A DNA stretch of 48,296 nt. Source: a virus. The notes beneath the pieces are model-generated. The model had not been told where the DNA came from. It did no database searches and saw only the letters and a list, made by a program, of their open reading frames with translations. This document shows positions 1-48,296 of the stretch, piece by piece. Numbering within the stretch: position 1 is the first letter of the stretch; each line of letters starts with the position of its first letter. The stretch spans positions 1 to 48,296 of the IMG/VR virus record IMGVR_UViG_3300025083_000062. One strand, given 5' to 3'. A program made the position numbers and the translations under genes.

Positions 1-45
1 AAGTGATCCAAGAGTAGCAGAACAGAAGAGGTTAAAGAAATTCTT

Positions 46-333
46 ATGATGAGACTTGAAGGAGATAAAGTCCTTGGTCCTCGTGGAGATGTTCTTGCTC
101 AAAAGATTCGTGGCACTTGGCATACTAAAGAAGCTAAAGTCCTAGAATTTATTAAAGAGCAAGAAGCTCCTGCGAAGAAAAAGGCACCCAAGAAAAAAGC
201 TAAAGTAGAAGAAGAGTTGGTAATGGAACGTGCTCGTGATGAGAATGGGCACTTCATTGCTGATGACCCTGATACTGAAGTCAACGAGGCTTGGGTAGTC
301 AAAACAATCAAGAAGGTCACGAAGAAGAAATGA
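46..333 (+). CDS. Hypothetical Lys/Ala-rich small phage protein
   Basis: A 95-residue protein of unknown function. An in-frame stop at bases 4-6 and two adjacent ATG codons (46, 49) set the start; a GAAGAGG-like sequence lies about 14 bases upstream, so the ribosome site is weak. The middle (about residues 44-58) is a basic Ala/Pro/Lys tract, like the tails of histone-H1-like proteins, and the C-terminus ends in a second Lys-rich stretch; the part between is acidic. It could bind nucleic acid, but nothing shows this directly. The stop overlaps the start of the next gene in an ATGA junction, so the two are translationally coupled. Confidence 0.6.
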   Translation: MMRLEGDKVLGPRGDVLAQKIRGTWHTKEAKVLEFIKEQEAPAKKKAPKKKAKVEEELVMERARDENGHFIADDPDTEVNEAWVVKTIKKVTKKK

Positions 334-689
334 CAGTCCTGAACCCTGGTAAACCTTCTCGTAGGAAATCTGTGTATGGTCACAATACTGGGACCACAAC
401 AGAGGATGTGTATGTTTGTCCTGCTAACTGCACTGCAGAGGTTACGTATATTCTTGTAGCCAATGGCGGTGGATCAACTAACGATATCACAATACAGTGG
501 TATGTTGATGCTGACAGCTACACATCTCACTTCCTTAACGATAAAAGTTTGGCAGGGGGAGGCTATCACGAGTTTGCTGACATTGACCTAGTATTACAGC
601 CTGGAGATAAGATTCAAGTTGTTCCAGGTGGTGCTGGTCATATTGATTCTATCATTACTGTAACTGAGACCTTTGTGCCTGTCGGGTAA
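330..689 (+). CDS. Predicted beta-sandwich virion protein
   Basis: A 119-residue protein with no catalytic motif. Alternating hydrophobic/polar strands, Gly-rich turns and a segment around DIVLQPGDKIQ-type spacing (here LVLQPGDKIQV near residues 87-97) resemble small beta-sandwich structural or decoration proteins of marine tailed phages; this is recognition of a style, not a proven family. The frame is open back to 291, but ATG 330 is preferred because it overlaps the preceding stop (ATGA). It precedes the promoter at 695 and ends the first two-gene unit. Two cysteines occur close together (VCPANC). Confidence 0.65.
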   Translation: MTVLNPGKPSRRKSVYGHNTGTTTEDVYVCPANCTAEVTYILVANGGGSTNDITIQWYVDADSYTSHFLNDKSLAGGGYHEFADIDLVLQPGDKIQVVPGGAGHIDSIITVTETFVPVG

Positions 690-694
690 CGGGG

Positions 695-723
695 TTGCAT
701 TTTTTGTAATAGTATAGTATAAC
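695..723 (+). promoter_or_regulatory. Candidate sigma70-type promoter for the DUF1127 gene
   Basis: TTGCAT (695-700) and TATAAC (718-723) are separated by 17 bases. The -35 is a poor match, the -10 matches 5 of 6. A second TATAAC occurs at 732-737. The octamer TATAACTA at the -10 is also found in the candidate promoters at 10330 and, on the other strand, at 47218. Transcription would start near 730, just before the hairpin at 737-773. Confidence 0.45.
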
Positions 724-736
724 TAATAACATATAA

Positions 737-773
737 CTACTCCTGCCCATAAAGGGTTAAACACAAGGAGTAG
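737..773 (+). promoter_or_regulatory. Hairpin that sequesters the ribosome binding site
   Basis: CTACTCCT (737-744) pairs perfectly with AGGAGTAG (766-773); inside it CCC (746-748) can pair with GGG (754-756). The 3' arm contains the AGGAG Shine-Dalgarno sequence (766-770), 6 bases before the ATG at 777. Given the upstream promoter, nearly the whole 5' leader would be this hairpin, so translation of the next gene is probably conditional (temperature, protein binding or autoregulation; inference). Confidence 0.55.
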
Positions 774-776
774 AAC

Positions 777-938
777 ATGTTTAAAAATTTCTTTAATAAA
801 ATGATTGAAGCAAGACAAGCCCAAGCAAATGCTCGTATTGCTGAGATGCACCTCTGGAGAATGTCAGACAGAGAACTTAACGATCTAGGGATTGGTCGTG
901 CTGACATCAAAAGAATCGTGAGAGAAGGTAAAGTCTAG
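777..938 (+). CDS. DUF1127-family small protein
   Basis: A 53-residue protein. The C-terminal half, with W-R-M-S-D-R-E-L at residues 27-34 and L-G-I-G-R-A-D-I at 37-44, matches the DUF1127 signature (YjiS-like), which normally sits at the C-terminus of very short proteins as here. The N-terminal half is a basic/hydrophobic helix with Phe at 2, 5 and 6. DUF1127 proteins are abundant in Alphaproteobacteria; a Rhodobacter sphaeroides member (CcaF1) has been described as an RNA-binding protein acting in sRNA maturation and RNA turnover. A role in host or phage RNA metabolism is therefore a reasonable inference. Its AGGAG site lies inside a perfect hairpin. It is monocistronic or leads into the gene at 960. 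Confidence 0.8.
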   Translation: MFKNFFNKMIEARQAQANARIAEMHLWRMSDRELNDLGIGRADIKRIVREGKV

Positions 939-959
939 TTAGTCTTTGGGAGGAGGCGA

Positions 960-1415
960 ATGGACCCAGTTACAATTATTGGTGGGGCCACAGTCGCCTT
1001 TAACGCTCTAAAGAAAGGCTTTGCTATTGGTAAGGATCTGCAAGATATGTCAGGCCAACTAACTAAGTGGGCAGGACATATGGCAGATCTAGGCCAAGCT
1101 GAGAAGCAAGTTAAGAATCCCCCTTGGTGGAAGTCCATTGGAGGTTCTATAGAAGCAGAAGCTATGGAAGTTTTTGCAGCGAAGCGTAAGGCAGAGTCCA
1201 TGAGAAAAGAACTCAAGGACTATATAAGTTTCACGATGGGGCCATCTGCCTGGGATGAGCTAATAGCTATCGAAGGAAAGATACGAAAGCAAAAGAAAGA
1301 GCAAGAGTACCGTAAGGCTGAACTACAGGAAGCCATAATCACTTGGACTGTAACAGGTGTTCTTTTATTAATAGGCTTTGGTACTTTGGGATTTATACTT
1401 TATCTGGTAACATGA
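960..1415 (+). CDS. Hypothetical phage protein with C-terminal membrane segment
   Basis: A 151-residue protein with a strong GGAGG site just before the ATG. The N-terminus is small-residue and Gly rich (about residues 7-25), the middle is a charged helical region with many Lys/Glu (residues about 65-125), and the C-terminus is one hydrophobic segment (about residues 127-149) that reads as a transmembrane helix. Similar proteins beginning M-D-P-x-T and ending in a membrane anchor occur near terminase genes of marine phages; their function is unknown to me. A holin-like or inner-membrane role is possible but unsupported by more than topology. Its stop overlaps the next start (ATGA). Confidence 0.7.
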   Translation: MDPVTIIGGATVAFNALKKGFAIGKDLQDMSGQLTKWAGHMADLGQAEKQVKNPPWWKSIGGSIEAEAMEVFAAKRKAESMRKELKDYISFTMGPSAWDELIAIEGKIRKQKKEQEYRKAELQEAIITWTVTGVLLLIGFGTLGFILYLVT

Positions 1416-1558
1416 TAAAAAAGGTTGGAAATAAGTACCACGTATACAATAAAAACGATAAGATACTTATTATAACAACCTACAAAAGATTAGCAGAGAA
1501 TACTGACAGGAAATCAAATGGCAAGAAATCTAACAGAAAAGCAGCAAAAGTTTCTTGA
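1412..1558 (+). CDS. Small basic phage protein
   Basis: A 48-residue, Lys-rich protein starting at ATG 1412, which overlaps the preceding TGA stop by 4 bases; it overlaps the terminase small subunit start by 41 bases. The N-terminal segment (K-K-V-G-N-K-Y-H-V-Y) resembles the short basic phage proteins whose core reads like KKxGxKYxVYSKxGK. An upstream in-frame start at 1343 exists but lies deep inside the previous gene and has no ribosome site. No function is known; coupling suggests it is made with the gene at 960. Confidence 0.45.
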   Translation: MIKKVGNKYHVYNKNDKILIITTYKRLAENTDRKSNGKKSNRKAAKVS

Positions 1559-1880
1559 TGTCCTCTTTGATGAGGCCAAAGGAGACCCTGTGACTGCTAA
1601 GAAACTTGCAGGATATGCTGAAGGTGTTTCTACCTCAGGTATCGTTAATGCCTTGACAGACGAGATTGCAGAGCTTACAAAGAAGTTCATAGCACAATCG
1701 TCTACTAAAGCTGCTTACACTATGTTCTCTGTTATGGCAGATCCTACTGATCTGGGTGTAAAAGAAAAGATGTTAGCAGCTAAAGATATTCTAGATCGTG
1801 CAGGATTTACAAAAACAGATAAAGTAGAAGTAAAAGCCTCTGAGCCTTTATTTATTCTACCAGCGAAAGAAGATGAGTAA
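1518..1880 (+). CDS. Terminase small subunit
   Basis: A 120-residue protein opening with a helix typical of small terminases (L-T-E-K-Q-Q-K-F-L-D, residues 5-14) followed by an Ala/Gly-containing segment that fits a helix-turn-helix (about residues 24-45) and an amphipathic oligomerisation region. Such subunits recognise the packaging site on concatemeric DNA and hand it to the large subunit. AGGAAA lies 8 bases before the ATG. It is followed, with an 8-base overlap, by a second small DNA-binding-type protein and then the large subunit, the usual order. Assignment rests on sequence style, length and position. Confidence 0.7.
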   Translation: MARNLTEKQQKFLDVLFDEAKGDPVTAKKLAGYAEGVSTSGIVNALTDEIAELTKKFIAQSSTKAAYTMFSVMADPTDLGVKEKMLAAKDILDRAGFTKTDKVEVKASEPLFILPAKEDE

Positions 1881-2394
1881 GAGAGCATCCACTGCAGATC
1901 ATCCAACTAAAGTAGACTGGCAGATACCACTTCAAGGAGAGAATGGAGAATGGTATCCTGTCATAAGAGTAGGAAGACACGTACCATTTGGGTACAAACA
2001 GGATGAAGAAGACGAAATGCTTCTGATTCCTATCCCTGAAGAACTAGAACTTTTAGAAAAAGCAAAGTTGTTTCTACGAGAGTACAGTGTTAGACAAGTA
2101 GCCAAGTGGCTGTCTGATCAGTCTGGTAGAAACATCTCACATGTAGGGTTGTATAAACGTGTCAGAATGGAAGAAAAAAGGCGTAGATCGTCCTCCAACT
2201 ACCGCCAGTATGCCAAAAAGTATAAAGAAGCGGCAAGGAAAAGCAAGAAGATCGAAGAAGAAAGACTTGGTGGCAAGCGCACCAGAAATCTCGAAACAGA
2301 CGATGAATACATCGAACTCAGAGATGGAGAGTGCTGCCCCTTCTGCGGTCAAACAAAAGGTGATCTTCGAGCCAAACCCAGGACCACAGACTAG
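1873..2394 (+). CDS. HTH plus zinc-knuckle protein between the terminase subunits
   Basis: A 173-residue protein. Residues about 55-95 read as a helix-turn-helix (Y-S-V-R-Q-V-A-K-W-L followed by a recognition-like helix), residues about 97-140 are an Arg/Lys-rich helix, and the C-terminus holds a C-C-P-F-C zinc-ribbon half-site. This suggests a DNA-binding accessory packaging factor, perhaps part of a two-component small terminase. It starts within the terminase small subunit gene and runs into the large subunit gene. The C-P-F-C motif near the stop indicates that the long overlap with the terL frame is real for this gene, which is why a late terL start is favoured. Confidence 0.6.
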   Translation: MSKRASTADHPTKVDWQIPLQGENGEWYPVIRVGRHVPFGYKQDEEDEMLLIPIPEELELLEKAKLFLREYSVRQVAKWLSDQSGRNISHVGLYKRVRMEEKRRRSSSNYRQYAKKYKEAARKSKKIEEERLGGKRTRNLETDDEYIELRDGECCPFCGQTKGDLRAKPRTTD

Positions 2395-3745
2395 GTTCTT
2401 GGCAGCTACAGAACAAGAGGTGCTTTATGGTGGGGCAGCAGGAGGTGGAAAAAGTTATTCGTTGGTTGCAGACCCAGTTAGGTACTTTTCAAATCCACAT
2501 GCACGAATGCTACTTGTTCGTAGGTCTACAGAAGAGCTTAGAGAGCTTATCTCTGTAAGTAAACAACTCTATCCTCAGGCCGTACCAGGCATCAAGTTTA
2601 TGGAAAGAGATAAGACTTGGGTTGCCCCTAATGGTGCTACACTTTGGATGTCTTATCTTGACAGAGATGACGATGTTATGAGATACCAAGGTCAAGCCTT
2701 TAACTGGATCGGTTTTGACGAACTCACACAGTGGCCTACCCCATACGCCTGGAACTACATGAGGTCACGTCTACGTGCTACAAAAGCTTCAGGGTTACCT
2801 CTCTTTATGAGAGCAACATCCAACCCAGGTGGTCCAGGTCATCAATGGGTAAAGAAACACTTCATTGATCCTAGTATTCCAGACAAACCATTCTGGGCTA
2901 CAGACGAAAATGGTGAAACCATCTGTTGGCCTAAGGGTCACAGTCGAGAGGGTGAGCCTCTATTTAAACGTAAGTTTATTCCTGCTACTCTCTTTGACAA
3001 CCCTTACCTATCTGAGGATGGAATGTATGAAGCCAACCTTCTATCTCTGCCTGAACATCAGCGAAGACAGTTGCTTGAAGGTGACTGGGATATTAACGAA
3101 GGAGCAGCTTTCCCAGAGTTTAGCAGACGCATACACGTTGTTGAACCATTCGATATTCCAAGCAACTGGGTACGTTTCAGAGCTTGTGATTATGGGTATG
3201 GATCTTATACTGGTGTAGTCTGGTTCGCAGTTGCTCCAGGATCTGAACAGCTAATAGTGTACAGAGAGCTATATGTATCTAAGGTAATTGCTACTGATTT
3301 GGCTGACATGATCCTGGACATTGAACAAGAGGAGAAGATCAGGTATGGAGTTCTTGACTCTTCTCTTTGGCATAATCGTGGCGATACTGGCCCTAGCCTT
3401 GCTGAACAGATGATTGTTAAAGGCTGTAGATGGAGACCTGCAGACAGATCAAAAGGATCTCGTGTAGCAGGTAAGAACGAAATACACAGACGTTTACAGG
3501 TAGATGAGTTTACAGAGGAACCAAGGCTTGTTATATTTTCTAATTGCACTAGTCTTATATCTCAGCTTCCCTCTATTCCTCTAGATAAAAGAAATCCTGA
3601 GGACGTAGATACAAACTCTGAAGATCACCTATACGATGCCCTCAGATATGGCGTTATGACTAGACCAAGAAGCAGTGTGTTCGACTTTGATCCTGCTTCT
3701 CAAAGAACTGGCTTTCAAGCTTCAGATCCTACTTTTGGATATTAA
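2324..3745 (+). CDS. terL: Terminase large subunit (packaging ATPase/nuclease)
   Basis: The motor that packages DNA into the prohead. Visible in order: adenine-binding-type segment P-G-P-Q-T-R-F, Walker A G-G-A-A-G-G-G-K-S, Walker B I-G-F-D-E-L, coupling motif S-N-P-G-G-P-G-H, and a C-terminal RNase H-like nuclease with acidic residues in R-A-C-D-Y-G, G-V-L-D-S-S and D-H-L-Y-D-A-L-R-Y. The frame is open from a GTG at 2159, with ATGs at 2210, 2303 and 2324; none has a convincing Shine-Dalgarno. I chose 2324 because the conserved part begins about 14 residues later and upstream codons overlap the zinc-knuckle gene. Length from 2324 is 473 residues, normal for this family. Confidence 0.93.
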   Translation: MESAAPSAVKQKVIFEPNPGPQTRFLAATEQEVLYGGAAGGGKSYSLVADPVRYFSNPHARMLLVRRSTEELRELISVSKQLYPQAVPGIKFMERDKTWVAPNGATLWMSYLDRDDDVMRYQGQAFNWIGFDELTQWPTPYAWNYMRSRLRATKASGLPLFMRATSNPGGPGHQWVKKHFIDPSIPDKPFWATDENGETICWPKGHSREGEPLFKRKFIPATLFDNPYLSEDGMYEANLLSLPEHQRRQLLEGDWDINEGAAFPEFSRRIHVVEPFDIPSNWVRFRACDYGYGSYTGVVWFAVAPGSEQLIVYRELYVSKVIATDLADMILDIEQEEKIRYGVLDSSLWHNRGDTGPSLAEQMIVKGCRWRPADRSKGSRVAGKNEIHRRLQVDEFTEEPRLVIFSNCTSLISQLPSIPLDKRNPEDVDTNSEDHLYDALRYGVMTRPRSSVFDFDPASQRTGFQASDPTFGY

Positions 3746-3754
3746 GGAATACCT

Positions 3755-5887
3755 ATGGAAGAAGATGACATTTTTGAATCAGACGAATTGTCCATTGATG
3801 AAGCAACTTCATCTTACGCAGAGGACGTAGAAGACTCTGAAGTGTTTACTGACCCTACTGTAGGCAGAGTTGTTTCTTTTGTTGAAGAACGTTATAATAG
3901 AGCAGAAAAGGCTAGATACTCTGACGAACAAAGGTGGATTAAGGCTTACCAGAACTATAGAGGTATCTATGGTCCTGACGTTCAATTCACTACAACAGAG
4001 AAGTCTCGTGTCTTTGTTAAAGTCACTAAGACTAAAGTACTTGCTGCTTATGGTCAGATCGTAGATGTTCTGTTTGGTTCTCACAAGTTTCCTATCAGTA
4101 TCAATCCTACCAGACTTCCTGATGGGGTTGCAGAGGCTGTACACTTTGAAGCTAACCCACAGCTAAAACAAGCAGCAGGGCAAGCACCTGAGATGTCACC
4201 AGAGGACACAAAGCTAAGACCTGGTGAAACAATTATTGATTTACGTGAACGTCTAGGTGGTCTTAAAGCTAAACTAGAACCTGTGATGGATGACCTTAAA
4301 GAAGGTCCAGGTACTACACCAACACAACCTACTTTCCATCCTGCTATGGTAGCAGCTAAGAAGATGGAAAAGAAAATACATGATCAGCTAGAAGAATCTA
4401 ACGCAAGTAAGCAACTACGTAATACAGCTTTTGAGACTGCTCTCTTTGGTACAGGTATTATGAAGGGGCCATTCGCTCTAGATAAAGAGTATCCTAGTTG
4501 GGATGATGAGGGGAACTACTCCCCTATGTACAAAACTATTCCACAGACTTCATCTGTAAGCATCTGGAACTTCTACCCTGACCCAGACGCTAACAATATG
4601 GATGAAGCAGAGTACGTTCTAGAAAGACATAAGATGTCTCGTTCTCAAATGAGAGGATTAAAGAACAGACCTTTCTTCAGATCTAACGCCATTGATATTG
4701 CTATTGAGATGGGTGAGTCCTACAGCAAAGAGTGGTGGGAACAGGTTATGGAGGACGCAGACCAAGAGACTAAATCAGAAAGATTTAACGTCCTTGAGTT
4801 CTGGGGTTATGTAGATACTGAGATCCTAGAGGATCATGACGTAGACATTCCAAAAGAATTAAAAGACCAAGATCAAGTTTCAGTAAATATCTGGATCTGT
4901 AATGGTCAAGTTCTACGTCTTGTAATGAACCCATTCACTCCTGCTATCCTTCCGTACTATGCTGTCCCATACGAAGTAAATCCTTACTCATTCTTTGGGG
5001 TAGGTATAGCGGAAAATATGGATGATACACAGACCCTAATGAATGGGTTTATGCGTATGAGTGTAGATAATGCTGCACTTTCAGGTAACTTGCTTATTGA
5101 AGTAGATGAAACAAACCTAGCCCCTGGGCAAGACCTTTCTATCTACCCAGGCAAAGTCCTGAGGAGAATGGGGGGAGCACCTGGACAGGCCATCTTTGGC
5201 ACCAAGTTCCCCAACGTATCAAATGAGAACATGCAGATGTTCGATAAGGCAAGGCAGCTATCAGATGAAAGTACTGGTTTTCCTTCGTTTGCTCATGGAC
5301 AGACTGGAGTCAGCGGTGTTGGTAGGACTGCCTCTGGTATTTCTATGCTTATGTCTGCTGCTAATGGTTCTATTCGCACAGTAGTTAAGAACATTGATGA
5401 CTACTTGCTTGGCCCACTAGCTAAAGCATTCTTTGGGTTCAATATGCAGTTTGACTTTGATCCTGAGATTAAGGGTGACCTAGAAGTTAAAGCTGAAGGT
5501 ACAAACTCTCTAATGGCTAACGAAGTACGTAGCCAACGTCTAATGCAATTCTTAGGTGTCGTACAGAACCCAGCACTTGCACCATTTGCTAAAATGGATT
5601 ATATTATTAGAGAGATTGCTAACTCAATGGATCTTGATCCTGATAAAGTAGCAAACGACATGAAAGATGCAGCAATACAAGCTGAGATCCTCAAGAAGTT
5701 CCAAGAAGCTAATCCACCCCCTGCACCACCTCAGGCACCACCAGGAGCAGCACCACAGGGTGCAGTACCTGCAGGAGCACAGGCACAGGACACACAAGGT
5801 TCTGGTGGAGGTCAGATAGGCACAGGCAGTGCCCCTACTCCAGGTGAACCAGGATTCTCAGCTAACACAGGGCAAGGTCAAAGATGA
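3755..5887 (+). CDS. Portal protein (head-tail connector)
   Basis: A 710-residue protein directly after terL, as expected for the portal, the dodecameric ring at the packaging vertex. The N-terminus is acidic (residues 1-30), followed by a long helical region starting V-S-F-V-E-E-R-Y and conserved-looking segments such as W-N-F-Y-P-D-P and T-R-T-A-S-G-type spacing (here G-R-T-A-S-G-I-S near residue 528). The last ~60 residues are a Pro/Ala/Gly/Gln low-complexity tail. AAGGAAT precedes the ATG by about 6 bases. The large size fits podovirus-type portals of the P22/marine group rather than small HK97-type ones. The stop overlaps the next start by 4 bases. Confidence 0.88.
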   Translation: MEEDDIFESDELSIDEATSSYAEDVEDSEVFTDPTVGRVVSFVEERYNRAEKARYSDEQRWIKAYQNYRGIYGPDVQFTTTEKSRVFVKVTKTKVLAAYGQIVDVLFGSHKFPISINPTRLPDGVAEAVHFEANPQLKQAAGQAPEMSPEDTKLRPGETIIDLRERLGGLKAKLEPVMDDLKEGPGTTPTQPTFHPAMVAAKKMEKKIHDQLEESNASKQLRNTAFETALFGTGIMKGPFALDKEYPSWDDEGNYSPMYKTIPQTSSVSIWNFYPDPDANNMDEAEYVLERHKMSRSQMRGLKNRPFFRSNAIDIAIEMGESYSKEWWEQVMEDADQETKSERFNVLEFWGYVDTEILEDHDVDIPKELKDQDQVSVNIWICNGQVLRLVMNPFTPAILPYYAVPYEVNPYSFFGVGIAENMDDTQTLMNGFMRMSVDNAALSGNLLIEVDETNLAPGQDLSIYPGKVLRRMGGAPGQAIFGTKFPNVSNENMQMFDKARQLSDESTGFPSFAHGQTGVSGVGRTASGISMLMSAANGSIRTVVKNIDDYLLGPLAKAFFGFNMQFDFDPEIKGDLEVKAEGTNSLMANEVRSQRLMQFLGVVQNPALAPFAKMDYIIREIANSMDLDPDKVANDMKDAAIQAEILKKFQEANPPPAPPQAPPGAAPQGAVPAGAQAQDTQGSGGGQIGTGSAPTPGEPGFSANTGQGQR

Positions 5888-6072
5888 GCCTTAAACTACT
5901 CGTAAATAATAAAGACATCTGGTCTGCATTTCTAGAAGAGATGGACTCTAAGATTGAACGTGTTCATGTTCAGATGGAACAGGCTACAAGCCCCGATGAT
6001 TTCTACAGGTTACAGGGGCATGTGACCTGTCTTCGTAGATTAAAAAGACTTAGGGACGAAGTAAATGGCTGA
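5884..6072 (+). CDS. Conserved-type small helical protein
   Basis: A 62-residue protein translationally coupled to the portal (ATGA) and overlapping the next gene by 9 bases. It is nearly all helix: an acidic first half (F-L-E-E-M-D-S-K-I-E) and a basic second half (C-L-R-R-L-K-R-L-R-D). Small helical proteins of this type regularly follow the portal gene in marine phages; I do not know a function. An assembly chaperone or minor head protein is possible from position only. Confidence 0.7.
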   Translation: MSLKLLVNNKDIWSAFLEEMDSKIERVHVQMEQATSPDDFYRLQGHVTCLRRLKRLRDEVNG

Positions 6073-9000
6073 TGTTGGTAAAAAGACTGGAAAGAAAACA
6101 CAGGCAGGTCGTGATGTATACAAAACACCTGAAGGGGAGTTAGTATCTGAAAAGTCTACAACATTTAAATATAAAGGTAAGTGGGTTAATGTTCCTACAA
6201 TATTTGATGGTAAATCTTATGATGAAGAAACGCTTATTCTTATGTTGGAAGCAGATATAATAAAACCCACCAGTGTTCACAACAGTTTAAAAGAAGCAAC
6301 TGAGGCTGCTCGTAAACGTAGTGATTCTTTAAAGTTTAATGAGGGTGGCATGGCTGACCAAACAAGAAAGTTTTATGAGGATAATGTAGGTAACCCAGAG
6401 GCTATAGCAGAAGCGTATGGAGTAGATCTTGTTGACCCTGATGAAACTTTAGAGTCAGCTAAGGCTGTAGGTCAGTTTGCTTTAGAAAGTCTTCCTGGTG
6501 TAGGTACAGCTTTCACTGTTGCAGATATTGAAGATGAACTTAAGAAAGAAGAACCTAACTACGTAAAGATAGGTATGCTTGTAGGAACAGAGGCTATCGG
6601 TTTGATTCCTGGTCTTGGTACTGCAGCTAAGAACATGATACGTAAAGGTGCTGACATGGCTCGTCAAACAGATGAAGTTATGGATGTAGCAAGTAGTATC
6701 CCTAAGGTATCACGTAAGAGCACACCAACATACACTGACGCAGAACTTTTAGAAGCAGACGAAATTATTAGTGAGTGGGGTAAAGGAAATCTTACCAACC
6801 CAGAACTACGTAGTAAACTTCGTGAAAAAGGTTTCACTATAGAAACAAAAAGAATATCACCTAAAATGACAGGTGATGATCTTGAGGTTGTTGGTCCTGA
6901 TGGTAATATAGTTCGTTGGAAAGATATGCCTCGTGGTAGAGTCAATAGAGAAGCGGATGCAGTAGAAGCTGCACGTCTACGTAATGATCCTGATGCACTA
7001 GAGCAATGGCGTAAAGATAAAAAACTACCTGAGACCCAGAGACAAAAGAATTTACCTGACGCACAGGCAGCAGCACAGTCTCTTATAGAAGGTAAGATTA
7101 CTTCTAAAGAAGCAAGGAAGCGTATACAAGAAGCATTCCCTGAACCAAAAGAATACACAGCAGAGGAAGTTATGAATCTTCTTCCTACCCTTACAGAAGT
7201 ACAAGGGGCATTAGGTAAGAAGGGTACAAGGTATCCTATCCTAGGTGTTGAGGGTGCAGATTTAGCAGAAGGTCAGGTTGTTTCATCTCGACTAGATATT
7301 CCTGCCTATGATGATTATGATAAGTGGGTTGTATCTATACATGATGGAAATCAAAAGTCTGGTTCTGTTGTAGGATACGGTCAAGCAATCAGACTTAAGA
7401 ACATTAGGTTTGGTTCTGACGCAGACACAGCGTTAGATATTGCTAGGGGTACACGTACTGATCGAAAGACATTACAAGATGCTATAGACAAAAAGACAGG
7501 TGGACCTGCCAAGCAGAACAAAGCTACTATTGCTCGTATCTTTGGAGAGTACACATCTGAAGACCCTTATGATCTACAACGTCAAGCAGCAGAAATTATT
7601 GCTTCAGGATCAGATGAGTGGACACAGGTAGGTATGAATCCATATCGTGGTAGTGGGTTCTATGACAAGAAAACAGGTAAACCTGTATTTGAAGCTGATG
7701 AAATTATACAAGTAGGACCACTTGTCCTTGCAAAGAATGTGAAGAAACCAACTGTTTCACAGATGAAAGAGATGGGTGTAAGAACACAAGATGGTAAAAT
7801 AAGAATGTTTAATGAGGGTGGTACAGCCATGAATATGCAGAAACAGATGTCGTTGTTTGAGTATGGTGGTATTGCAGATGATGGCATGAAGAAAGATCCT
7901 GTCTCTGGTAATGACATCCCTCCTGGATCTCTTGCAAGTGAAGTAAGAGATGATATTCCTGCAATGTTATCTGAAGGTGAGTACGTAGTTCCTGCTGATG
8001 TTCTTAGATATTATGGGGTCAACTTCTTTGAAGATCTACGTAATAAAGCCAAGACAGGCTTGAGTTCTATGGAACAAAATGGTAGAATTGGTGGTGAGCC
8101 TCTTAGTCCCCAGCAGATCCAACAGAACATGAGTGGTGCTCCACAGGCTGGTGCTCCTGCTCCTATGCCTGTACAAGCTAACCAAGGCGTTCTTACAATG
8201 CCTAAGGAGTACACTCAGCAATCACAAATGCTAGGTGCTGGAGGATTTAATCCTGCAGACTGGGCGACAGTAGGTGGTTCAACATTTAACCAGACATCAC
8301 AGCAGGACAGTGTTACAACATTTAAAACTTTTGTTAATTCTGACACAAATCAAAGTAAAGTTATTGAGTACATTAATGGTAAGTTAAAGAACCCTTCAGA
8401 CGAACAGTACACTGTCCCTCCTTACTATGAATTTGGTACTGCAGCCCTGAAGAAAGCACAGCAAGCAACACAGCAACCTACTGGTGGGGACGATGGTGGT
8501 GGGACACCTCCACCTACAACACCTACCTCAGATACTTCTCTTATCTCTGCATTTGATGATATGGACTTATCAAGTCCTTTAGCTGCTGCTGAAGCTATGA
8601 TGGCAAACGCTACTAATCTCGGTGGTGGTGCAGGTGCTGCATTAGCAGCATCAGTGGCTGGTCCAGCAGGTATGGGATTTATGGGATTAGCTCAGTCTGG
8701 AAACGCACTTACTAATATATCAAACTTAAATGCGTTATCTATTCTAGCACAAGCTCAAGGTAAGACTGATGACGCAAAAACAATCGCTAAAATGGCAGAC
8801 GATCTTTCAGGTAAATCTAATCTAATAACGCAAGCTCTTGACGATATAGTTGCTACAGGAAACCAAAAAGCAGGGCAACTTATTGATAAGTACGGTCTTA
8901 GAGCAACAAGAGATCCTAAAACTGGCAGATTTACTTTTAGTCAAGATGACATTAAATATAATAGATCATACTTATCAACTTACACTCTAGCAAGACAAAA

Positions 9001-9295
9001 TGAAACAGAAGCTATCCTTCAAGGTGGTGGAGCCACAGGTGATGACGATGGTCCAACAGTTACTACAGGTGGTGGTACAAGAGCTAGAGATCCAAATTCT
9101 GGCCCAAGTACAGGAGAAAGCACCTTTACTGGTCCTAAAGGAGATAAATACACCTTTGATAGTGAAGACATGACTACTGAAGAAGAAGCAGAAAACGATG
9201 CTATCTTTGATGCCATTGACGCACAGTTTGAATCAGCAGGTGTGTCACAGAACAAAGGTGGTCTAATGGCAAGAAAAAAGGCTAACAAAAAATAA
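6065..9295 (+). CDS. Large structural protein with FNEGG motifs
   Basis: A 1076-residue protein between portal and scaffold. Visible: a small N-terminal module (about residues 35-90, around W-V-N-V-P-T-I-F-D-G), the motif F-N-E-G-G twice (near residues 91 and 580), the segment D-I-P-A-M-L-S-E-G-E-Y-V-V-P-A-D (about 629-646), which recurs in large marine phage structural proteins, a Pro/Gly/Thr-rich linker near residues 805-825, a Gly/Ala-rich hydrophobic stretch around 850-890, and a C-terminus ending in Lys-rich K-K-A-N-K-K. Likely a virion protein stored in the head or at the connector. Function beyond that is unknown. It may be processed, as the repeated motifs separate distinct modules. 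Confidence 0.7.
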   Translation: MADVGKKTGKKTQAGRDVYKTPEGELVSEKSTTFKYKGKWVNVPTIFDGKSYDEETLILMLEADIIKPTSVHNSLKEATEAARKRSDSLKFNEGGMADQTRKFYEDNVGNPEAIAEAYGVDLVDPDETLESAKAVGQFALESLPGVGTAFTVADIEDELKKEEPNYVKIGMLVGTEAIGLIPGLGTAAKNMIRKGADMARQTDEVMDVASSIPKVSRKSTPTYTDAELLEADEIISEWGKGNLTNPELRSKLREKGFTIETKRISPKMTGDDLEVVGPDGNIVRWKDMPRGRVNREADAVEAARLRNDPDALEQWRKDKKLPETQRQKNLPDAQAAAQSLIEGKITSKEARKRIQEAFPEPKEYTAEEVMNLLPTLTEVQGALGKKGTRYPILGVEGADLAEGQVVSSRLDIPAYDDYDKWVVSIHDGNQKSGSVVGYGQAIRLKNIRFGSDADTALDIARGTRTDRKTLQDAIDKKTGGPAKQNKATIARIFGEYTSEDPYDLQRQAAEIIASGSDEWTQVGMNPYRGSGFYDKKTGKPVFEADEIIQVGPLVLAKNVKKPTVSQMKEMGVRTQDGKIRMFNEGGTAMNMQKQMSLFEYGGIADDGMKKDPVSGNDIPPGSLASEVRDDIPAMLSEGEYVVPADVLRYYGVNFFEDLRNKAKTGLSSMEQNGRIGGEPLSPQQIQQNMSGAPQAGAPAPMPVQANQGVLTMPKEYTQQSQMLGAGGFNPADWATVGGSTFNQTSQQDSVTTFKTFVNSDTNQSKVIEYINGKLKNPSDEQYTVPPYYEFGTAALKKAQQATQQPTGGDDGGGTPPPTTPTSDTSLISAFDDMDLSSPLAAAEAMMANATNLGGGAGAALAASVAGPAGMGFMGLAQSGNALTNISNLNALSILAQAQGKTDDAKTIAKMADDLSGKSNLITQALDDIVATGNQKAGQLIDKYGLRATRDPKTGRFTFSQDDIKYNRSYLSTYTLARQNETEAILQGGGATGDDDGPTVTTGGGTRARDPNSGPSTGESTFTGPKGDKYTFDSEDMTTEEEAENDAIFDAIDAQFESAGVSQNKGGLMARKKANKK

Positions 9296-9307
9296 CAATA
9301 AGGCTAC

Positions 9308-9325
9308 CCAGGGAATAAACCCTGG
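9308..9325 (+). other. Intergenic stem-loop before the scaffold gene
   Basis: CCAGGG (9308-9313) and CCCTGG (9320-9325) form a perfect 6-bp stem with an AATAAA loop. No U-tract follows, so it is more likely an mRNA stability or processing element than a terminator. It separates the 1076-residue structural gene from the scaffold gene. Confidence 0.45.
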
Positions 9326-9346
9326 CCCCAACATAAGGAAAATACT

Positions 9347-10303
9347 ATGCCTGAAATGATGACAATGGAAAGCCCTAAGAAAGCAGGGTTTGTAGATAGA
9401 AGCTTCAACAACCAACAGCGCAAGAAGCGCATGGAAGAAGAAGCGAAAGAGATTGCAAAACTAGAGGCAGAGGCTCGTGGTGAAGAGTATGTTGAAGAAA
9501 GTGAACCCAGTGGCGAAAGTACTGAGGACACCCAGGTACAAGCCACAGGTGATACCCAACAAGAAGAACAAGCATCCCAGGAAGGGGAAGCACAGGAAGA
9601 CGATGCCACAGCAGGACTAAGTGCTGAAGAGAAGTCTTTCAAGAAACGTTATGGTGATCTACGCAGACACATGCAAGAGAAAGAAAAGGAATGGAATGGA
9701 CGCCTTGAAGCTCTTGAAAAAGGAAAGAAGAAACAAAGTATTGTTCCTCCTAAGTCTGATGAAGACATCGAAGAGTGGGCAAAACAGTACCCAGACGTAG
9801 CAGGTATTGTAGAAAAGATTGCTTCAGAGAAAGCAAGAGAGATGTTCAGTAAAGCAGAAGAACGTCTAAAAGAATTAGATGAAGCTCATAATGAAGCACT
9901 ACGAATGAAAGCAGAGAATGTTATTCGTAAGTCTCATGATGACTTCGATGAACTAAGACAATCAGAAGGATTCCACAACTGGGCAGAGGAACAGCCTAAG
10001 TGGGTTAGGGATGCTCTATACGAAAACATGGATGATCCTGCATCTGTTATTCGTGTGATTGATCTTTATAAGGTTGATAATGGAATGACTAAAGCAGCTA
10101 AGAGAAATACTCGTAAAGCTGCAGCGTCATCTGTTACCAAAGGTACTCGTACTTCTATTGATGCTAAAGGTGTCTCAGGTCAGATCAAAGAATCTGAGGT
10201 TGCCAAGATGTCAGCTAAGGAGTTTGAGGCTCGTCAAGATGAAATCCAAGAAGCTATGGCTTCTGGTAAATTTGTCTATGACATGTCTGGCGCAGCCAGA
10301 TAA
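9347..10303 (+). CDS. Putative scaffolding protein
   Basis: A 318-residue, very acidic, Gln/Glu-rich and almost entirely helical protein placed immediately before the major capsid gene, the classic position and composition of a capsid assembly scaffold. Residues about 40-95 form an acidic low-complexity tract, residues 100-130 a charged coiled coil, residues about 150-200 another, and the C-terminal third is basic (K-A-A-K-R-N-T-R-K around 245-255), as expected for a coat-binding end. AAGGAAA lies 7 bases before the ATG. Scaffold assignment is by position and composition. Confidence 0.75.
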   Translation: MPEMMTMESPKKAGFVDRSFNNQQRKKRMEEEAKEIAKLEAEARGEEYVEESEPSGESTEDTQVQATGDTQQEEQASQEGEAQEDDATAGLSAEEKSFKKRYGDLRRHMQEKEKEWNGRLEALEKGKKKQSIVPPKSDEDIEEWAKQYPDVAGIVEKIASEKAREMFSKAEERLKELDEAHNEALRMKAENVIRKSHDDFDELRQSEGFHNWAEEQPKWVRDALYENMDDPASVIRVIDLYKVDNGMTKAAKRNTRKAAASSVTKGTRTSIDAKGVSGQIKESEVAKMSAKEFEARQDEIQEAMASGKFVYDMSGAAR

Positions 10304-10307
10304 ACTA

Positions 10308-10335
10308 TTGACACTTAAGAAGTGATCAATATAAC
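10308..10335 (+). promoter_or_regulatory. Strong promoter upstream of the capsid gene
   Basis: A perfect TTGACA (10308-10313) and TATAAC (10330-10335) are separated by 16 bases, just past the scaffold stop. The 14-mer GATCAATATAACTA (10324-10337) covering the -10 recurs exactly on the opposite strand at 47224-47211. Predicted start near 10342, so the transcript begins at the first leader hairpin. Confidence 0.7.
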
Positions 10336-10341
10336 TACACG

Positions 10342-10388
10342 TATCTAGTATAGAGCCTCCTCAGGGACTACCTCTATAGATACTTTTT
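10342..10388 (+). terminator. Leader hairpin with U-tract (attenuator or small-RNA terminator)
   Basis: TATCTA-gta-TAGAG (10342-10355) pairs with CTCTATAGATA (10372-10382) to give 11 bp with a 3-base bulge, followed by C and five T (10384-10388). Because it begins where transcription should start, it would either release a ~47-base RNA or act as an attenuator of the capsid transcript. The stem is mostly A-U, so termination may be partial. Confidence 0.4.
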
Positions 10389-10413
10389 CATAAAAGTCTA
10401 AACTACAAAGAAC

Positions 10414-10500
10414 CACCTGTTCAAGTATAGGCCCAGTGGTATCAATGAGCGCAAGTTGATACCTACTGCACCCTAGAAAAGTAACAGCCTCTTTCAGGTG
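10414..10500 (+). promoter_or_regulatory. Structured 5' leader of the capsid mRNA
   Basis: A long imperfect hairpin: TAGG/CCTA (10428-10431, 10472-10475), internal loop, CAGT/ACTG (10434-10437, 10465-10468), one bulged T, then a perfect 8-bp stem GGTATCAA/TTGATACC (10438-10445, 10456-10463) with a 10-base loop. CACCTG (10414-10419) and CAGGTG (10495-10500) can close the whole element. No open reading frame of note lies in 10304-10542. It may stabilise the capsid mRNA or be bound by a protein; function unknown. Confidence 0.5.
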
Positions 10501-10542
10501 TTTAGCTTTCTCTTAAAGCCAAATATCATGGAGGATTTAATC

Positions 10543-11616
10543 ATGGCTTTTGCATCCGCATCAGGTTATACCAACCTGCCAAATGGGAACTTTTCCCCAA
10601 TCATCTATTCCAAAAAGGTGCAGCTTGCATTCAGGAAGAGCACAGTTGTAGGTGACATTACGAACTCTGAATATTTCGGAGAGATCGCAAATCAAGGTGA
10701 CACAGTGAAAATTATGAAAGAACCTGAGATCTCAGTTTCTGCATACACTCGTGGCACAACCATCGCAGCGCAAGATCTTAGTGATGACGATTTCTCGTTA
10801 GTCGTTGATAAAGCTAACTATTTTGCCTTCAAGATGGACGATATCGAAGAGGCTCATAGCCACATCGATTTCATGAACCTTGCTACCAACAGAGCAGCTT
10901 ACCGTCTTGCTGACCAGCATGACCAAGAAGTTCTAGGTTACCTAGCAGGTTACAAACAGTCTGCCCTACATGGGAATGCTGACACAGTTAACGATACTGT
11001 TAACGGTACTAAAGCAGACTCAACAGCAGGTGATGACGAACTACTTGCAGCAAACAAGCTAAACAAAGGTGACTTTGGTAACATCACAACAGCTTCTGCT
11101 GGTGACCATTCGATCCCTGTTGCAGCACGTTTGCCAGGTGCAACTGCACTACCAACAGAATACGTTTCACCAACAATGATGGTGGCTCGTATGGGTCGTC
11201 TACTTGATCAACAACAAGTTGACAAAGATGGTCGTTGGATCGTAATTGACCCTGTCATGATGGAAATCTTGATGGACGAAGATTCACGTTTCCTACAATC
11301 TGATTGGGGTGCTTCAGGCGGTCTACGTAACGGCCTAGTAATCAACAACTGGAATGGTTTCAGAGTTTACTCTTCTTCAAACCTACCATCAGTTGGTACT
11401 GGTGCTGCTACAACAGGTACAGACAACCAGAACACTGACTACGGTGTAATCGTAGCTGGTCATGATTCAGCCGTTGCTACTGCAGAGCAGATCAACAAGA
11501 CTGAAACATATCGTGATCCAGATTCATTTGCCGATATTGTTCGTGGTATGCACCTTTACGGTAGAAAAATTCTAAGACCAGAAGCACTGGTCACAGCTAA
11601 GTACAACTTGGCTTAG
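10543..11616 (+). CDS. Major capsid protein
   Basis: A 357-residue shell protein. The ATG at 10543 has an excellent GGAGG (10530-10534) 8 bases upstream; an in-frame GTG at 10498 lies in the structured leader and is rejected. Sequence features fit HK97-fold phage coat proteins of this size: an N-terminal arm, a segment V-K-I-M-K-E-P-E-I-S-V (about residues 64-74), a helical spine region around D-D-I-E-E-A-H-S (about 103-110), and a C-terminal A-domain with G-R-K-I-L-R-P-E-A. No cysteine is seen. It follows the scaffold, has its own strong promoter and leader, and is followed by a GC-rich hairpin, all consistent with the most highly expressed late gene. Confidence 0.88.
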   Translation: MAFASASGYTNLPNGNFSPIIYSKKVQLAFRKSTVVGDITNSEYFGEIANQGDTVKIMKEPEISVSAYTRGTTIAAQDLSDDDFSLVVDKANYFAFKMDDIEEAHSHIDFMNLATNRAAYRLADQHDQEVLGYLAGYKQSALHGNADTVNDTVNGTKADSTAGDDELLAANKLNKGDFGNITTASAGDHSIPVAARLPGATALPTEYVSPTMMVARMGRLLDQQQVDKDGRWIVIDPVMMEILMDEDSRFLQSDWGASGGLRNGLVINNWNGFRVYSSSNLPSVGTGAATTGTDNQNTDYGVIVAGHDSAVATAEQINKTETYRDPDSFADIVRGMHLYGRKILRPEALVTAKYNLA

Positions 11617-11629
11617 TACTTAAAACTTT

Positions 11630-11654
11630 AGGGGCTGGGCGACTGGCCCCTTTA
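11630..11654 (+). terminator. GC-rich hairpin after the capsid gene
   Basis: AGGGGC (11630-11635) pairs with GCCCCT (11646-11651) across a 10-base loop, followed only by a short T-run. It could terminate part of the capsid transcripts or protect their 3' ends while allowing read-through into the adaptor gene 22 bases further on. Confidence 0.45.
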
Positions 11655-11676
11655 GGCTATCTGAAGGATTTTTGTA

Positions 11677-12396
11677 ATGGTTAATTACGTTACACTAGTA
11701 AATGAACTACTAACTAGACTTAACGAGGTTACCCTTGCTGTAGGGGGTAGTGGCTTTACTGATGTACGTAACGTACAGGCACTAGCTAAACAAGCTGTAA
11801 ATAACTCCATTAGAAATATCTTACAGACAGGTCAGGAATGGCCTTTCCTAAAAACTACGTACACTCAGACATTGACTGCAGGTACAAGAGAGTATGACTT
11901 TCCATCTGACTTCTCTAGGGCAGACTGGCAGACTTTCTACATCAAACAACTTTCAGGTGGGACTAATATTCCTACAGCTATGAAAGTTATTTCTTATGAC
12001 GAGTATGTTCAAAAGTATCGTCAAGGAGATGACACAGGAGATCAGACAGGTATATCTGCTCCTACTCTTGTTTATCAAACAAACGAAGAGAAGTTTGGTG
12101 TAACACCTATTCCTGATGCAGCATACGAAATTGAGTATGTGTACTGGTCATTTCCTGCAGACCTAAGTGCTTACGATGATGTAACAGTTATTCCTGATAG
12201 ATTTAAACATGTAATCATTGATGGTGCTATGATGTACATGATGAGATTTAGATCTAATGAGCAGAGTGCTGCAGTACACCAAGGCGTGTTCCAAGATGGT
12301 ATTAAGTCTATGAGAAGAGTTCTTGTAGACGAACCTCTAAGAATAAGATCCACAGTAGTTGAAAGAGCTAATGTAGGTTTGAGTAGAGTAAGCTAA
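11677..12396 (+). CDS. Head-tail adaptor / tail tube A-like protein
   Basis: A 239-residue protein. The N-terminus is helical (L-V-N-E-L-L-T-R-L-N-E-V, residues 7-18), followed by W-P-F-L-K and R-E-Y-D-F-P, the pattern seen in podovirus adaptor proteins (SU10-adaptor / T7 gp11-like) that bind under the portal. The later part around residues 150-200 holds D-A-A-Y-E-I-E-Y-V-Y-W and a helix with paired Met residues. It sits between capsid and nozzle genes as expected. The stop shares one base with the next ATG (TAATG). Confidence 0.78.
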   Translation: MVNYVTLVNELLTRLNEVTLAVGGSGFTDVRNVQALAKQAVNNSIRNILQTGQEWPFLKTTYTQTLTAGTREYDFPSDFSRADWQTFYIKQLSGGTNIPTAMKVISYDEYVQKYRQGDDTGDQTGISAPTLVYQTNEEKFGVTPIPDAAYEIEYVYWSFPADLSAYDDVTVIPDRFKHVIIDGAMMYMMRFRSNEQSAAVHQGVFQDGIKSMRRVLVDEPLRIRSTVVERANVGLSRVS

Positions 12397-13952
12397 TGGC
12401 AGACAACTTAGGCTCCTTTAAAGTATTTGCTCAGGGTGGATTGAACCTGAACAGGGACGTGTTGTCACAAGGTGAAACACAACCTGGTTCTGCTATCTCT
12501 TTGCTTAACTACGAACCTGCTACTACTGGTGGGTATAGACGTGTAAGTGGTTACACCAACGACTACGGCACAGTACCTGGGGATAGCTCTGGCAGTGTTC
12601 TTGGTGTAGCAGTAGCTGCTGGTATTAACGATGGTATTCTTGCTGCACGTAAACCTTCTACAGGTAATAACTACTTACACTATTGGGATGCTACAGCAGA
12701 GTCTTGGACAGCAGTGACTACTTCTGGTTCACCTACAATGACAGGTGTATCTAAAGTAAGGTTTACTAGGTTCAACTGGGGTACAGCAAAAGTTATTTTA
12801 ACAGATGGTGTAAACCCTGCAGCTACCTACGATGGTACAACTTACACACAGATTACAGCTACAGAAGCTCCTGATGATCCTAAGTTTGCTGCAGTATTTA
12901 AGAACCACATGTGGCTTGCAGGTGATCCTGCTGAACCTCATAACGTTTACTTCAGTGCACCTACAGACGAAACAAAGTGGTCACCTGCAGATGGTGCTGG
13001 TGTAATTAACGTAGGTTTTCCTGTTGTAGCAATCAAACCATTTCGTGATTCTTTGTTTGTGTTTGGTACGAACAACATTAAAAGGATTGTAGGCAACAAT
13101 ATCTCAGACTGGGCTGTACAGCACGTAACAGATGACCTTGGATGCCTAGCATCAGACAGTGTTATTGAGATTGGTGGTGACCTAATCTTCTTATCACAAG
13201 ATGGTATCAGACCTATTTCAGGTACAGATAAGATTGGTGACGTTAACTTGGAAACACTAACCAAGAACATCCAATCTTTTGTTTCTGACGTTATCTTTAA
13301 CAATGACCTGGATGCTGTATCTTCTGTAATCATCAGAGGTAAATCTCAGTTTAGATTGTTCTACAATACAGACAGTGGTGCTGCTCTACTTGGTGGCCTA
13401 CGTTTAGGACAACAGGGTGGAATTGGATTTGAGTTTGGTCAGATGATTGGCATTGAAGCTACATGTGCTGACAGTGGATACATCGACAAAGAAGAATACG
13501 TCATTCATGGGGATACCTCAGGAAAAGTTTATAGACAGGAATCAGGTAACAGCTTCGGTGGTAATAACATCGTAAGCCTTTACCAAACACCATTCTTGCA
13601 CATGCAAGATCCAGAGCAACGTAAGATTATTCATACTGTTGCTACTTACCTTAGATCAGAAGGTGATAACGAGATCATAATGTCAGTTATCTTTGACTAT
13701 GATGATACCACCATTCTTAACCCAACCAACTTTATTCTTACAAACGAAGGTGCAGCAGCCTACTATAACGAGGCTATCTACGATGAACCTTCTAATACAA
13801 CAATATGGAGTGGTAACCCCTCTCCTGTCCAAAGAGTAAATGTTTCAGGTTCGGGTAAATCAGTTTCTTTTAGATATGTTACAAATGACACGAATGCTGC
13901 ACACAGTGTCCAAGGCATTGTTGTGACGTTTGGAGTGGGGGATAGATTATAA
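12396..13952 (+). CDS. Tail nozzle (tail tube B-like) protein
   Basis: A 518-residue beta-rich protein. It starts with the segment N-L-N-R-D-V-L (residues 17-23) and Y-R-R-V-S-G-Y, then repeated beta-strand blocks of about 50 residues (for example F-K-N-H-M-W-L-A-G and F-R-D-S-L-F-V-F-G) that read as a beta-propeller, as in T7 gp12-like and P22 gp10-like nozzle/hub proteins that close the tail of podoviruses. Only two cysteines are present, in sharp contrast to the fibre genes downstream. The order adaptor-nozzle-fibre supports a short-tailed virion. Coupled to the adaptor by TAATG and followed one base later by the fibre gene. Confidence 0.8.
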   Translation: MADNLGSFKVFAQGGLNLNRDVLSQGETQPGSAISLLNYEPATTGGYRRVSGYTNDYGTVPGDSSGSVLGVAVAAGINDGILAARKPSTGNNYLHYWDATAESWTAVTTSGSPTMTGVSKVRFTRFNWGTAKVILTDGVNPAATYDGTTYTQITATEAPDDPKFAAVFKNHMWLAGDPAEPHNVYFSAPTDETKWSPADGAGVINVGFPVVAIKPFRDSLFVFGTNNIKRIVGNNISDWAVQHVTDDLGCLASDSVIEIGGDLIFLSQDGIRPISGTDKIGDVNLETLTKNIQSFVSDVIFNNDLDAVSSVIIRGKSQFRLFYNTDSGAALLGGLRLGQQGGIGFEFGQMIGIEATCADSGYIDKEEYVIHGDTSGKVYRQESGNSFGGNNIVSLYQTPFLHMQDPEQRKIIHTVATYLRSEGDNEIIMSVIFDYDDTTILNPTNFILTNEGAAAYYNEAIYDEPSNTTIWSGNPSPVQRVNVSGSGKSVSFRYVTNDTNAAHSVQGIVVTFGVGDRL

Positions 13953-16900
13953 ATGGCAGGTTATACAAGACAAAGTGCTGCTGATATTGTTTCTGGTCAG
14001 GTTATTAAAGCTGAACCAGTACACAATGAATTTGAACAGCTTGTAGCAGCATTTAGTGCAAGCACAGGTCACAGACATGATGGCACTTCTACTGGAGAAG
14101 GTGGCCTCATTCCTCTAATTTCAGACACTAATCAGTACAGCAAAGTTGTTGTTGATACAGCTAACAACAGAATTAATTTCTTTACTAACGTTGGTAGTGC
14201 AGCAGTAGAGCAGGTAAGGATACAAGATGGAGCTATTGTTCCTGTCACTGATGAAGATATTGATCTGGGTTCTCCGACTGCTGAGTTTAAAGATCTTTAC
14301 ATTGATGGTGTGGGTTATATCGACACTCTGGCGATTCACGAGAATGCTACTATTACAGGTAACCTTACCGTTAATGGGAATACTACTCTTGGTAGTGACG
14401 ATAGTGATACTGTTACAGTAAATGCTGATGTTGCCTCAGACCTTATCCCTTCTGCAGATGCAACGTATGATCTAGGTGCTACAGGTAGTGAGTGGAATGA
14501 TGCTTACATTACTGGAACAGCAAATATTGACAGCCTTGTAGCTGACACAGCAGACATTAATGGTGGTACTATTGATGGTACTATAATTGGTAATACGACT
14601 GCTGCTTCTGGTGAATTTACAACTTTAGGATCTAGTGGTAACCTTACTGTTGGTGGAACTGCAGGAATTACAGGAAATACTACACTGGCAGGTACACTGA
14701 GTGTTACAGGTGCTGCAGGTTTTGCTGATACAGTAACTGTGCCAGGTCTTTCTGCCACAGGAACAGCAACTCTAGCTACGGTAGATATTAATGCAGGTAA
14801 TATTGATGGGACTGTTATCGGTGCTTCTAGTGCTGCTGCAGGTAGCTTTACTACAGTTAGTACGACAGGACAGGGTACTTTTGCTTCAGTCGATATCAAT
14901 GGGGGCACTATTGACGGTGCTATTATTGGTGGGACTACAGCAGGTGCTATAACAGGTACAACAGTTACAGCTAACACTTGCTTCGTAGGTGATGTTACTG
15001 GTGCTGTTTCAGGTAATGTAACAGGCAACCTAAATGGTAATGCAGTAGGTTGTCACACAGGAAACTTTGATGGTGTAGTTGGTGCTACAACACCTGCTGC
15101 TGTAACTGGCACAACCATCACAGCCAATACTTGCTTTGTTGGAGATATAACAGGTGATGTAACAGGTACAGTCACAGGAAACGTGACTGGTGACTTGACT
15201 GGTGATGTAACTTCAGTAGGTACTTCTACTTTCTGTGATATTAACATGACAGGTACAGCAGGGCTTGATATGGGTTCTGCTAAAATTACCTCTCTTGGGA
15301 CACCAACCCTTGATGGAGATGCAAGTACAAAGTGTTATGTAGACCAACAAATCAGTAACCTAGTTGGTGGTGCTCCTGGTGCTCTTGATACTCTGAGTGA
15401 ACTAGCTGATGCTATCAACAATGATGCAGACTTCTATACATCCCTTACAACTTGCTTAGGTACAAAACTAGCATGTGCAGGTGGAACTATGTCAGGGGAT
15501 CTTTCCCTTGGTGCTAACAAAGCTACATCTACAGCTACACCTGCTACAGATGATACATTGACTCGTAAGGGTTACGTTGATACACAAGATGCTCTAAAAC
15601 TAAACCTGACTGGTGGAACCATGTCGGGTGCTATTGCTATGGGTACATCAAAGATCACAGGACTAGGTGATCCTACTCTAGCACAAGATGCAGCCACAAA
15701 GACATACACAGATACTCAACGTGATACAAGACTAGCTTGTTCTGGTGGTACTGTAACTGGCACTATTGATATGGGTGCCAATAAAATCACTACGACTTAT
15801 ACACCTACTGATGCTGCTGATTTGACTACGAAGACTTATGTTGACGGTATTCTACAGTCAGCTACAGATGCAGCCACTTCAGCTACTTGTGCTGCTAATA
15901 GTGCAACTGCTGCAGCTACATCTGAAACAAATGCAAGTAACTCAGCTACTGCTGCTGCTACTTCAGCAACAAATGCAGCTACTTCTTACGATGACTTTGA
16001 TGACAGATACCTTGGTGATAAAGCTTCAGACCCATCAGTAGACAACGATGGAGATGGATTACTTACTGGTGCATTATACTGGAATACTACAGACAATGCT
16101 CTAAAAGTATACACAGGATCTGCTTGGAACTCTGCAGCATTTACCCTTGGTGATGCTCTTACTGCTATTTCTGATGATACTAGCCCCACCCTTGGTGGAA
16201 ATTTAGATGCTAACAGTAACTGTATTACAGGTGTAGCAAACATTTGTGCTACCAACCTTTGTGGTACACTGACAGGTAACGTTACTGGTAATGTCACTGG
16301 TTGTGTTTCAACACTGGGTAATCATGATACAGATGACCTAGCAGAGGGGACAAACCAGTACTTTACAACAGCTAGAGTAGACAGCCACCTATCAGGTGGT
16401 ACAGGTGTTACTTACACATCTGGTGCAATAGCTATTGGACAGGCTGTTGGTACAGCAGACAACGTATGCTTTGGTTCTGTCTGTGTTTCAGCAAATCCAA
16501 CTTTAGCTTGCCAACTTGCAACCAAAGAGTACGTTGATACAATTGCTGCTGCAGGGTTACACTACCATGATCCTGTTCGTGTTCAAACAACAGCCAGCTT
16601 ATCTGCTACGTATGACAATGGGTCATCAGGTGTAGGGGCAACACTTACTAACAACGGCACCCAAGCTGCAATAAGTATTGATGGTGTGGCACTTTCAAGT
16701 GCAGATCGTGTTCTTGTTACAGAACAAACTAATGCTTATGAAAATGGTGTTTACACAGTTACTACTGTAGGATCTGGTTCTACTAACTGGGTTCTTACTC
16801 GTTCTACAGATACCGATAGTTCAGCACCATCTGATCCTGATGCACTAGGACAAGGTGATGCTTTCTTTATCAAAGAAGGTGACACAAATGCAGGTCACTT

Positions 16901-18275
16901 AGATGTTTTAAGTACTCAAGGTACAATTACTTTCGGTACTACAAACATTGTATTTGCTGAAGTTGCTGAGACCTCTATCTACTCAGCAGGTAATGGTATT
17001 GCACTTACTGGAACATCATTTAGTGCTGATGCAGGTACAGGTGTTACTGTTGATGGTAATGGAATTAACATTGGACAAGCAGTAGGCACATCTGATACAG
17101 TAACCTTTGCCAGAGTATGTGCTCCTGTCACAGGTGCTGTTACTGGTAATGCTGACACAGCAAGTGCTTGGGCTACAGCTAGAACACTGTGTGTCTGTGG
17201 AGCAGTAACAGGTTCTACCTCAGTAGATGGTTCAGGTAACTTCACAGTCAATACAACTGCTACTTCTGATCCTACACTTTGTATCTGTGGAGATGCTACA
17301 GGTTCTGCTACATTCACAAACCTTGGTAATGCTAACCTTAGCCTCACTATTGCAGACGATAGCCACAACCACACAGTAGCTAACGTTGATGGACTAGCAA
17401 CATGTTTGTCAGGTAAAGCTGCAACAAATGGTTCTACCTCTAACAACTTTAGTGGTGCATGTATTTGTGCAGCAAATTGTGTTAGAGGTCAATTCGTATA
17501 CTCAGCAGGTAGTGTGTGTGCAGCTACTTGTGTAGGAGCTAACTGCTGTGTAAAAGCACCAGTAGTTTGTGCTTCATCTGCCCTTAGAGGTACTTGTCTG
17601 GCAGCAGGAACCTGTGTCAATGCCCCAGAAGTCTGTGCTACTACTTGGCTTAAAGTAGGTGGCAGATGTATCTGTCAATCAGCAGGTGACTACGGTTCTA
17701 TCTCTGTTGTAGGGGGTGATGGTAACTGGCCTGGATATAGTATTGCAAACCACACTGTCTTTATGGCAAACGGCACTGATGCAGGAATTTATAATGATAC
17801 TACAAATGAATGGTATTTAAAAGCCACATGTAATGCAGGTACATGCCTACATTATAATGGTAGTGGTATGCTTTGCACTACATCTTATGGTGCAAGAACA
17901 GAGAACTGCCACTGTGTAGAGTGCTGTCTAAAGACAAATGTTGTTTGTGGTGTTACAACCAGAGGTACAACAGCTTGCTTCACTGACTTCAACTCTACTT
18001 CTGACTGCAGATGCAAAGACAACATTGCTACAGTAGAAGATGCTTACACAAAACTAGGTCAGATCAGAGGTGTGAACTATAACTGGAAAGATTCTGGTAA
18101 GTACACAATGGGTGTTGTTGCTCAAGAAGTAGAAGAAGCATTCCCAGAACTTGTTACAACAGATGACGATGGTTACAAATCAGTCAACTATAATGGCTTG
18201 GTAGGTGCACTCATTGAAACTGTGAAGTGTCTACAAGGTAAAGTAGAGGAACTAGAGAATGGCTCTAAAGGTTAG
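13953..18275 (+). CDS. Cysteine-rich tail fibre with C-terminal S74 chaperone
   Basis: A 1440-residue fibre. Residues 1-45 look like a tail-attachment domain (V-H-N-E-F-E-Q-L, H-R-H-D-G-T). Long Asn/Thr/Gly repeats follow (T-G-N-V-T-G type), with A-T-K-x-Y-V-D segments and an Ala/Thr/Ser coiled region near residues 630-690. The C-terminal ~100 residues are a peptidase S74 intramolecular chaperone: S-D-C-R-C-K-D-N-I carries the self-cleavage Ser and Lys, then G-V-V-A-Q-E-V-E-E-A-F-P. Such domains trimerise the fibre and cut themselves off. I count 47 Cys, none before residue 343 and densest at about 1085-1350 (clusters such as A-N-C-C-V-K). It overlaps the next gene by 17 bases. Confidence 0.9.
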   Translation: MAGYTRQSAADIVSGQVIKAEPVHNEFEQLVAAFSASTGHRHDGTSTGEGGLIPLISDTNQYSKVVVDTANNRINFFTNVGSAAVEQVRIQDGAIVPVTDEDIDLGSPTAEFKDLYIDGVGYIDTLAIHENATITGNLTVNGNTTLGSDDSDTVTVNADVASDLIPSADATYDLGATGSEWNDAYITGTANIDSLVADTADINGGTIDGTIIGNTTAASGEFTTLGSSGNLTVGGTAGITGNTTLAGTLSVTGAAGFADTVTVPGLSATGTATLATVDINAGNIDGTVIGASSAAAGSFTTVSTTGQGTFASVDINGGTIDGAIIGGTTAGAITGTTVTANTCFVGDVTGAVSGNVTGNLNGNAVGCHTGNFDGVVGATTPAAVTGTTITANTCFVGDITGDVTGTVTGNVTGDLTGDVTSVGTSTFCDINMTGTAGLDMGSAKITSLGTPTLDGDASTKCYVDQQISNLVGGAPGALDTLSELADAINNDADFYTSLTTCLGTKLACAGGTMSGDLSLGANKATSTATPATDDTLTRKGYVDTQDALKLNLTGGTMSGAIAMGTSKITGLGDPTLAQDAATKTYTDTQRDTRLACSGGTVTGTIDMGANKITTTYTPTDAADLTTKTYVDGILQSATDAATSATCAANSATAAATSETNASNSATAAATSATNAATSYDDFDDRYLGDKASDPSVDNDGDGLLTGALYWNTTDNALKVYTGSAWNSAAFTLGDALTAISDDTSPTLGGNLDANSNCITGVANICATNLCGTLTGNVTGNVTGCVSTLGNHDTDDLAEGTNQYFTTARVDSHLSGGTGVTYTSGAIAIGQAVGTADNVCFGSVCVSANPTLACQLATKEYVDTIAAAGLHYHDPVRVQTTASLSATYDNGSSGVGATLTNNGTQAAISIDGVALSSADRVLVTEQTNAYENGVYTVTTVGSGSTNWVLTRSTDTDSSAPSDPDALGQGDAFFIKEGDTNAGHLDVLSTQGTITFGTTNIVFAEVAETSIYSAGNGIALTGTSFSADAGTGVTVDGNGINIGQAVGTSDTVTFARVCAPVTGAVTGNADTASAWATARTLCVCGAVTGSTSVDGSGNFTVNTTATSDPTLCICGDATGSATFTNLGNANLSLTIADDSHNHTVANVDGLATCLSGKAATNGSTSNNFSGACICAANCVRGQFVYSAGSVCAATCVGANCCVKAPVVCASSALRGTCLAAGTCVNAPEVCATTWLKVGGRCICQSAGDYGSISVVGGDGNWPGYSIANHTVFMANGTDAGIYNDTTNEWYLKATCNAGTCLHYNGSGMLCTTSYGARTENCHCVECCLKTNVVCGVTTRGTTACFTDFNSTSDCRCKDNIATVEDAYTKLGQIRGVNYNWKDSGKYTMGVVAQEVEEAFPELVTTDDDGYKSVNYNGLVGALIETVKCLQGKVEELENGSKG
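14553..14930 (+). repeat. Coding repeats in the fibre shaft
   Basis: Three copies of a module encoding D-I-N-(G/A)-G-x-I-D-G-x-(I/V)-I-G begin at 14553, 14784 and 14892, each followed by an A-A-(S/A)-G-(E/S)-F-T-T-like strand in the first two. They mark the repetitive beta-structured shaft just before the first cysteine of the protein. Confidence 0.7.
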
Positions 18276-18474
18276 TGGCACAACTGTTATTGACGACAGT
18301 AAAAACATTCCTTCAGGAACACCATCAGTGCAAGGGACGATAGTGACAGCTACCGTCCTTACTGCACCTTCTGGCACTACAGCTAATAGACCTGGCTCTC
18401 CAGCAACAGGGCAACTTTACTTTGATACTGATGAAGGAACATTGGTTGCTTACAATGGAACCGAATGGGTTTGA
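18259..18474 (+). CDS. Mini fibre-base protein, paralogue of the next gene's N-terminus
   Basis: A 71-residue protein that aligns without gaps to residues 1-69 of the protein at 18505 (shared G-T-T-V, A-P-S-G, S-P-A-T-G, L-Y-F-D-T-D-E-G). It has no cysteine, whereas its paralogue has five in the same stretch. This type of module is usually the tail- or fibre-attachment end of adhesins, so the small protein may be a stand-alone base or adaptor, or a relic of a fibre swap. Its start overlaps the S74 fibre gene by 17 bases. Confidence 0.7.
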   Translation: MALKVSGTTVIDDSKNIPSGTPSVQGTIVTATVLTAPSGTTANRPGSPATGQLYFDTDEGTLVAYNGTEWV

Positions 18475-18504
18475 TTCACGATAGTCTTAGGACGGAGAAT
18501 ATAA

Positions 18505-20625
18505 ATGGCATATAAGATTAATGGCACTACGGTGGTCGATAACAGCAGGAACGTCTGTGCCTGTTGTGTTACCTCGTGTTGTATTACAGCAAGCACAAAG
18601 CTTGATGCACCCTCAGGAAATACAGCCAGTAGGCCAAGTTCTCCTGCTACTGGTTCTTTGTATTTTGATACTGATGAAGGATCTCTTTTATCTTATGATG
18701 GTTCTGACTGGGCTGCTGTAGGAGGTGGAGAAGAAGTTATTGAAACACCATATATTGTCGGTAAATTTTCACATGAACATAGCCCAGAAACAAGTGCAGG
18801 TGGAGTTTGGTGGACTAATAGACGAACATCAACAGGTATAGTTTTTGGTGGTTCTGGAACTTATGAGACTTGGGAATACTCTAGATTCGTTTGCTGTGGT
18901 TGCCAAGTTAATCCTTCAGCAAATGGCCATTGTGTTTATTTAGCTTGGGATAGAACTAATCTTCCTGCTAAGACTAGTGAGGGTAGTGTTACTTCTGATT
19001 ATCATATGGAAATAGCAGGAGACATGTATTGTACTTGTACTAGACCTGAAGGTCAATCAGGCAATTTTGCAAAGATTGTTCCTTCTGCATTTCCATACGG
19101 AGGTCTCTGTGTAGGATCTTGTAGTCAAGGTAGGGTTCTATATAATGTTAGAACTGGTAGTTTACGACTATTCCCAGGTTTTGTTGATAATGATGATGTA
19201 AGGGGTTGTTATAGAGTTTTCACTAGAAACTATGAGATTTCTACAAACTGTGCTGATGTGTGCTGGGCAAAACAAGCATTTTTAACAAATGGTAGATTTG
19301 CATACTGTGGAAATTCTGGCGCAGGTACTGTTGCATCAGGTGTTCATTGTTGTGGTATTTCAGTAAGTGGTTCTGCATACCACAATTCTGGTGCTAATAA
19401 AATATGTAAATTATTTCAAAATAATATAGTTGTTACTGTAGGTTTTTGCCCAGAATCTGTATTTGATTGTACCTGTTGTTTTGCAGCCAGTGCTGGTTGC
19501 ATAAAGTCTTATGCTTATACTCGGTATGATGGTTCTTTAGGTGGATACATGGATTATTTTTATCCACATATCGACTATGCTAACAGAATGCTTGTTATGG
19601 CTACGTTTTATACTGGAGGTTGCTTCCAAGGATTTGCAAAGTATTGTTTGTGTGATGGAGGAAATGCAGCTTGTGTTCAATGTACATACCTCGTTCAATG
19701 CCCTGTCCAAAGTACTATAGGGTACAACTCAAACACTTATCAAGATAGTTACGGTGGTTGTTTTCCTTATATTAGGCAAGGTGTTTTTTGGTGTGATAGG
19801 TTTATTTTTATACCTAGTTGTTATGGGAACAGTGCATCCAATAGAATAGCTATTTTTAATTTTAATTACAGTGATAATTGTTGTGCTGGAAAATCTTGTG
19901 TTTATAGATTTTGGTGTAACCAAGCTCAAACTTATAGTATTCTTGGAGTTCTTATAGATCATAACTGCCATTTAAGAGTGTACACAAGCTTCCTATCAAA
20001 CTGTTGCTGTGGTCTTCTTGAACATGTATGGACTGCTCCTTGTAATTTTGAATGGCACTGTTATCCTGCTCAATACGTAAACGAACTAAAACAAATATGT
20101 GGATCTGGATGTTATGCAAATTCACCAACTTGTGTTGCATGTCCTGACGGTGGTACTCTATCTGGTTCAATAGGAACACCTGAACATATTTATCAAGATC
20201 CTTACACTTGTAAAATTGTAATGAATCCTTACACTATTAGAAGAGGTGCCTCAAGGACAAGTCTATCTTTTGCTTTTGATCCACCTGCTAATGATGCAGC
20301 AAACTGCACAGTTATATTTAAAGCATTTGACAGTAGTAAAAATGGTTACTGTATTATTAGAGAATGTAAAGCAAGTTGTATTTACCCATGTGTTACTTGT
20401 CTTTCTAAATTCTACTGGATGGGTTTTTGTGGAAATTGTTATACTTTGAATTGTTCTCCTGCATGTCAATGTCTTAGTCCTGGAGGAACTGCTTGCTTTG
20501 GTGTTTGCCCAGGGTATCAATCTTGTCTAATAGGTCAAATCTTTTCAGATAATAGTGCTTGTGGTAATAAACAGTTTAAAAGTGGTCCAACAGGTAACTT
20601 AAAATGTAACTATGCAGGATCTTAA
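18505..20625 (+). CDS. Cysteine-saturated second fibre / receptor-binding protein
   Basis: A 706-residue protein with 65 Cys by my count (about 9%). Residues 1-75 are the attachment module shared with the preceding gene; the rest is beta-rich with many Trp/Tyr/Phe and short repeats that read as a propeller- or sandwich-like receptor-binding region. Cysteines are spread through the protein, often paired or tripled (C-A-C-C at 18-21, C-C at 25-26, S-N-C-C-C-G, D-C-T-C-C-F). GGACGGAG precedes the ATG. Position next to the fibre makes a tip or side-fibre role likely. Disulfide crosslinking or metal binding are the obvious possibilities; the receptor is unknown. A promoter for the sugar cassette begins just after its stop. 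Confidence 0.8.
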   Translation: MAYKINGTTVVDNSRNVCACCVTSCCITASTKLDAPSGNTASRPSSPATGSLYFDTDEGSLLSYDGSDWAAVGGGEEVIETPYIVGKFSHEHSPETSAGGVWWTNRRTSTGIVFGGSGTYETWEYSRFVCCGCQVNPSANGHCVYLAWDRTNLPAKTSEGSVTSDYHMEIAGDMYCTCTRPEGQSGNFAKIVPSAFPYGGLCVGSCSQGRVLYNVRTGSLRLFPGFVDNDDVRGCYRVFTRNYEISTNCADVCWAKQAFLTNGRFAYCGNSGAGTVASGVHCCGISVSGSAYHNSGANKICKLFQNNIVVTVGFCPESVFDCTCCFAASAGCIKSYAYTRYDGSLGGYMDYFYPHIDYANRMLVMATFYTGGCFQGFAKYCLCDGGNAACVQCTYLVQCPVQSTIGYNSNTYQDSYGGCFPYIRQGVFWCDRFIFIPSCYGNSASNRIAIFNFNYSDNCCAGKSCVYRFWCNQAQTYSILGVLIDHNCHLRVYTSFLSNCCCGLLEHVWTAPCNFEWHCYPAQYVNELKQICGSGCYANSPTCVACPDGGTLSGSIGTPEHIYQDPYTCKIVMNPYTIRRGASRTSLSFAFDPPANDAANCTVIFKAFDSSKNGYCIIRECKASCIYPCVTCLSKFYWMGFCGNCYTLNCSPACQCLSPGGTACFGVCPGYQSCLIGQIFSDNSACGNKQFKSGPTGNLKCNYAGS

Positions 20626-20627
20626 AG

Positions 20628-20656
20628 TTTACATACTAAAGTGAATGTGTTAAAAT
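20628..20656 (+). promoter_or_regulatory. Promoter for the surface-sugar cassette
   Basis: TTTACA (20628-20633) and TAAAAT (20651-20656), each 5 of 6 to the sigma70 consensus, are separated by exactly 17 bases in the gap after the fibre gene. It can drive the cassette independently of the virion operon. Confidence 0.6.
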
Positions 20657-20662
20657 AATCAC

Positions 20663-20679
20663 CAGTCCTTTTTGGACTG
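20663..20679 (+). promoter_or_regulatory. Hairpin in the leader of the sugar cassette
   Basis: CAGTCC (20663-20668) and GGACTG (20674-20679) form a perfect 6-bp stem with a T5 loop. It lies right at the predicted transcript start and has no U-tract after it, so it may protect the 5' end rather than terminate. Confidence 0.4.
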
Positions 20680-20707
20680 TAAAGATAATAATAAAAAGAA
20701 GAAGACT

Positions 20708-21634
20708 ATGAAAACTGTTTTTATGATTGATGGTGGAGCAGGTAGGGCTATAGCAGCTATTCCTGCCCTCATCAAGTACTCAAAGAAAAACAAAGACTTT
20801 CGTATTATGGTGCATGGTTGGGACTCTCTATACTGGGGTATTCCAGAACTACATGATAAAGTCTTTAACCCAGATCAGAAAGGTGCCTTTGAACAATTCT
20901 TTATGGATGCAGATAGAGTTATATCTCCAGAGCCATATAGAGTACCAGGGTACTACAAACAAGAAAAGTCTCTTGCTGAATCATTTGATTACTTAATTAA
21001 TGAGACTGATGATCATTCTGATTTAGGTGATCCTACCCTTGTAACAAACAGGAATGAAGAACTTCAAGCAGCTAACTTTATGCAGCAAGTTAGGCAACAG
21101 CAGCAGAAGCAGAAGACTATTGTTATTCAACCTTTCGGTAGATCCATTGAAAAACCACAGGAAGGTGTTTTATTAGACCAATCTTCTCGTTCTATTAATC
21201 CAGATACATACCTTAAACTAGCAAAGAAACTAGCAACAAAGTACAACCTAGTTTTGTTTGCTGAGAAAAACTTCTGGATGCCTGAAGACACATACACCAT
21301 GAAGCCTGAAGCAGACCTTCGTATGTGGGCCTGTTTTATTGAGGCAGCAGACTACTTTATTGGATGTGACTCTGTAGGCCAACATATGGCAAAGGCTTTA
21401 AGTAAACCTGGATCAGTTATCATGGGGTCTACTTTTGCTATAAACACTACGTACCCTAATCACTTTAATATTATAGAAAGGAACGTTCCTAAAGTATATT
21501 CACCTATTCGTATATCAGGTCTTGAATCTCATTTAGCAGATCGTTTTAATGAAGGAACTGTTGAGTTTACAGACGAAGAAATAAACAAAGTATATGCTGA
21601 CATTGTAAAAGATATCGAAAAGAAGGTGAAGTGA
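20708..21634 (+). CDS. GT9-like glycosyltransferase (heptosyltransferase-type)
   Basis: A 308-residue protein. A short N-terminal beta-alpha start (V-F-M-I-D-G-G-A-G-R-A-I-A-A-I-P) and the C-terminal motif F-I-G-C-D-S-V-G-Q-H-M-A-K-A-L (about residues 217-231) match the family 9 glycosyltransferase pattern of a sugar-nucleotide pocket, as in ADP-heptose:LPS heptosyltransferases. With ADP-heptose genes downstream, transfer of heptose to a lipopolysaccharide or other glycan is the natural inference; the acceptor is unknown. ATG 20708 follows a GAAGAAG stretch; an in-frame TTG at 20672 sits in the hairpin and is rejected. The next gene starts 1 base after the stop. Confidence 0.65.
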   Translation: MKTVFMIDGGAGRAIAAIPALIKYSKKNKDFRIMVHGWDSLYWGIPELHDKVFNPDQKGAFEQFFMDADRVISPEPYRVPGYYKQEKSLAESFDYLINETDDHSDLGDPTLVTNRNEELQAANFMQQVRQQQQKQKTIVIQPFGRSIEKPQEGVLLDQSSRSINPDTYLKLAKKLATKYNLVLFAEKNFWMPEDTYTMKPEADLRMWACFIEAADYFIGCDSVGQHMAKALSKPGSVIMGSTFAINTTYPNHFNIIERNVPKVYSPIRISGLESHLADRFNEGTVEFTDEEINKVYADIVKDIEKKVK

Positions 21635-21635
21635 G

Positions 21636-23348
21636 ATGAATATTTTAGGAATTAACCCAGGTCACAATGGTTCTGCTGCTTTACTGGTAGATGGTGAATT
21701 AAAGTTTTATATAGAAGAAGAAAGATTTTCTCGTACTAAATATGACGGGAACCCTTTTAGAGGTATCCTTGAAGCACTTAAGTATGGGATTGATATTTTA
21801 ATTCTAGGAGGTACTCACCCAGAGTTTCCTCAGTTACCTTGGACAGGCGAAGACCCATACACTGCCCTTGTTCGTAAACATAACCCTGATGTTAAAGTTG
21901 TAAATCTTGCAAATGCACATCATGCAGGTCATGCAGCAGGAGCTTTCTACAACTCAGGTTTTGATGATGCTGTAGCTGTCGTTGTAGATGGGGCAGGAAC
22001 AAGACAAGGAATAAAGGTCACAGATGATTTTACTAATTATGGATTTGAGACAGAATCTATTTTTGACTGTGACTACGAAGAAGGTGTAAAAGCTATTTAC
22101 CAATCTTTTGGAGGAAACCCAGATACTCAAAGGATTACCAACGAAAGTATATTCATGGACTCAGCAGTAACTATTGTAAAAGCTTACGAAGCTGTATCTG
22201 AATATCTTGGTTTTGGTTATATTGAAGCAGGTAAAACAATGGGCCTTGCTCCTTATGGTAAGGCAACAGATAAAATCCCACCTTTATTTGTTAACACTAG
22301 AGGGGATAAAAATATGTTTTTCCCTAACTACCCTGCAGGTGCTCACATTGACCATGAACGTTGGGACTACTTAGTGCTCAGAGATGACCCAAAAGCTTGG
22401 CATAAAGATCCAAGTAGAGTCACTGATGCAGCAAAAGATCTAGCTTGGGCAGTTCAAGATCAAACACAAACTCTTGTTGGAGACTTGATCGAAAAAGCTG
22501 TAATGATGTCTGGTAAAAAGAACGTTGTTATTGCTGGTGGTTATGGTCTAAACTGCATGGCAAACTACTACTACAAGAAACGTTTTCCTGACCTTAATAT
22601 CTTTGTTGACCCTATCTCACATGATGGTGGCACAGCCCTTGGTCTTGCAAGACTAGTCCATCACATAGAAACAAAAGATAAAACAAAACGTCCACTAGAC
22701 ACTCTGTACCTTGGTCCTGAACGTGAAGAGTCTTACGACTTTGGTGACATTGAAACAAAGAAAGTAAAACCTTCTGATGTAGCAAAGCTTATCTCTGAGA
22801 AGAATATCGTAGCTTTGTATCAAGGACGTTCTGAGGCTGGACCTCGTGCACTAGGGAATCGTTCTATCCTGTACGATCCCACAGATCCTAATGGTAAGGA
22901 CACAGTAAACAAGGTCAAAGGACGTGAGTGGTTTAGACCATTTGCTGGCTCTATGATGCAGGAACATTTTGAGGAGTGGTTCGACACCTACGGTATGGAA
23001 GAGTCACCATTCATGATGTATGCAATGGACTTCAAGTTAGAGAAGCATGGTGAGTGTCCTGCTATCACACACGTAGACGGTACATGTCGTATTCAAACTG
23101 TGACTAAAGAACAGAATGAAACATATCATACTCTGATTGATGAGTTCCGTAAGATTACTGGTGTACCTATTCTATTCAACACTAGCTTCAACTTAGCAGG
23201 TGAGCCACTGGTAGAGACACTAGATGATGCTATGAGAACCATTAAGAACTCAGACATCAACTATTTGTATTTACCAGAGATGGGTAAGTTGGTACACTAC
23301 CCCTACAATAATTCAGTTGTAGAAGATCTAGGAGAAGAGGCTGCTTAA
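21636..23348 (+). CDS. NodU/CmcH-family carbamoyltransferase
   Basis: A 570-residue enzyme of normal length. The N-terminal Kae1-like domain has N-A-H-H-A-G-H (93-99) with the metal-binding histidines and V-V-D-G-A-G (about 116-121); the C-terminal domain has G-R-S-E-A-G-P-R-A-L-G-N-R-S (about 398-411), the family hallmark. These enzymes transfer a carbamoyl group from carbamoyl phosphate, via carbamoyl-AMP, to a hydroxyl of a sugar or other small molecule. Its neighbours suggest carbamoylation of a sugar made or transferred by the cassette. AAGAAGG lies upstream. Its stop codon shares the palindrome TTAA (23345-23348) with the stop of the convergent phosphatase gene. Confidence 0.9.
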   Translation: MNILGINPGHNGSAALLVDGELKFYIEEERFSRTKYDGNPFRGILEALKYGIDILILGGTHPEFPQLPWTGEDPYTALVRKHNPDVKVVNLANAHHAGHAAGAFYNSGFDDAVAVVVDGAGTRQGIKVTDDFTNYGFETESIFDCDYEEGVKAIYQSFGGNPDTQRITNESIFMDSAVTIVKAYEAVSEYLGFGYIEAGKTMGLAPYGKATDKIPPLFVNTRGDKNMFFPNYPAGAHIDHERWDYLVLRDDPKAWHKDPSRVTDAAKDLAWAVQDQTQTLVGDLIEKAVMMSGKKNVVIAGGYGLNCMANYYYKKRFPDLNIFVDPISHDGGTALGLARLVHHIETKDKTKRPLDTLYLGPEREESYDFGDIETKKVKPSDVAKLISEKNIVALYQGRSEAGPRALGNRSILYDPTDPNGKDTVNKVKGREWFRPFAGSMMQEHFEEWFDTYGMEESPFMMYAMDFKLEKHGECPAITHVDGTCRIQTVTKEQNETYHTLIDEFRKITGVPILFNTSFNLAGEPLVETLDDAMRTIKNSDINYLYLPEMGKLVHYPYNNSVVEDLGEEAA

Positions 23349-23992
23349 GGTAGCCTGTTCACAAATTGAAGGAGGTTATCGAAAACCTTAGTCTTCTTTC
23401 TTAACTTCTCTTTTGAGAACTTCTTTAGCTCTCCTTCAGTGTCCACCCCATGACCAGTTCTTACTAAGATTGGGGTGGCACCAATTCTCTCAGCAGCTTT
23501 AAGGTCAGACATCTTATCACCTACATAGAAACCTTTATCTTTAAACCTAGTCTTACCGCCAAATATTTCTTTCTCTACTCTGTGAAACATACCTAAGTTA
23601 GGCTTGGCATAAATGTCCTCTTTCAATGAAGACTCAGAATAGAAAAGACCATCAATAGTGTAGATACCTGCCTGTCCAAAGATTTCAAACATACGTTGGT
23701 GTACAGCTTCTACTTGCTCATGTGTTTGTAATCCTTTAATAATACCACCCTGGTTAGTTAATATTACCACTTTGTAACCTTTCATACGAAGCTTGTGGAT
23801 AGCTGCTAGGGAGTCAGGGTATACTTCAAAGTCTTCAGGATCTGTGATGTAGTGGCCTTTATCTACGTTGATGACACCATCACGATCTAGTCCTACAATA
23901 GATTTAGGAAAGACTGTAGGCCAATCTGGGGGTAACTCTTGTTGAGGTTGTTGACTTGGTTCTTGTGTAATAATATGTTTGAATCTGGACAT
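23345..23992 (-). CDS. gmhB: GmhB-like D-heptose bisphosphate phosphatase (HAD family)
   Basis: A 215-residue HAD hydrolase. G-L-D-R-D-G-V-I-N (34-42; D36, D38), L-T-N-Q-G-G (78-83), K130-P131 and V-G-D-K-M-S-D (157-163) are the four HAD motifs in the form typical of histidinol/heptose-bisphosphate phosphatases, which remove the 7-phosphate from D-glycero-D-manno-heptose 1,7-bisphosphate. The zinc loop of bacterial GmhB (two Cys pairs and a His) is absent: residues 118-129 have no Cys. It has an extra N-terminal ~28 residues rich in Gln/Pro. It is the only leftward gene in the left 35 kb, converging with the carbamoyltransferase gene and separated by 17 bases from the divergent nucleotidyltransferase gene. 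Confidence 0.8.
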   Translation of the reverse strand: MSRFKHIITQEPSQQPQQELPPDWPTVFPKSIVGLDRDGVINVDKGHYITDPEDFEVYPDSLAAIHKLRMKGYKVVILTNQGGIIKGLQTHEQVEAVHQRMFEIFGQAGIYTIDGLFYSESSLKEDIYAKPNLGMFHRVEKEIFGGKTRFKDKGFYVGDKMSDLKAAERIGATPILVRTGHGVDTEGELKKFSKEKLRKKTKVFDNLLQFVNRLP

Positions 23993-24009
23993 ATTAGGAT
24001 CTTTACCTC

Positions 24010-24420
24010 ATGAAGAAAGTTTTTGTTAATGGTGCATTTGATGTACTGCACTCTGGACACCTAGATCTCCTTGATTTTGCAGGGATGTTAGGTGGTCATT
24101 TGCTAGTAGCTATTGACACAGACAGGCGTATTGAGTATAACAAGGGTACTGGAAGACCTTTTAATCCTTTGTCAATACGTAAACATATAATGTCTATGTT
24201 GAAGCCTGTCAATAGTGTCAGAGTATTTGATACAGACGAGGACTTGGTAGGTATTATAAAAGCTTATCAGCCTGATGTAATGGTAAAAGGATCTGATTGG
24301 AAGGGAAAGACAATACTTGGGGAGGAGTACTGCAAAGAAATAGTATTCTACGAGAGAACCAATGGGCAGTCTACCACAAAAGCAATCGAAGATTTTATTA
24401 CTAGGCGACAGTTGTTATGA
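24010..24420 (+). CDS. hldC: Heptose-1-phosphate adenylyltransferase (HldE C-domain type)
   Basis: A 136-residue nucleotidyltransferase of the TagD/RfaE2 family: N-G-A-F-D-V-L-H-S-G-H (7-17) with the H-x-G-H catalytic motif at 14-17, and E-R-T-N-G-Q-S-T-T (about 115-123), the sequence typical of heptose-1-phosphate adenylyltransferases. It would convert D-glycero-beta-D-manno-heptose 1-phosphate and ATP to ADP-heptose. In most bacteria this is the C-terminal half of HldE; here it is a separate gene placed before the kinase, with a 59-base out-of-frame overlap. It starts 17 bases from the divergent phosphatase gene. A cytidylyltransferase specificity cannot be excluded. Confidence 0.82.
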   Translation: MKKVFVNGAFDVLHSGHLDLLDFAGMLGGHLLVAIDTDRRIEYNKGTGRPFNPLSIRKHIMSMLKPVNSVRVFDTDEDLVGIIKAYQPDVMVKGSDWKGKTILGEEYCKEIVFYERTNGQSTTKAIEDFITRRQLL

Positions 24421-25120
24421 TGAATACCACACAGGCACTGTAACTAGAATAAGCCCAGAGGCACCTGTGCCTGTCTTTGATCTTACCTCAACCGTAATCA
24501 AAAGGGGTATGGCATACAACGTCTACAACAACTTAGTTAATCTGGGTGCTAGAGTAGACATCATAACAGAGTACAGAGAACGTAAACACAGATACGTTGA
24601 AGATAAGACTGGTCAGCAACTGATCAGAGTAGATGAAAAGATTAAGACTGAGCACATAGATACAGCAGACGAAGATGTAAGTATGTATGATGCTGTTGTT
24701 ATCTCAGACTACAACAAAGGTTTTATAGAAGATAACGACATAAAAGATTTCAGAGCTAAGTATAACGGCCCTATCTTTGTAGATACTAAGAAGACTAACC
24801 TAGCTCAGTTTGATGGCTGCTTCGTAAAGATAAACCAGTACGAACTGGAAGCAGCAGAAACACTAACAGACGAACTTATCGTCACATACGGCTCAAAGAA
24901 AGTCGAGTATAAGAACAGAACTTACCTACCCCCTAGTGTAGAAACTCATGATGTGTGTGGTGCAGGAGATACATTCCTTGCGGGTCTTGTATTCAACTAT
25001 CTAGATACTTATGATATAGACAAGGCTATAAAGTTTGCAATGGATGCAGCAGCCATAACTGTCCAACACAGAGGAGTCTATGCTCCTACACTAACAGAGG
25101 TAACACAACATGCGACTTGA
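24362..25120 (+). CDS. hldA: Heptose-7-phosphate kinase-like (PfkB family, HldE N-domain type)
   Basis: A 252-residue PfkB-family kinase, shorter than the ~310-residue kinase half of HldE. K-I-L-L-L-G-D-S-C-Y-D-E at residues 10-21 matches the HldE opening strand, R-I-S-P-E-A-P-V-P-V-F follows as in HldE, and D-V-C-G-A-G-D-T (about 198-205) holds the catalytic Asp and anion hole. It would phosphorylate D-glycero-D-manno-heptose 7-phosphate at C1. The only usable start is ATG 24362, inside the preceding gene; the shared 59 bases are read in two frames. Shortening appears to be in the middle and in the substrate lid, so activity should be tested before being assumed. Confidence 0.78.
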   Translation: MGSLPQKQSKILLLGDSCYDEYHTGTVTRISPEAPVPVFDLTSTVIKRGMAYNVYNNLVNLGARVDIITEYRERKHRYVEDKTGQQLIRVDEKIKTEHIDTADEDVSMYDAVVISDYNKGFIEDNDIKDFRAKYNGPIFVDTKKTNLAQFDGCFVKINQYELEAAETLTDELIVTYGSKKVEYKNRTYLPPSVETHDVCGAGDTFLAGLVFNYLDTYDIDKAIKFAMDAAAITVQHRGVYAPTLTEVTQHAT

Positions 25121-25466
25121 AGGCTTCGTTAAGAAGGGCTGGGGTTCTGAACTTATATGGGTAACAAATGACGAGTATTGTAGTAAGTTTCTATCTTTTA
25201 ATACTGGTGCTAAATTCTCTATGCACTTCCACAAAGATAAGAAAGAAAGTTGGTACGTTCTATCTGGCAAGTTTGAGGTTCTTTGGATCGACACAGAAGA
25301 CGCCACCACACACGTTGAGTCCTTGGGTGAGGGCGATGCCTGGACGAACCCGACTCTTGTACCTCATCAAATCATTTGCTTAGAAGAGGGAACAATACTA
25401 GAGGTCTCTACCCCTGATTCTGTAGAAGATAATTACAGAGTAGCAAAAGGTGACAGCCAGTCATGA
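25110..25466 (+). CDS. Cupin, mannose-6-phosphate isomerase-like
   Basis: A 118-residue single-domain cupin. K-G-W-G-S-E-L-I-W (9-17) corresponds to the K-P-W-G-x-E opening of ManC/phosphomannose isomerase-type cupins, and H39, H41, E46 plus a later His (in V-P-H-Q) supply the metal site. It may isomerise or epimerise a sugar phosphate in the cassette; a replacement for the missing GmhA isomerase is an attractive but untested idea. It overlaps the kinase gene by 11 bases and the epimerase gene by 4. Confidence 0.7.
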   Translation: MRLEGFVKKGWGSELIWVTNDEYCSKFLSFNTGAKFSMHFHKDKKESWYVLSGKFEVLWIDTEDATTHVESLGEGDAWTNPTLVPHQIICLEEGTILEVSTPDSVEDNYRVAKGDSQS

Positions 25467-26233
25467 AAATACTCGTCACTGGGAGTAATGGCTTCATTGG
25501 TCAAAACATGGTCAATGCCCTGACACCACACCACGAAGTGGTAAAGAATGAGTGGGGCATGTCCTTTCCTAAGGTAGAAGGATTGGACTGGGTAGTACAC
25601 TTAGGGGCTATTAGCTCCACAACTGAGACAAACATCTCTAAGATATATAGACAGAATGTAGAGTTCAGCATTAAGTTGTATGAAGAATGTATCAAGCATA
25701 ACATTAAGTTTCAGTTTGCTTCCAGTGCTTCAGTCTATGGACTAAAGTCAGACTTCAAGGAGACATCTCCTGTTGATCCTCAGAACCATTATGCTCGTAG
25801 TAAGGCATTGTTTGAAAAGTATGTAGAGTTTAGAAATGCTGATATCACTACTCAGATATTTAGATACTTCAACGTACATGGCCCCCACGAGGAGCACAAA
25901 GGAAACCAAGCAAGTCCCTTCACCAAGTTTATGGGACAAGCTAAAAAGACTGGTAAGATAAAACTGTTTAAAGGTTCTCCTAAATACTTCAGAGACTTTA
26001 TTCACGTAGGTAAAGTTGTGATGGATCAGCAAAGATTCTTTGATGTAGACGAGTCAGGTATATGGAATTTTGGTACAGGCAATCCTCGTAGCTTCTACGA
26101 TGTAGCCCTAGAAGTCTCAGACAAGACTGGTGCAACTATAGAGTTTATTGCTTTCCCAGAGAATTTAAAAGGTAATTACCAAGAGTTTACTAAAGCAGAC
26201 ACAACAAAGCTTAGACAGACTTTAGCATTATAA
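25463..26233 (+). CDS. hldD: ADP-heptose 6-epimerase-like SDR protein
   Basis: A 256-residue extended short-chain dehydrogenase/reductase. G-S-N-G-F-I-G (7-13) binds NAD(P), S-S-A-S-V-Y-G and Y-A-R-S-K supply the Ser/Tyr/Lys catalytic set, and F-R-Y-F-N-V-H-G-P with E-E-H-K-G-N-Q-A-S, R-D-F-I-H-V and Y-Q-E-F-T-K-A-D match the specific pattern of HldD, which converts ADP-D-glycero- to ADP-L-glycero-D-manno-heptose. It is somewhat shorter than E. coli HldD (about 310 residues). Coupled to the cupin by an ATGA overlap; last gene of the cassette, 11 bases before the ejection protein gene. Confidence 0.82.
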   Translation: MKILVTGSNGFIGQNMVNALTPHHEVVKNEWGMSFPKVEGLDWVVHLGAISSTTETNISKIYRQNVEFSIKLYEECIKHNIKFQFASSASVYGLKSDFKETSPVDPQNHYARSKALFEKYVEFRNADITTQIFRYFNVHGPHEEHKGNQASPFTKFMGQAKKTGKIKLFKGSPKYFRDFIHVGKVVMDQQRFFDVDESGIWNFGTGNPRSFYDVALEVSDKTGATIEFIAFPENLKGNYQEFTKADTTKLRQTLAL

Positions 26234-26244
26234 GGTATTAGATA

Positions 26245-29200
26245 ATGTCAATATTTAAAACAGTAGAATCTCCCCCAGCAGGAACAGGCGTTAAACCAGG
26301 AGAAAACCCTGAGATTGATGCAGCAGTTGCCTCTGGTGATTTTGGCATGGGTGGAGCAACAGTTAATGCCGATGGAAACTACGAAGTTAATGGTGTTGAG
26401 CTTACTTACACAGGTAAAGATACACAGGTTGTAGATCTTTCCAATGCTACCTCTGAGGAGATGGCTGCTATTGCTGCTGCTGCTGACTTGAAATATCTTG
26501 CTCAGAACACTGGTGTTAATACTGCTGACATGAATGCAGCATATGCCTCCTTGGGTATTGATCCTAATGATACGTCTGCTCATACTGTACTAGATGATGT
26601 GCTTAAAGAAGCAGGGTATAACCCTGGAGAACAATCTACATTCTATGGCAATAACTCAGCTAACGATGTTGGTGCTCAGATCCTTTATGATCGTTGGCAA
26701 GATCAACCTACTGAACAAGATTTAATTGATGCTGGTATTGATCCTGAGACTGTTGAAGTCACTAACGACTTTACAGCAAACAGAGTTTATCTAACTTCTC
26801 AGTTGGCAAACAGAGGTGTTTCTAGTAACTCGACTGCAGGTATGGCTAATGCAACAGCTAAAGAATTAACAGATCATAACAATTATATGGACAACCTTTT
26901 ATCACAGGGAAATGATTATTGGAGTCCTAGAATATCTGCTGCAGGTTCCTACGATGAAGCCACCTTAAACATGCTTGAGTGGGATCTTATCAAGAAAAAG
27001 AAAACAAAGAAAACAGATACAGGTACTACAACAGGATCTGGGGCTACAGGGACTATAAACACTGGTGGTGTAGGTACTGGTGCTGGTAACATCACAGGTG
27101 GAGTTACAGGAGATGGGACTTACACTGGGCCTAACTTTGTAAGTACTCCTAACATTGGAAACATTACTCCTGTCTATGGTGACGGTCAGACTGGCCTTAC
27201 TGAAGTAGATATCCCTACTTATGAGGCAGGACTAGGACTACAGCAAACACAGTTTGAAAACAGAGCTGCAGAGCAAGCTAAACTATATCAACCTCAGACA
27301 CTGGAAGAGCAACAAGCTGCTGGTACTGCTCCTGCATTTGAGAATGTGTTGTACCGTAACAGGTTTGGTATGTCTATGTACATCCAACATATCAATGGTG
27401 TACCTTCTCAACCTATCCCTCCTGGTTATTTTAAGGTTCAAGGCTTTGGAACTGAAGCACAAACACAAGGTGGTTCTGCATCACAGACTGTACAAGGTAA
27501 CAACCAAGGTGGTGTTATCCAAGGATTTAACACAGGGGCTACAGTAAACCCTGCCCTAAATTATCAACCTGGTGGTGAGGTTGTACAAGCTTCTGACGGT
27601 ACTTACAAGATTAAGTATCCTGATGGAACTTACTCCCAAGCATATGACACTGCTATGAATGCTAAAGCTGCTAATGATACAGGTCTTTCTGGGTTAGGTC
27701 TACCTAGTTATAATGACTATCTACAGCAGCAAGGCATAGATATGAACCTCCCAGGGTATGATGAGACTGCATACCAAGGTGCATATCAGTCTTATATTAC
27801 TGATCCTGCAACACTACAAAATATCAAAGCTCAACAGGAAGCTGCAGAGAAAGCTGACCAACCTCCACAAACTGGTGGTATTAATACTGACATGCCAACA
27901 GGTCAGATGGATGTAACTGCTGAAGATCTAACACAAGCACAGAGAGACCTAGTTGCACAATCAACTGTAGCTCCTGGTGGTGCTGTAGCTGCTGCTCCTG
28001 TGTCTTACCTTGATCCTAATACTTATGGAACTGTAATGGATTCCAGTACAGGTCAGGCTCTTGGCACAGCACCTATGGTGCAAGAAGATCAGGTAGCACA
28101 GATTGGATCTGTTACAACTGCTGATGTCCCTACTGGTCAGGGTGCTGCAACCTACGATGCTAACCAAGCATACACTGATGTACAGCAAGCTACAACAGGA
28201 ATGACTGCAGCTACATCTACTGGACCTACACAAACTATAGATGCTCAAACTGCAACAGGTACTTCTGTCTCTGGACTTGATGCTGCCACAGGTACTGCTC
28301 AGACTGTAGCCGAAGCACAAGGTGATGCTGGCTTACCTACTCGTACACTACAGACAGGACCACAGGGTGAACTTATTCAAGGTACTGGTGTAGACCAAGC
28401 AAGAGTAGGTCAAGCATTCGGTACAGGTGAAGTACAGGCTGCATCAGTACAAGGTGAACTAGCTAACTTGATGGCTCAGTTTGAGGGTGGTGATACACCT
28501 GCCTGGGCTGCAGGTTCTATGAGGGCTGCTTCACAGATGCTTGCTGCTAGAGGTCTAGGTGCTTCAAGCATGGCAGGACAAGCTGTCATTCAGGCTGCTA
28601 TGGAAGCTGCTTTACCTATCGCACAGATTGATGCCAGCAACAAACAACAGGTTGCTCTATTCAAAGCAGAACAAAGATCTAAGTTCTTAGGCATGGAGTT
28701 TGACCAAGCATTCCAAGCTAAGGTTATGAATGCTGCTAAAGTCTCTGAGATTGCTAACATGAACTTCACTGCTGAACAGCAGATTGCTTTGGAGAACTCT
28801 AAGGCTGCAAACACAATGGAGTTGCAGAATCTAAGTAATGAGCAAGCATTGGTGATGGCAGAAGCTGCTGCCCTATCTCAGTTAGATACTCAGAACCTGA
28901 ACAACAGACAGCAAGCTCAAGTTCAGAATGCTCAGAACTTCTTGCAAGTAGACATGGCTAACCTAGCTAATGAACAACAGACAGCCCTGTTTAAACAACA
29001 ATCTTTGATTAACAGTATCTTGACTGATCAAGCTGCCTCTAATGCTGCTGCTCAGTTCAATGCTACGTCAGAGAACCAGACTAACCAGTTCTTCTCTAAC
29101 CTTGCAGCTTCAGTCAATCAGTTTAATGCAGCACAGATGAATGCTATGAAGCAGTTCAATGCTGATGAAGTTAACTCTTTACTGGAGTTCAATGCAGGGC

Positions 29201-29580
29201 TACAAAACCAGAGAGAGATGTTTAACGCACAGAACTATCTTGTAGTTGCACAAGCTAATGCTCAGTGGAGGCAGAACCTAGCAACTATCAATACTGCTGC
29301 AGCTAACGAATCTAATATGGACTACGCACAAACAGTGAATGGTCTTACAGTTAAAACATTGGATGAGATTTGGCAGAGGGAACGTGACCTGATGGACTAC
29401 TCATTTACGTCCAGTGAGAATGCTGCTGATCGTGCTCTGAGTATTCTTTTAGGTGATAAGCAGTTGGCTGCAGTCCAGCAACAACTTGACTCACAGGAAG
29501 ATCAGGCATTAGGTAGTCTTCTAACTAAAGTATTCTTCTCCTCTGATTTCAAATCTATCTTTAGCCCTGAAGAAGAATAG
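26245..29580 (+). CDS. Large internal virion (ejection) protein
   Basis: An 1111-residue protein. The first third is acidic, Asp/Asn/Gly-rich; residues about 250-295 are a Gly/Thr linker; the middle is Gln/Thr/Gly-rich with few hydrophobics; residues about 745-1000 are a long Ala/Gln/Asn helical region with repeated F-N-A (for example Q-F-N-A at several points between about 935 and 995). Such long Ala/Gln-rich helical proteins in this place of podovirus genomes are the internal core or ejection proteins that form a channel across the envelope. No cysteine is evident. The assignment is from position and composition. Confidence 0.65.
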   Translation: MSIFKTVESPPAGTGVKPGENPEIDAAVASGDFGMGGATVNADGNYEVNGVELTYTGKDTQVVDLSNATSEEMAAIAAAADLKYLAQNTGVNTADMNAAYASLGIDPNDTSAHTVLDDVLKEAGYNPGEQSTFYGNNSANDVGAQILYDRWQDQPTEQDLIDAGIDPETVEVTNDFTANRVYLTSQLANRGVSSNSTAGMANATAKELTDHNNYMDNLLSQGNDYWSPRISAAGSYDEATLNMLEWDLIKKKKTKKTDTGTTTGSGATGTINTGGVGTGAGNITGGVTGDGTYTGPNFVSTPNIGNITPVYGDGQTGLTEVDIPTYEAGLGLQQTQFENRAAEQAKLYQPQTLEEQQAAGTAPAFENVLYRNRFGMSMYIQHINGVPSQPIPPGYFKVQGFGTEAQTQGGSASQTVQGNNQGGVIQGFNTGATVNPALNYQPGGEVVQASDGTYKIKYPDGTYSQAYDTAMNAKAANDTGLSGLGLPSYNDYLQQQGIDMNLPGYDETAYQGAYQSYITDPATLQNIKAQQEAAEKADQPPQTGGINTDMPTGQMDVTAEDLTQAQRDLVAQSTVAPGGAVAAAPVSYLDPNTYGTVMDSSTGQALGTAPMVQEDQVAQIGSVTTADVPTGQGAATYDANQAYTDVQQATTGMTAATSTGPTQTIDAQTATGTSVSGLDAATGTAQTVAEAQGDAGLPTRTLQTGPQGELIQGTGVDQARVGQAFGTGEVQAASVQGELANLMAQFEGGDTPAWAAGSMRAASQMLAARGLGASSMAGQAVIQAAMEAALPIAQIDASNKQQVALFKAEQRSKFLGMEFDQAFQAKVMNAAKVSEIANMNFTAEQQIALENSKAANTMELQNLSNEQALVMAEAAALSQLDTQNLNNRQQAQVQNAQNFLQVDMANLANEQQTALFKQQSLINSILTDQAASNAAAQFNATSENQTNQFFSNLAASVNQFNAAQMNAMKQFNADEVNSLLEFNAGLQNQREMFNAQNYLVVAQANAQWRQNLATINTAAANESNMDYAQTVNGLTVKTLDEIWQRERDLMDYSFTSSENAADRALSILLGDKQLAAVQQQLDSQEDQALGSLLTKVFFSSDFKSIFSPEEE

Positions 29581-29588
29581 GATCTAAA

Positions 29589-30422
29589 ATGTATAACTTA
29601 AAACAACCAGTTCAGAGTGAGCCTAGAGCCTCTGAAAGAATGGCAAATAAAAGAAGTAAACATTCTGTAGGCTCTGGCAAGCAACAAGCTAGAAGAGCCT
29701 TAGGTCAGATTGATACAGACCTTATCCCAGGTATGAAGCAACCTGAGGTAAGCGGTGGTGAGGCTGTAGGTTCTTACAGAACTGCCCTGAACAGTTATAG
29801 AGAAAGTATGTCAGATGCTAAAACAAGCTCAGACCTTAAAAATATGGTTACAGAACCTGTTAGTGATGAAGGGCCAGCCACACTTTCCGCTTTAACTAAA
29901 AAGTTATATGGTAAAAAGGGAACAGAAACTGGAGATGTAGTTTCTCATTCTTATTATAATGATCCTATTTCTGAAGAGGGTTTTACTCGTAATGCAGGTG
30001 GTGCTCCTAAAGAATCTCAAGAAGAAGCAATCAAAACAATTATTCGTGTGGGTAGAAGTCTTGAAGCAACAGACGATGAAATTGCTTACGCCCTTGCTAC
30101 TGCTAGGTATGAGTCTGGTTTTAATAAATTTGCAGCAGCAAAGTCAAGTAGTGCGTATGGATTGGGTCAGTTTATAAATAAGACTGGAGAAGCCTATGGA
30201 TTATCTCAAGAGAATAGAGATGATATCGAAATGCAAGCACAAGCTTTAGTTGAACATGTTCTAGATAACTTCGCTATGGCAGAGAAAAAAGGACTAGGGA
30301 CTGAGTATGTTTATGCCCTTCATCATGATGGTCCTGCTTTAGATAGAGATGGTCTACAGAAATCTAGGAAAAATGTTATGCCTTTCCTAGCAGAATATAA
30401 GAAAGTAGTGGAGAACTTCTAA
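29589..30422 (+). CDS. Virion transglycosylase (SLT-type lysozyme)
   Basis: A 277-residue protein. Residues 168-200 contain the lytic transglycosylase pattern: catalytic E175 in R-Y-E-S-G-F-N, then S-S-A-Y-G-L-G-Q-F (187-195). These enzymes cut peptidoglycan glycan strands by forming 1,6-anhydro-muramic ends, letting the ejection machinery pass the wall. The N-terminal 140 residues are a basic, flexible region without recognised domains. Sitting between ejection-type genes, it is probably a virion-borne lysozyme rather than the lysis enzyme; no separate holin/endolysin pair was recognised in the window. The stop shares a base with the next ATG. Confidence 0.82.
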   Translation: MYNLKQPVQSEPRASERMANKRSKHSVGSGKQQARRALGQIDTDLIPGMKQPEVSGGEAVGSYRTALNSYRESMSDAKTSSDLKNMVTEPVSDEGPATLSALTKKLYGKKGTETGDVVSHSYYNDPISEEGFTRNAGGAPKESQEEAIKTIIRVGRSLEATDDEIAYALATARYESGFNKFAAAKSSSAYGLGQFINKTGEAYGLSQENRDDIEMQAQALVEHVLDNFAMAEKKGLGTEYVYALHHDGPALDRDGLQKSRKNVMPFLAEYKKVVENF

Positions 30423-31066
30423 TGTTAGCACCACAAAAACAACCAATGAATGCACAGGCTGCTCAGGTATTTAAGCAACCAGTCAAGGGTGACACAAGGC
30501 CAAAGCCTAAGGCTAAACCTCAGTTAAAGAAACCTGCAGGTAGACCAAGCCCTAAGCTATTCAGTGGCCCTATCCCTGGTCAGTCACTTACTGCTGAACC
30601 TAAGAGCAGACCATATGAGAGACCACCAGAGATCACTGACCCAGAGGATGCACTACGCCTACACCTCACACGTCTTAACAGTGTAGAAAAACTAGACACA
30701 GCTATGATGCTGCTAGATAAAGGTGTAGATGTTCGTAGTCTTACTGAGGGTCTACTGCGTAGTGCAGTATCTGAAGGTATCCACAGCATTGACGTAAGTC
30801 TAATCATTGCTCCTACTATTCACGAGTTCATTGCTGATGTAGCTGATGAAGTAGGTATTGAATACAAGTCTGGATTTGAGAAAGACGAACAAGAAGAAGA
30901 CGATAAAGAAATGTCTATGGTCAGAAGTGCCTTGGCTAAGTCTGAGGGTAGATCTCCTGAGAGACCTGCAATGAGAGAGGCTCCAAGAGAAGAGCCTAAA
31001 CAACAAATGGAAATGGATCTTGGTGAGCCTGAGGCTGCACCCAGAGGTCTGATGGCGAGGGTATAA
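30422..31066 (+). CDS. Virion-associated protein of unknown role
   Basis: A 214-residue protein. The N-terminus (to about residue 70) is basic and Pro/Lys-rich; a compact helical core (about 74-150: D-P-E-D-A-L-R-L-H-L-T-R-L, then D-V-S-L-I-I-A-P-T-I-H-E-F) resembles a conserved domain of marine phage structural proteins; the C-terminus is acidic and disordered, ending M-A-R-V. Start shares one base with the upstream stop (TAATG). Likely part of the internal virion/ejection set by position. No enzyme motif seen. Confidence 0.65.
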   Translation: MLAPQKQPMNAQAAQVFKQPVKGDTRPKPKAKPQLKKPAGRPSPKLFSGPIPGQSLTAEPKSRPYERPPEITDPEDALRLHLTRLNSVEKLDTAMMLLDKGVDVRSLTEGLLRSAVSEGIHSIDVSLIIAPTIHEFIADVADEVGIEYKSGFEKDEQEEDDKEMSMVRSALAKSEGRSPERPAMREAPREEPKQQMEMDLGEPEAAPRGLMARV

Positions 31067-31068
31067 CT

Positions 31069-32025
31069 ATGGGTTTTTTAGCAGGTGTTGTAGCAGAGAT
31101 TAATCGCCAAGAGGATGCTCAGACTAGGGCTGATGAGTTCATGATGGAACTCTTGGAAAGACGTAAGAATCAAATCATTCCTGAACTACAAGAGATAATA
31201 GCGAAGAGGACTGAGAAAGCTAATCAAGCAGTTGCACGAGTTGACTTAGCCCATTCTTTAGGTTTGTCTAAAGAGGCTGCATCAATCTTAGAAAGAAGTG
31301 GTCAACTTGGTCCTGAACTAGAACATCTATCCAAGTTAGGTCCAAGAGAATTAAATAAAGACTGGCTTAAAACTTTGAGTGAACATATTGTTGAATCTGT
31401 TGAACCAGATAAGGTCGCTTCTGCAGTTAAATATGTTCTTCAAGGGGATTTGTCTGGCGGAGAATCCATGAATAGAACTCTGGTAAATGCATTATGGAAT
31501 GCAGAATCTGCTGAAGAGTTTAACATTGGAATTACTGATGCTATGTCTAATATGACAGAAGGATCAGGCCCAAGTATTATGCCTGTAGAATACAGCAGCA
31601 GGGGAGCAGGAATTATAACACCCAGTGAAAGAAGTTCTATTCAAACTACTATTGCAAAGAGTATGGCGAATACCCTTGGTGTTCAACTTAACTTTGATAA
31701 CAGTGGTCAGTATGTAGGTTTCCAAGGGGATGATGCAGGTGCTGCACAGGAAATTTTAAATAACGCATTTGATGTTTTCTTAGAAGTAAATAATGATCCT
31801 AATTTCTTAGGAGATCCTCAATCTGTTATTAATCCTCTTGTAGATAGAATGAGAATACTTCAAGCTAATAATGTTCCATTAAATGAAATAGCACAAAATA
31901 AATACTTTGAGGTTACTGAAACAAACCAAGAACCAGGGGCTAATGGTGGCAGTGAAAATCTTTTAGATAATCTTACTGGGCCTAAAGATCCATTGGATGA
32001 AATCTTGAATGGTGGTAGGGGATAG
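31069..32025 (+). CDS. Hypothetical internal virion protein
   Basis: A 318-residue protein, mostly helical with a charged N-terminal coiled region (about residues 10-65) and a disordered, Gly/Asn-rich C-terminus. No recognised domain or catalytic motif. It starts 2 bases after the previous gene and lies between two probable ejection genes, so it is most likely a virion or assembly protein. Confidence 0.6.
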   Translation: MGFLAGVVAEINRQEDAQTRADEFMMELLERRKNQIIPELQEIIAKRTEKANQAVARVDLAHSLGLSKEAASILERSGQLGPELEHLSKLGPRELNKDWLKTLSEHIVESVEPDKVASAVKYVLQGDLSGGESMNRTLVNALWNAESAEEFNIGITDAMSNMTEGSGPSIMPVEYSSRGAGIITPSERSSIQTTIAKSMANTLGVQLNFDNSGQYVGFQGDDAGAAQEILNNAFDVFLEVNNDPNFLGDPQSVINPLVDRMRILQANNVPLNEIAQNKYFEVTETNQEPGANGGSENLLDNLTGPKDPLDEILNGGRG

Positions 32026-32036
32026 GAGATCTGACT

Positions 32037-35000
32037 GTGGCTGAAGAAATGTATACTCAAAGAGCCTATGATAGTTCTTTTATGGATCTAAAAGATGACA
32101 AAGAATTTCAGGTTGACCTAGTACGTTTCTTTTCTGGTGGTAGATATAATCTGTCCAGAGAAGAAATGGAAGAAGTAGGTATGGATGGGCTTACAGAAAA
32201 GTTCGTTGAGCACATGAGAGTTCAAGCATGGAATGAGGTAACTCAAGCCAAAGACTTAAACTACCTTTTGAATAAAGACCTACACAGAAAAGGTAAAGAA
32301 TCTTTTGCTAGACTACAACATGCCTGGGATGTATCTCAGGAAGCAGGGGATGACTTTGGAGATGCTGCTTTAGATTATGCTGAAGGTATCTTTACTGCTC
32401 CTTCTACCTACCTAGGTCTAGGTTCTTTTGGTCTTGGAAAGCTTGCATCAAAAGCAGCAGGTAAGGCTGCACAAGTAGCTATAAGAAACTATACTAAGAG
32501 ACTACTGTCAAAAAATGTTGTTGGAAGAAGTGCAGCTTTGGGTGCAGCCAGTGGTGCTGTAACTGAAGGTGCTGTAGGGGCAGGACAGTCTTACCAACTA
32601 GGGGAACAAAGAGAATTAGCTTCCGAGTTTACTGAAGATGTCCCTGAGTTTGAATACACTGGTCAAGACTTAGCTAAAGATACTGCAATATCTGCAGCCT
32701 TTGGAGGTATTCTAGGTTCAGCAGGTGGATTTCTTTCTGGTAAAACTGCTAAAAGTAAAGATGCAATGACTGCTGTGCAGGAAGCAAAGAGAGCCAGTGC
32801 AAATGTAGAGGCTAAGAAAGCTGCTAATGCTAGGTTTAAATCTTCTAATCCTGCTAGACAACAAGATGCTGCACAAAGAGTTTCAGATGTTGAGTCAGTT
32901 CTAGCTGCAAAGTTAGGAGATAAGACTGCTAAAGTAAGAGACCCTCTTGATCCTGAGAAGGTGTTAGCAGGTAACGAGATTCTTAATAAACTGTCTAACC
33001 CTGATTTTGATGGAGTGTTTAAGTCTGGTCTATCTATGGATACCATGAGGTCTTTGACTGCAGCAACTATTGATATTGTAGAAGAACTTCAAATTAACGA
33101 AGGGGAAAGGATCACTAGTGCAATAGCAAATAAAATTCGTAGTGGTGATGTAGCTATTGTAGATAAAGTGAATGAGATCAGACAAAAGTATAACTTATCC
33201 CAAGAACAATTCTCTTTACTATACTTAGCTGAAGTTTCTAACGCAGGTAAAATTCTAGCAGAGCAAAGTATTATATCTAAGGCTGCAAGAGCAGCAGGTA
33301 GACTTACTGGATCTGACCTAGGAAGAACTGAATTTGATGGTTTGAGTGTAGACTTAACAACACTTGCACAAAGTGGTATCTCTACATTTAATGATCAGGT
33401 AGTCACTGAACTTACTGCTGAAGTAGTGAAAAACTCTGCTCAAAGATCTAAAACATTTAAGTATATTGTTGATCCTATGAGAGAGATTGATGCTGCTCGT
33501 ATAGCATTTATGACTTCTCAACCTGCAACAACAATAAGAAACGCAGCATCTACTGTTCTTCTAGCGGGTGTTGATGTTTCAGATGAGTTCTTTAGAGGAT
33601 TAGTCAGGTATGGTAAGGCTGCAAAAGAGGGAGACCTTATACCTGAGCCTGGTAAGACAGTTAAAAGAATGACTGCTACACTCAGAGGTATGACCTGGAA
33701 TAATGCACAGGCAAGTCTACTGAAAGATATGTTTGCAGAGGAGATGCCTCAAACATATGCAGCAGTTTTCAACGATGCTATGAGACTAGAGCTAGGCACA
33801 GCTTCTAATTCTATGTTAGCAAAGACTGGTCGTGCAGTTAATGTATTCAACACTGCTCTTGATACCACATTTAAGCAAGCAGCTTTCTTTGCAAGTCTAG
33901 ACAGACAGCTAACTGATCAAGGAATTACTGTAGGTCAGTTTATTGCAAGTGGTAAAAAGTTAGAAGATCTTGGACAGGACACAATACGTAAAGCATACGA
34001 TGATGCAAACAGATTTACTATGCAGAGGACTTATGTAGGAGATGAATCTGCTTTTGGAAAGACTGCCAGGTTTGCTGTAAACGTAAATAGAAAAGTACCT
34101 TTCTTAGTATCAGGTGCCTTGGGTATTCCTTTCCCTCGTTATGTTGCAAACCATCTTGAGATGTTGTCAGACTACACACCTGTGTGGGGTCACTATCTTG
34201 CAAAGACACCTGCAGCATCTGACCCAATTAAAACTGCAGAGGATAGAGTTGTTCGTCAGATGACAGGTGCAAGTCTTCTTATGTTAGGTTATGCTGCTGC
34301 AGCAGAGAAGGAAGGTGATGTAGACTACAAGTCTATTGAGACTGCTATAAAAGGACAAGCAGACGTATCGTCCTCACTTGGATTTATTATTGGTCACATG
34401 TATGCAGGAGACCTTGCTTACAGATGGAAGAATGGATTACCAATGCCAAGTGCTGGGGAGTTAGAAACTGTTTTAGGTGGTGTTGGAGACTTTAGTGCAG
34501 ACTTTACTTTCATACAAGAGTTAATCAATAGTTCTAAAGAGGGTCAGGTTACAGAAGGATTTCAGAAAGCTATAGGTAATTTGGCGGCAACCCTAACCTA
34601 CCCTGCTACAATATCAAGAGACTTTGTAGGACAATACGACTATGATGCAGCAGGTAATCCTTACATCAGAGATGTCATGGGTCAAAATCCTTTTGATAAT
34701 CCAGGTGATGTAAGTCTTACAGGTGAGGTAACAAACTTCCACACTGGTGTAGCACAAGCGACAAGAATGTTACCTGACATTAAATCAATCCAGTACACAC
34801 AGTCTTTCAATGGAGAGACTGATATACCTATGTATTCTATTCTTAATCCTATGAAAGTTGGAGCTATGAACCCACTTCTCAAACAGATAACAGGTGTATC
34901 AAGTGAACCTCCTATGACTGATATTGAGAGAGAATTTAATAGAATGGGATTGAAAGAATACCAAGTCTATAAACCCTATGCAGTTAGGAACCCATCCGTT

Positions 35001-35432
35001 CATTACCTTATGACCTACAACTTATCTCAGACACTCCATGAAACATTTGATAACTGGAGAAAAGACACACGTCTTGGTGGCCTAGCAAATGGTAAGACTT
35101 ACGATCAAATTGAAGATAATGATTTAAAAAAAGAAGCATTGCTTAAATTTGTAGAAGAGTCAGTAAGTCTTGCTAGGACAGATGCAACAAAGAAACTTGA
35201 AGATGGTCTAGCAAATAATAAGAAATCAGTTAAAGGATATATCAGGCTTAACTACGAAATAAAAAGACAAGAGCTTGGCGTAGAATACTTCGATAGGGCA
35301 GCAGAACAAATATCAAGAGGTGAGTTTAAAACTGCTAAAGATTATTTGATGAACTCTGATAGTCCAAAGCAAGAACTAGAAAGACGACTAGGTATTGTAG
35401 AAATTGCAGGAGATATCTCCAGTACCAGGTAA
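32037..35432 (+). CDS. Largest internal virion/ejection protein
   Basis: An 1131-residue protein, last gene of the rightward module. The GTG at 32037 is chosen because GGAG (32025-32028) is 8 bases upstream; ATG 32049 is the alternative. Residues about 108-180 are Gly/Ala-rich and hydrophobic (G-L-G-S-F-G-L-G-K-L-A-S), residues about 205-235 are a second such segment, and residues 235-290 an Ala/Lys-rich helix. The remainder is mixed helical with short amphipathic stretches. This plan (soluble protein with membrane-active Gly/Ala segments) fits the large ejection protein of podoviruses (T7 gp16-like role). It ends 4 bases before a strong terminator. Confidence 0.7.
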   Translation: MAEEMYTQRAYDSSFMDLKDDKEFQVDLVRFFSGGRYNLSREEMEEVGMDGLTEKFVEHMRVQAWNEVTQAKDLNYLLNKDLHRKGKESFARLQHAWDVSQEAGDDFGDAALDYAEGIFTAPSTYLGLGSFGLGKLASKAAGKAAQVAIRNYTKRLLSKNVVGRSAALGAASGAVTEGAVGAGQSYQLGEQRELASEFTEDVPEFEYTGQDLAKDTAISAAFGGILGSAGGFLSGKTAKSKDAMTAVQEAKRASANVEAKKAANARFKSSNPARQQDAAQRVSDVESVLAAKLGDKTAKVRDPLDPEKVLAGNEILNKLSNPDFDGVFKSGLSMDTMRSLTAATIDIVEELQINEGERITSAIANKIRSGDVAIVDKVNEIRQKYNLSQEQFSLLYLAEVSNAGKILAEQSIISKAARAAGRLTGSDLGRTEFDGLSVDLTTLAQSGISTFNDQVVTELTAEVVKNSAQRSKTFKYIVDPMREIDAARIAFMTSQPATTIRNAASTVLLAGVDVSDEFFRGLVRYGKAAKEGDLIPEPGKTVKRMTATLRGMTWNNAQASLLKDMFAEEMPQTYAAVFNDAMRLELGTASNSMLAKTGRAVNVFNTALDTTFKQAAFFASLDRQLTDQGITVGQFIASGKKLEDLGQDTIRKAYDDANRFTMQRTYVGDESAFGKTARFAVNVNRKVPFLVSGALGIPFPRYVANHLEMLSDYTPVWGHYLAKTPAASDPIKTAEDRVVRQMTGASLLMLGYAAAAEKEGDVDYKSIETAIKGQADVSSSLGFIIGHMYAGDLAYRWKNGLPMPSAGELETVLGGVGDFSADFTFIQELINSSKEGQVTEGFQKAIGNLAATLTYPATISRDFVGQYDYDAAGNPYIRDVMGQNPFDNPGDVSLTGEVTNFHTGVAQATRMLPDIKSIQYTQSFNGETDIPMYSILNPMKVGAMNPLLKQITGVSSEPPMTDIEREFNRMGLKEYQVYKPYAVRNPSVHYLMTYNLSQTLHETFDNWRKDTRLGGLANGKTYDQIEDNDLKKEALLKFVEESVSLARTDATKKLEDGLANNKKSVKGYIRLNYEIKRQELGVEYFDRAAEQISRGEFKTAKDYLMNSDSPKQELERRLGIVEIAGDISSTR

Positions 35433-35436
35433 AAGA

Positions 35437-35463
35437 AAACCCCCAGGGATTAACTGGGGGTTT
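35437..35463 (+). terminator. Bidirectional terminator between convergent modules
   Basis: AAACCCCCAG (35437-35446) and CTGGGGGTTT (35454-35463) form a perfect 10-bp stem with a 7-base loop. The A/T ends give a U-tract in both directions (TTTAGTTT rightward, the complement of AAAAGAAAA leftward). It lies between the stop at 35432 and the stop of the leftward gene at 35467, so it ends both transcripts. Confidence 0.9.
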
Positions 35464-35466
35464 AGT

Positions 35467-35715
35467 TTAAGACGATTTATCTTTTTGTTTTTTATGATCA
35501 AGCATCAGACAGGAATAACAGAATGCTTGACTAACGATCTCGTCTGATCGCATATACTTCCCAGAGGCAAGTAACCCTGACAAGGCTGCTCCTGCGAAGT
35601 AATCCCTAGCAGGTATTTCACCGCTAGGAATCTCTGATTTAATGAACTCTTGGGCTTCTTGCTCAAGGGTTTTATTTTTTGGTGGTCTACCTCTTGGTCT
35701 CTTTTGTTCTGTCAT
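35467..35715 (-). CDS. Small protein with AT-hook-like motif
   Basis: An 82-residue protein, last gene of the leftward module. Residues 5-13 read K-R-P-R-G-R-P-P-K, an AT-hook core (R-G-R-P) that binds the minor groove of AT-rich DNA. The rest is helical with a C-x-x-C pair near the C-terminus and a Lys-rich end. ATG 35715 has GAGG upstream and overlaps the preceding stop (ATGA); a longer frame to 35745 is less likely. A DNA-binding role is inferred from the motif alone. Confidence 0.65.
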   Translation of the reverse strand: MTEQKRPRGRPPKNKTLEQEAQEFIKSEIPSGEIPARDYFAGAALSGLLASGKYMRSDEIVSQAFCYSCLMLDHKKQKDKSS

Positions 35716-35987
35716 GCTACCTCTACTAGTTGTTTGAGATACCACTCAGCCTTCTCCAGATCTTGGGCACCATTCTTGTAACGCCATCTGTGCATGTACT
35801 TTGCAATGTTACCTCTGAGGTAACCAATGTATTCTTCTCTGGTCAGGAAGTCTTTGATGTAGTCAATACATTCTATCTCACCTTGACCGTAGTGGCTTGG
35901 TCTCTGTACTGGATCAAACATATCTTCACACTCTGCACACACACCATTATCATCTAATAAATTATCACAGTCAGGACAGTACGTCAT
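35712..35987 (-). CDS. DUF3310 protein with N-terminal zinc ribbon
   Basis: A 91-residue fusion. C4-x2-C7 and C17-x2-C20 form a zinc ribbon; residues 26-90 (D-P-V-Q-R-P-S-H-Y through E-W-Y-L-K-Q-L) are a DUF3310 (SaV-like) domain, with the typical I-E-C-I-D-Y-I, N-I-A-K-Y-M-H-R-W and K-A-x-W-Y-L blocks. DUF3310 is, to my recollection, the family that includes the T7 gp1.7 nucleotide kinase, so a role in nucleotide metabolism is possible. Both neighbours are coupled through ATGA-type overlaps. Confidence 0.82.
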   Translation of the reverse strand: MTYCPDCDNLLDDNGVCAECEDMFDPVQRPSHYGQGEIECIDYIKDFLTREEYIGYLRGNIAKYMHRWRYKNGAQDLEKAEWYLKQLVEVA

Positions 35988-36436
35988 AGAGTAACTAACT
36001 CCGCTTCAGTGTAAGGGATGTGGTAGAATGTTTCATTCTCTGGCATACGATAGTTAGGACCACTAGGTTTCTGGATACAATCGTCTGTCATCTGTGTCCC
36101 TTTGATTCTCCAGGCTTTGTCGTATGTGTTATTGAATACAACAAAGTAAAGATTATCTAGGTTGTCTTTATACTTTTGTACTAGTCTTCTCTTACGTCCA
36201 GGGATTCTAACTTCTTTCCACCAGTTAGGCCAGTCACCTTTCCATTGTGCCTTACGCTCAACTTCATGGTAGTATGTTTGACCATCCTTTGTTGTGACTA
36301 GGTCAGCATAGTAATCCTCCTTCGAAGAAACAACAGAGTGTCCTTCTCTCTCAAGGATCTTAATCAAAGCTTCTTTAGAGGGTTCATTAACCCTGTCATA
36401 AACATCTTTTCTAAACTTACGTACATGAACTTTCAT
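35984..36436 (-). CDS. Possible PD-(D/E)XK nuclease-like protein
   Basis: A 150-residue basic protein. Residues about 40-63 hold Y-Y-A-D-L-V-T-T followed by H-E-V-E-R-K, an arrangement (Asp, then E-x-K) that fits the core of restriction-endonuclease-like folds; the rest has no recognised motif. The start ATG overlaps the stop of the small gene upstream (ATGA). A role in host DNA degradation or DNA processing is inference; a non-catalytic DNA-binding protein is also possible. Confidence 0.6.
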   Translation of the reverse strand: MKVHVRKFRKDVYDRVNEPSKEALIKILEREGHSVVSSKEDYYADLVTTKDGQTYYHEVERKAQWKGDWPNWWKEVRIPGRKRRLVQKYKDNLDNLYFVVFNNTYDKAWRIKGTQMTDDCIQKPSGPNYRMPENETFYHIPYTEAELVTL

Positions 36437-36588
36437 TTGCCTTGACCCCTATATGGTTTAGTGGCCCTACGTTTATGTTTGTTCATGGAACCATACTTTA
36501 TAGAACCTATTCTCTTAGACTGAGAAGTCTTTTTCTTTAGGGCTTGGTGAGAGTTAGCTGATGCACCAACGATCTGAACCTTAGCCAT
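36433..36588 (-). CDS. Very small basic phage protein
   Basis: A 51-residue, strongly basic protein (Lys/Arg-rich; H-K-R-R at about 38-41, ending Y-R-G-Q-G-K). The ATG has a textbook GGAGGA site 7 bases upstream, and the stop overlaps the next start (ATGA), so it is clearly translated. C-terminal Y-R-G-Q-G-(K/R) is common in small phage proteins. Function unknown; nucleic-acid binding is plausible from charge. Confidence 0.7.
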   Translation of the reverse strand: MAKVQIVGASANSHQALKKKTSQSKRIGSIKYGSMNKHKRRATKPYRGQGK

Positions 36589-36769
36589 TGTCTTTCCTCC
36601 ACATTAGTTCGTGAAGCAGTTTCTTCTGCTCGTAATCGGACAGTATCATCCAATCACGTATTTCGTCAAGTGTTCTTTTACACCCCACACAAAGACCATC
36701 TTCAATACGACAGACCTTTATGCAGGGTGAAGGTATAGTACCCAGTTTCTTTCTACGTTGTCTATTCAC
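36581..36769 (-). CDS. DUF1289 Cys-cluster protein
   Basis: A 62-residue protein. S-P-C-I-K-V-C (14-20) and G-L-C-V-G-C-K-R-T-L-D-E-I (25-37) are the DUF1289 signature, four cysteines (16, 20, 27, 30) that probably bind a metal or Fe-S cluster. The family is common in proteobacteria; its biochemical role is not established. I chose GTG 36769 because it leaves only an 8-base overlap with the RNR gene; an upstream GTG at 36808 would add a hydrophobic N-terminus that looks like a frame shadow of the conserved RNR tail. Its neighbour RNR suggests a redox or metal-related accessory role (inference). Confidence 0.7.
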   Translation of the reverse strand: MNRQRRKKLGTIPSPCIKVCRIEDGLCVGCKRTLDEIRDWMILSDYEQKKLLHELMWRKDNG

Positions 36770-38519
36770 ACTGACGTAGGCCAGTAGCAGGATCGTAGTA
36801 GCAAGCACCGCCCTCTTCTACGTAGTCCTGTGTCTCTTCAACTACAGGTTCCTCTGCTACTTCCTCAGAGGTGGAAGCATTAAGGATACCATAGCGTTTA
36901 CCTGCTGCTCTGAATGTTGTGCAACCAGAAGAACCACCATCGTAAGCATCCATGTAGACCTGCTTAAACTCTTCCCATGTTACGTCTTCACCAACGTTAC
37001 ATGTCTTTGAACATGCTGAGTCAACAAAACGAGAGGCAACGTTCAATACTTTGACGTGATCAAACACTGACAGTTCGTCTGCAGTCTTACCCTTCACACC
37101 AAAGACACGATAGCCATAGTCCTCTACTCGCTCAACCTTGGGTCCATCGAAGGTTTGGATAGTTCTATCGTAGTAATGTGAGAAGACTGGTTCGATACCT
37201 GAGGATACGTTGTCGGCTGACAGACTGATAGTTCCTGTTGGAGCAACAGAAAGCAGATGACTGTTACGAATACCATGATCGCTAATGAGATTGCGGATAT
37301 CATCAGGAAGAGACTTAGCGAAGTCACTCTCCAGATAAGCCTGAGTAAAGAGAGGGAAAGCACCCTTCTCAAGAGCCAACTCAACAGATGTACGATACGC
37401 CACATTCCTAATCACCCCCATGATTTCTTCGAGGGTCTGCAGGAATCGTTCACTGCCGTACTCAAACCCTAGTGCTTCGATAGCATTTGCTACCCCAGTC
37501 ACACCAAGGCCCATACGTCTTTTACTCTTGGCTTCTAACTCCTGTTCTTTCAGTGGATACGTTGCTCTATCTACGACATTATCCATAGCTCTTACGACAT
37601 GTGGAATGTCATTACGTAGTTGGTTCATGTTGAAGACGTACTTACCTTCGTGATCAACTACATACTTAGTCAGGTTAAATGAACCAAGAAGACATGCACC
37701 ATTAGGTGGTAGTGGTTGCTCACCACATGGGTTGGTTGCAGCAATCTTTTCTGTGTACCACAGGTTGTTCTTCTTATTGATACGATCAATGAAGAGAATA
37801 CCAGGCTCTGCCCAATCCCATGTAGAACGTAGGATCTGATCCCACAGTGCAGTAGCACTCACAGTTTTGTAGACACGTCCATCAAACTTAAGATCAAAGT
37901 CTTTGTCTTCTTTCACTGCTGTCATAAACTCGTCAGTCACACCTACAGATATGTTGAACTGTGTCAGTGTATCAGAGTTGTTCTTTGCTGTGATGAACTC
38001 TTCAATGTCAGGATGATCAACACGTAGGACACCCATCTGTGCTCCACGTCTGTGACCTGCTGATGCGATGGTACGACAGACAGCATCAAAGATACCCATG
38101 AAGGATAGAGGACCAGAGGACTTACTGTCCAGTGATTTAATCAAGGTGCCACGAGGACGCAGTGTACTAAAGTCATAACCAATGCCACCACCTAGTCTCA
38201 TGGTCTCTGCTGCACGTCTTGCTGCTTCCATAATCCCATCCATGCTATCCTCAATAGTCATAGACACAAAGCAGTTGTAAGGTGTCACACGTCTTGGTGC
38301 ACCCATAGCTGACTGCACACGTCCTGCAGGTAGGAAGCGTTGGTTGTATAAGATGTTACGAAAGTTATTGAAGTGTGATTCATTATCCTTCAGTGCTTCA
38401 GCAACACGAGTCATTGCCTCACGAAATGTTTCACCCTTACTACGATACTTCATAGCATGAATCTCTTCTGAGATTGATAGTGTTGGGCCGTACTCTGGTT
38501 CTGTGTTTGGAATGCTCAT
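36762..38519 (-). CDS. nrdJ: Class II (adenosylcobalamin-dependent) ribonucleotide reductase
   Basis: A 585-residue enzyme reducing ribonucleotides to deoxyribonucleotides for phage replication. N263-x-C265-x-E267 (N-P-C-G-E) is the active-site radical motif; C83 and C276 form the redox pair; C-terminal C573 and C584 shuttle electrons. H-R-R-G-A-Q-M-G-V-L, M-R-L-G-G-G-I-G-Y and G-C-T-T-F-R patterns are those of class II (NrdJ) rather than class I enzymes, and no small subunit gene is nearby. Class II enzymes need adenosylcobalamin, so the host must make or import vitamin B12. Overlaps MazG (ATGA) and the DUF1289 gene. Confidence 0.9.
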   Translation of the reverse strand: MSIPNTEPEYGPTLSISEEIHAMKYRSKGETFREAMTRVAEALKDNESHFNNFRNILYNQRFLPAGRVQSAMGAPRRVTPYNCFVSMTIEDSMDGIMEAARRAAETMRLGGGIGYDFSTLRPRGTLIKSLDSKSSGPLSFMGIFDAVCRTIASAGHRRGAQMGVLRVDHPDIEEFITAKNNSDTLTQFNISVGVTDEFMTAVKEDKDFDLKFDGRVYKTVSATALWDQILRSTWDWAEPGILFIDRINKKNNLWYTEKIAATNPCGEQPLPPNGACLLGSFNLTKYVVDHEGKYVFNMNQLRNDIPHVVRAMDNVVDRATYPLKEQELEAKSKRRMGLGVTGVANAIEALGFEYGSERFLQTLEEIMGVIRNVAYRTSVELALEKGAFPLFTQAYLESDFAKSLPDDIRNLISDHGIRNSHLLSVAPTGTISLSADNVSSGIEPVFSHYYDRTIQTFDGPKVERVEDYGYRVFGVKGKTADELSVFDHVKVLNVASRFVDSACSKTCNVGEDVTWEEFKQVYMDAYDGGSSGCTTFRAAGKRYGILNASTSEEVAEEPVVEETQDYVEEGGACYYDPATGLRQCE

Positions 38520-38893
38520 CTATTGTCTCCTGATCCTTTTAGTTTTCCACGTCTTTGTCTGTCATCTAGCTTGGCAATGTTTAATTCAAGAACCTCTTGT
38601 AGTCCCTTACCATAAATATTTGCAAGGGCAGTAGCATAGAATACTACGTCACCTAACTCTTTCATGATCTCTTCATTCTGAAAACGAGAGCTATCACGAA
38701 TAAGTTTCTTGATCTTTTCTGCTACCTCTCCTGCTTCTCCCACAAGACCAAGTGTATTCTCTACTAGTCTTGTCTGACCTTCAGTCATAATCTTTTTCTC
38801 TACCCATTTAGAATAAAGATCAGTCCAGTCTACTTCATCACTATCAAAGTTATCAAAGTAACCAAACTTGTCTAAGTCATCTCCACTTATCAT
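38516..38893 (-). CDS. mazG: MazG-like nucleotide pyrophosphohydrolase
   Basis: A 125-residue single-domain MazG protein. G-E-A-G-E-V-A-E (52-59; E53, E56) and E-L-G-D-V (79-83; E79, D82) are the metal-binding E-x-x-E and E-x-x-D motifs of all-alpha NTP pyrophosphatases. These enzymes hydrolyse (d)NTPs to monophosphates; phage copies are thought to tune nucleotide pools. It sits between a small gene and RNR, overlapping both, consistent with a nucleotide-pool operon. The N-terminal ~30 acidic residues are extra. Confidence 0.88.
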   Translation of the reverse strand: MISGDDLDKFGYFDNFDSDEVDWTDLYSKWVEKKIMTEGQTRLVENTLGLVGEAGEVAEKIKKLIRDSSRFQNEEIMKELGDVVFYATALANIYGKGLQEVLELNIAKLDDRQRRGKLKGSGDNR

Positions 38894-39045
38894 TTGTCTT
38901 TCACCTCTATTTCAACGACTTCAATATCGTCAATGTCATATATAGTGTCCTGAAGAATTTCTTCAAGACTCCTCTCAATACTATCTGAAGCAATAAAGTT
39001 TGCCTCAGGGTCTAACTCTATCAGCATTGTTACTTCAAACAACAC
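38890..39045 (-). CDS. Small acidic conserved-type phage protein
   Basis: A 51-residue, acidic protein starting at GTG 39045 with GGAGG 5 bases upstream and ending in an ATGA overlap with mazG. The sequence F-E-V-T-M-L-I-E-L-D-P-E-A (3-15) followed by helix and Y-D-I-D-D-I-E-V-V-E-I-E-V resembles a short beta-alpha-beta protein widespread in marine phages, always next to nucleotide or replication genes. Function unknown. Confidence 0.65.
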   Translation of the reverse strand: MLFEVTMLIELDPEANFIASDSIERSLEEILQDTIYDIDDIEVVEIEVKDK

Positions 39046-39086
39046 AGGAACCTCCAAGTTATATAGCCTAAACTAATTACGTCAAT

Positions 39087-39479
39087 CTATTCTTTCAACC
39101 AATCGTCAGGAATTGATTTATCTGCGTACTTAAAACCGTACTTCTTGCACCAGTCACCATAGGATGACTTGGCACCTTTATATAATTTTGCTCTACTGTT
39201 TTGAAATACAAAGCGAATATCCAGATCAGGAAACTGCTTCTGGATTTCACGATGCTTGCGTCTATCTGTTGAGACAAATCGTCCCTTGGTTTCTATAATG
39301 ATACCATTAGATAAAACGAAGTCAGGTGTATACGTTCTGACTTTTAAGTCAACCCACTTGATTTTTTCTTTCTCGTAGGTAAACTTAATTCCTTTGGAGC
39401 GTAGCTCTTTTGCTACATCATCTTCAAAGCCTGAACGATACCCTGCCTTGAGTGCTGCTGCTCTATACTTCTTGCTCAT
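39087..39479 (-). CDS. Endonuclease I-like Holliday junction resolvase
   Basis: A 130-residue protein like T7 gp3 (149 residues). Y-T-P-D-F-V-L (50-56), then I-I-E-T-K-G (61-66) give D53, E63 and K65 with the same spacing as the T7 catalytic residues; an acidic E19 precedes them. It cuts branched DNA during replication/packaging and, in T7, helps degrade host DNA. ATG 39479 is favoured (basic M-S-K-K-Y-R start) over 39521, which would lie deep in the upstream nuclease gene; overlap with that gene is 17 bases. Confidence 0.88.
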   Translation of the reverse strand: MSKKYRAAALKAGYRSGFEDDVAKELRSKGIKFTYEKEKIKWVDLKVRTYTPDFVLSNGIIIETKGRFVSTDRRKHREIQKQFPDLDIRFVFQNSRAKLYKGAKSSYGDWCKKYGFKYADKSIPDDWLKE

Positions 39480-40332
39480 TATAGGTAAGATCCTCTGGTA
39501 CGTTTGGTTTCTTAACCACATCTACCAGGAGTACGTCACCATTACCATAAACAAATCGTCTGGCCTCAGGCCAACACTTCTTGTTGAACTCACAGAATCC
39601 ACAAGAAGGATGTAGCTTTGTGTTAGGGCTAGTCTTTGATTGAGGTACAGGATCGAAGCCTCTGTCAGGTATGTCACCTGCTACCATCTGCTTGACTTGC
39701 TCTACCTCTTTCTCCTTTTGCTCTAACTCAGGAGTGAAGTCATAGACATCAAGACAGATTGAACCATTGACTTTATCTACAACAAGAAAAGCCCCATGTG
39801 TTTTGTTTGTTACCAGTGGATCGTCCTTGGCTGCATACACATAAGAACTAAGCTGACTGATGTAACCAAAAGGATCATCTTCCCTCAGGTTACCTTCAGC
39901 AAACTTCTTGAATGAGTAAGGAGATGCTGACTTAACATCCACTGTCATGCCATCAATGACTGCATCTCTGTGTCCTGCCAGATCATTGATACGCATACGA
40001 TCCTGCTGTCCTGTTACAGTGTGACCAGATGCCTCGACAATAGCCAAGACTAACTCTTCGATCATGTCACCATAAAAGAACTTCAACAAATCCGATGGAG
40101 CAAGAGGCTTTGCTGTCGCAGTCTCGTTGATCTTATACCATAGTTTTCTTTTGCATGGACTACCAATAGAAGAGAACGACAGATACCCTCTTGGTTTCTG
40201 TGGTGCTCTGAATCTTGAGGTAGCTGCTTTACCAACACGATCACCCATCTTAAGGCTGATCAGATGATCCCAACCTTTGAGACCAAGTATTGTGTCTTCC
40301 ATATCTTTGACGAGTGTGTCGATGCTTGGCAT
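39463..40332 (-). CDS. Cas4/RecB-like Fe-S exonuclease
   Basis: A 289-residue nuclease. Residues about 90-135 carry the PD-(D/E)XK core: G-H-R-D-A-V-I-D (D123) and V-D-V-K (D132, K134); a Q-x-x-x-Y helix (I-S-Q-L-S-S-Y) follows. Cysteines C60 and C244, C247, C253 (C-G-F-C-x5-C) fit the four-Cys Fe-S staple of Cas4/AddB-type nucleases. In place of the T7 gp6 exonuclease it probably degrades DNA 5' to 3' for recombination and host DNA recycling. Same position between SSB and endonuclease I as in T7-type modules. No CRISPR locus is near, so no adaptation role is implied. Confidence 0.8.
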   Translation of the reverse strand: MPSIDTLVKDMEDTILGLKGWDHLISLKMGDRVGKAATSRFRAPQKPRGYLSFSSIGSPCKRKLWYKINETATAKPLAPSDLLKFFYGDMIEELVLAIVEASGHTVTGQQDRMRINDLAGHRDAVIDGMTVDVKSASPYSFKKFAEGNLREDDPFGYISQLSSYVYAAKDDPLVTNKTHGAFLVVDKVNGSICLDVYDFTPELEQKEKEVEQVKQMVAGDIPDRGFDPVPQSKTSPNTKLHPSCGFCEFNKKCWPEARRFVYGNGDVLLVDVVKKPNVPEDLTYNEQEV

Positions 40333-40352
40333 GTCTTATCCTTTTTGTTTGT

Positions 40353-40376
40353 ACCCCCACCCCGAAGGGTGAGGGT
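40353..40376 (-). other. Strong UUCG-tetraloop hairpin between ssb and nuclease genes
   Basis: In the leftward transcript ACCCTCACCC and GGGTGGGGGT form a 10-bp stem (one G-U) closed by the extra-stable TTCG tetraloop. No U-tract follows, so it is not a standard intrinsic terminator; it probably shields the 3' end of the ssb message or sets a processing site ahead of the nuclease gene. Confidence 0.6.
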
Positions 40377-40379
40377 GAG

Positions 40380-40412
40380 CTTCTAGGGAAAGGAAACAGG
40401 GAAACCTAGAAG
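40380..40412 (-). other. Inverted repeat at the ssb stop codon
   Basis: CTTCTAGG (40380-40387) and CCTAGAAG (40405-40412) are perfect complements across 17 bases. The stop codon of ssb (40408-40406) lies within one arm. With the adjacent UUCG hairpin it forms a double-hairpin 3' end. Confidence 0.5.
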
Positions 40413-40930
40413 GGGATTGAGTCCTCTGGTTCTTTTTGGGAGGTGGAAGACGAAGATCCAGAAGAACTCGAATGGTCTGTGAACATTGATCGTGGTTGGG
40501 AGGGACCACCTTCTGATTCATAGACCACATGCTCAAGGACTTGGACACCTAGTAGGCGTGTACCTGTGCGTCCAGTACGTGTAGGATAAACTTCTACCTT
40601 CACGATACCTTCACTGCCATTACCAATAAGACCTTGTTCCTGTAGGTTCCAAGCCTTACCAGTTACGTCAGCAACGATAGGTGCGCCACCCATCCAGTCC
40701 TGTGCGCCTGTATGAGGACGTGACACTGTGACTTTGTAGCCATCAGTAACTTCCTCAATCTTTTTCATGCAACCTGCTTTCTTCAAAGCCTGTGCAGTAT
40801 CTTTATCTGTGGTAACAGTAACCTTGTACTCACCATCAGTTTCTTTATTCCATTCGGCACGATCACGATTGGACTCAAATACTTTTGCCCAGTCTAGTTT
40901 GCCTTTGATGTCGATTTGTGTAGCTGGCAT
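40406..40930 (-). CDS. Single-stranded DNA-binding protein
   Basis: A 174-residue OB-fold-type protein. The core (about residues 20-140) is beta-rich, with G-I-V-K-V-E-V-Y-P-T and L-L-G-V-Q-V-L-E-H-V-V strands; a Ser-rich linker (about 150-165) leads to an acidic tip E-D-S-I-P-F, the classic C-terminus of SSBs that contacts replication partners. It coats single strands at the fork and should interact with polymerase and primase-helicase upstream. It has a very strong GGAGGG site and may have its own promoter in the 51-base gap before it. Confidence 0.85.
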   Translation of the reverse strand: MPATQIDIKGKLDWAKVFESNRDRAEWNKETDGEYKVTVTTDKDTAQALKKAGCMKKIEEVTDGYKVTVSRPHTGAQDWMGGAPIVADVTGKAWNLQEQGLIGNGSEGIVKVEVYPTRTGRTGTRLLGVQVLEHVVYESEGGPSQPRSMFTDHSSSSGSSSSTSQKEPEDSIPF

Positions 40931-40956
40931 GTCGCCCTCCTTTTTTTGATATCTGT

Positions 40957-40985
40957 TATGTAATACTACCCTGTTAGGATGTCAA
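40957..40985 (-). promoter_or_regulatory. Candidate promoter for ssb
   Basis: On the leftward strand a perfect TTGACA (40985-40980) overlaps the polymerase stop, and TACATA (40962-40957) lies 17 bases on. The -10 is weak (3 of 6). This is the only real gap in the core replication genes, which supports extra ssb transcription. Confidence 0.35.
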
Positions 40986-42958
40986 TGGGTCTCTGCCCAA
41001 TTTTTTCCTACATCATATGATCCTGGTGTAGGTATTTTGAATCCTAGTTCTTGACCAGTCTCAAGCATACAGTCTGCCTGTATCTGACCAAGACGTTTTG
41101 CTTCTTCTTCTGTGCCTATGACCTCAACTTGGTATTCGTCATGGATAAAGCCAACCATCTTGAACTTAATACCTTCCTTACGTGCTACGTCATGCCAACG
41201 TAGGAGGGTGTGTTTCATTAGGCAAGCCTCTCCATTCTGTAGGATACCTGCGAGTGCTTTGTGTGTGCTAGGCACCTTGACCCTACGTCCATCATATCCT
41301 TTGAACCAACCATTCTCTCCAACCTGTTTGATGTATCTGTTCTTCAGATCATAGAGACCACCAATGCTCATCTCGAAACGAGTACGTGCATCCTGTGCTT
41401 CCTTCTTGTTGACCTTCAGTATCTGTGCAGTCTTTGCTACACCTGCACCTAGCAGCCAAGCATAGATGAATGTCTTTGCCATGTCTCGTGTACCATTAGG
41501 AACATCAAGAGCATTCTTGTTCACGTTGTGGATGTCTGTCTCGTCTTCCTTCTTACCTAGCATGATGGCTTGGGCATACTGGTCTTCACCAAACATACGC
41601 CATAGGTAATCAGCAAGCACACGTAACTGAATACCATCAGCATCAGTACCGACAAGCCAAGAGCCTGAGGGTACAGTCCAACAAGCACGTAGGTGTACGT
41701 CATATTGCTTCTTCACTTCCTCTACTGCTGTCAGGGGTTCTACTCTTTTAGCATCTTCATGAAAAGGAGAAGAGATGTTAGCTGTGTTAGGATCTTTGTG
41801 TGCACACCGTCCAGTCCATGCACCAATGCTCTGTATCCTACCATGTATTCTGTTGTCTTCTTTGACTTGGTTAATCCACTCCACCAGTGAGGAACGTCTA
41901 CCTTCAAGGGTCAGCCACTGGGCCAGAGCTTTGGCTCCTGCAGGGGCATCCTCAGGCAGTGTGCTAAGGTTATCCTCAGACACAGTAAAACCATATCTGT
42001 CTAGGTGTTCCTTCTTCTGATCGTAGAACTCCTGATCCATAGCCTCGACTGACTTACCATAAGGATCACCAACCTGCTTACGTGCAAAGTTGATAGCTGT
42101 CTTTGTTCTATCGACTGGGTTCCAACCTGCATTCCATAAGGCATCAATGCGATCCTTGGGTGAGCCAGGTTTGAAATCAATCCAGTCAAAACAAACTAAG
42201 TCTTCACCTTCTCGTGTTGTCATTGCGTACTTGGACTTGGCATTCTTTACTGTCGCCATCTCTTCACCATCTTTCTTCAGACGATACTTGATGCGATTGA
42301 CCTCAGTCATCTTAGGTGGGAAGTCCACTTGGAATTGTTCTTCCAGTGTCTTCATCTTCTGCTGAACTGAGTTGAGTAGGAACTCTGCCTTGTTCTTATC
42401 GAAGTAGAAACCATAGTACTGTGTGCGTACCAATTCTATCTGTACGTTGTGTTCTGTTCTTAGAGAAAGTTTCCAATCATTATCCCAAATAACAGAAGAG
42501 AAATGTTCATAAAGAGCATGAGTAACCTCGATGTCTCCATACCAGTATTCAACCATTTCATCACTGAACTTATCAAATTCATGGAAGTCTCCTTTATGTT
42601 TGTTCAATCTTATACCCCAAGCCTGTAGGCTGTGAGGAAACTTAGCACCCTTGGGTGTGTCAATGTCGTAGTCCACAAGGCGACTGATCAGCAATGTGTC
42701 TATGACTTTCTGTGGGTCTATGAGTCGAGGCTTCAGTAGTTTGTTCAACATGGGTGCATCAAACTGTATGAAGTTGTGACCAACGATTAGGTCTGCTGAT
42801 TCATACCAAGCGATAGCTGCTGCCTTAGCTACTGGATCTTCGTGGCAGTTCTCAAACTTGTGTACTTCACCAGTGGAAAGATCCTTCCCACCACAAAGCC
42901 ACAGCTTGGTGCTGTCCTCTAGCCCATTAGTTTCTATGTCACTGATGACGATCTTCAT
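40982..42958 (-). CDS. Family A DNA polymerase (T7-like) with 3'-5' exonuclease
   Basis: A 658-residue replicative polymerase. Exonuclease: D7-x-E9, N62-x4-D67, Y138-x3-D142. Polymerase: motif A D439-A-D-G-I-Q444-L-R, motif B R491-x3-K495-x3-Y499, motif C H606-D607-E608. Spacing in motif B equals T7 (R518, K522, Y526). Y499 corresponds to position 762 in E. coli Pol I, where Tyr or Phe has been associated with virulent phages; Tyr also favours dideoxynucleotide acceptance. Q444 replaces the steric-gate Glu (T7 E480). No thioredoxin-binding loop comparison could be made. Overlaps the primase-helicase gene by 4 bases. Confidence 0.95.
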   Translation of the reverse strand: MKIVISDIETNGLEDSTKLWLCGGKDLSTGEVHKFENCHEDPVAKAAAIAWYESADLIVGHNFIQFDAPMLNKLLKPRLIDPQKVIDTLLISRLVDYDIDTPKGAKFPHSLQAWGIRLNKHKGDFHEFDKFSDEMVEYWYGDIEVTHALYEHFSSVIWDNDWKLSLRTEHNVQIELVRTQYYGFYFDKNKAEFLLNSVQQKMKTLEEQFQVDFPPKMTEVNRIKYRLKKDGEEMATVKNAKSKYAMTTREGEDLVCFDWIDFKPGSPKDRIDALWNAGWNPVDRTKTAINFARKQVGDPYGKSVEAMDQEFYDQKKEHLDRYGFTVSEDNLSTLPEDAPAGAKALAQWLTLEGRRSSLVEWINQVKEDNRIHGRIQSIGAWTGRCAHKDPNTANISSPFHEDAKRVEPLTAVEEVKKQYDVHLRACWTVPSGSWLVGTDADGIQLRVLADYLWRMFGEDQYAQAIMLGKKEDETDIHNVNKNALDVPNGTRDMAKTFIYAWLLGAGVAKTAQILKVNKKEAQDARTRFEMSIGGLYDLKNRYIKQVGENGWFKGYDGRRVKVPSTHKALAGILQNGEACLMKHTLLRWHDVARKEGIKFKMVGFIHDEYQVEVIGTEEEAKRLGQIQADCMLETGQELGFKIPTPGSYDVGKNWAETH

Positions 42959-44550
42959 CCCTGAAACACTGCCTCCTCCAGTATCGTAGTCTCAGGATCG
43001 TAGTAGACTGACCCTGCGTTGCCTAACTTAGCGAAGGGTCTGTTCTTGTCAACGATGAAGTGTGTTGTGTTACGTTCTACCTCATCATCTGATTCAGTAT
43101 CACGTTGCAGTTTGATACAGATGATTGCCTCTTCCTCAAGTGAAGCTGCATACTTGGTACGTCCATCCTCATTGACCTGGGAGATAAAGACTACACCAAT
43201 GTTCAACTCCTTGGCAAGCTGTGCCATGCGTGAGCCTAGTGTGGTCAGTGTACTGGTGGCTGCATCAACCCCAGAGTTTGACAGGTAGGCCAGACGTTGG
43301 ACGTGATCAATGAAGATGTACTCTGCGCCATAGACTGTTGATGCTAGGCGTACATACTCCAACAACTGCATAGGATCATCGTGGGACTGCATCTCAAAGA
43401 TGATTGTGCTTTCACCACCTGCCATCTTCTGGGCTGCAGCAATGACCTGCTCCTCAGTAAACCCTGTGGCAATGGCATCCTCTTTGGTTCGTACATTCCA
43501 GCCCAACTCGTAGGTTGCCATAGCACGATAGGTGGTGGACTTCATCTCTTCCATGTGGAGTAGGGCCACTCGTGTCTGTTGCTTCAGTAGGGCAACCTCA
43601 AAGTATCTGACTAGCTCAGTCTTACCTTGCCCACGCAGTGCCTTGATGAATGTCAGGCCACCCTTAACTAGGCCACGTAGCTTATCGTCTAGGCCAGTGT
43701 GTCCTGTTGGTACATACTCGTAGGGGTTCTCAGTTGTGATTGCTTTCTCAACTTCAAGATCACCTACAAAGAAATTGTCTGGGCTGAAACGTTGAGGCTT
43801 GAGTGCTGCCCACTTCAGGTCATCACCATCACCTTCCATCAGGAACTCGTTGGCATCTTTCCACTTGGACATGGGTACGTAGTAAAACTTGTCAGGCATC
43901 ATGCTGTAAAGTTTCTGTGCTGCACCCTTACCTGCTGCGTCAAGTTCACCTGCGTAGACTACCATCTCAAAGGCATTGAGATACTCAAAGTTATCTTTGA
44001 TAAACTTCTCTGATAGGCTTGCACTTGGTAGTGACTTCACAGGGTAGGACTTGCCTAGTACCTGATAGAGACTGGCAGCATCGAACTCACCCTCTGTGAT
44101 GTAGATACGTTTGCTTGATCCTGCATTGAAGTCAGGGCCAAACAGATCAGTGGGTGCTCCACGTTCCTTTGTCCAGAACTTCTTCTCTGCAAAGCCACGA
44201 TACTTTACGTTGTTAGGATACTTGAATGCGTAACGTACTGGTGTGCTGTTCTCACCATACTGCAGTTGGATGTTGTAGAGTTTAGCTACGTCTTCATCCA
44301 ACCCACGAATGTCGTTGAACCTACCAGAAATAATCTTGGTGTTGCGTAGGTCTACCTTTGGTGGAGGGGGAGGGTATGTTCCCTCTGCCCAGGAAAACTT
44401 CTTGTCTCTGCCAGGGTATGCTCTACCACATGAATGGCATGAGCCTACTTTAAGTACTACGTTATATGAGAATGCATCACTACTTGCACAATCCTCGAAG
44501 GGGCAAGGCTGATGGGTTATCTCGTTGCTGCTGTTCACTGCTGCTGTCAT
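42955..44550 (-). CDS. Bifunctional primase-helicase (T7 gp4-like)
   Basis: A 531-residue protein unwinding DNA and making primers. C16, C21, C38, C41 form the zinc-binding domain that reads the primase site; a TOPRIM fold follows with E153-G-E155 and E202-L-D204 (the usual D-x-D is E-x-D here). The helicase has P-loop R-G-Q-G-K310-T311, Walker B F-I-D415-H, a sensor-type S-Q-V-N-E and a C-terminal R-P-F-A-K segment, all RecA/DnaB-like. AAAGGAA precedes the ATG. Coupled to polymerase by an ATGA overlap, so both fork enzymes are made together. Confidence 0.93.
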   Translation of the reverse strand: MTAAVNSSNEITHQPCPFEDCASSDAFSYNVVLKVGSCHSCGRAYPGRDKKFSWAEGTYPPPPPKVDLRNTKIISGRFNDIRGLDEDVAKLYNIQLQYGENSTPVRYAFKYPNNVKYRGFAEKKFWTKERGAPTDLFGPDFNAGSSKRIYITEGEFDAASLYQVLGKSYPVKSLPSASLSEKFIKDNFEYLNAFEMVVYAGELDAAGKGAAQKLYSMMPDKFYYVPMSKWKDANEFLMEGDGDDLKWAALKPQRFSPDNFFVGDLEVEKAITTENPYEYVPTGHTGLDDKLRGLVKGGLTFIKALRGQGKTELVRYFEVALLKQQTRVALLHMEEMKSTTYRAMATYELGWNVRTKEDAIATGFTEEQVIAAAQKMAGGESTIIFEMQSHDDPMQLLEYVRLASTVYGAEYIFIDHVQRLAYLSNSGVDAATSTLTTLGSRMAQLAKELNIGVVFISQVNEDGRTKYAASLEEEAIICIKLQRDTESDDEVERNTTHFIVDKNRPFAKLGNAGSVYYDPETTILEEAVFQG

Positions 44551-44662
44551 TACACTGTTCCTTTTCTTTCGATCTTTGACGTTCTTCCAAAGTCATAGCA
44601 CGAATCTTATCACGATACCACTCATTTTCAAGTGGCTTCCTCCCCTCAGGTAGCTTCGTCAT
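44480..44662 (-). CDS. Small charged protein preceding primase-helicase
   Basis: A 60-residue hydrophilic protein: an N-terminal helix (W-Y-R-D-K-I-R-A-M-T-L-E-E-R-Q-R-S-K) and a Gln/Ser-rich end. GGAG lies 7 bases before the ATG. It overlaps the gene upstream by 17 bases and runs 71 bases into the primase-helicase gene in another frame; without it 95 bases would be empty in an otherwise gapless module, which favours a real gene. Function unknown. Confidence 0.5.
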   Translation of the reverse strand: MTKLPEGRKPLENEWYRDKIRAMTLEERQRSKEKEQCNDSSSEQQQRDNPSALPLRGLCK

Positions 44663-44891
44663 CTTCTACTCCAAATTTATACTCTGTCAGATCATCTGCT
44701 TCATACCTTATATGGTCTTCGATGAAGTCATATACAACCTGCAAATCTAACTTTGCTGCTGCACAATACAACACTAGCCTCAGCCCTTCCTCCTGCAGTA
44801 GCTTGGCGCAGTTATTATCAAGGTGGAACTGGTAGGTGGCACTGCCATCCTCGTGTTCCTCTACCTGTTCAACTCCAATCATTCCAGTCAT
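44646..44891 (-). CDS. Hypothetical small acidic protein
   Basis: An 81-residue protein. ATG 44891 follows GAGG by 6 bases and begins 2 bases after the ThyX stop; a longer in-frame start at 44954 lies inside thyX and is rejected. An N-terminal beta-like part (Y-Q-F-H-L-D-N) is followed by a helix (L-L-Q-E-E-G-L-R-L-V-L-Y-C-A) and an acidic C-terminus. Small proteins of this kind lie near the replication genes of T7-like marine phages; no function known to me. Confidence 0.65.
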   Translation of the reverse strand: MTGMIGVEQVEEHEDGSATYQFHLDNNCAKLLQEEGLRLVLYCAAAKLDLQVVYDFIEDHIRYEADDLTEYKFGVEDDEAT

Positions 44892-44892
44892 A

Positions 44893-45549
44893 TCAATCCT
44901 CGTATGCTCGTAATGCTTCCCATGATACAGGGAATAGCTTTGCCATCTCTTCATCTATATGGTTAGCCACGATCTGTGTTTCAAGTTGTGTGTCAGGCTT
45001 ACATCGTAGACTACACATCTTATGCATTGCTTTCATTGTACCTGACCAGTACCACTCTGTCATCATGCTCTGTGGTAGTACCATACGTGCTTGCTCTGGT
45101 GCTACACCTTCATCAAGTAGCTGTGTATATACACCTAGCATCGTGTCATTAAAGTAATGTACGTTAGCGTTACTCTTAACAATACCATCACTGCCCTGCT
45201 TCTTGTCTTCACTACGTCCACGCCATACATCAGGTTGATAAAACTCAGGCTCTTCATCCACGTATCGTCTACTTATTTCGTTCCAAATTGTGTACTCATG
45301 TTTCTGAAGCTGACGAGCTACAAAGATAGGAGCTTTGACGTGGAAGGTAACAAACGTGTGATTGAATGGGCTGTAGTGTTTGTGTTTGGCTAGATACTTG
45401 ATCAGCTTGTCATCCTTAAACTGCAGCACCTTTGGCTCACCATTGTGCACCGTTGGCATCCAGTCTGACTTCTTACCAAAGCTAACTCGTGCAGCATTCA
45501 CAACTGACAGGTCAGATCCCATGTGGTCTATGTATGTTACTTCAATCAT
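44893..45549 (-). CDS. thyX: Flavin-dependent thymidylate synthase
   Basis: A 218-residue ThyX making dTMP from dUMP with methylene-tetrahydrofolate, FAD and NADPH. The signature R-H-R-x2-S-x-N-x2-S-x-R appears as K83-H84-E85-x2-I88-x-N90-x2-S93-x-R95: the core N, S and R are kept, but the first R, the second R and the first S are replaced. Y-S-P-F-N-H (59-64) and F-V-A-R-Q (76-80) are as in the family. It forms a dNTP-supply group with RNR and MazG. Its start overlaps the HNH endonuclease gene by 8 bases. Confidence 0.92.
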   Translation of the reverse strand: MIEVTYIDHMGSDLSVVNAARVSFGKKSDWMPTVHNGEPKVLQFKDDKLIKYLAKHKHYSPFNHTFVTFHVKAPIFVARQLQKHEYTIWNEISRRYVDEEPEFYQPDVWRGRSEDKKQGSDGIVKSNANVHYFNDTMLGVYTQLLDEGVAPEQARMVLPQSMMTEWYWSGTMKAMHKMCSLRCKPDTQLETQIVANHIDEEMAKLFPVSWEALRAYED

Positions 45550-46159
45550 TCATCTGTTCCTTCATTTGATCCCTACCTTCACCATGATAAGGGGAGTATC
45601 CATACTTTATTTCTGCTTCTTTCCTTACCAGTACTGCTTCATCTTTGTTAGAAAAATGACCAAGATATATGTCTTCACCTTTGTCAGATATTCTAGCAAC
45701 CCACTTATCAAGAACTTTACTAAAGTGTACACCAACTGTGCCTGAAGTATTGTCACTTCTTAATGGTAAGTTTTTACCATTTAATACTTTGTCTGCTTTT
45801 CTTAGGTTACTAATCCTATTATCAGTTGAGTCACCATTGATGTGATCAATATCAAAGTCAGGCCATTCCTTGTAGAGCAATGCCCAAATAATTCTGTGCT
45901 CTTTATAGATATAACCATTTAAGTGGATAAGCCTAGAAAAATAAGGTCTCCTACCAACATCTATGAATTTTTTCTGACAACTATTGTGGACGTAACCTGC
46001 ACGTTTACCAGATGTTCTTGTGTGACTTATTCGCATAGCTTTTGTTGTCTTAAAGTGATGCCTTGGTCTTTCTTTCCAGAATAAATAACCAGTATCTTCG
46101 TCATAAGAGAAGTACTCATGTAAAGTTTCTGCAGGTAATGCAAGATATTTTGAAGTCAT
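45542..46159 (-). CDS. HNH homing endonuclease with AP2 domain
   Basis: A 205-residue selfish endonuclease. H-R-I-I-W (about 92-96) and D-I-D-H-I-N-G-D (about 107-114) with N-R-I-S-N-L-R form the HNH motif; residues about 142-185 (G-V-H-F-S-K, K-W-V-A-R-I, Y-L-G-H-F) are an AP2-type DNA-binding domain. Such enzymes spread by cutting sites in related phages that lack them. It sits between tRNA-Arg and thyX and overlaps the thyX start; thyX itself is uninterrupted, so it is a free-standing homing gene. Its base composition looks somewhat more AT-rich than thyX, consistent with recent arrival. Confidence 0.88.
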   Translation of the reverse strand: MTSKYLALPAETLHEYFSYDEDTGYLFWKERPRHHFKTTKAMRISHTRTSGKRAGYVHNSCQKKFIDVGRRPYFSRLIHLNGYIYKEHRIIWALLYKEWPDFDIDHINGDSTDNRISNLRKADKVLNGKNLPLRSDNTSGTVGVHFSKVLDKWVARISDKGEDIYLGHFSNKDEAVLVRKEAEIKYGYSPYHGEGRDQMKEQMND

Positions 46160-46179
46160 GTCAGTTTCCTTTCTGGTAT

Positions 46180-46256
46180 TGGCCCACCCTGTAGGACTCG
46201 AACCTACAACCTACTGCTTAGAAGGCAGTTGCTCTATCCAGTTGAGCTAAGGGTGG
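46180..46256 (-). tRNA. tRNA-Arg (anticodon UCU), CCA encoded
   Basis: A full cloverleaf: acceptor CCACCCT/AGGGTGG, D arm AGCTC...GAGC, anticodon stem ACTGC/GCAGT with loop CTTCTAA (anticodon TCT), T arm GTAGG-TTCGAGT-CCTAC, discriminator G and an encoded CCA (3' end at 46180). It reads AGA/AGG. AGA is a frequent arginine codon across the window, so the tRNA would help translate phage messages in a host that prefers CGN codons (inference). Confidence 0.93.
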
Positions 46257-46262
46257 TATCTC

Positions 46263-46448
46263 TCAGAACATAGGTTCCCAGACTTCACCTTGTTCTCTGC
46301 GTTTCTTTGCTTCCTCTAACTGTGGCTTCAGTAGGTCAGCTAGATCAAGTTGGTTGTCCCACTCGTAGTCATCTATCTGTCGTGCCAGGTCAGAGATATA
46401 TTTCTCTAGACTTACTAGTCTTCCTTCAAAAGTTCTCGTCTGTATCAT
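46263..46448 (-). CDS. Small helical phage protein
   Basis: A 61-residue protein that is one long amphipathic helix or coiled coil (R-T-F-E-G-R-L-V-S-L-E-K-Y-I-S-D-L-A, then K-P-Q-L-E-E-A-K-K-R-R). Ends 6 bases before the tRNA. Proteins with the same E-G-R-L-x-S-L-E-K-Y core occur in other marine phages, unknown function. GGGAGA lies upstream of the ATG. Confidence 0.7.
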   Translation of the reverse strand: MIQTRTFEGRLVSLEKYISDLARQIDDYEWDNQLDLADLLKPQLEEAKKRREQGEVWEPMF

Positions 46449-46519
46449 TCCAATCTCCCAAGCCAGTGTGTTACATCATCGTGTGGATCATCTGTCCATG
46501 TAGTCCTTGTCCCATTCAA
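46445..46519 (-). CDS. Possible 24-residue mini-protein
   Basis: A short frame starting at TTG 46519 (AAGGA 8 bases upstream) and ending in a TGA that overlaps the ATG of the next gene, the same junction used elsewhere in this module. It is Asp/Thr/Trp-rich. It fills a gap of about 40 bases but also overlaps the gene upstream; evidence is only the junction and ribosome site. Confidence 0.22.
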   Translation of the reverse strand: MNGTRTTWTDDPHDDVTHWLGRLE

Positions 46520-46736
46520 TCTGAATATCCTTCCCCATTACTTCAGACAATGCTTTAACCACTGATTCACTTCCCTTTTCAAACCCTTCATCGTATGCTT
46601 CTGCTATGTCTTCCTTATCGTTGTACTGCCTATACAGGAAACCTGCTAAGAAAGATAGGACTACAATTAAAATTGTAATAGGTTCTGGTATATAAATATT
46701 CAATGGTATATCCTCAAATCTTTTTGTTTCTTCCAC
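46488..46736 (-). CDS. Small single-pass membrane protein
   Basis: An 82-residue protein with one hydrophobic segment at about residues 19-34 (I-T-I-L-I-V-V-L-S-F-L-A-G-F-L) and an acidic cytoplasmic-type tail. It overlaps the upstream gene by 37 bases; a TTG start preceded by GAGGAT would shorten it by 11 residues. Early-expressed small membrane proteins often interfere with host envelope functions, but nothing specific is seen. Confidence 0.6.
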   Translation of the reverse strand: MEETKRFEDIPLNIYIPEPITILIVVLSFLAGFLYRQYNDKEDIAEAYDEGFEKGSESVVKALSEVMGKDIQIEWDKDYMDR

Positions 46737-46903
46737 TCATGAAACTGTTCTGCTGTTAGTCCACTGTCTTCCATAAACTCTTGTAGATCGTAGACTGATT
46801 CCATCAGTTCAGTATTCGTCAACATAATTTTTTTCATTAAGTCTTCTGTGTCTTCCTCATTCAACAACTGTAAAACTTTCTTGTAGTCATCATCTGTCAC
46901 CAT
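46700..46903 (-). CDS. Small acidic helical protein
   Basis: A 67-residue, mostly helical acidic protein (L-L-N-E-E-D-T-E-D-L-M-K-K). GGAGG stands only 2 bases before ATG 46903 and 5 bases before the adjacent GTG 46900, so the GTG may be the real start. It overlaps the upstream membrane protein gene by 7 bases. Function unknown. Confidence 0.6.
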   Translation of the reverse strand: MVTDDDYKKVLQLLNEEDTEDLMKKIMLTNTELMESVYDLQEFMEDSGLTAEQFHEWKKQKDLRIYH

Positions 46904-47118
46904 GTCCTCCTTGTTTTCCAGTAGACCCAACACTCAGAGCAGTGACCTCTGCCTAGGACTACATCAATCAACCAAACAATATTAAATCTTTTATCTCTTT
47001 TCCATTGCCAGTTTCTAGCACTGAAAGTTTGGTTGTTACTACCCCCTAATACTACATTAATCAGAACACTGATAGCTGTAATAACTCTGAACCAGTAGGG
47101 CTTACCTGTAGTATACAC
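46897..47118 (-). CDS. Small phage membrane protein
   Basis: A 73-residue protein starting at GTG 47118 with AAAGGAA upstream. Residues about 8-25 are hydrophobic (F-R-V-I-T-A-I-S-V-L-I-N-V-V-L); N-Q-T-F-S-A-R-N-W-Q-W-K-R-D (29-42) followed by W-L-I-D and a H-C-x2-C-W motif are characteristic of a recurrent small phage protein family of unknown function. Its leader holds the large inverted repeat at 47137-47202. Confidence 0.7.
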   Translation of the reverse strand: MYTTGKPYWFRVITAISVLINVVLGGSNNQTFSARNWQWKRDKRFNIVWLIDVVLGRGHCSECWVYWKTRRTW

Positions 47119-47136
47119 TTTAAGTTCCTTTCTTAA

Positions 47137-47212
47137 AGTATTACTAACAGTAACTAATCTATATAAGAAATAAAGATATAAGTTTTAACTGTTAGTAATA
47201 CTATTAGTATTA
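47137..47212. repeat. 15-bp perfect inverted repeat plus 17-bp palindrome, AT-rich
   Basis: AGTATTACTAACAGT (47137-47151) is repeated in exact inverse at 47188-47202 across 36 AT-rich bases. Overlapping its right arm, TAATACTA-t-TAGTATTA (47196-47212) is a second near-perfect palindrome, so AGTATTA occurs three times in alternating orientation. Candidate roles: replication origin, operator, or a stable 5' leader hairpin for the gene at 47118. Confidence 0.6.
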
Positions 47213-47238
47213 GTTATATTGATCCTGTTTCGTTTCAA
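47213..47238 (-). promoter_or_regulatory. Candidate early leftward promoter
   Basis: TATAAC (47218-47213) with TTGAAA (47238-47233) upstream; the 14-base spacing is short. The 14-mer GATCAATATAACTA (47224-47211) is identical to the -10 region of the capsid promoter. Transcription would run into the inverted repeat and the gene at 47118. Confidence 0.35.
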
Positions 47239-47253
47239 GTATGACAGATTGTC

Positions 47254-47328
47254 TCACCACCCAATAAACACAAGTAACCCTACGTAACCCACGTTCAGTG
47301 CTATCGCTATGATCTCGTATGTTTCCAT
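47254..47328 (-). CDS. Possible 24-residue membrane peptide
   Basis: The ATG shares its A with the stop of the upstream gene (TGATG), so it can be made by re-initiation. The peptide is a single hydrophobic helix (I-I-A-I-A-L-N-V-G-Y-V-G-L-L-V-F-I-G-W). No ribosome site of its own. Real translation is plausible from the junction, but unproven. Confidence 0.38.
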   Translation of the reverse strand: METYEIIAIALNVGYVGLLVFIGW

Positions 47329-47549
47329 CAGGTTCTGTTCGCTCTGCTGTCGTAGATGTTAGTCCAAGTGTACTCTCTATTGTCCACGTCTGTTAGTCTC
47401 CAGTATCCATCAACACAGTGGTTGATCATGCTGTCTGCCTGAAACATGGCATGTGTCTTTATGTTCTTGTCTCTACTGTCGAAGTAGTATGTTCGTTGCT
47501 TGCCGCCATAGTTAAACGTGTAAGAAATCTCGTGCTCTGGGTCAATCAT
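47328..47549 (-). CDS. Hypothetical small protein, beta-rich
   Basis: A 73-residue protein rich in Tyr/Trp/Asp with alternating beta-type segments (I-S-Y-T-F-N-Y-G-G, Y-Y-F-D-S-R-D). Its ATG overlaps the previous stop by 4 bases. No recognised family. It belongs to the run of small early genes at the right end. Confidence 0.6.
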   Translation of the reverse strand: MIDPEHEISYTFNYGGKQRTYYFDSRDKNIKTHAMFQADSMINHCVDGYWRLTDVDNREYTWTNIYDSRANRT

Positions 47550-47689
47550 GTCTTCAACTTCTCCATCTTAACTGTGTAACCAAATGAGGTGTAAACTCTC
47601 CACAGTTTTGTTGCTTCTTCCATTGTTTTGACTAGGTGATTTGCAATACGCAAACCACCCTTGTCTGATATGATTAGATCAATCCACAT
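47546..47689 (-). CDS. Hypothetical 47-residue protein
   Basis: Starts at ATG 47689, which shares its A with the TAA of the upstream gene, and ends in an ATGA overlap with the gene at 47549. Both junctions fit the tight coupling of the module, which is the main reason to accept it. Short helical, mixed charge; the centre reads as an amphipathic helix (L-V-K-T-M-E-E-A-T-K-L-W-R-V-Y). Function unknown. Confidence 0.55.
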   Translation of the reverse strand: MWIDLIISDKGGLRIANHLVKTMEEATKLWRVYTSFGYTVKMEKLKT

Positions 47690-48048
47690 TAGTCTAGTCT
47701 CGAATCCGCAAAGGCTTCTAGGCCATAGGCTTTGAGTATTGTAGCTGCAGCCTGTGCACCTGCAAGTTTGCAGTCAATGTTCTGGAAGCCACAGGTGCTA
47801 GGGTTCCACCACTGGTAGGCTTTACCTGTCCAGTCCTTCTTTAGACCTAGGGCTGTAAGAACTTTACGTTCTTCTTTACCTAGTTTGGTGTTGCCCTTGT
47901 GCTTTGGGTAGACTGTGACCCAAGCAAACCCACAGGCATACTTGTCTTCATTATCAAGATACTTTTCGATGTACTTGTTGGTGGCTACGACTGCTGATGC
48001 CCACGCCTCTTCACGAATTTTTTCTGCTGTGTTTACAGTAAGTTCCAT
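47689..48048 (-). CDS. Conserved-type phage protein of unknown function
   Basis: A 119-residue protein. AAAGGAA stands 6 bases before ATG 48048; an in-frame extension to 48102 lacks a ribosome site. An N-terminal helix is followed by C-G-F-A-W-V-T-V-Y-P (about 41-50), a basic K-L-G-K-E-E-R segment, W-W-N-P-S, and a C-terminal Ala-rich helix (A-G-A-Q-A-A-A-T-I-L-K). I recognise this layout from small proteins of other marine phages but no function is known. Three cysteines lie in the core. Confidence 0.7.
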   Translation of the reverse strand: MELTVNTAEKIREEAWASAVVATNKYIEKYLDNEDKYACGFAWVTVYPKHKGNTKLGKEERKVLTALGLKKDWTGKAYQWWNPSTCGFQNIDCKLAGAQAAATILKAYGLEAFADSRLD

Positions 48049-48120
48049 TTGTTTTCCTTTCTTTCTGTAACTATTACATGGGGTTTGGGTGGGGTATTTC
48101 AACCCCCTGTCTACAAAAAT

Positions 48121-48296
48121 TTATGAGAATAGTTCTTGTAGTTTATCCCACTTGTGTGCCTTATCCTTAAAGGTCTTCATTGTTTTTATTGTATTAACGT
48201 GATCATCCTTTGCTTTCTGTAATTGATCTCGCAGGTTTTGTAGTTCGTTATTAACTAGATCAGAAAAATATATTCTGTCCTGTGTTGTTAAGTCTG
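48121..48296 (-). CDS. Partial coiled-coil protein, cut by the window edge
   Basis: The last 57 codons of a leftward gene (in frame from 48294) with no start codon inside the window. It is helical and charged (L-Q-N-L-R-D-Q-L-Q-K-A-K-D-D, then K-W-D-K-L-Q-E-L-F-S). If the window ends were joined as a circle the frame would meet a stop in bases 1-45 without any start, so the gene continues in sequence not shown here. Confidence 0.6.
   Translation of the reverse strand, partial: DLTTQDRIYFSDLVNNELQNLRDQLQKAKDDHVNTIKTMKTFKDKAHKWDKLQELFS

Follow-up and report, generated by a model that had tools for sequence, protein, structure and literature searches.

Cysteine saturation of phage adhesins is coupled to a heptosyltransferase-like gene cassette: a possible case of S-linked glycosylation in virions

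In the TibC/TibA and Aah/AIDA-I systems (BAHT), a heptosyltransferase-fold enzyme is encoded beside an autotransporter adhesin, draws on a supply of ADP-heptose and finds very many acceptor sites, TibC hyper-heptosylating Ser residues of adhesins (PMC4358343). The best-documented bacterial S-glycosylation is that of glycocins of the sublancin, pallidocin and glycocin F type (PMC6405829, PMC12457901), in which the Cys thiol is the sugar acceptor; these are small peptides with one or few sugars (glucose, GlcNAc) and without heptose or carbamoyl genes. Among phages, heptose or 'LPS' clusters are recorded in the cyanomyoviruses P-SSM2 (PSSM2_307-313), S-SSM7, S-CAM1 and S-CAM3, where they are annotated solely as sugar or hypothetical genes.

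The locus compared here with these systems lies in a viral DNA of 48,296 nucleotides (IMG/VR record IMGVR_UViG_3300025083_000062, hereafter the window). It shares the fibre N-terminus, the nozzle and the synteny with HMO-2011-type/RCA roseophages (CRP-1, -2, -9, -13, -212), which, unlike it, have 0-3 Cys in the fibres read and no glycosyltransferase (GT) cassette in the records searched. With the cyanomyoviruses it shares the order of the cassette (Cys proteins, GT, carbamoyltransferase, HldE parts, cupin, epimerase), whereas their Cys-saturated neighbours, with PSSM2_304/306 and SSSM7_114-116 among the Cys proteins (8-12% Cys, recorded as hypothetical), belong to sequence groups other than those of the window. 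The genomic pairing of a GT with adhesin-like proteins resembles that of BAHT, heptosyl transfer being putative; the proposed acceptors are Cys instead of Ser, and the setting is a phage virion with a carbamoyltransferase attached rather than an autotransporter.

Two adjacent virion proteins of the window, both on the plus strand, are exceptionally rich in Cys. The S74-type tail fibre (13953-18275, 1440 aa), assigned by PF13884 and tail-fibre PHROGs and with first residues that align with fibres of cultured Roseobacter and Pelagibacter phages, contains 47 Cys (3.26%). None occurs in residues 1-342; the Cys-bearing distal part begins at residue 343 (14979-18275), and 27 of the 47 fall within residues 1101-1400. 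The C-terminal intramolecular chaperone (18000-18158, residues 1350-1402; PF13884 at 50.6 bits with a cut-off of 22) is itself Cys-containing (SDCRCK, within TSDCRCKDN). The following protein, a presumed virion adhesin of 706 aa (18505-20625), has 65 Cys (9.21%), with eight adjacent CC steps and one CCC. It begins with a module of about 75 aa and five Cys (18505-18729), recognized in alignments and containing the near-invariant NVCACCVTSCCITAS; in S74-control phages this module reads MAIKVNGTTVIDDSRNLVNIASGAG and has few or no Cys. The body that follows is 23-40% identical to relatives. Between the two proteins sits an ORF of 71 aa (18259-18474, plus strand), a Cys-free copy of this module (54% identity, E 1e-20). 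Conversely, the nozzle (12396-13952) has two Cys and the ORF at the coat-protein position (10498-11616) none, and Cys in the remaining window ORFs amounts mostly to 0-2%. These recounts bear out the sequence-only reading, which had reported the same totals and clusters, a Cys-poor nozzle and capsid, and an enrichment restricted to distal adhesin parts and reaching into the chaperone; this enrichment is conserved. An artefact of TG-rich DNA was ruled out by frame analysis, since within the coding frame TGY exceeds the expectation from positional composition (0.092 vs 0.055; in homologue L013, 0.127 vs 0.059) and is absent from the initial 342 codons of the fibre.

Similar proteins are widespread. 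In IMG/VR relatives the second protein reaches 6.9-12.7% Cys, with a maximum of 145 Cys in 1141 aa, and the virion-type proteins exceeding 6% Cys that were collected here form more than 30 sequence groups without similarity to one another, the Gly_rich_2 domain being among them. These groups, and another 20 or so loci belonging to the family, rule out a peculiarity of the window. Phage fibres are usually Cys-poor, those of the cultured relatives CRP-2, CRP-212, CRP-603, CRP-227 and HTVC033P have ordinary numbers (0-3 Cys per fibre), and no description of such Cys-saturated proteins was found in the literature searched, in line with the earlier statement that no system of this kind is described. 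Searches of the Cys proteins against PHROG and Pfam returned no relatives beyond the N-terminal phage module and Gly_rich_2. When GTDB genomes were scanned with a Cys motif, the matches looked like chance ones, mostly in GC-rich genomes; a generic CCxCxCC DNA scan yielded mostly out-of-frame DNA, plus a small number of Cys-rich proteins (4.5-6%) lacking a GT.

The Cys-saturated genes are followed by a cassette (20672-26233) that the sequence-only reading did not mention. Its first gene (20672-21634, plus strand, conserved start at 20708; phrog_8954) encodes a GT9-like glycosyltransferase that was placed by fold search alone, a sequence search of the PDB having given nothing useful. The AlphaFold model (pLDDT 93.8) finds its best Foldseek matches in HepII (RfaF, 1psw), TibC (4rap/4rb4), WaaC and the GT9 protein 3tov, with a TM of up to 0.64 to TibC, and thus predicts a GT-B fold of GT9 type with heptosyltransferases nearest. 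Sequence profiles agree weakly (PF01075, TIGR02201): the enzyme scores 14.3 bits against PF01075, below the gathering score of 22, six of nine relatives match at E of at most 1 (best 1e-4), and no other GT family was reported in Pfam or NCBIfam. TibC has about 390-400 aa and an iron finger of four Cys, a hallmark of BAHT (PMC4358343) that the window GT lacks, with 308-320 aa and three Cys, one of them ahead of the conserved start. The catalytic base of GT9 enzymes is presumably an Asp in the N-terminal part, of the WaaC/TibC Asp-110 type. No invariant Asp occurs in the first 56 residues of the GT (A5), so that its activity is only putative; invariant Glu75 and Asp221 are candidates. The known Cys S-glycosyltransferases, such as the SunS type of glycocins, belong to another fold family. 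Both points count against the glycosylation proposed below.

Downstream lie a NodU-type carbamoyltransferase (21636-23348, plus strand; PF16861 5.9e-62, PF02543 4e-20) and a set of ADP-heptose genes whose matches (1e-27 to 1e-64) are all below the equivalog cut-offs: a GmhB-like D,D-heptose 1,7-bisphosphate 7-phosphatase (23345-23992, minus strand; NF006506 1.1e-36) and, on the plus strand, the HldE adenylyltransferase domain for heptose-1-P (24010-24420; TIGR02199 1.5e-27), the HldE kinase domain for heptose-7-P (PfkB; 24362-25120; TIGR02198 6.4e-36) and an HldD-like ADP-glycero-manno-heptose 6-epimerase (25463-26233; TIGR02197 1.5e-64). A cupin (25110-25466, plus strand; PF07883 5e-8, weak WbuC-type match) is likely involved in sugar modification. 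GmhA was not found among the window ORFs scanned.

The coupling of Cys saturation to this cassette is firm and extends over phages and sequence families that are unrelated. In the window lineage, defined as loci that share the nozzle protein and have at least 8 kb of downstream sequence read, a Cys-saturated ORF is present in all 18 GT-positive and in none of six GT-negative loci (15 and four, respectively, after removal of duplicates). Complete S74 fibres have 0-1 Cys in GT-negative loci vs 13-58 in 15 of the 18 GT-positive ones, and in aligned fibre regions GT-negative homologues show Cys at one of 900 Cys columns. Homologues with ordinary Cys content, named by the sequence-only reading as part of the evidence that would refute it, do exist, but are confined to phages lacking the GT, and hence what was offered as part of a refutation becomes a clue. 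Among 50,697 phage records the GT is encoded in 23, including P-SSM2, S-SSM7 and S-CAM1. The Cys protein of S-SSM7 is matched by 21 records, all GT-positive or, in the case of AG-345-E02, another contig of the same cell, and AG-345-O18 and AG-345-P14 have Cys-saturated ORFs of their own; therefore, all 23 GT records go with Cys-saturated proteins. Of 69 GT-anchored loci with at least 3 kb upstream available, in 55 a Cys-saturated ORF precedes the GT on its strand, often by 50-2000 bp, while in 80 unrelated S74-fibre loci there was no GT and no ORF of at least 300 aa above 2.2% Cys. In three loci (L050, L053, L061), a fibre gene block with unrelated Cys-rich fibres also contains a divergent GT homologue (hhalign 96.6-98.9%). 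Given the more than 30 dissimilar groups of Cys proteins, what Cys follows is the GT, not a particular sequence family. For an ORF next to the L056 fibre, a GT9-like identity was unsupported (hhalign 2%).

Based on this evidence, it can be proposed, with slightly better than even confidence, that S-linked (carbamoyl-)heptose is carried by the Cys of the virion adhesin and that the module glycosylates adhesins; heptose as the sugar, the adhesin as the acceptor and Cys as the acceptor residue are all parts that we infer. The fibre tip and the Cys-saturated protein would form the substrate half of a phage adhesin-glycosylation module. The enzymes of 23345-26233 would make ADP-heptose, the host supplying the first isomerase step; the TibC/HepII-like GT would move heptose onto virion adhesins inside the infected cell, where the side chains of Cys, which makes up about a tenth of the residues, would take it in S-linkage, and the carbamoyltransferase would decorate the sugar. 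The resulting dense coat may take part in host recognition or shield it. The wider proposal, that in many unrelated phages the Cys saturation of adhesins serves a phage heptosyltransferase, which would load each adhesin with dozens, up to hundreds, of S-linked (carbamoyl-)heptoses, giving a viral S-glycoprotein coat new in sugar, linkage and density, is tentative, with a probability just short of even. Several observations count against S-linked heptose: the S74 fibre is Cys-free in three of the 18 GT-positive lineage loci; 14 of the 69 GT-positive loci have no ORF above 5% Cys except a non-fibre protein, some of their fibres having 3-3.6%; three fragments (L062, L065, L499) encode Cys-rich fibres and neither GT nor carbamoyltransferase; and Cys are also present in the chaperone, whose removal by cleavage is expected.

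The behaviour of the Cys bears on the main rival explanation, which is considered unlikely, although it is the strongest of the alternatives: disulfides within or between fibre chains would lock the adhesin after exit from the reducing cytoplasm, and the heptose cassette would serve another purpose, e.g., O-glycosylate the same adhesin or alter host LPS, the two travelling together as a single host-recognition module. Viruses are well known to use disulfide locking outside the cell, CC and CxC clusters are numerous, and Cys is the best-conserved residue (0.85 vs 0.60 overall in L003/L005, 0.84 vs 0.60 in a further comparison, and 0.54-0.66 vs 0.26-0.43 in more distant pairs). However, differences in Cys number among homologues follow no even-number rule (39 even, 35 odd), in some pairs only one Cys column differs, and no thiol-oxidoreductase was recognized in the scanned ORFs of the window. 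Where a Cys has been lost, its place is taken mostly by a bulky or polar residue (W, E, H, N, Y) and not by A, S or I, which suggests exposed positions; in pooled S74 fibre homologues Cys and hydrophobic residues form an alternating pattern, with hydrophobic residues at +/-1 and further Cys at +/-2 and +/-4, as would be seen on the exposed face of beta-strands. Ser and Thr are not preferred at these positions either, which counts against S-linked heptose. The AlphaFold prediction for the 706-aa protein (three input sequences) had a pLDDT of 25, at which Cys geometry is unreadable. The same CC, CxC and CCC clusters could bind ions such as Zn or Fe and stiffen the fibre, and metal sites, albeit His-based, are present in T4-type and P2-type fibre tips; yet no conserved CxxC knuckle is apparent in the alignments, Cys are kept at many separate places in bodies 23-40% identical, bulky residues replace them when lost, and metal binding offers no link to a sugar cassette, all of which makes this explanation very improbable.

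Coupling to the GT across unrelated families is what disulfide locking fails to predict, and the disulfide locking, metal binding and thiol exchange suggested in the sequence-only reading gained no specific support, none of them predicting that Cys saturation follows a heptosyltransferase/carbamoyltransferase/ADP-heptose cassette. The cassette could instead alter the host envelope (LPS or O-chain), e.g., against superinfection, the Cys-rich adhesins merely recognizing the relevant hosts or surfaces. The LPS core is typically built by GT9 enzymes, and GTs near phage fibres, such as those of the pelagimyophage host-recognition cluster, have been interpreted as modifiers of the host O-chain (PMC7029224). 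This explanation, which gives no reason for Cys saturation, appears improbable considering the close same-strand position of the Cys protein upstream of the GT and the protein heptosyltransferase TibC among the best fold matches.

How marine phages bind their receptors is poorly understood, and for abundant phages the adhesins often have no match at all. With the coupling, the cassette of P-SSM2-type cyanophages, until now labelled as sugar or heptose genes, gains a function that can be tested, as do many Cys-saturated proteins without a name. Should the Cys prove S-glycosylated, viruses would have, at extreme density and in phages that can be cultured, a protein modification known until now mainly from a handful of small bacteriocins; should they be disulfide-bonded instead, the proteins would, to our knowledge, nonetheless rank with the most Cys-rich large virion proteins.

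The S74 tail fibre (1440 aa, 13953-18275, + strand) and the protein downstream of it (706 aa, 18505-20625, + strand) contain 47 and 65 Cys, respectively, as counted in their ORFs, and the fibre residues before position 343 are Cys-free, in agreement with the sequence-only reading. TGY codons in the coding frame of these genes exceed the base-composition expectation, evidencing that the Cys enrichment results from selection on the protein. The S74 domain is present in the fibre, and the fibre's N-terminal residues align with fibres of HMO-2011-type roseophages and pelagiphages, cultured relatives whose fibres contain 0-3 Cys each.

A glycosyltransferase (GT; phrog_8954; 20672-21634, + strand) is encoded directly downstream of the second Cys protein, followed by a NodU-type carbamoyltransferase and then GmhB-, HldE- (in two parts), cupin- and HldD-like genes. 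The segment 20672-26233 places a heptosyltransferase-like GT, a NodU-type carbamoyltransferase and a near-complete ADP-heptose set in the tail-gene region of a marine podovirus. The top NCBIfam models for the heptose genes are ADP-heptose enzymes, every score being below the curated equivalog cut-off. The solved structures nearest to the AlphaFold model of the GT (pLDDT 93.8) were heptosyltransferase II, the adhesin heptosyltransferase TibC and WaaC (Foldseek); its sequence score does not reach the Pfam threshold for GT9. The GT homologues share no invariant Asp in the region expected to hold the catalytic base of GT9 enzymes, which leaves the activity of the window GT a putative one. The neighbouring GT cassette suggests an explanation for the Cys saturation.

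This coupling was examined in a lineage set of at least 80 loci sharing the window's nozzle, a tail protein (12396-13952), scored only where at least 8 kb downstream was in hand. Cys-saturated ORFs were detected in 18/18 GT-positive vs 0/6 GT-negative loci; with identical copies removed (15 vs 4), the chance of such a split is 1 in 3,876, relatedness ignored. Complete S74 fibres contain 0-1 Cys in GT-negative loci, and 13-58 Cys in 15 of the 18 GT-positive loci, with zero in the other 3. Among 900 columns where GT-positive fibres have Cys, the alignable GT-negative fibres show Cys at only one, the residues found there being A, T, S, N and L.

The GT was detected in 23 of 50,697 phage records, carriers being P-SSM2, P-SSM5, S-SSM7, S-SSM6a, S-CAM1, S-CAM3, Sf-FS3 and single-cell marine viruses. 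In every stretch examined Cys-saturated ORFs (7.6-11.6%) are upstream of the GT, and the carbamoyltransferase and heptose genes come after it. A reverse search with the S-SSM7 Cys protein matched 21 records; each encodes the GT, save AG-345-E02, which is a separate contig from a GT-positive cell. Sixty-nine IMG/VR loci have the GT with 3 kb or more of DNA upstream of it. In 55 of these a Cys-saturated virion-type ORF precedes the GT on the same strand, in most cases by no more than 2 kb (the Cys hit of locus L317, a non-fibre protein, was left out), and most of the loci encode the carbamoyltransferase; 14 of the 69 lack a Cys-saturated ORF of this kind, and some phage proteins with 4.5-6% Cys occur without the GT. 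In 80 control loci around an unrelated S74 fibre the GT was absent and all ORFs of at least 300 aa had at most 2.2% Cys. The evidence is sequence-based throughout; these scans covered up to 80 loci, which are fragmentary contigs and not independent of one another.

In the few-Cys GT-positive loci L310, L314, L316, L317, L337, L343 and L345 the GT is adjoined by genes with P-loop sulfotransferase-like starts (GLPRSGSTLLS) and by methyltransferases, possibly another type of decoration cassette. Genes for 2OG-Fe(II) oxygenases, for another carbamoyltransferase and for a protein resembling tryptophan halogenases are also part of the S-SSM7 cassette (L184:25390-29000), which suggests more decoration chemistry. 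Two cyanophage annotations within the cassette look misnamed: the "phosphoheptose isomerase" at L184:31055-31390 (111 aa) best matches an EcbF/BcbF capsule phosphatase model, and the "cysteine dioxygenase" at L188:37235-37591 is the counterpart of the cassette's cupin.

About 20 IMG/VR loci encode the same second Cys protein. The first 75 residues mostly share 75-95% identity, with NVCACCVTSCCITAS kept; the bodies share 23-40% in most pairs, and protein size ranges from 494 to 1156 aa. All complete copies contain 6.9-12.7% Cys, which is the most conserved residue (identity 0.85 vs 0.60 overall in the closest pair; 0.54-0.66 vs 0.26-0.43 in distant pairs). Many of the 80 marine phages of the unrelated-fibre set encode the N-terminal module as MAIKVNGTTVIDDSRNLVNIASGAG or a close variant, low in Cys or Cys-free, and a Cys-free stand-alone copy of 71 aa (window 18259-18474) is a natural control within one genome.

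Cys-saturated proteins fall into 39 sequence-similarity groups, and 33 are left after dropping those with neither GT nor carbamoyltransferase in the stretch searched, the Gly_rich_2 adhesin domain being represented among them; most records were fetched via the GT, and the meaningful result is the group count, not co-occurrence. Among loci found via a Cys motif, L050, L053 and L061 encode divergent GT homologues in the same gene block as Cys-rich fibres (hhalign 96.6-98.9%), L064 a weak match to a GT homologue, and L052 and L054 the window-type GT; carbamoyltransferases adjoin the Cys-rich fibres of L063 and L056, and the fragments searched of L062 and L065 showed neither gene. L499:6109-8142, in a different phage type, codes for a protein of 678 aa that is 6% Cys and has extended runs of Thr and Ser (TTTTTT, STSTSTST); no GT lies within 9 kb of it.

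Disulfide formation is the main alternative to sugar attachment. Positions where a homologue has lost its Cys hold W, E, H, N and Y in preference to A, S or I, and odd and even differences in Cys number are equally frequent, both unlike obligate disulfide pairs in a core, although partial disulfides are compatible with the two observations. Around the Cys of S74 fibres adjacent hydrophobic residues and Cys at +/-2 and +/-4 are enriched, an alternation like that on the outer face of beta-strands. The Cys acceptor model leaves unexplained the Cys that the S74 chaperone domain of the window fibre also bears. In the literature searched, with partial coverage, no account of Cys-rich phage fibres or phage S-glycosylation was found; TibC is a precedent for a hyper-heptosylated adhesin, on Ser (PMC4358343), while sugars linked to Cys have their bacterial precedent in glycocins (PMC6405829, PMC12457901). 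Judged from the loci compared, Cys saturation tracks the GT and not a single protein family, as expected if Cys accepts the transferred sugar, which would go onto the Cys of adhesins.

Follow-up and report, generated by a model that had tools for sequence, protein, structure and literature searches.

An ADP-heptose cassette of a roseobacter-type podophage is tied to cysteine-rich tail-fibre tips and may serve to glycosylate them

Introduction

Mycobacteriophages encode a transferase that modifies their own virion. Among bacterial enzymes, the closest described systems are the LPS heptosyltransferases WaaC and WaaF and the autotransporter heptosyltransferases TibC and Aah, which use ADP-heptose as donor; TibC is an adhesin-modifying enzyme that targets Ser (PMC4358343). 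In phages, a cassette of 'LPS genes' (T4-GC 302-308) is carried by cyanomyoviruses, where its use has never been established and 'stuffer DNA' is one of the options raised (PMC3037559).

We analysed a related locus in a viral DNA stretch of 48,296 nucleotides (the window) from a marine HMO-2011-type phage, whose nearest relative, Roseobacter phage CRP-9, is without the cassette. The locus is syntenic with that of the cyanomyoviruses P-SSM2, S-CAM1/3 and S-SSM7: the gene set is shared, its order is nearly identical, and in both the cassette follows the fibres and has Cys-rich tips upstream. The cyanomyovirus version differs in having a short HAD phosphatase, mis-annotated as phosphoheptose isomerase, where the window has GmhB, in carrying HldD on the opposite strand, and in residing in 180-250 kb cyanobacterial myoviruses, whereas the window belongs to a roseobacter-type podophage. 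In contrast to mycobacteriophage virion glycosylation, a whole sugar pathway is carried here, linked to Cys-rich tips.

Results

Gene content and upstream region

An earlier note on this DNA had named seven enzymes between positions 20,708 and 26,233 as a nearly complete ADP-heptose route with a transferase and a modifying enzyme, placed after the fibres and behind a private promoter. All seven ORFs are present and match the named families (Table 1), and the cassette was confirmed to follow the fibre genes within the virion operon. The predicted promoter gains support from a -10-like element and a hairpin showing compensatory changes 5' of the transferase gene (GT) in the aligned relatives.

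Table 1. Features of the cassette and its upstream region in the window.
Feature	Position	Strand	Remarks
Long tail fibre, 1440 aa, possible second acceptor	13953..18275	+	
Fibre module, 71 aa	18259..18474	+	Like N terminus of 706-aa fibre; conserved in relatives
Cys-rich fibre/adhesin, 706 aa, 9.2% Cys, proposed acceptor	18505..20625	+	
Promoter-like TTTACA-17-TAAAAT, TG ahead of -10	20628..20656	+	-10 conserved in relatives
5' leader hairpin CAGTCC-TTTTT-GGACTG	20663..20679	+	Compensatory changes among relatives
GT9-fold (hepto)syltransferase	20708..21634	+	phrog_8954 / T4-GC 302; AF2 model, fold matches
NodU/TobZ-type O-carbamoyltransferase (T4-GC 303)	21636..23348	+	Pfam domains, motif
GmhB-like HAD heptose bisphosphate phosphatase, without any Cys	23345..23992	-	Family match, motif
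HldC-like heptose-1-phosphate adenylyltransferase (T4-GC 304)	24010..24420	+	Family match, motif
HldA-like heptose-7-phosphate kinase (T4-GC 305), shorter than HldE1	24362..25120	+	Family match, motif
Cupin, intact 3-His/1-Glu metal site (T4-GC 307), candidate sedoheptulose-7-P isomerase	25110..25466	+	
HldD-like ADP-heptose 6-epimerase (T4-GC 308)	25463..26233	+	TIGR02197 E 1.5e-64; aligned catalytic residues

A residue check found the active-site motifs of the cassette enzymes intact. Both Pfam domains of the NodU-type ORF scored above cut-off, and its HHxxH metal motif is present; HldD contains the catalytic S, YxxxK and HKG and scored 218 bits, under the TIGR02197 equivalog cut-off of 274.6. 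HldA (124 bits, cut-off 345), HldC (96, cut-off 181.5) and the 7-phosphatase (126, cut-off 178) likewise stay under their curated cut-offs, and since their signature motifs are intact we regard them as divergent members. The HldC and HldA ORFs overlap by 59 bases. Family, motif and fold evidence agrees with the proposed route, so that ADP-heptose synthesis and heptosyl transfer are well-supported predictions.

Upstream, the 706-aa fibre has an N-terminal PHROG match to a virion structural protein, and an IMG/VR scan with the C-terminus of this adhesin returned the same phage only. The 1440-aa fibre has 47 Cys, all within residues 343-1426, compared with 0-0.4% Cys in neighbouring virion proteins. 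Neither the Cys-rich protein directly upstream of the cassette nor the Cys-bearing distal part of the long fibre had been remarked on in the earlier note.

The transferase

By sequence, GT is only weakly related to GT9 (E 1e-4 to 0.03) and falls below curated cut-offs (TIGR02201, 21 of 170.2 bits; PF01075, 14.3 of 22 bits); no sequence homologue of the GT profile was found in the PDB, where only the fold search gave matches. The AF2 model (pLDDT 94.5) was matched to 3tov (Z 23.9), WaaF (Z 21.9), TibC (4rap; Z 21.1) and WaaC (Z 19.8), these best matches lying at Z 20-24 against Z ≤13 for unrelated families. This search is decisive in assigning the modelled enzyme a GT9 GT-B fold with ADP-heptosyltransferases as top matches.

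With WaaC and WaaF the phage GT shares the fold and the donor-site D..H residues, but at ~15% identity it stays far under the family cut-offs. It has Arg13, in 48/48 family members, at the position that we take to be the catalytic-base Asp in WaaC/WaaF numbering, the equivalence being drawn from shared numbering and aligned ranges. With TibC and Aah it shares the GT9-type fold, the predicted ADP-heptose donor and, putatively, an adhesin as acceptor. It differs from them in this Arg at the expected catalytic Asp and in lacking a domain equivalent to TibC residues 1-96 (the alignment of the 308-aa GT to 4rap spans 262 residues and starts at TibC 97). C220 is the only recurrent Cys in the family, which argues against a Cys-bound iron and a dodecamer of the TibC/Aah kind. 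Unlike those bacterial enzymes, the GT family is nearly confined to viruses: 84,980 genomes yielded 10 loci, all on MAG contigs, and in 10/10 of these Cys-rich ORFs lie upstream of GT. IMG/VR contains about 580 GT loci.

The isomerase step

As the earlier note had stated, GmhA is missing: no such SIS isomerase was found in the window or in the related phage records searched, and SIS_2 gave no match in 29 and 34 phage records. The cyanophage T4-GC 306 product, annotated 'phosphoheptose isomerase', was rejected as GmhA because it has no SIS domain; a DxDGT motif stands at its N terminus instead, and its matches to HAD are weak. The suggestion that host GmhA fills the gap did not hold up. GmhA (TIGR00441) occurs in 4/120 genomes of the inferred host family, compared with 58/114 across its class, and HldE1 in 1/120; for the sister cassettes, the LPS of the host type, marine Synechococcus, is heptose-free (PMC4515613). 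With GmhA missing from all cassette phages searched, and heptose synthesis from most of the inferred host family, a host enzyme is unlikely.

The other option, that the cupin supplies this step, gained ground: the cupin is kept in 49/50 HldA loci (a phosphatase in 48/50), and its metal ligands H39, H41, E46 and H86 are invariant. PF01050 scored just above cut-off, but the nearest solved chains are oxalate decarboxylases. The cupin is the candidate sedoheptulose-7-P isomerase and most likely takes the place of GmhA. An assignment as cysteine dioxygenase was set aside, since the full 3-His/1-Glu motif speaks against that enzyme.

Association with Cys-rich fibre tips

Tail-fibre proteins encoded upstream of GT contain 7-13% Cys. 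With a Cys-rich cut-off of 6%, chosen after the data had been seen on a bimodal distribution, 23/24 full-cassette GT clusters have a Cys-rich protein. Among HMO-2011-type loci retrieved by a different gene, 19 have both GT and a Cys-rich protein, 8 have neither and none is discordant; pooled and deduplicated loci with a tail gene gave 25 with both, 8 with neither and 1 discordant (33/34 concordant; Fisher p 5e-7, which overstates the evidence as many loci share descent). The Cys-rich proteins form 29 groups unrelated by BLAST and are practically absent from cassette-free relatives; homologues of the cyanomyovirus tip occur in GT-bearing phages only, and no Cys-rich protein was found within 40 kb of LPS-type Hld clusters without this GT. 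The link between the GT cassette and Cys-rich fibre proteins is new here.

The exceptions are a 47.7 kb contig (L036) with GT, NodU, HldC/A, cupin and HldD yet no Cys-rich protein, its fibres being Cys-free and Ser/Thr-rich; and, in the available sequence, five clusters with NodU only, two with GT only and a locus (L102) with GT and HldC/A/D but neither NodU nor cupin. One further locus (L091) has a protein of 4.9% Cys, just below the cut.

In P-SSM2, the tip proteins are YP_214535 and YP_214537. The model of the cyanomyovirus Cys-rich tip was matched to the fibre of cyanophage Pam3 at Z 15.2 and also to the tail tip of Bxb1; an AF2 model of a Cys-rich tip was of moderate quality (pLDDT 70). 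Tip Cys are conserved as much as Gly and Trp, with mostly polar or small replacements (T/N/S/G), and CC and CxC pairs are mildly enriched over our composition-based expectation. Hydropathy around Cys, used as an indicator of burial or exposure, gave no signal. No Cys-poor homologue of the tips was found among the loci examined, and a literature search on Cys-rich phage fibres or S-glycosylated virions returned nothing relevant.

Discussion

The reading we favour, to which we give an even chance, is a self-contained phage system that glycosylates its own tail-fibre tips. Transcription of the cassette would start at the dedicated promoter with its hairpin leader; sedoheptulose-7-P would be converted to ADP-heptose by HldA, the phosphatase (GmhB-like here), HldC and HldD, with the cupin most likely in charge of the isomerase step for which GmhA is used elsewhere; the GT9-fold enzyme would transfer heptose to the adhesin encoded directly upstream, probably on its abundant Cys; and the NodU-type enzyme, judged by its family, would O-carbamoylate the sugar. 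Among the surface roles proposed earlier, virion decoration fits best because of the tight association with Cys-rich tips, and masking at the host surface keeps a smaller share. More tentatively, the virus-specific GT, with Arg for the catalytic Asp, may S-heptosylate dozens of tip Cys to form a carbamoylated heptose coat, unrelated adhesins having gained ~10% Cys as acceptor sites and the cupin having replaced GmhA.

To be weighed against the favoured reading, and less likely than it, is that the adhesin is glycosylated on Ser, Thr or Asn, or that there is no direct link, Cys doing no more than stabilising the tips through disulphides or metals while the cassette and the tips are passed on jointly as a module. 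The strong conservation of Cys positions and the mild CC/CxC enrichment over our expectation agree with this, and conserved Cys could be structural, disulphide-bonded or metal-binding; Ser is the TibC target (PMC4358343), and L036 pairs the cassette with Cys-free, Ser/Thr-rich fibres. Against it stands the near absence of Cys-rich tips from cassette-free relatives, and a single inherited module is unlikely because the Cys-rich proteins are unrelated across phages.

Rather doubtful is that the LPS or capsule of the infected host is heptosylated and carbamoylated, so that the receptor on debris is masked or superinfection is blocked. Hld genes do also occur within LPS-type clusters with other glycosyltransferases (S-SM2, P-TIM68, S-T4, Sf-CH5), and cell-surface alteration is a published guess for P-SSM2 (PMC2984593). 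However, Cys-rich fibres are not predicted by this reading, and neither is the sharing of a single GT family between cyanobacterial and roseobacter phages with hosts mostly devoid of heptose. Cells, too, are nearly free of this GT family.

A role as a defence system was dropped, PADLOC having given no match. That the cassette is non-functional cargo is very improbable: the function of the cyanomyovirus genes has never been tested (PMC3037559), but the cassette is intact, active-site motifs included, in ~50-kb podophages and large myoviruses alike, with cupin and phosphatase retained in nearly all HldA loci. DNA glycosylation does occur in phages, and attachment of heptose to DNA bases had been raised for this one; it is the least credible option and finds no support: among the proteins searched there was no gene for hydroxymethyl-pyrimidines or any other hypermodified base, the fold is that of a GT9 heptosyltransferase, and the cassette adjoins fibres, not replication genes.

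That small podophages of the roseobacter type also have the cassette, in association with Cys-rich tips of many unrelated kinds, bears on the open use of the cyanophage 'LPS genes'. If glycosylation of the tips is correct, a new cupin heptose isomerase is predicted and two standing annotations would be corrected. These phages would then build a coat of a rare seven-carbon sugar on the structure by which they recognise their hosts, most of which do not make this sugar themselves. This would matter for how receptors are bound, for how stable the tips are in seawater and for the chemistry of S-glycosylation.

Cassette enzymes and their expression

On the likeliest reading, the cassette lets the phage heptosylate the tips of its own fibres, probably on cysteine. 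A roseobacter host is likely, because the capsid protein and DNA polymerase of this phage (G000, an IMG/VR virus record of 48.3 kb) are closest to those of Roseobacter phage CRP-9 (94.6% and 85.7% identity), an RCA-lineage podophage of the HMO-2011 type (PMC8528129). The virion operon is shared with CRP-9, CRP-13 and HMO-2011, none of which has the cassette, and heptose, LPS and carbamoyltransferase go unmentioned in the main text of the HMO-2011-type phage paper.

The enzymes and placement described in the earlier note were borne out, with signature motifs present in the GmhB-like phosphatase (LDRDGV, TNQ, GDxxxD), HldC (HxGH, STT), HldA (RISPEAPVPV, GAGD), HldD (GSNGFIG, SSA, YxxxK, HKG) and carbamoyltransferase (HHxxH, GRSExGPRALG, FNTSFN). 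Every Hld-type protein of the cassette scores under the NCBIfam equivalog cut-offs, and these are thus divergent members. E. coli GmhB carries a zinc loop; the GmhB-like protein contains no Cys and is therefore without it. In AG-345-O18, the GmhB-like homologue lies on the plus strand, 3' of NodU.

The private promoter also proposed in that note is supported by a promoter-like site and a hairpin that resembles a 5' leader, is retained in relatives and shows compensatory changes at three pairs. A scan of the window found no further site with this leader. Together these features support a dedicated transcript.

Features of the window and of related phage loci
Feature	Position	Strand	Remarks
1440-aa fibre	13953-18275		47 Cys, all past residue 342; 3.3% Cys
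706-aa fibre protein	18505-20625		directly 5' of GT; 9.2% Cys
Promoter-like TTTACA-17-TAAAAT	20628-20656		5' of GT
Hairpin	20663-20679		5' of GT, 3' of promoter-like site, just past -10 element
Seven intact ORFs	20708-26233		GT9-like transferase (GT), NodU/TobZ-type carbamoyltransferase, GmhB-like, HldC, HldA, cupin, HldD
GmhB-like phosphatase	23345-23992	minus	within plus-strand operon
Promoter-like site	24281-24253	minus	inside HldC
Cys-rich ORF, locus L144	379-1803		474 aa, 8.4% Cys; sole one in a GT-less locus (6.3-kb fragment); on opposite side of tail gene
T4-GC 306 of P-SSM2 (L002; PSSM2_311)	14728-15072		resembles a short HAD phosphatase; also in L003, L004, L200-L203
Insert in cassette of S-SSM7 (L004)	8469-11613		insert: extra NodU-like carbamoyltransferase, DenV-type endonuclease, tryptophan halogenase

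The missing isomerase

GmhA was indeed missing: searches of 29 and 34 records, complete P-SSM2, S-CAM3, S-SSM7 and CRP-9 among them, turned up no SIS_2 domain. Supply by the host, one of two sources that had been proposed, fares poorly. A Rhodobacteraceae MAG carries a sister cassette on a contig that is probably viral. Of 120 genomes from the family of this MAG (membership taken from the MAG's title), 4 have GmhA and one has HldE1; class-wide, GmhA occurs in 58 of 114. Marine Synechococcus LPS is heptose-free (PMC4515613), and neither host type therefore obviously provides GmhA. The other proposed source, the cupin, accompanies HldA in 49 of 50 HldA loci and retains all four metal ligands, which makes it the natural candidate for the isomerase; its closest solved relatives are oxalate decarboxylases.

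The glycosyltransferase

A GT model computed from an alignment of 48 family members (mean pLDDT 94.5) matched best to ADP-heptosyltransferases or GT9 proteins (3tov, WaaF, TibC, WaaC; Z 20-24), followed by chloroplast NDH-complex subunits (Z 19-20), with all remaining matches at Z <=13. In the donor site, D221 is invariant and H226 retained in 47 of 48 members. TibC heptosylates serines on an autotransporter adhesin and is inactivated by D110A (PMC4358343). Judged by shared numbering and aligned ranges, D110 would correspond to residue 13 of the phage GT, which is Arg in 48/48 members. A thiol acceptor requires less base catalysis than a hydroxyl, and we speculate that Arg13 could therefore suit a thiolate acceptor.

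Relatives of the GT are encoded on at least 579 IMG/VR stretches. The family is close to virus-specific: 84,980 genomes yielded 10 loci, every one on a MAG contig.

Association with Cys-rich fibre tips

The two Cys-bearing fibre proteins stand apart in this phage, whose capsid, portal and other large proteins of the virion contain 0-0.8% Cys. This pattern recurs in most relatives, and Cys content is distributed bimodally. The 145 GT loci were grouped into 55 clusters at 85% identity. Among informative clusters, a Cys-rich protein (>=6% Cys, >=200 aa) is present in 23 of 24 that have the full cassette, in 16 of 21 NodU-only clusters and in 1 of 4 that lack NodU. In HMO-2011-type loci, retrieved via an unrelated tail gene, GT and Cys-rich protein were both present in 19, both absent in 8 and discordant in none. 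Pooling these with all collected loci containing that gene, deduplicated by identical tail gene, gave 25, 8 and 1 (Fisher p 5e-7, too small a value since ancestry is shared). Overall, Cys-rich proteins occur in 122 of 146 GT-bearing versus 1 of 69 GT-less loci, the one being a 6-kb fragment. All 10 GT loci of the genome collection conform, and within the collection of annotated phages only GT-bearing ones have homologues of the cyanomyovirus Cys-rich tip.

By Cys-masked BLAST, 121 Cys-rich proteins fell into 29 clusters and thus do not form a single family. The model of one cluster (pLDDT 70) shares its fold with the fibre of cyanophage Pam3 (Z 15.2) and with the Bxb1 tail tip; this cluster, at least, therefore consists of tail tips. 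The conservation of Cys inside families equals that of Gly and Trp, and a lost Cys is mostly replaced by T, N, S or G. This speaks for a function of each Cys; modification, disulphides and metal binding would fit alike.

Alternative uses and exceptions

Cyanomyoviruses carry a syntenic cassette 3' of the tail fibres (T4-GC 302, GT; 303, NodU; 304, HldC; 305, HldA; 306; 307, cupin; 308, HldD). Sullivan et al. noted that LPS genes including 304, 305, 307 and 308 co-occur in three phages, and left open whether they are functional or stuffer DNA (PMC3037559). T4-GC 306, labelled 'phosphoheptose isomerase', has no SIS domain; from its DxDGT motif and weak HAD matches, we take it to be a non-orthologous substitute for GmhB. 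The T4-GC 307 cupin is labelled 'cysteine dioxygenase' though its 3-His/1-Glu motif is complete.

Modification of the host surface by the cassette is a real rival to heptosylation of the tips. In S-SM2, P-TIM68, S-T4 and Sf-CH5, Hld genes lie within an LPS-type cluster alongside other glycosyltransferases; the sugar module is thus common to two uses. These clusters lack the T4-GC 302 enzyme, with no Cys-rich protein <=40 kb from the Hld genes, and the Cys-rich tips therefore track this GT, not heptose synthesis per se. Use of the sugar on DNA bases, raised in the earlier note, is unsupported.

Heptosylation of fibre tips must also accommodate exceptions. Locus L102 has GT, HldC, HldA and HldD, with NodU, cupin and Cys-rich protein absent from the stretch covered; Cys-rich proteins are likewise missing from a small number of clusters with NodU only or GT only, and L091 encodes a 2063-aa protein with 4.9% Cys. 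L074-L087 and L100-L109 have GT and NodU without Hld genes in the sequence covered, with Cys-rich proteins several kb off in some and absent in others. A 47.7-kb phage (L036/G018) has GT, NodU, HldC, HldA, cupin and HldD, without GmhB or a Cys-rich protein, and its fibres are Cys-free and Ser/Thr-rich. Such exceptions may reflect a GT that modifies residues other than Cys, or a tip that was swapped for another; L036/G018 offers a natural test of acceptor specificity.
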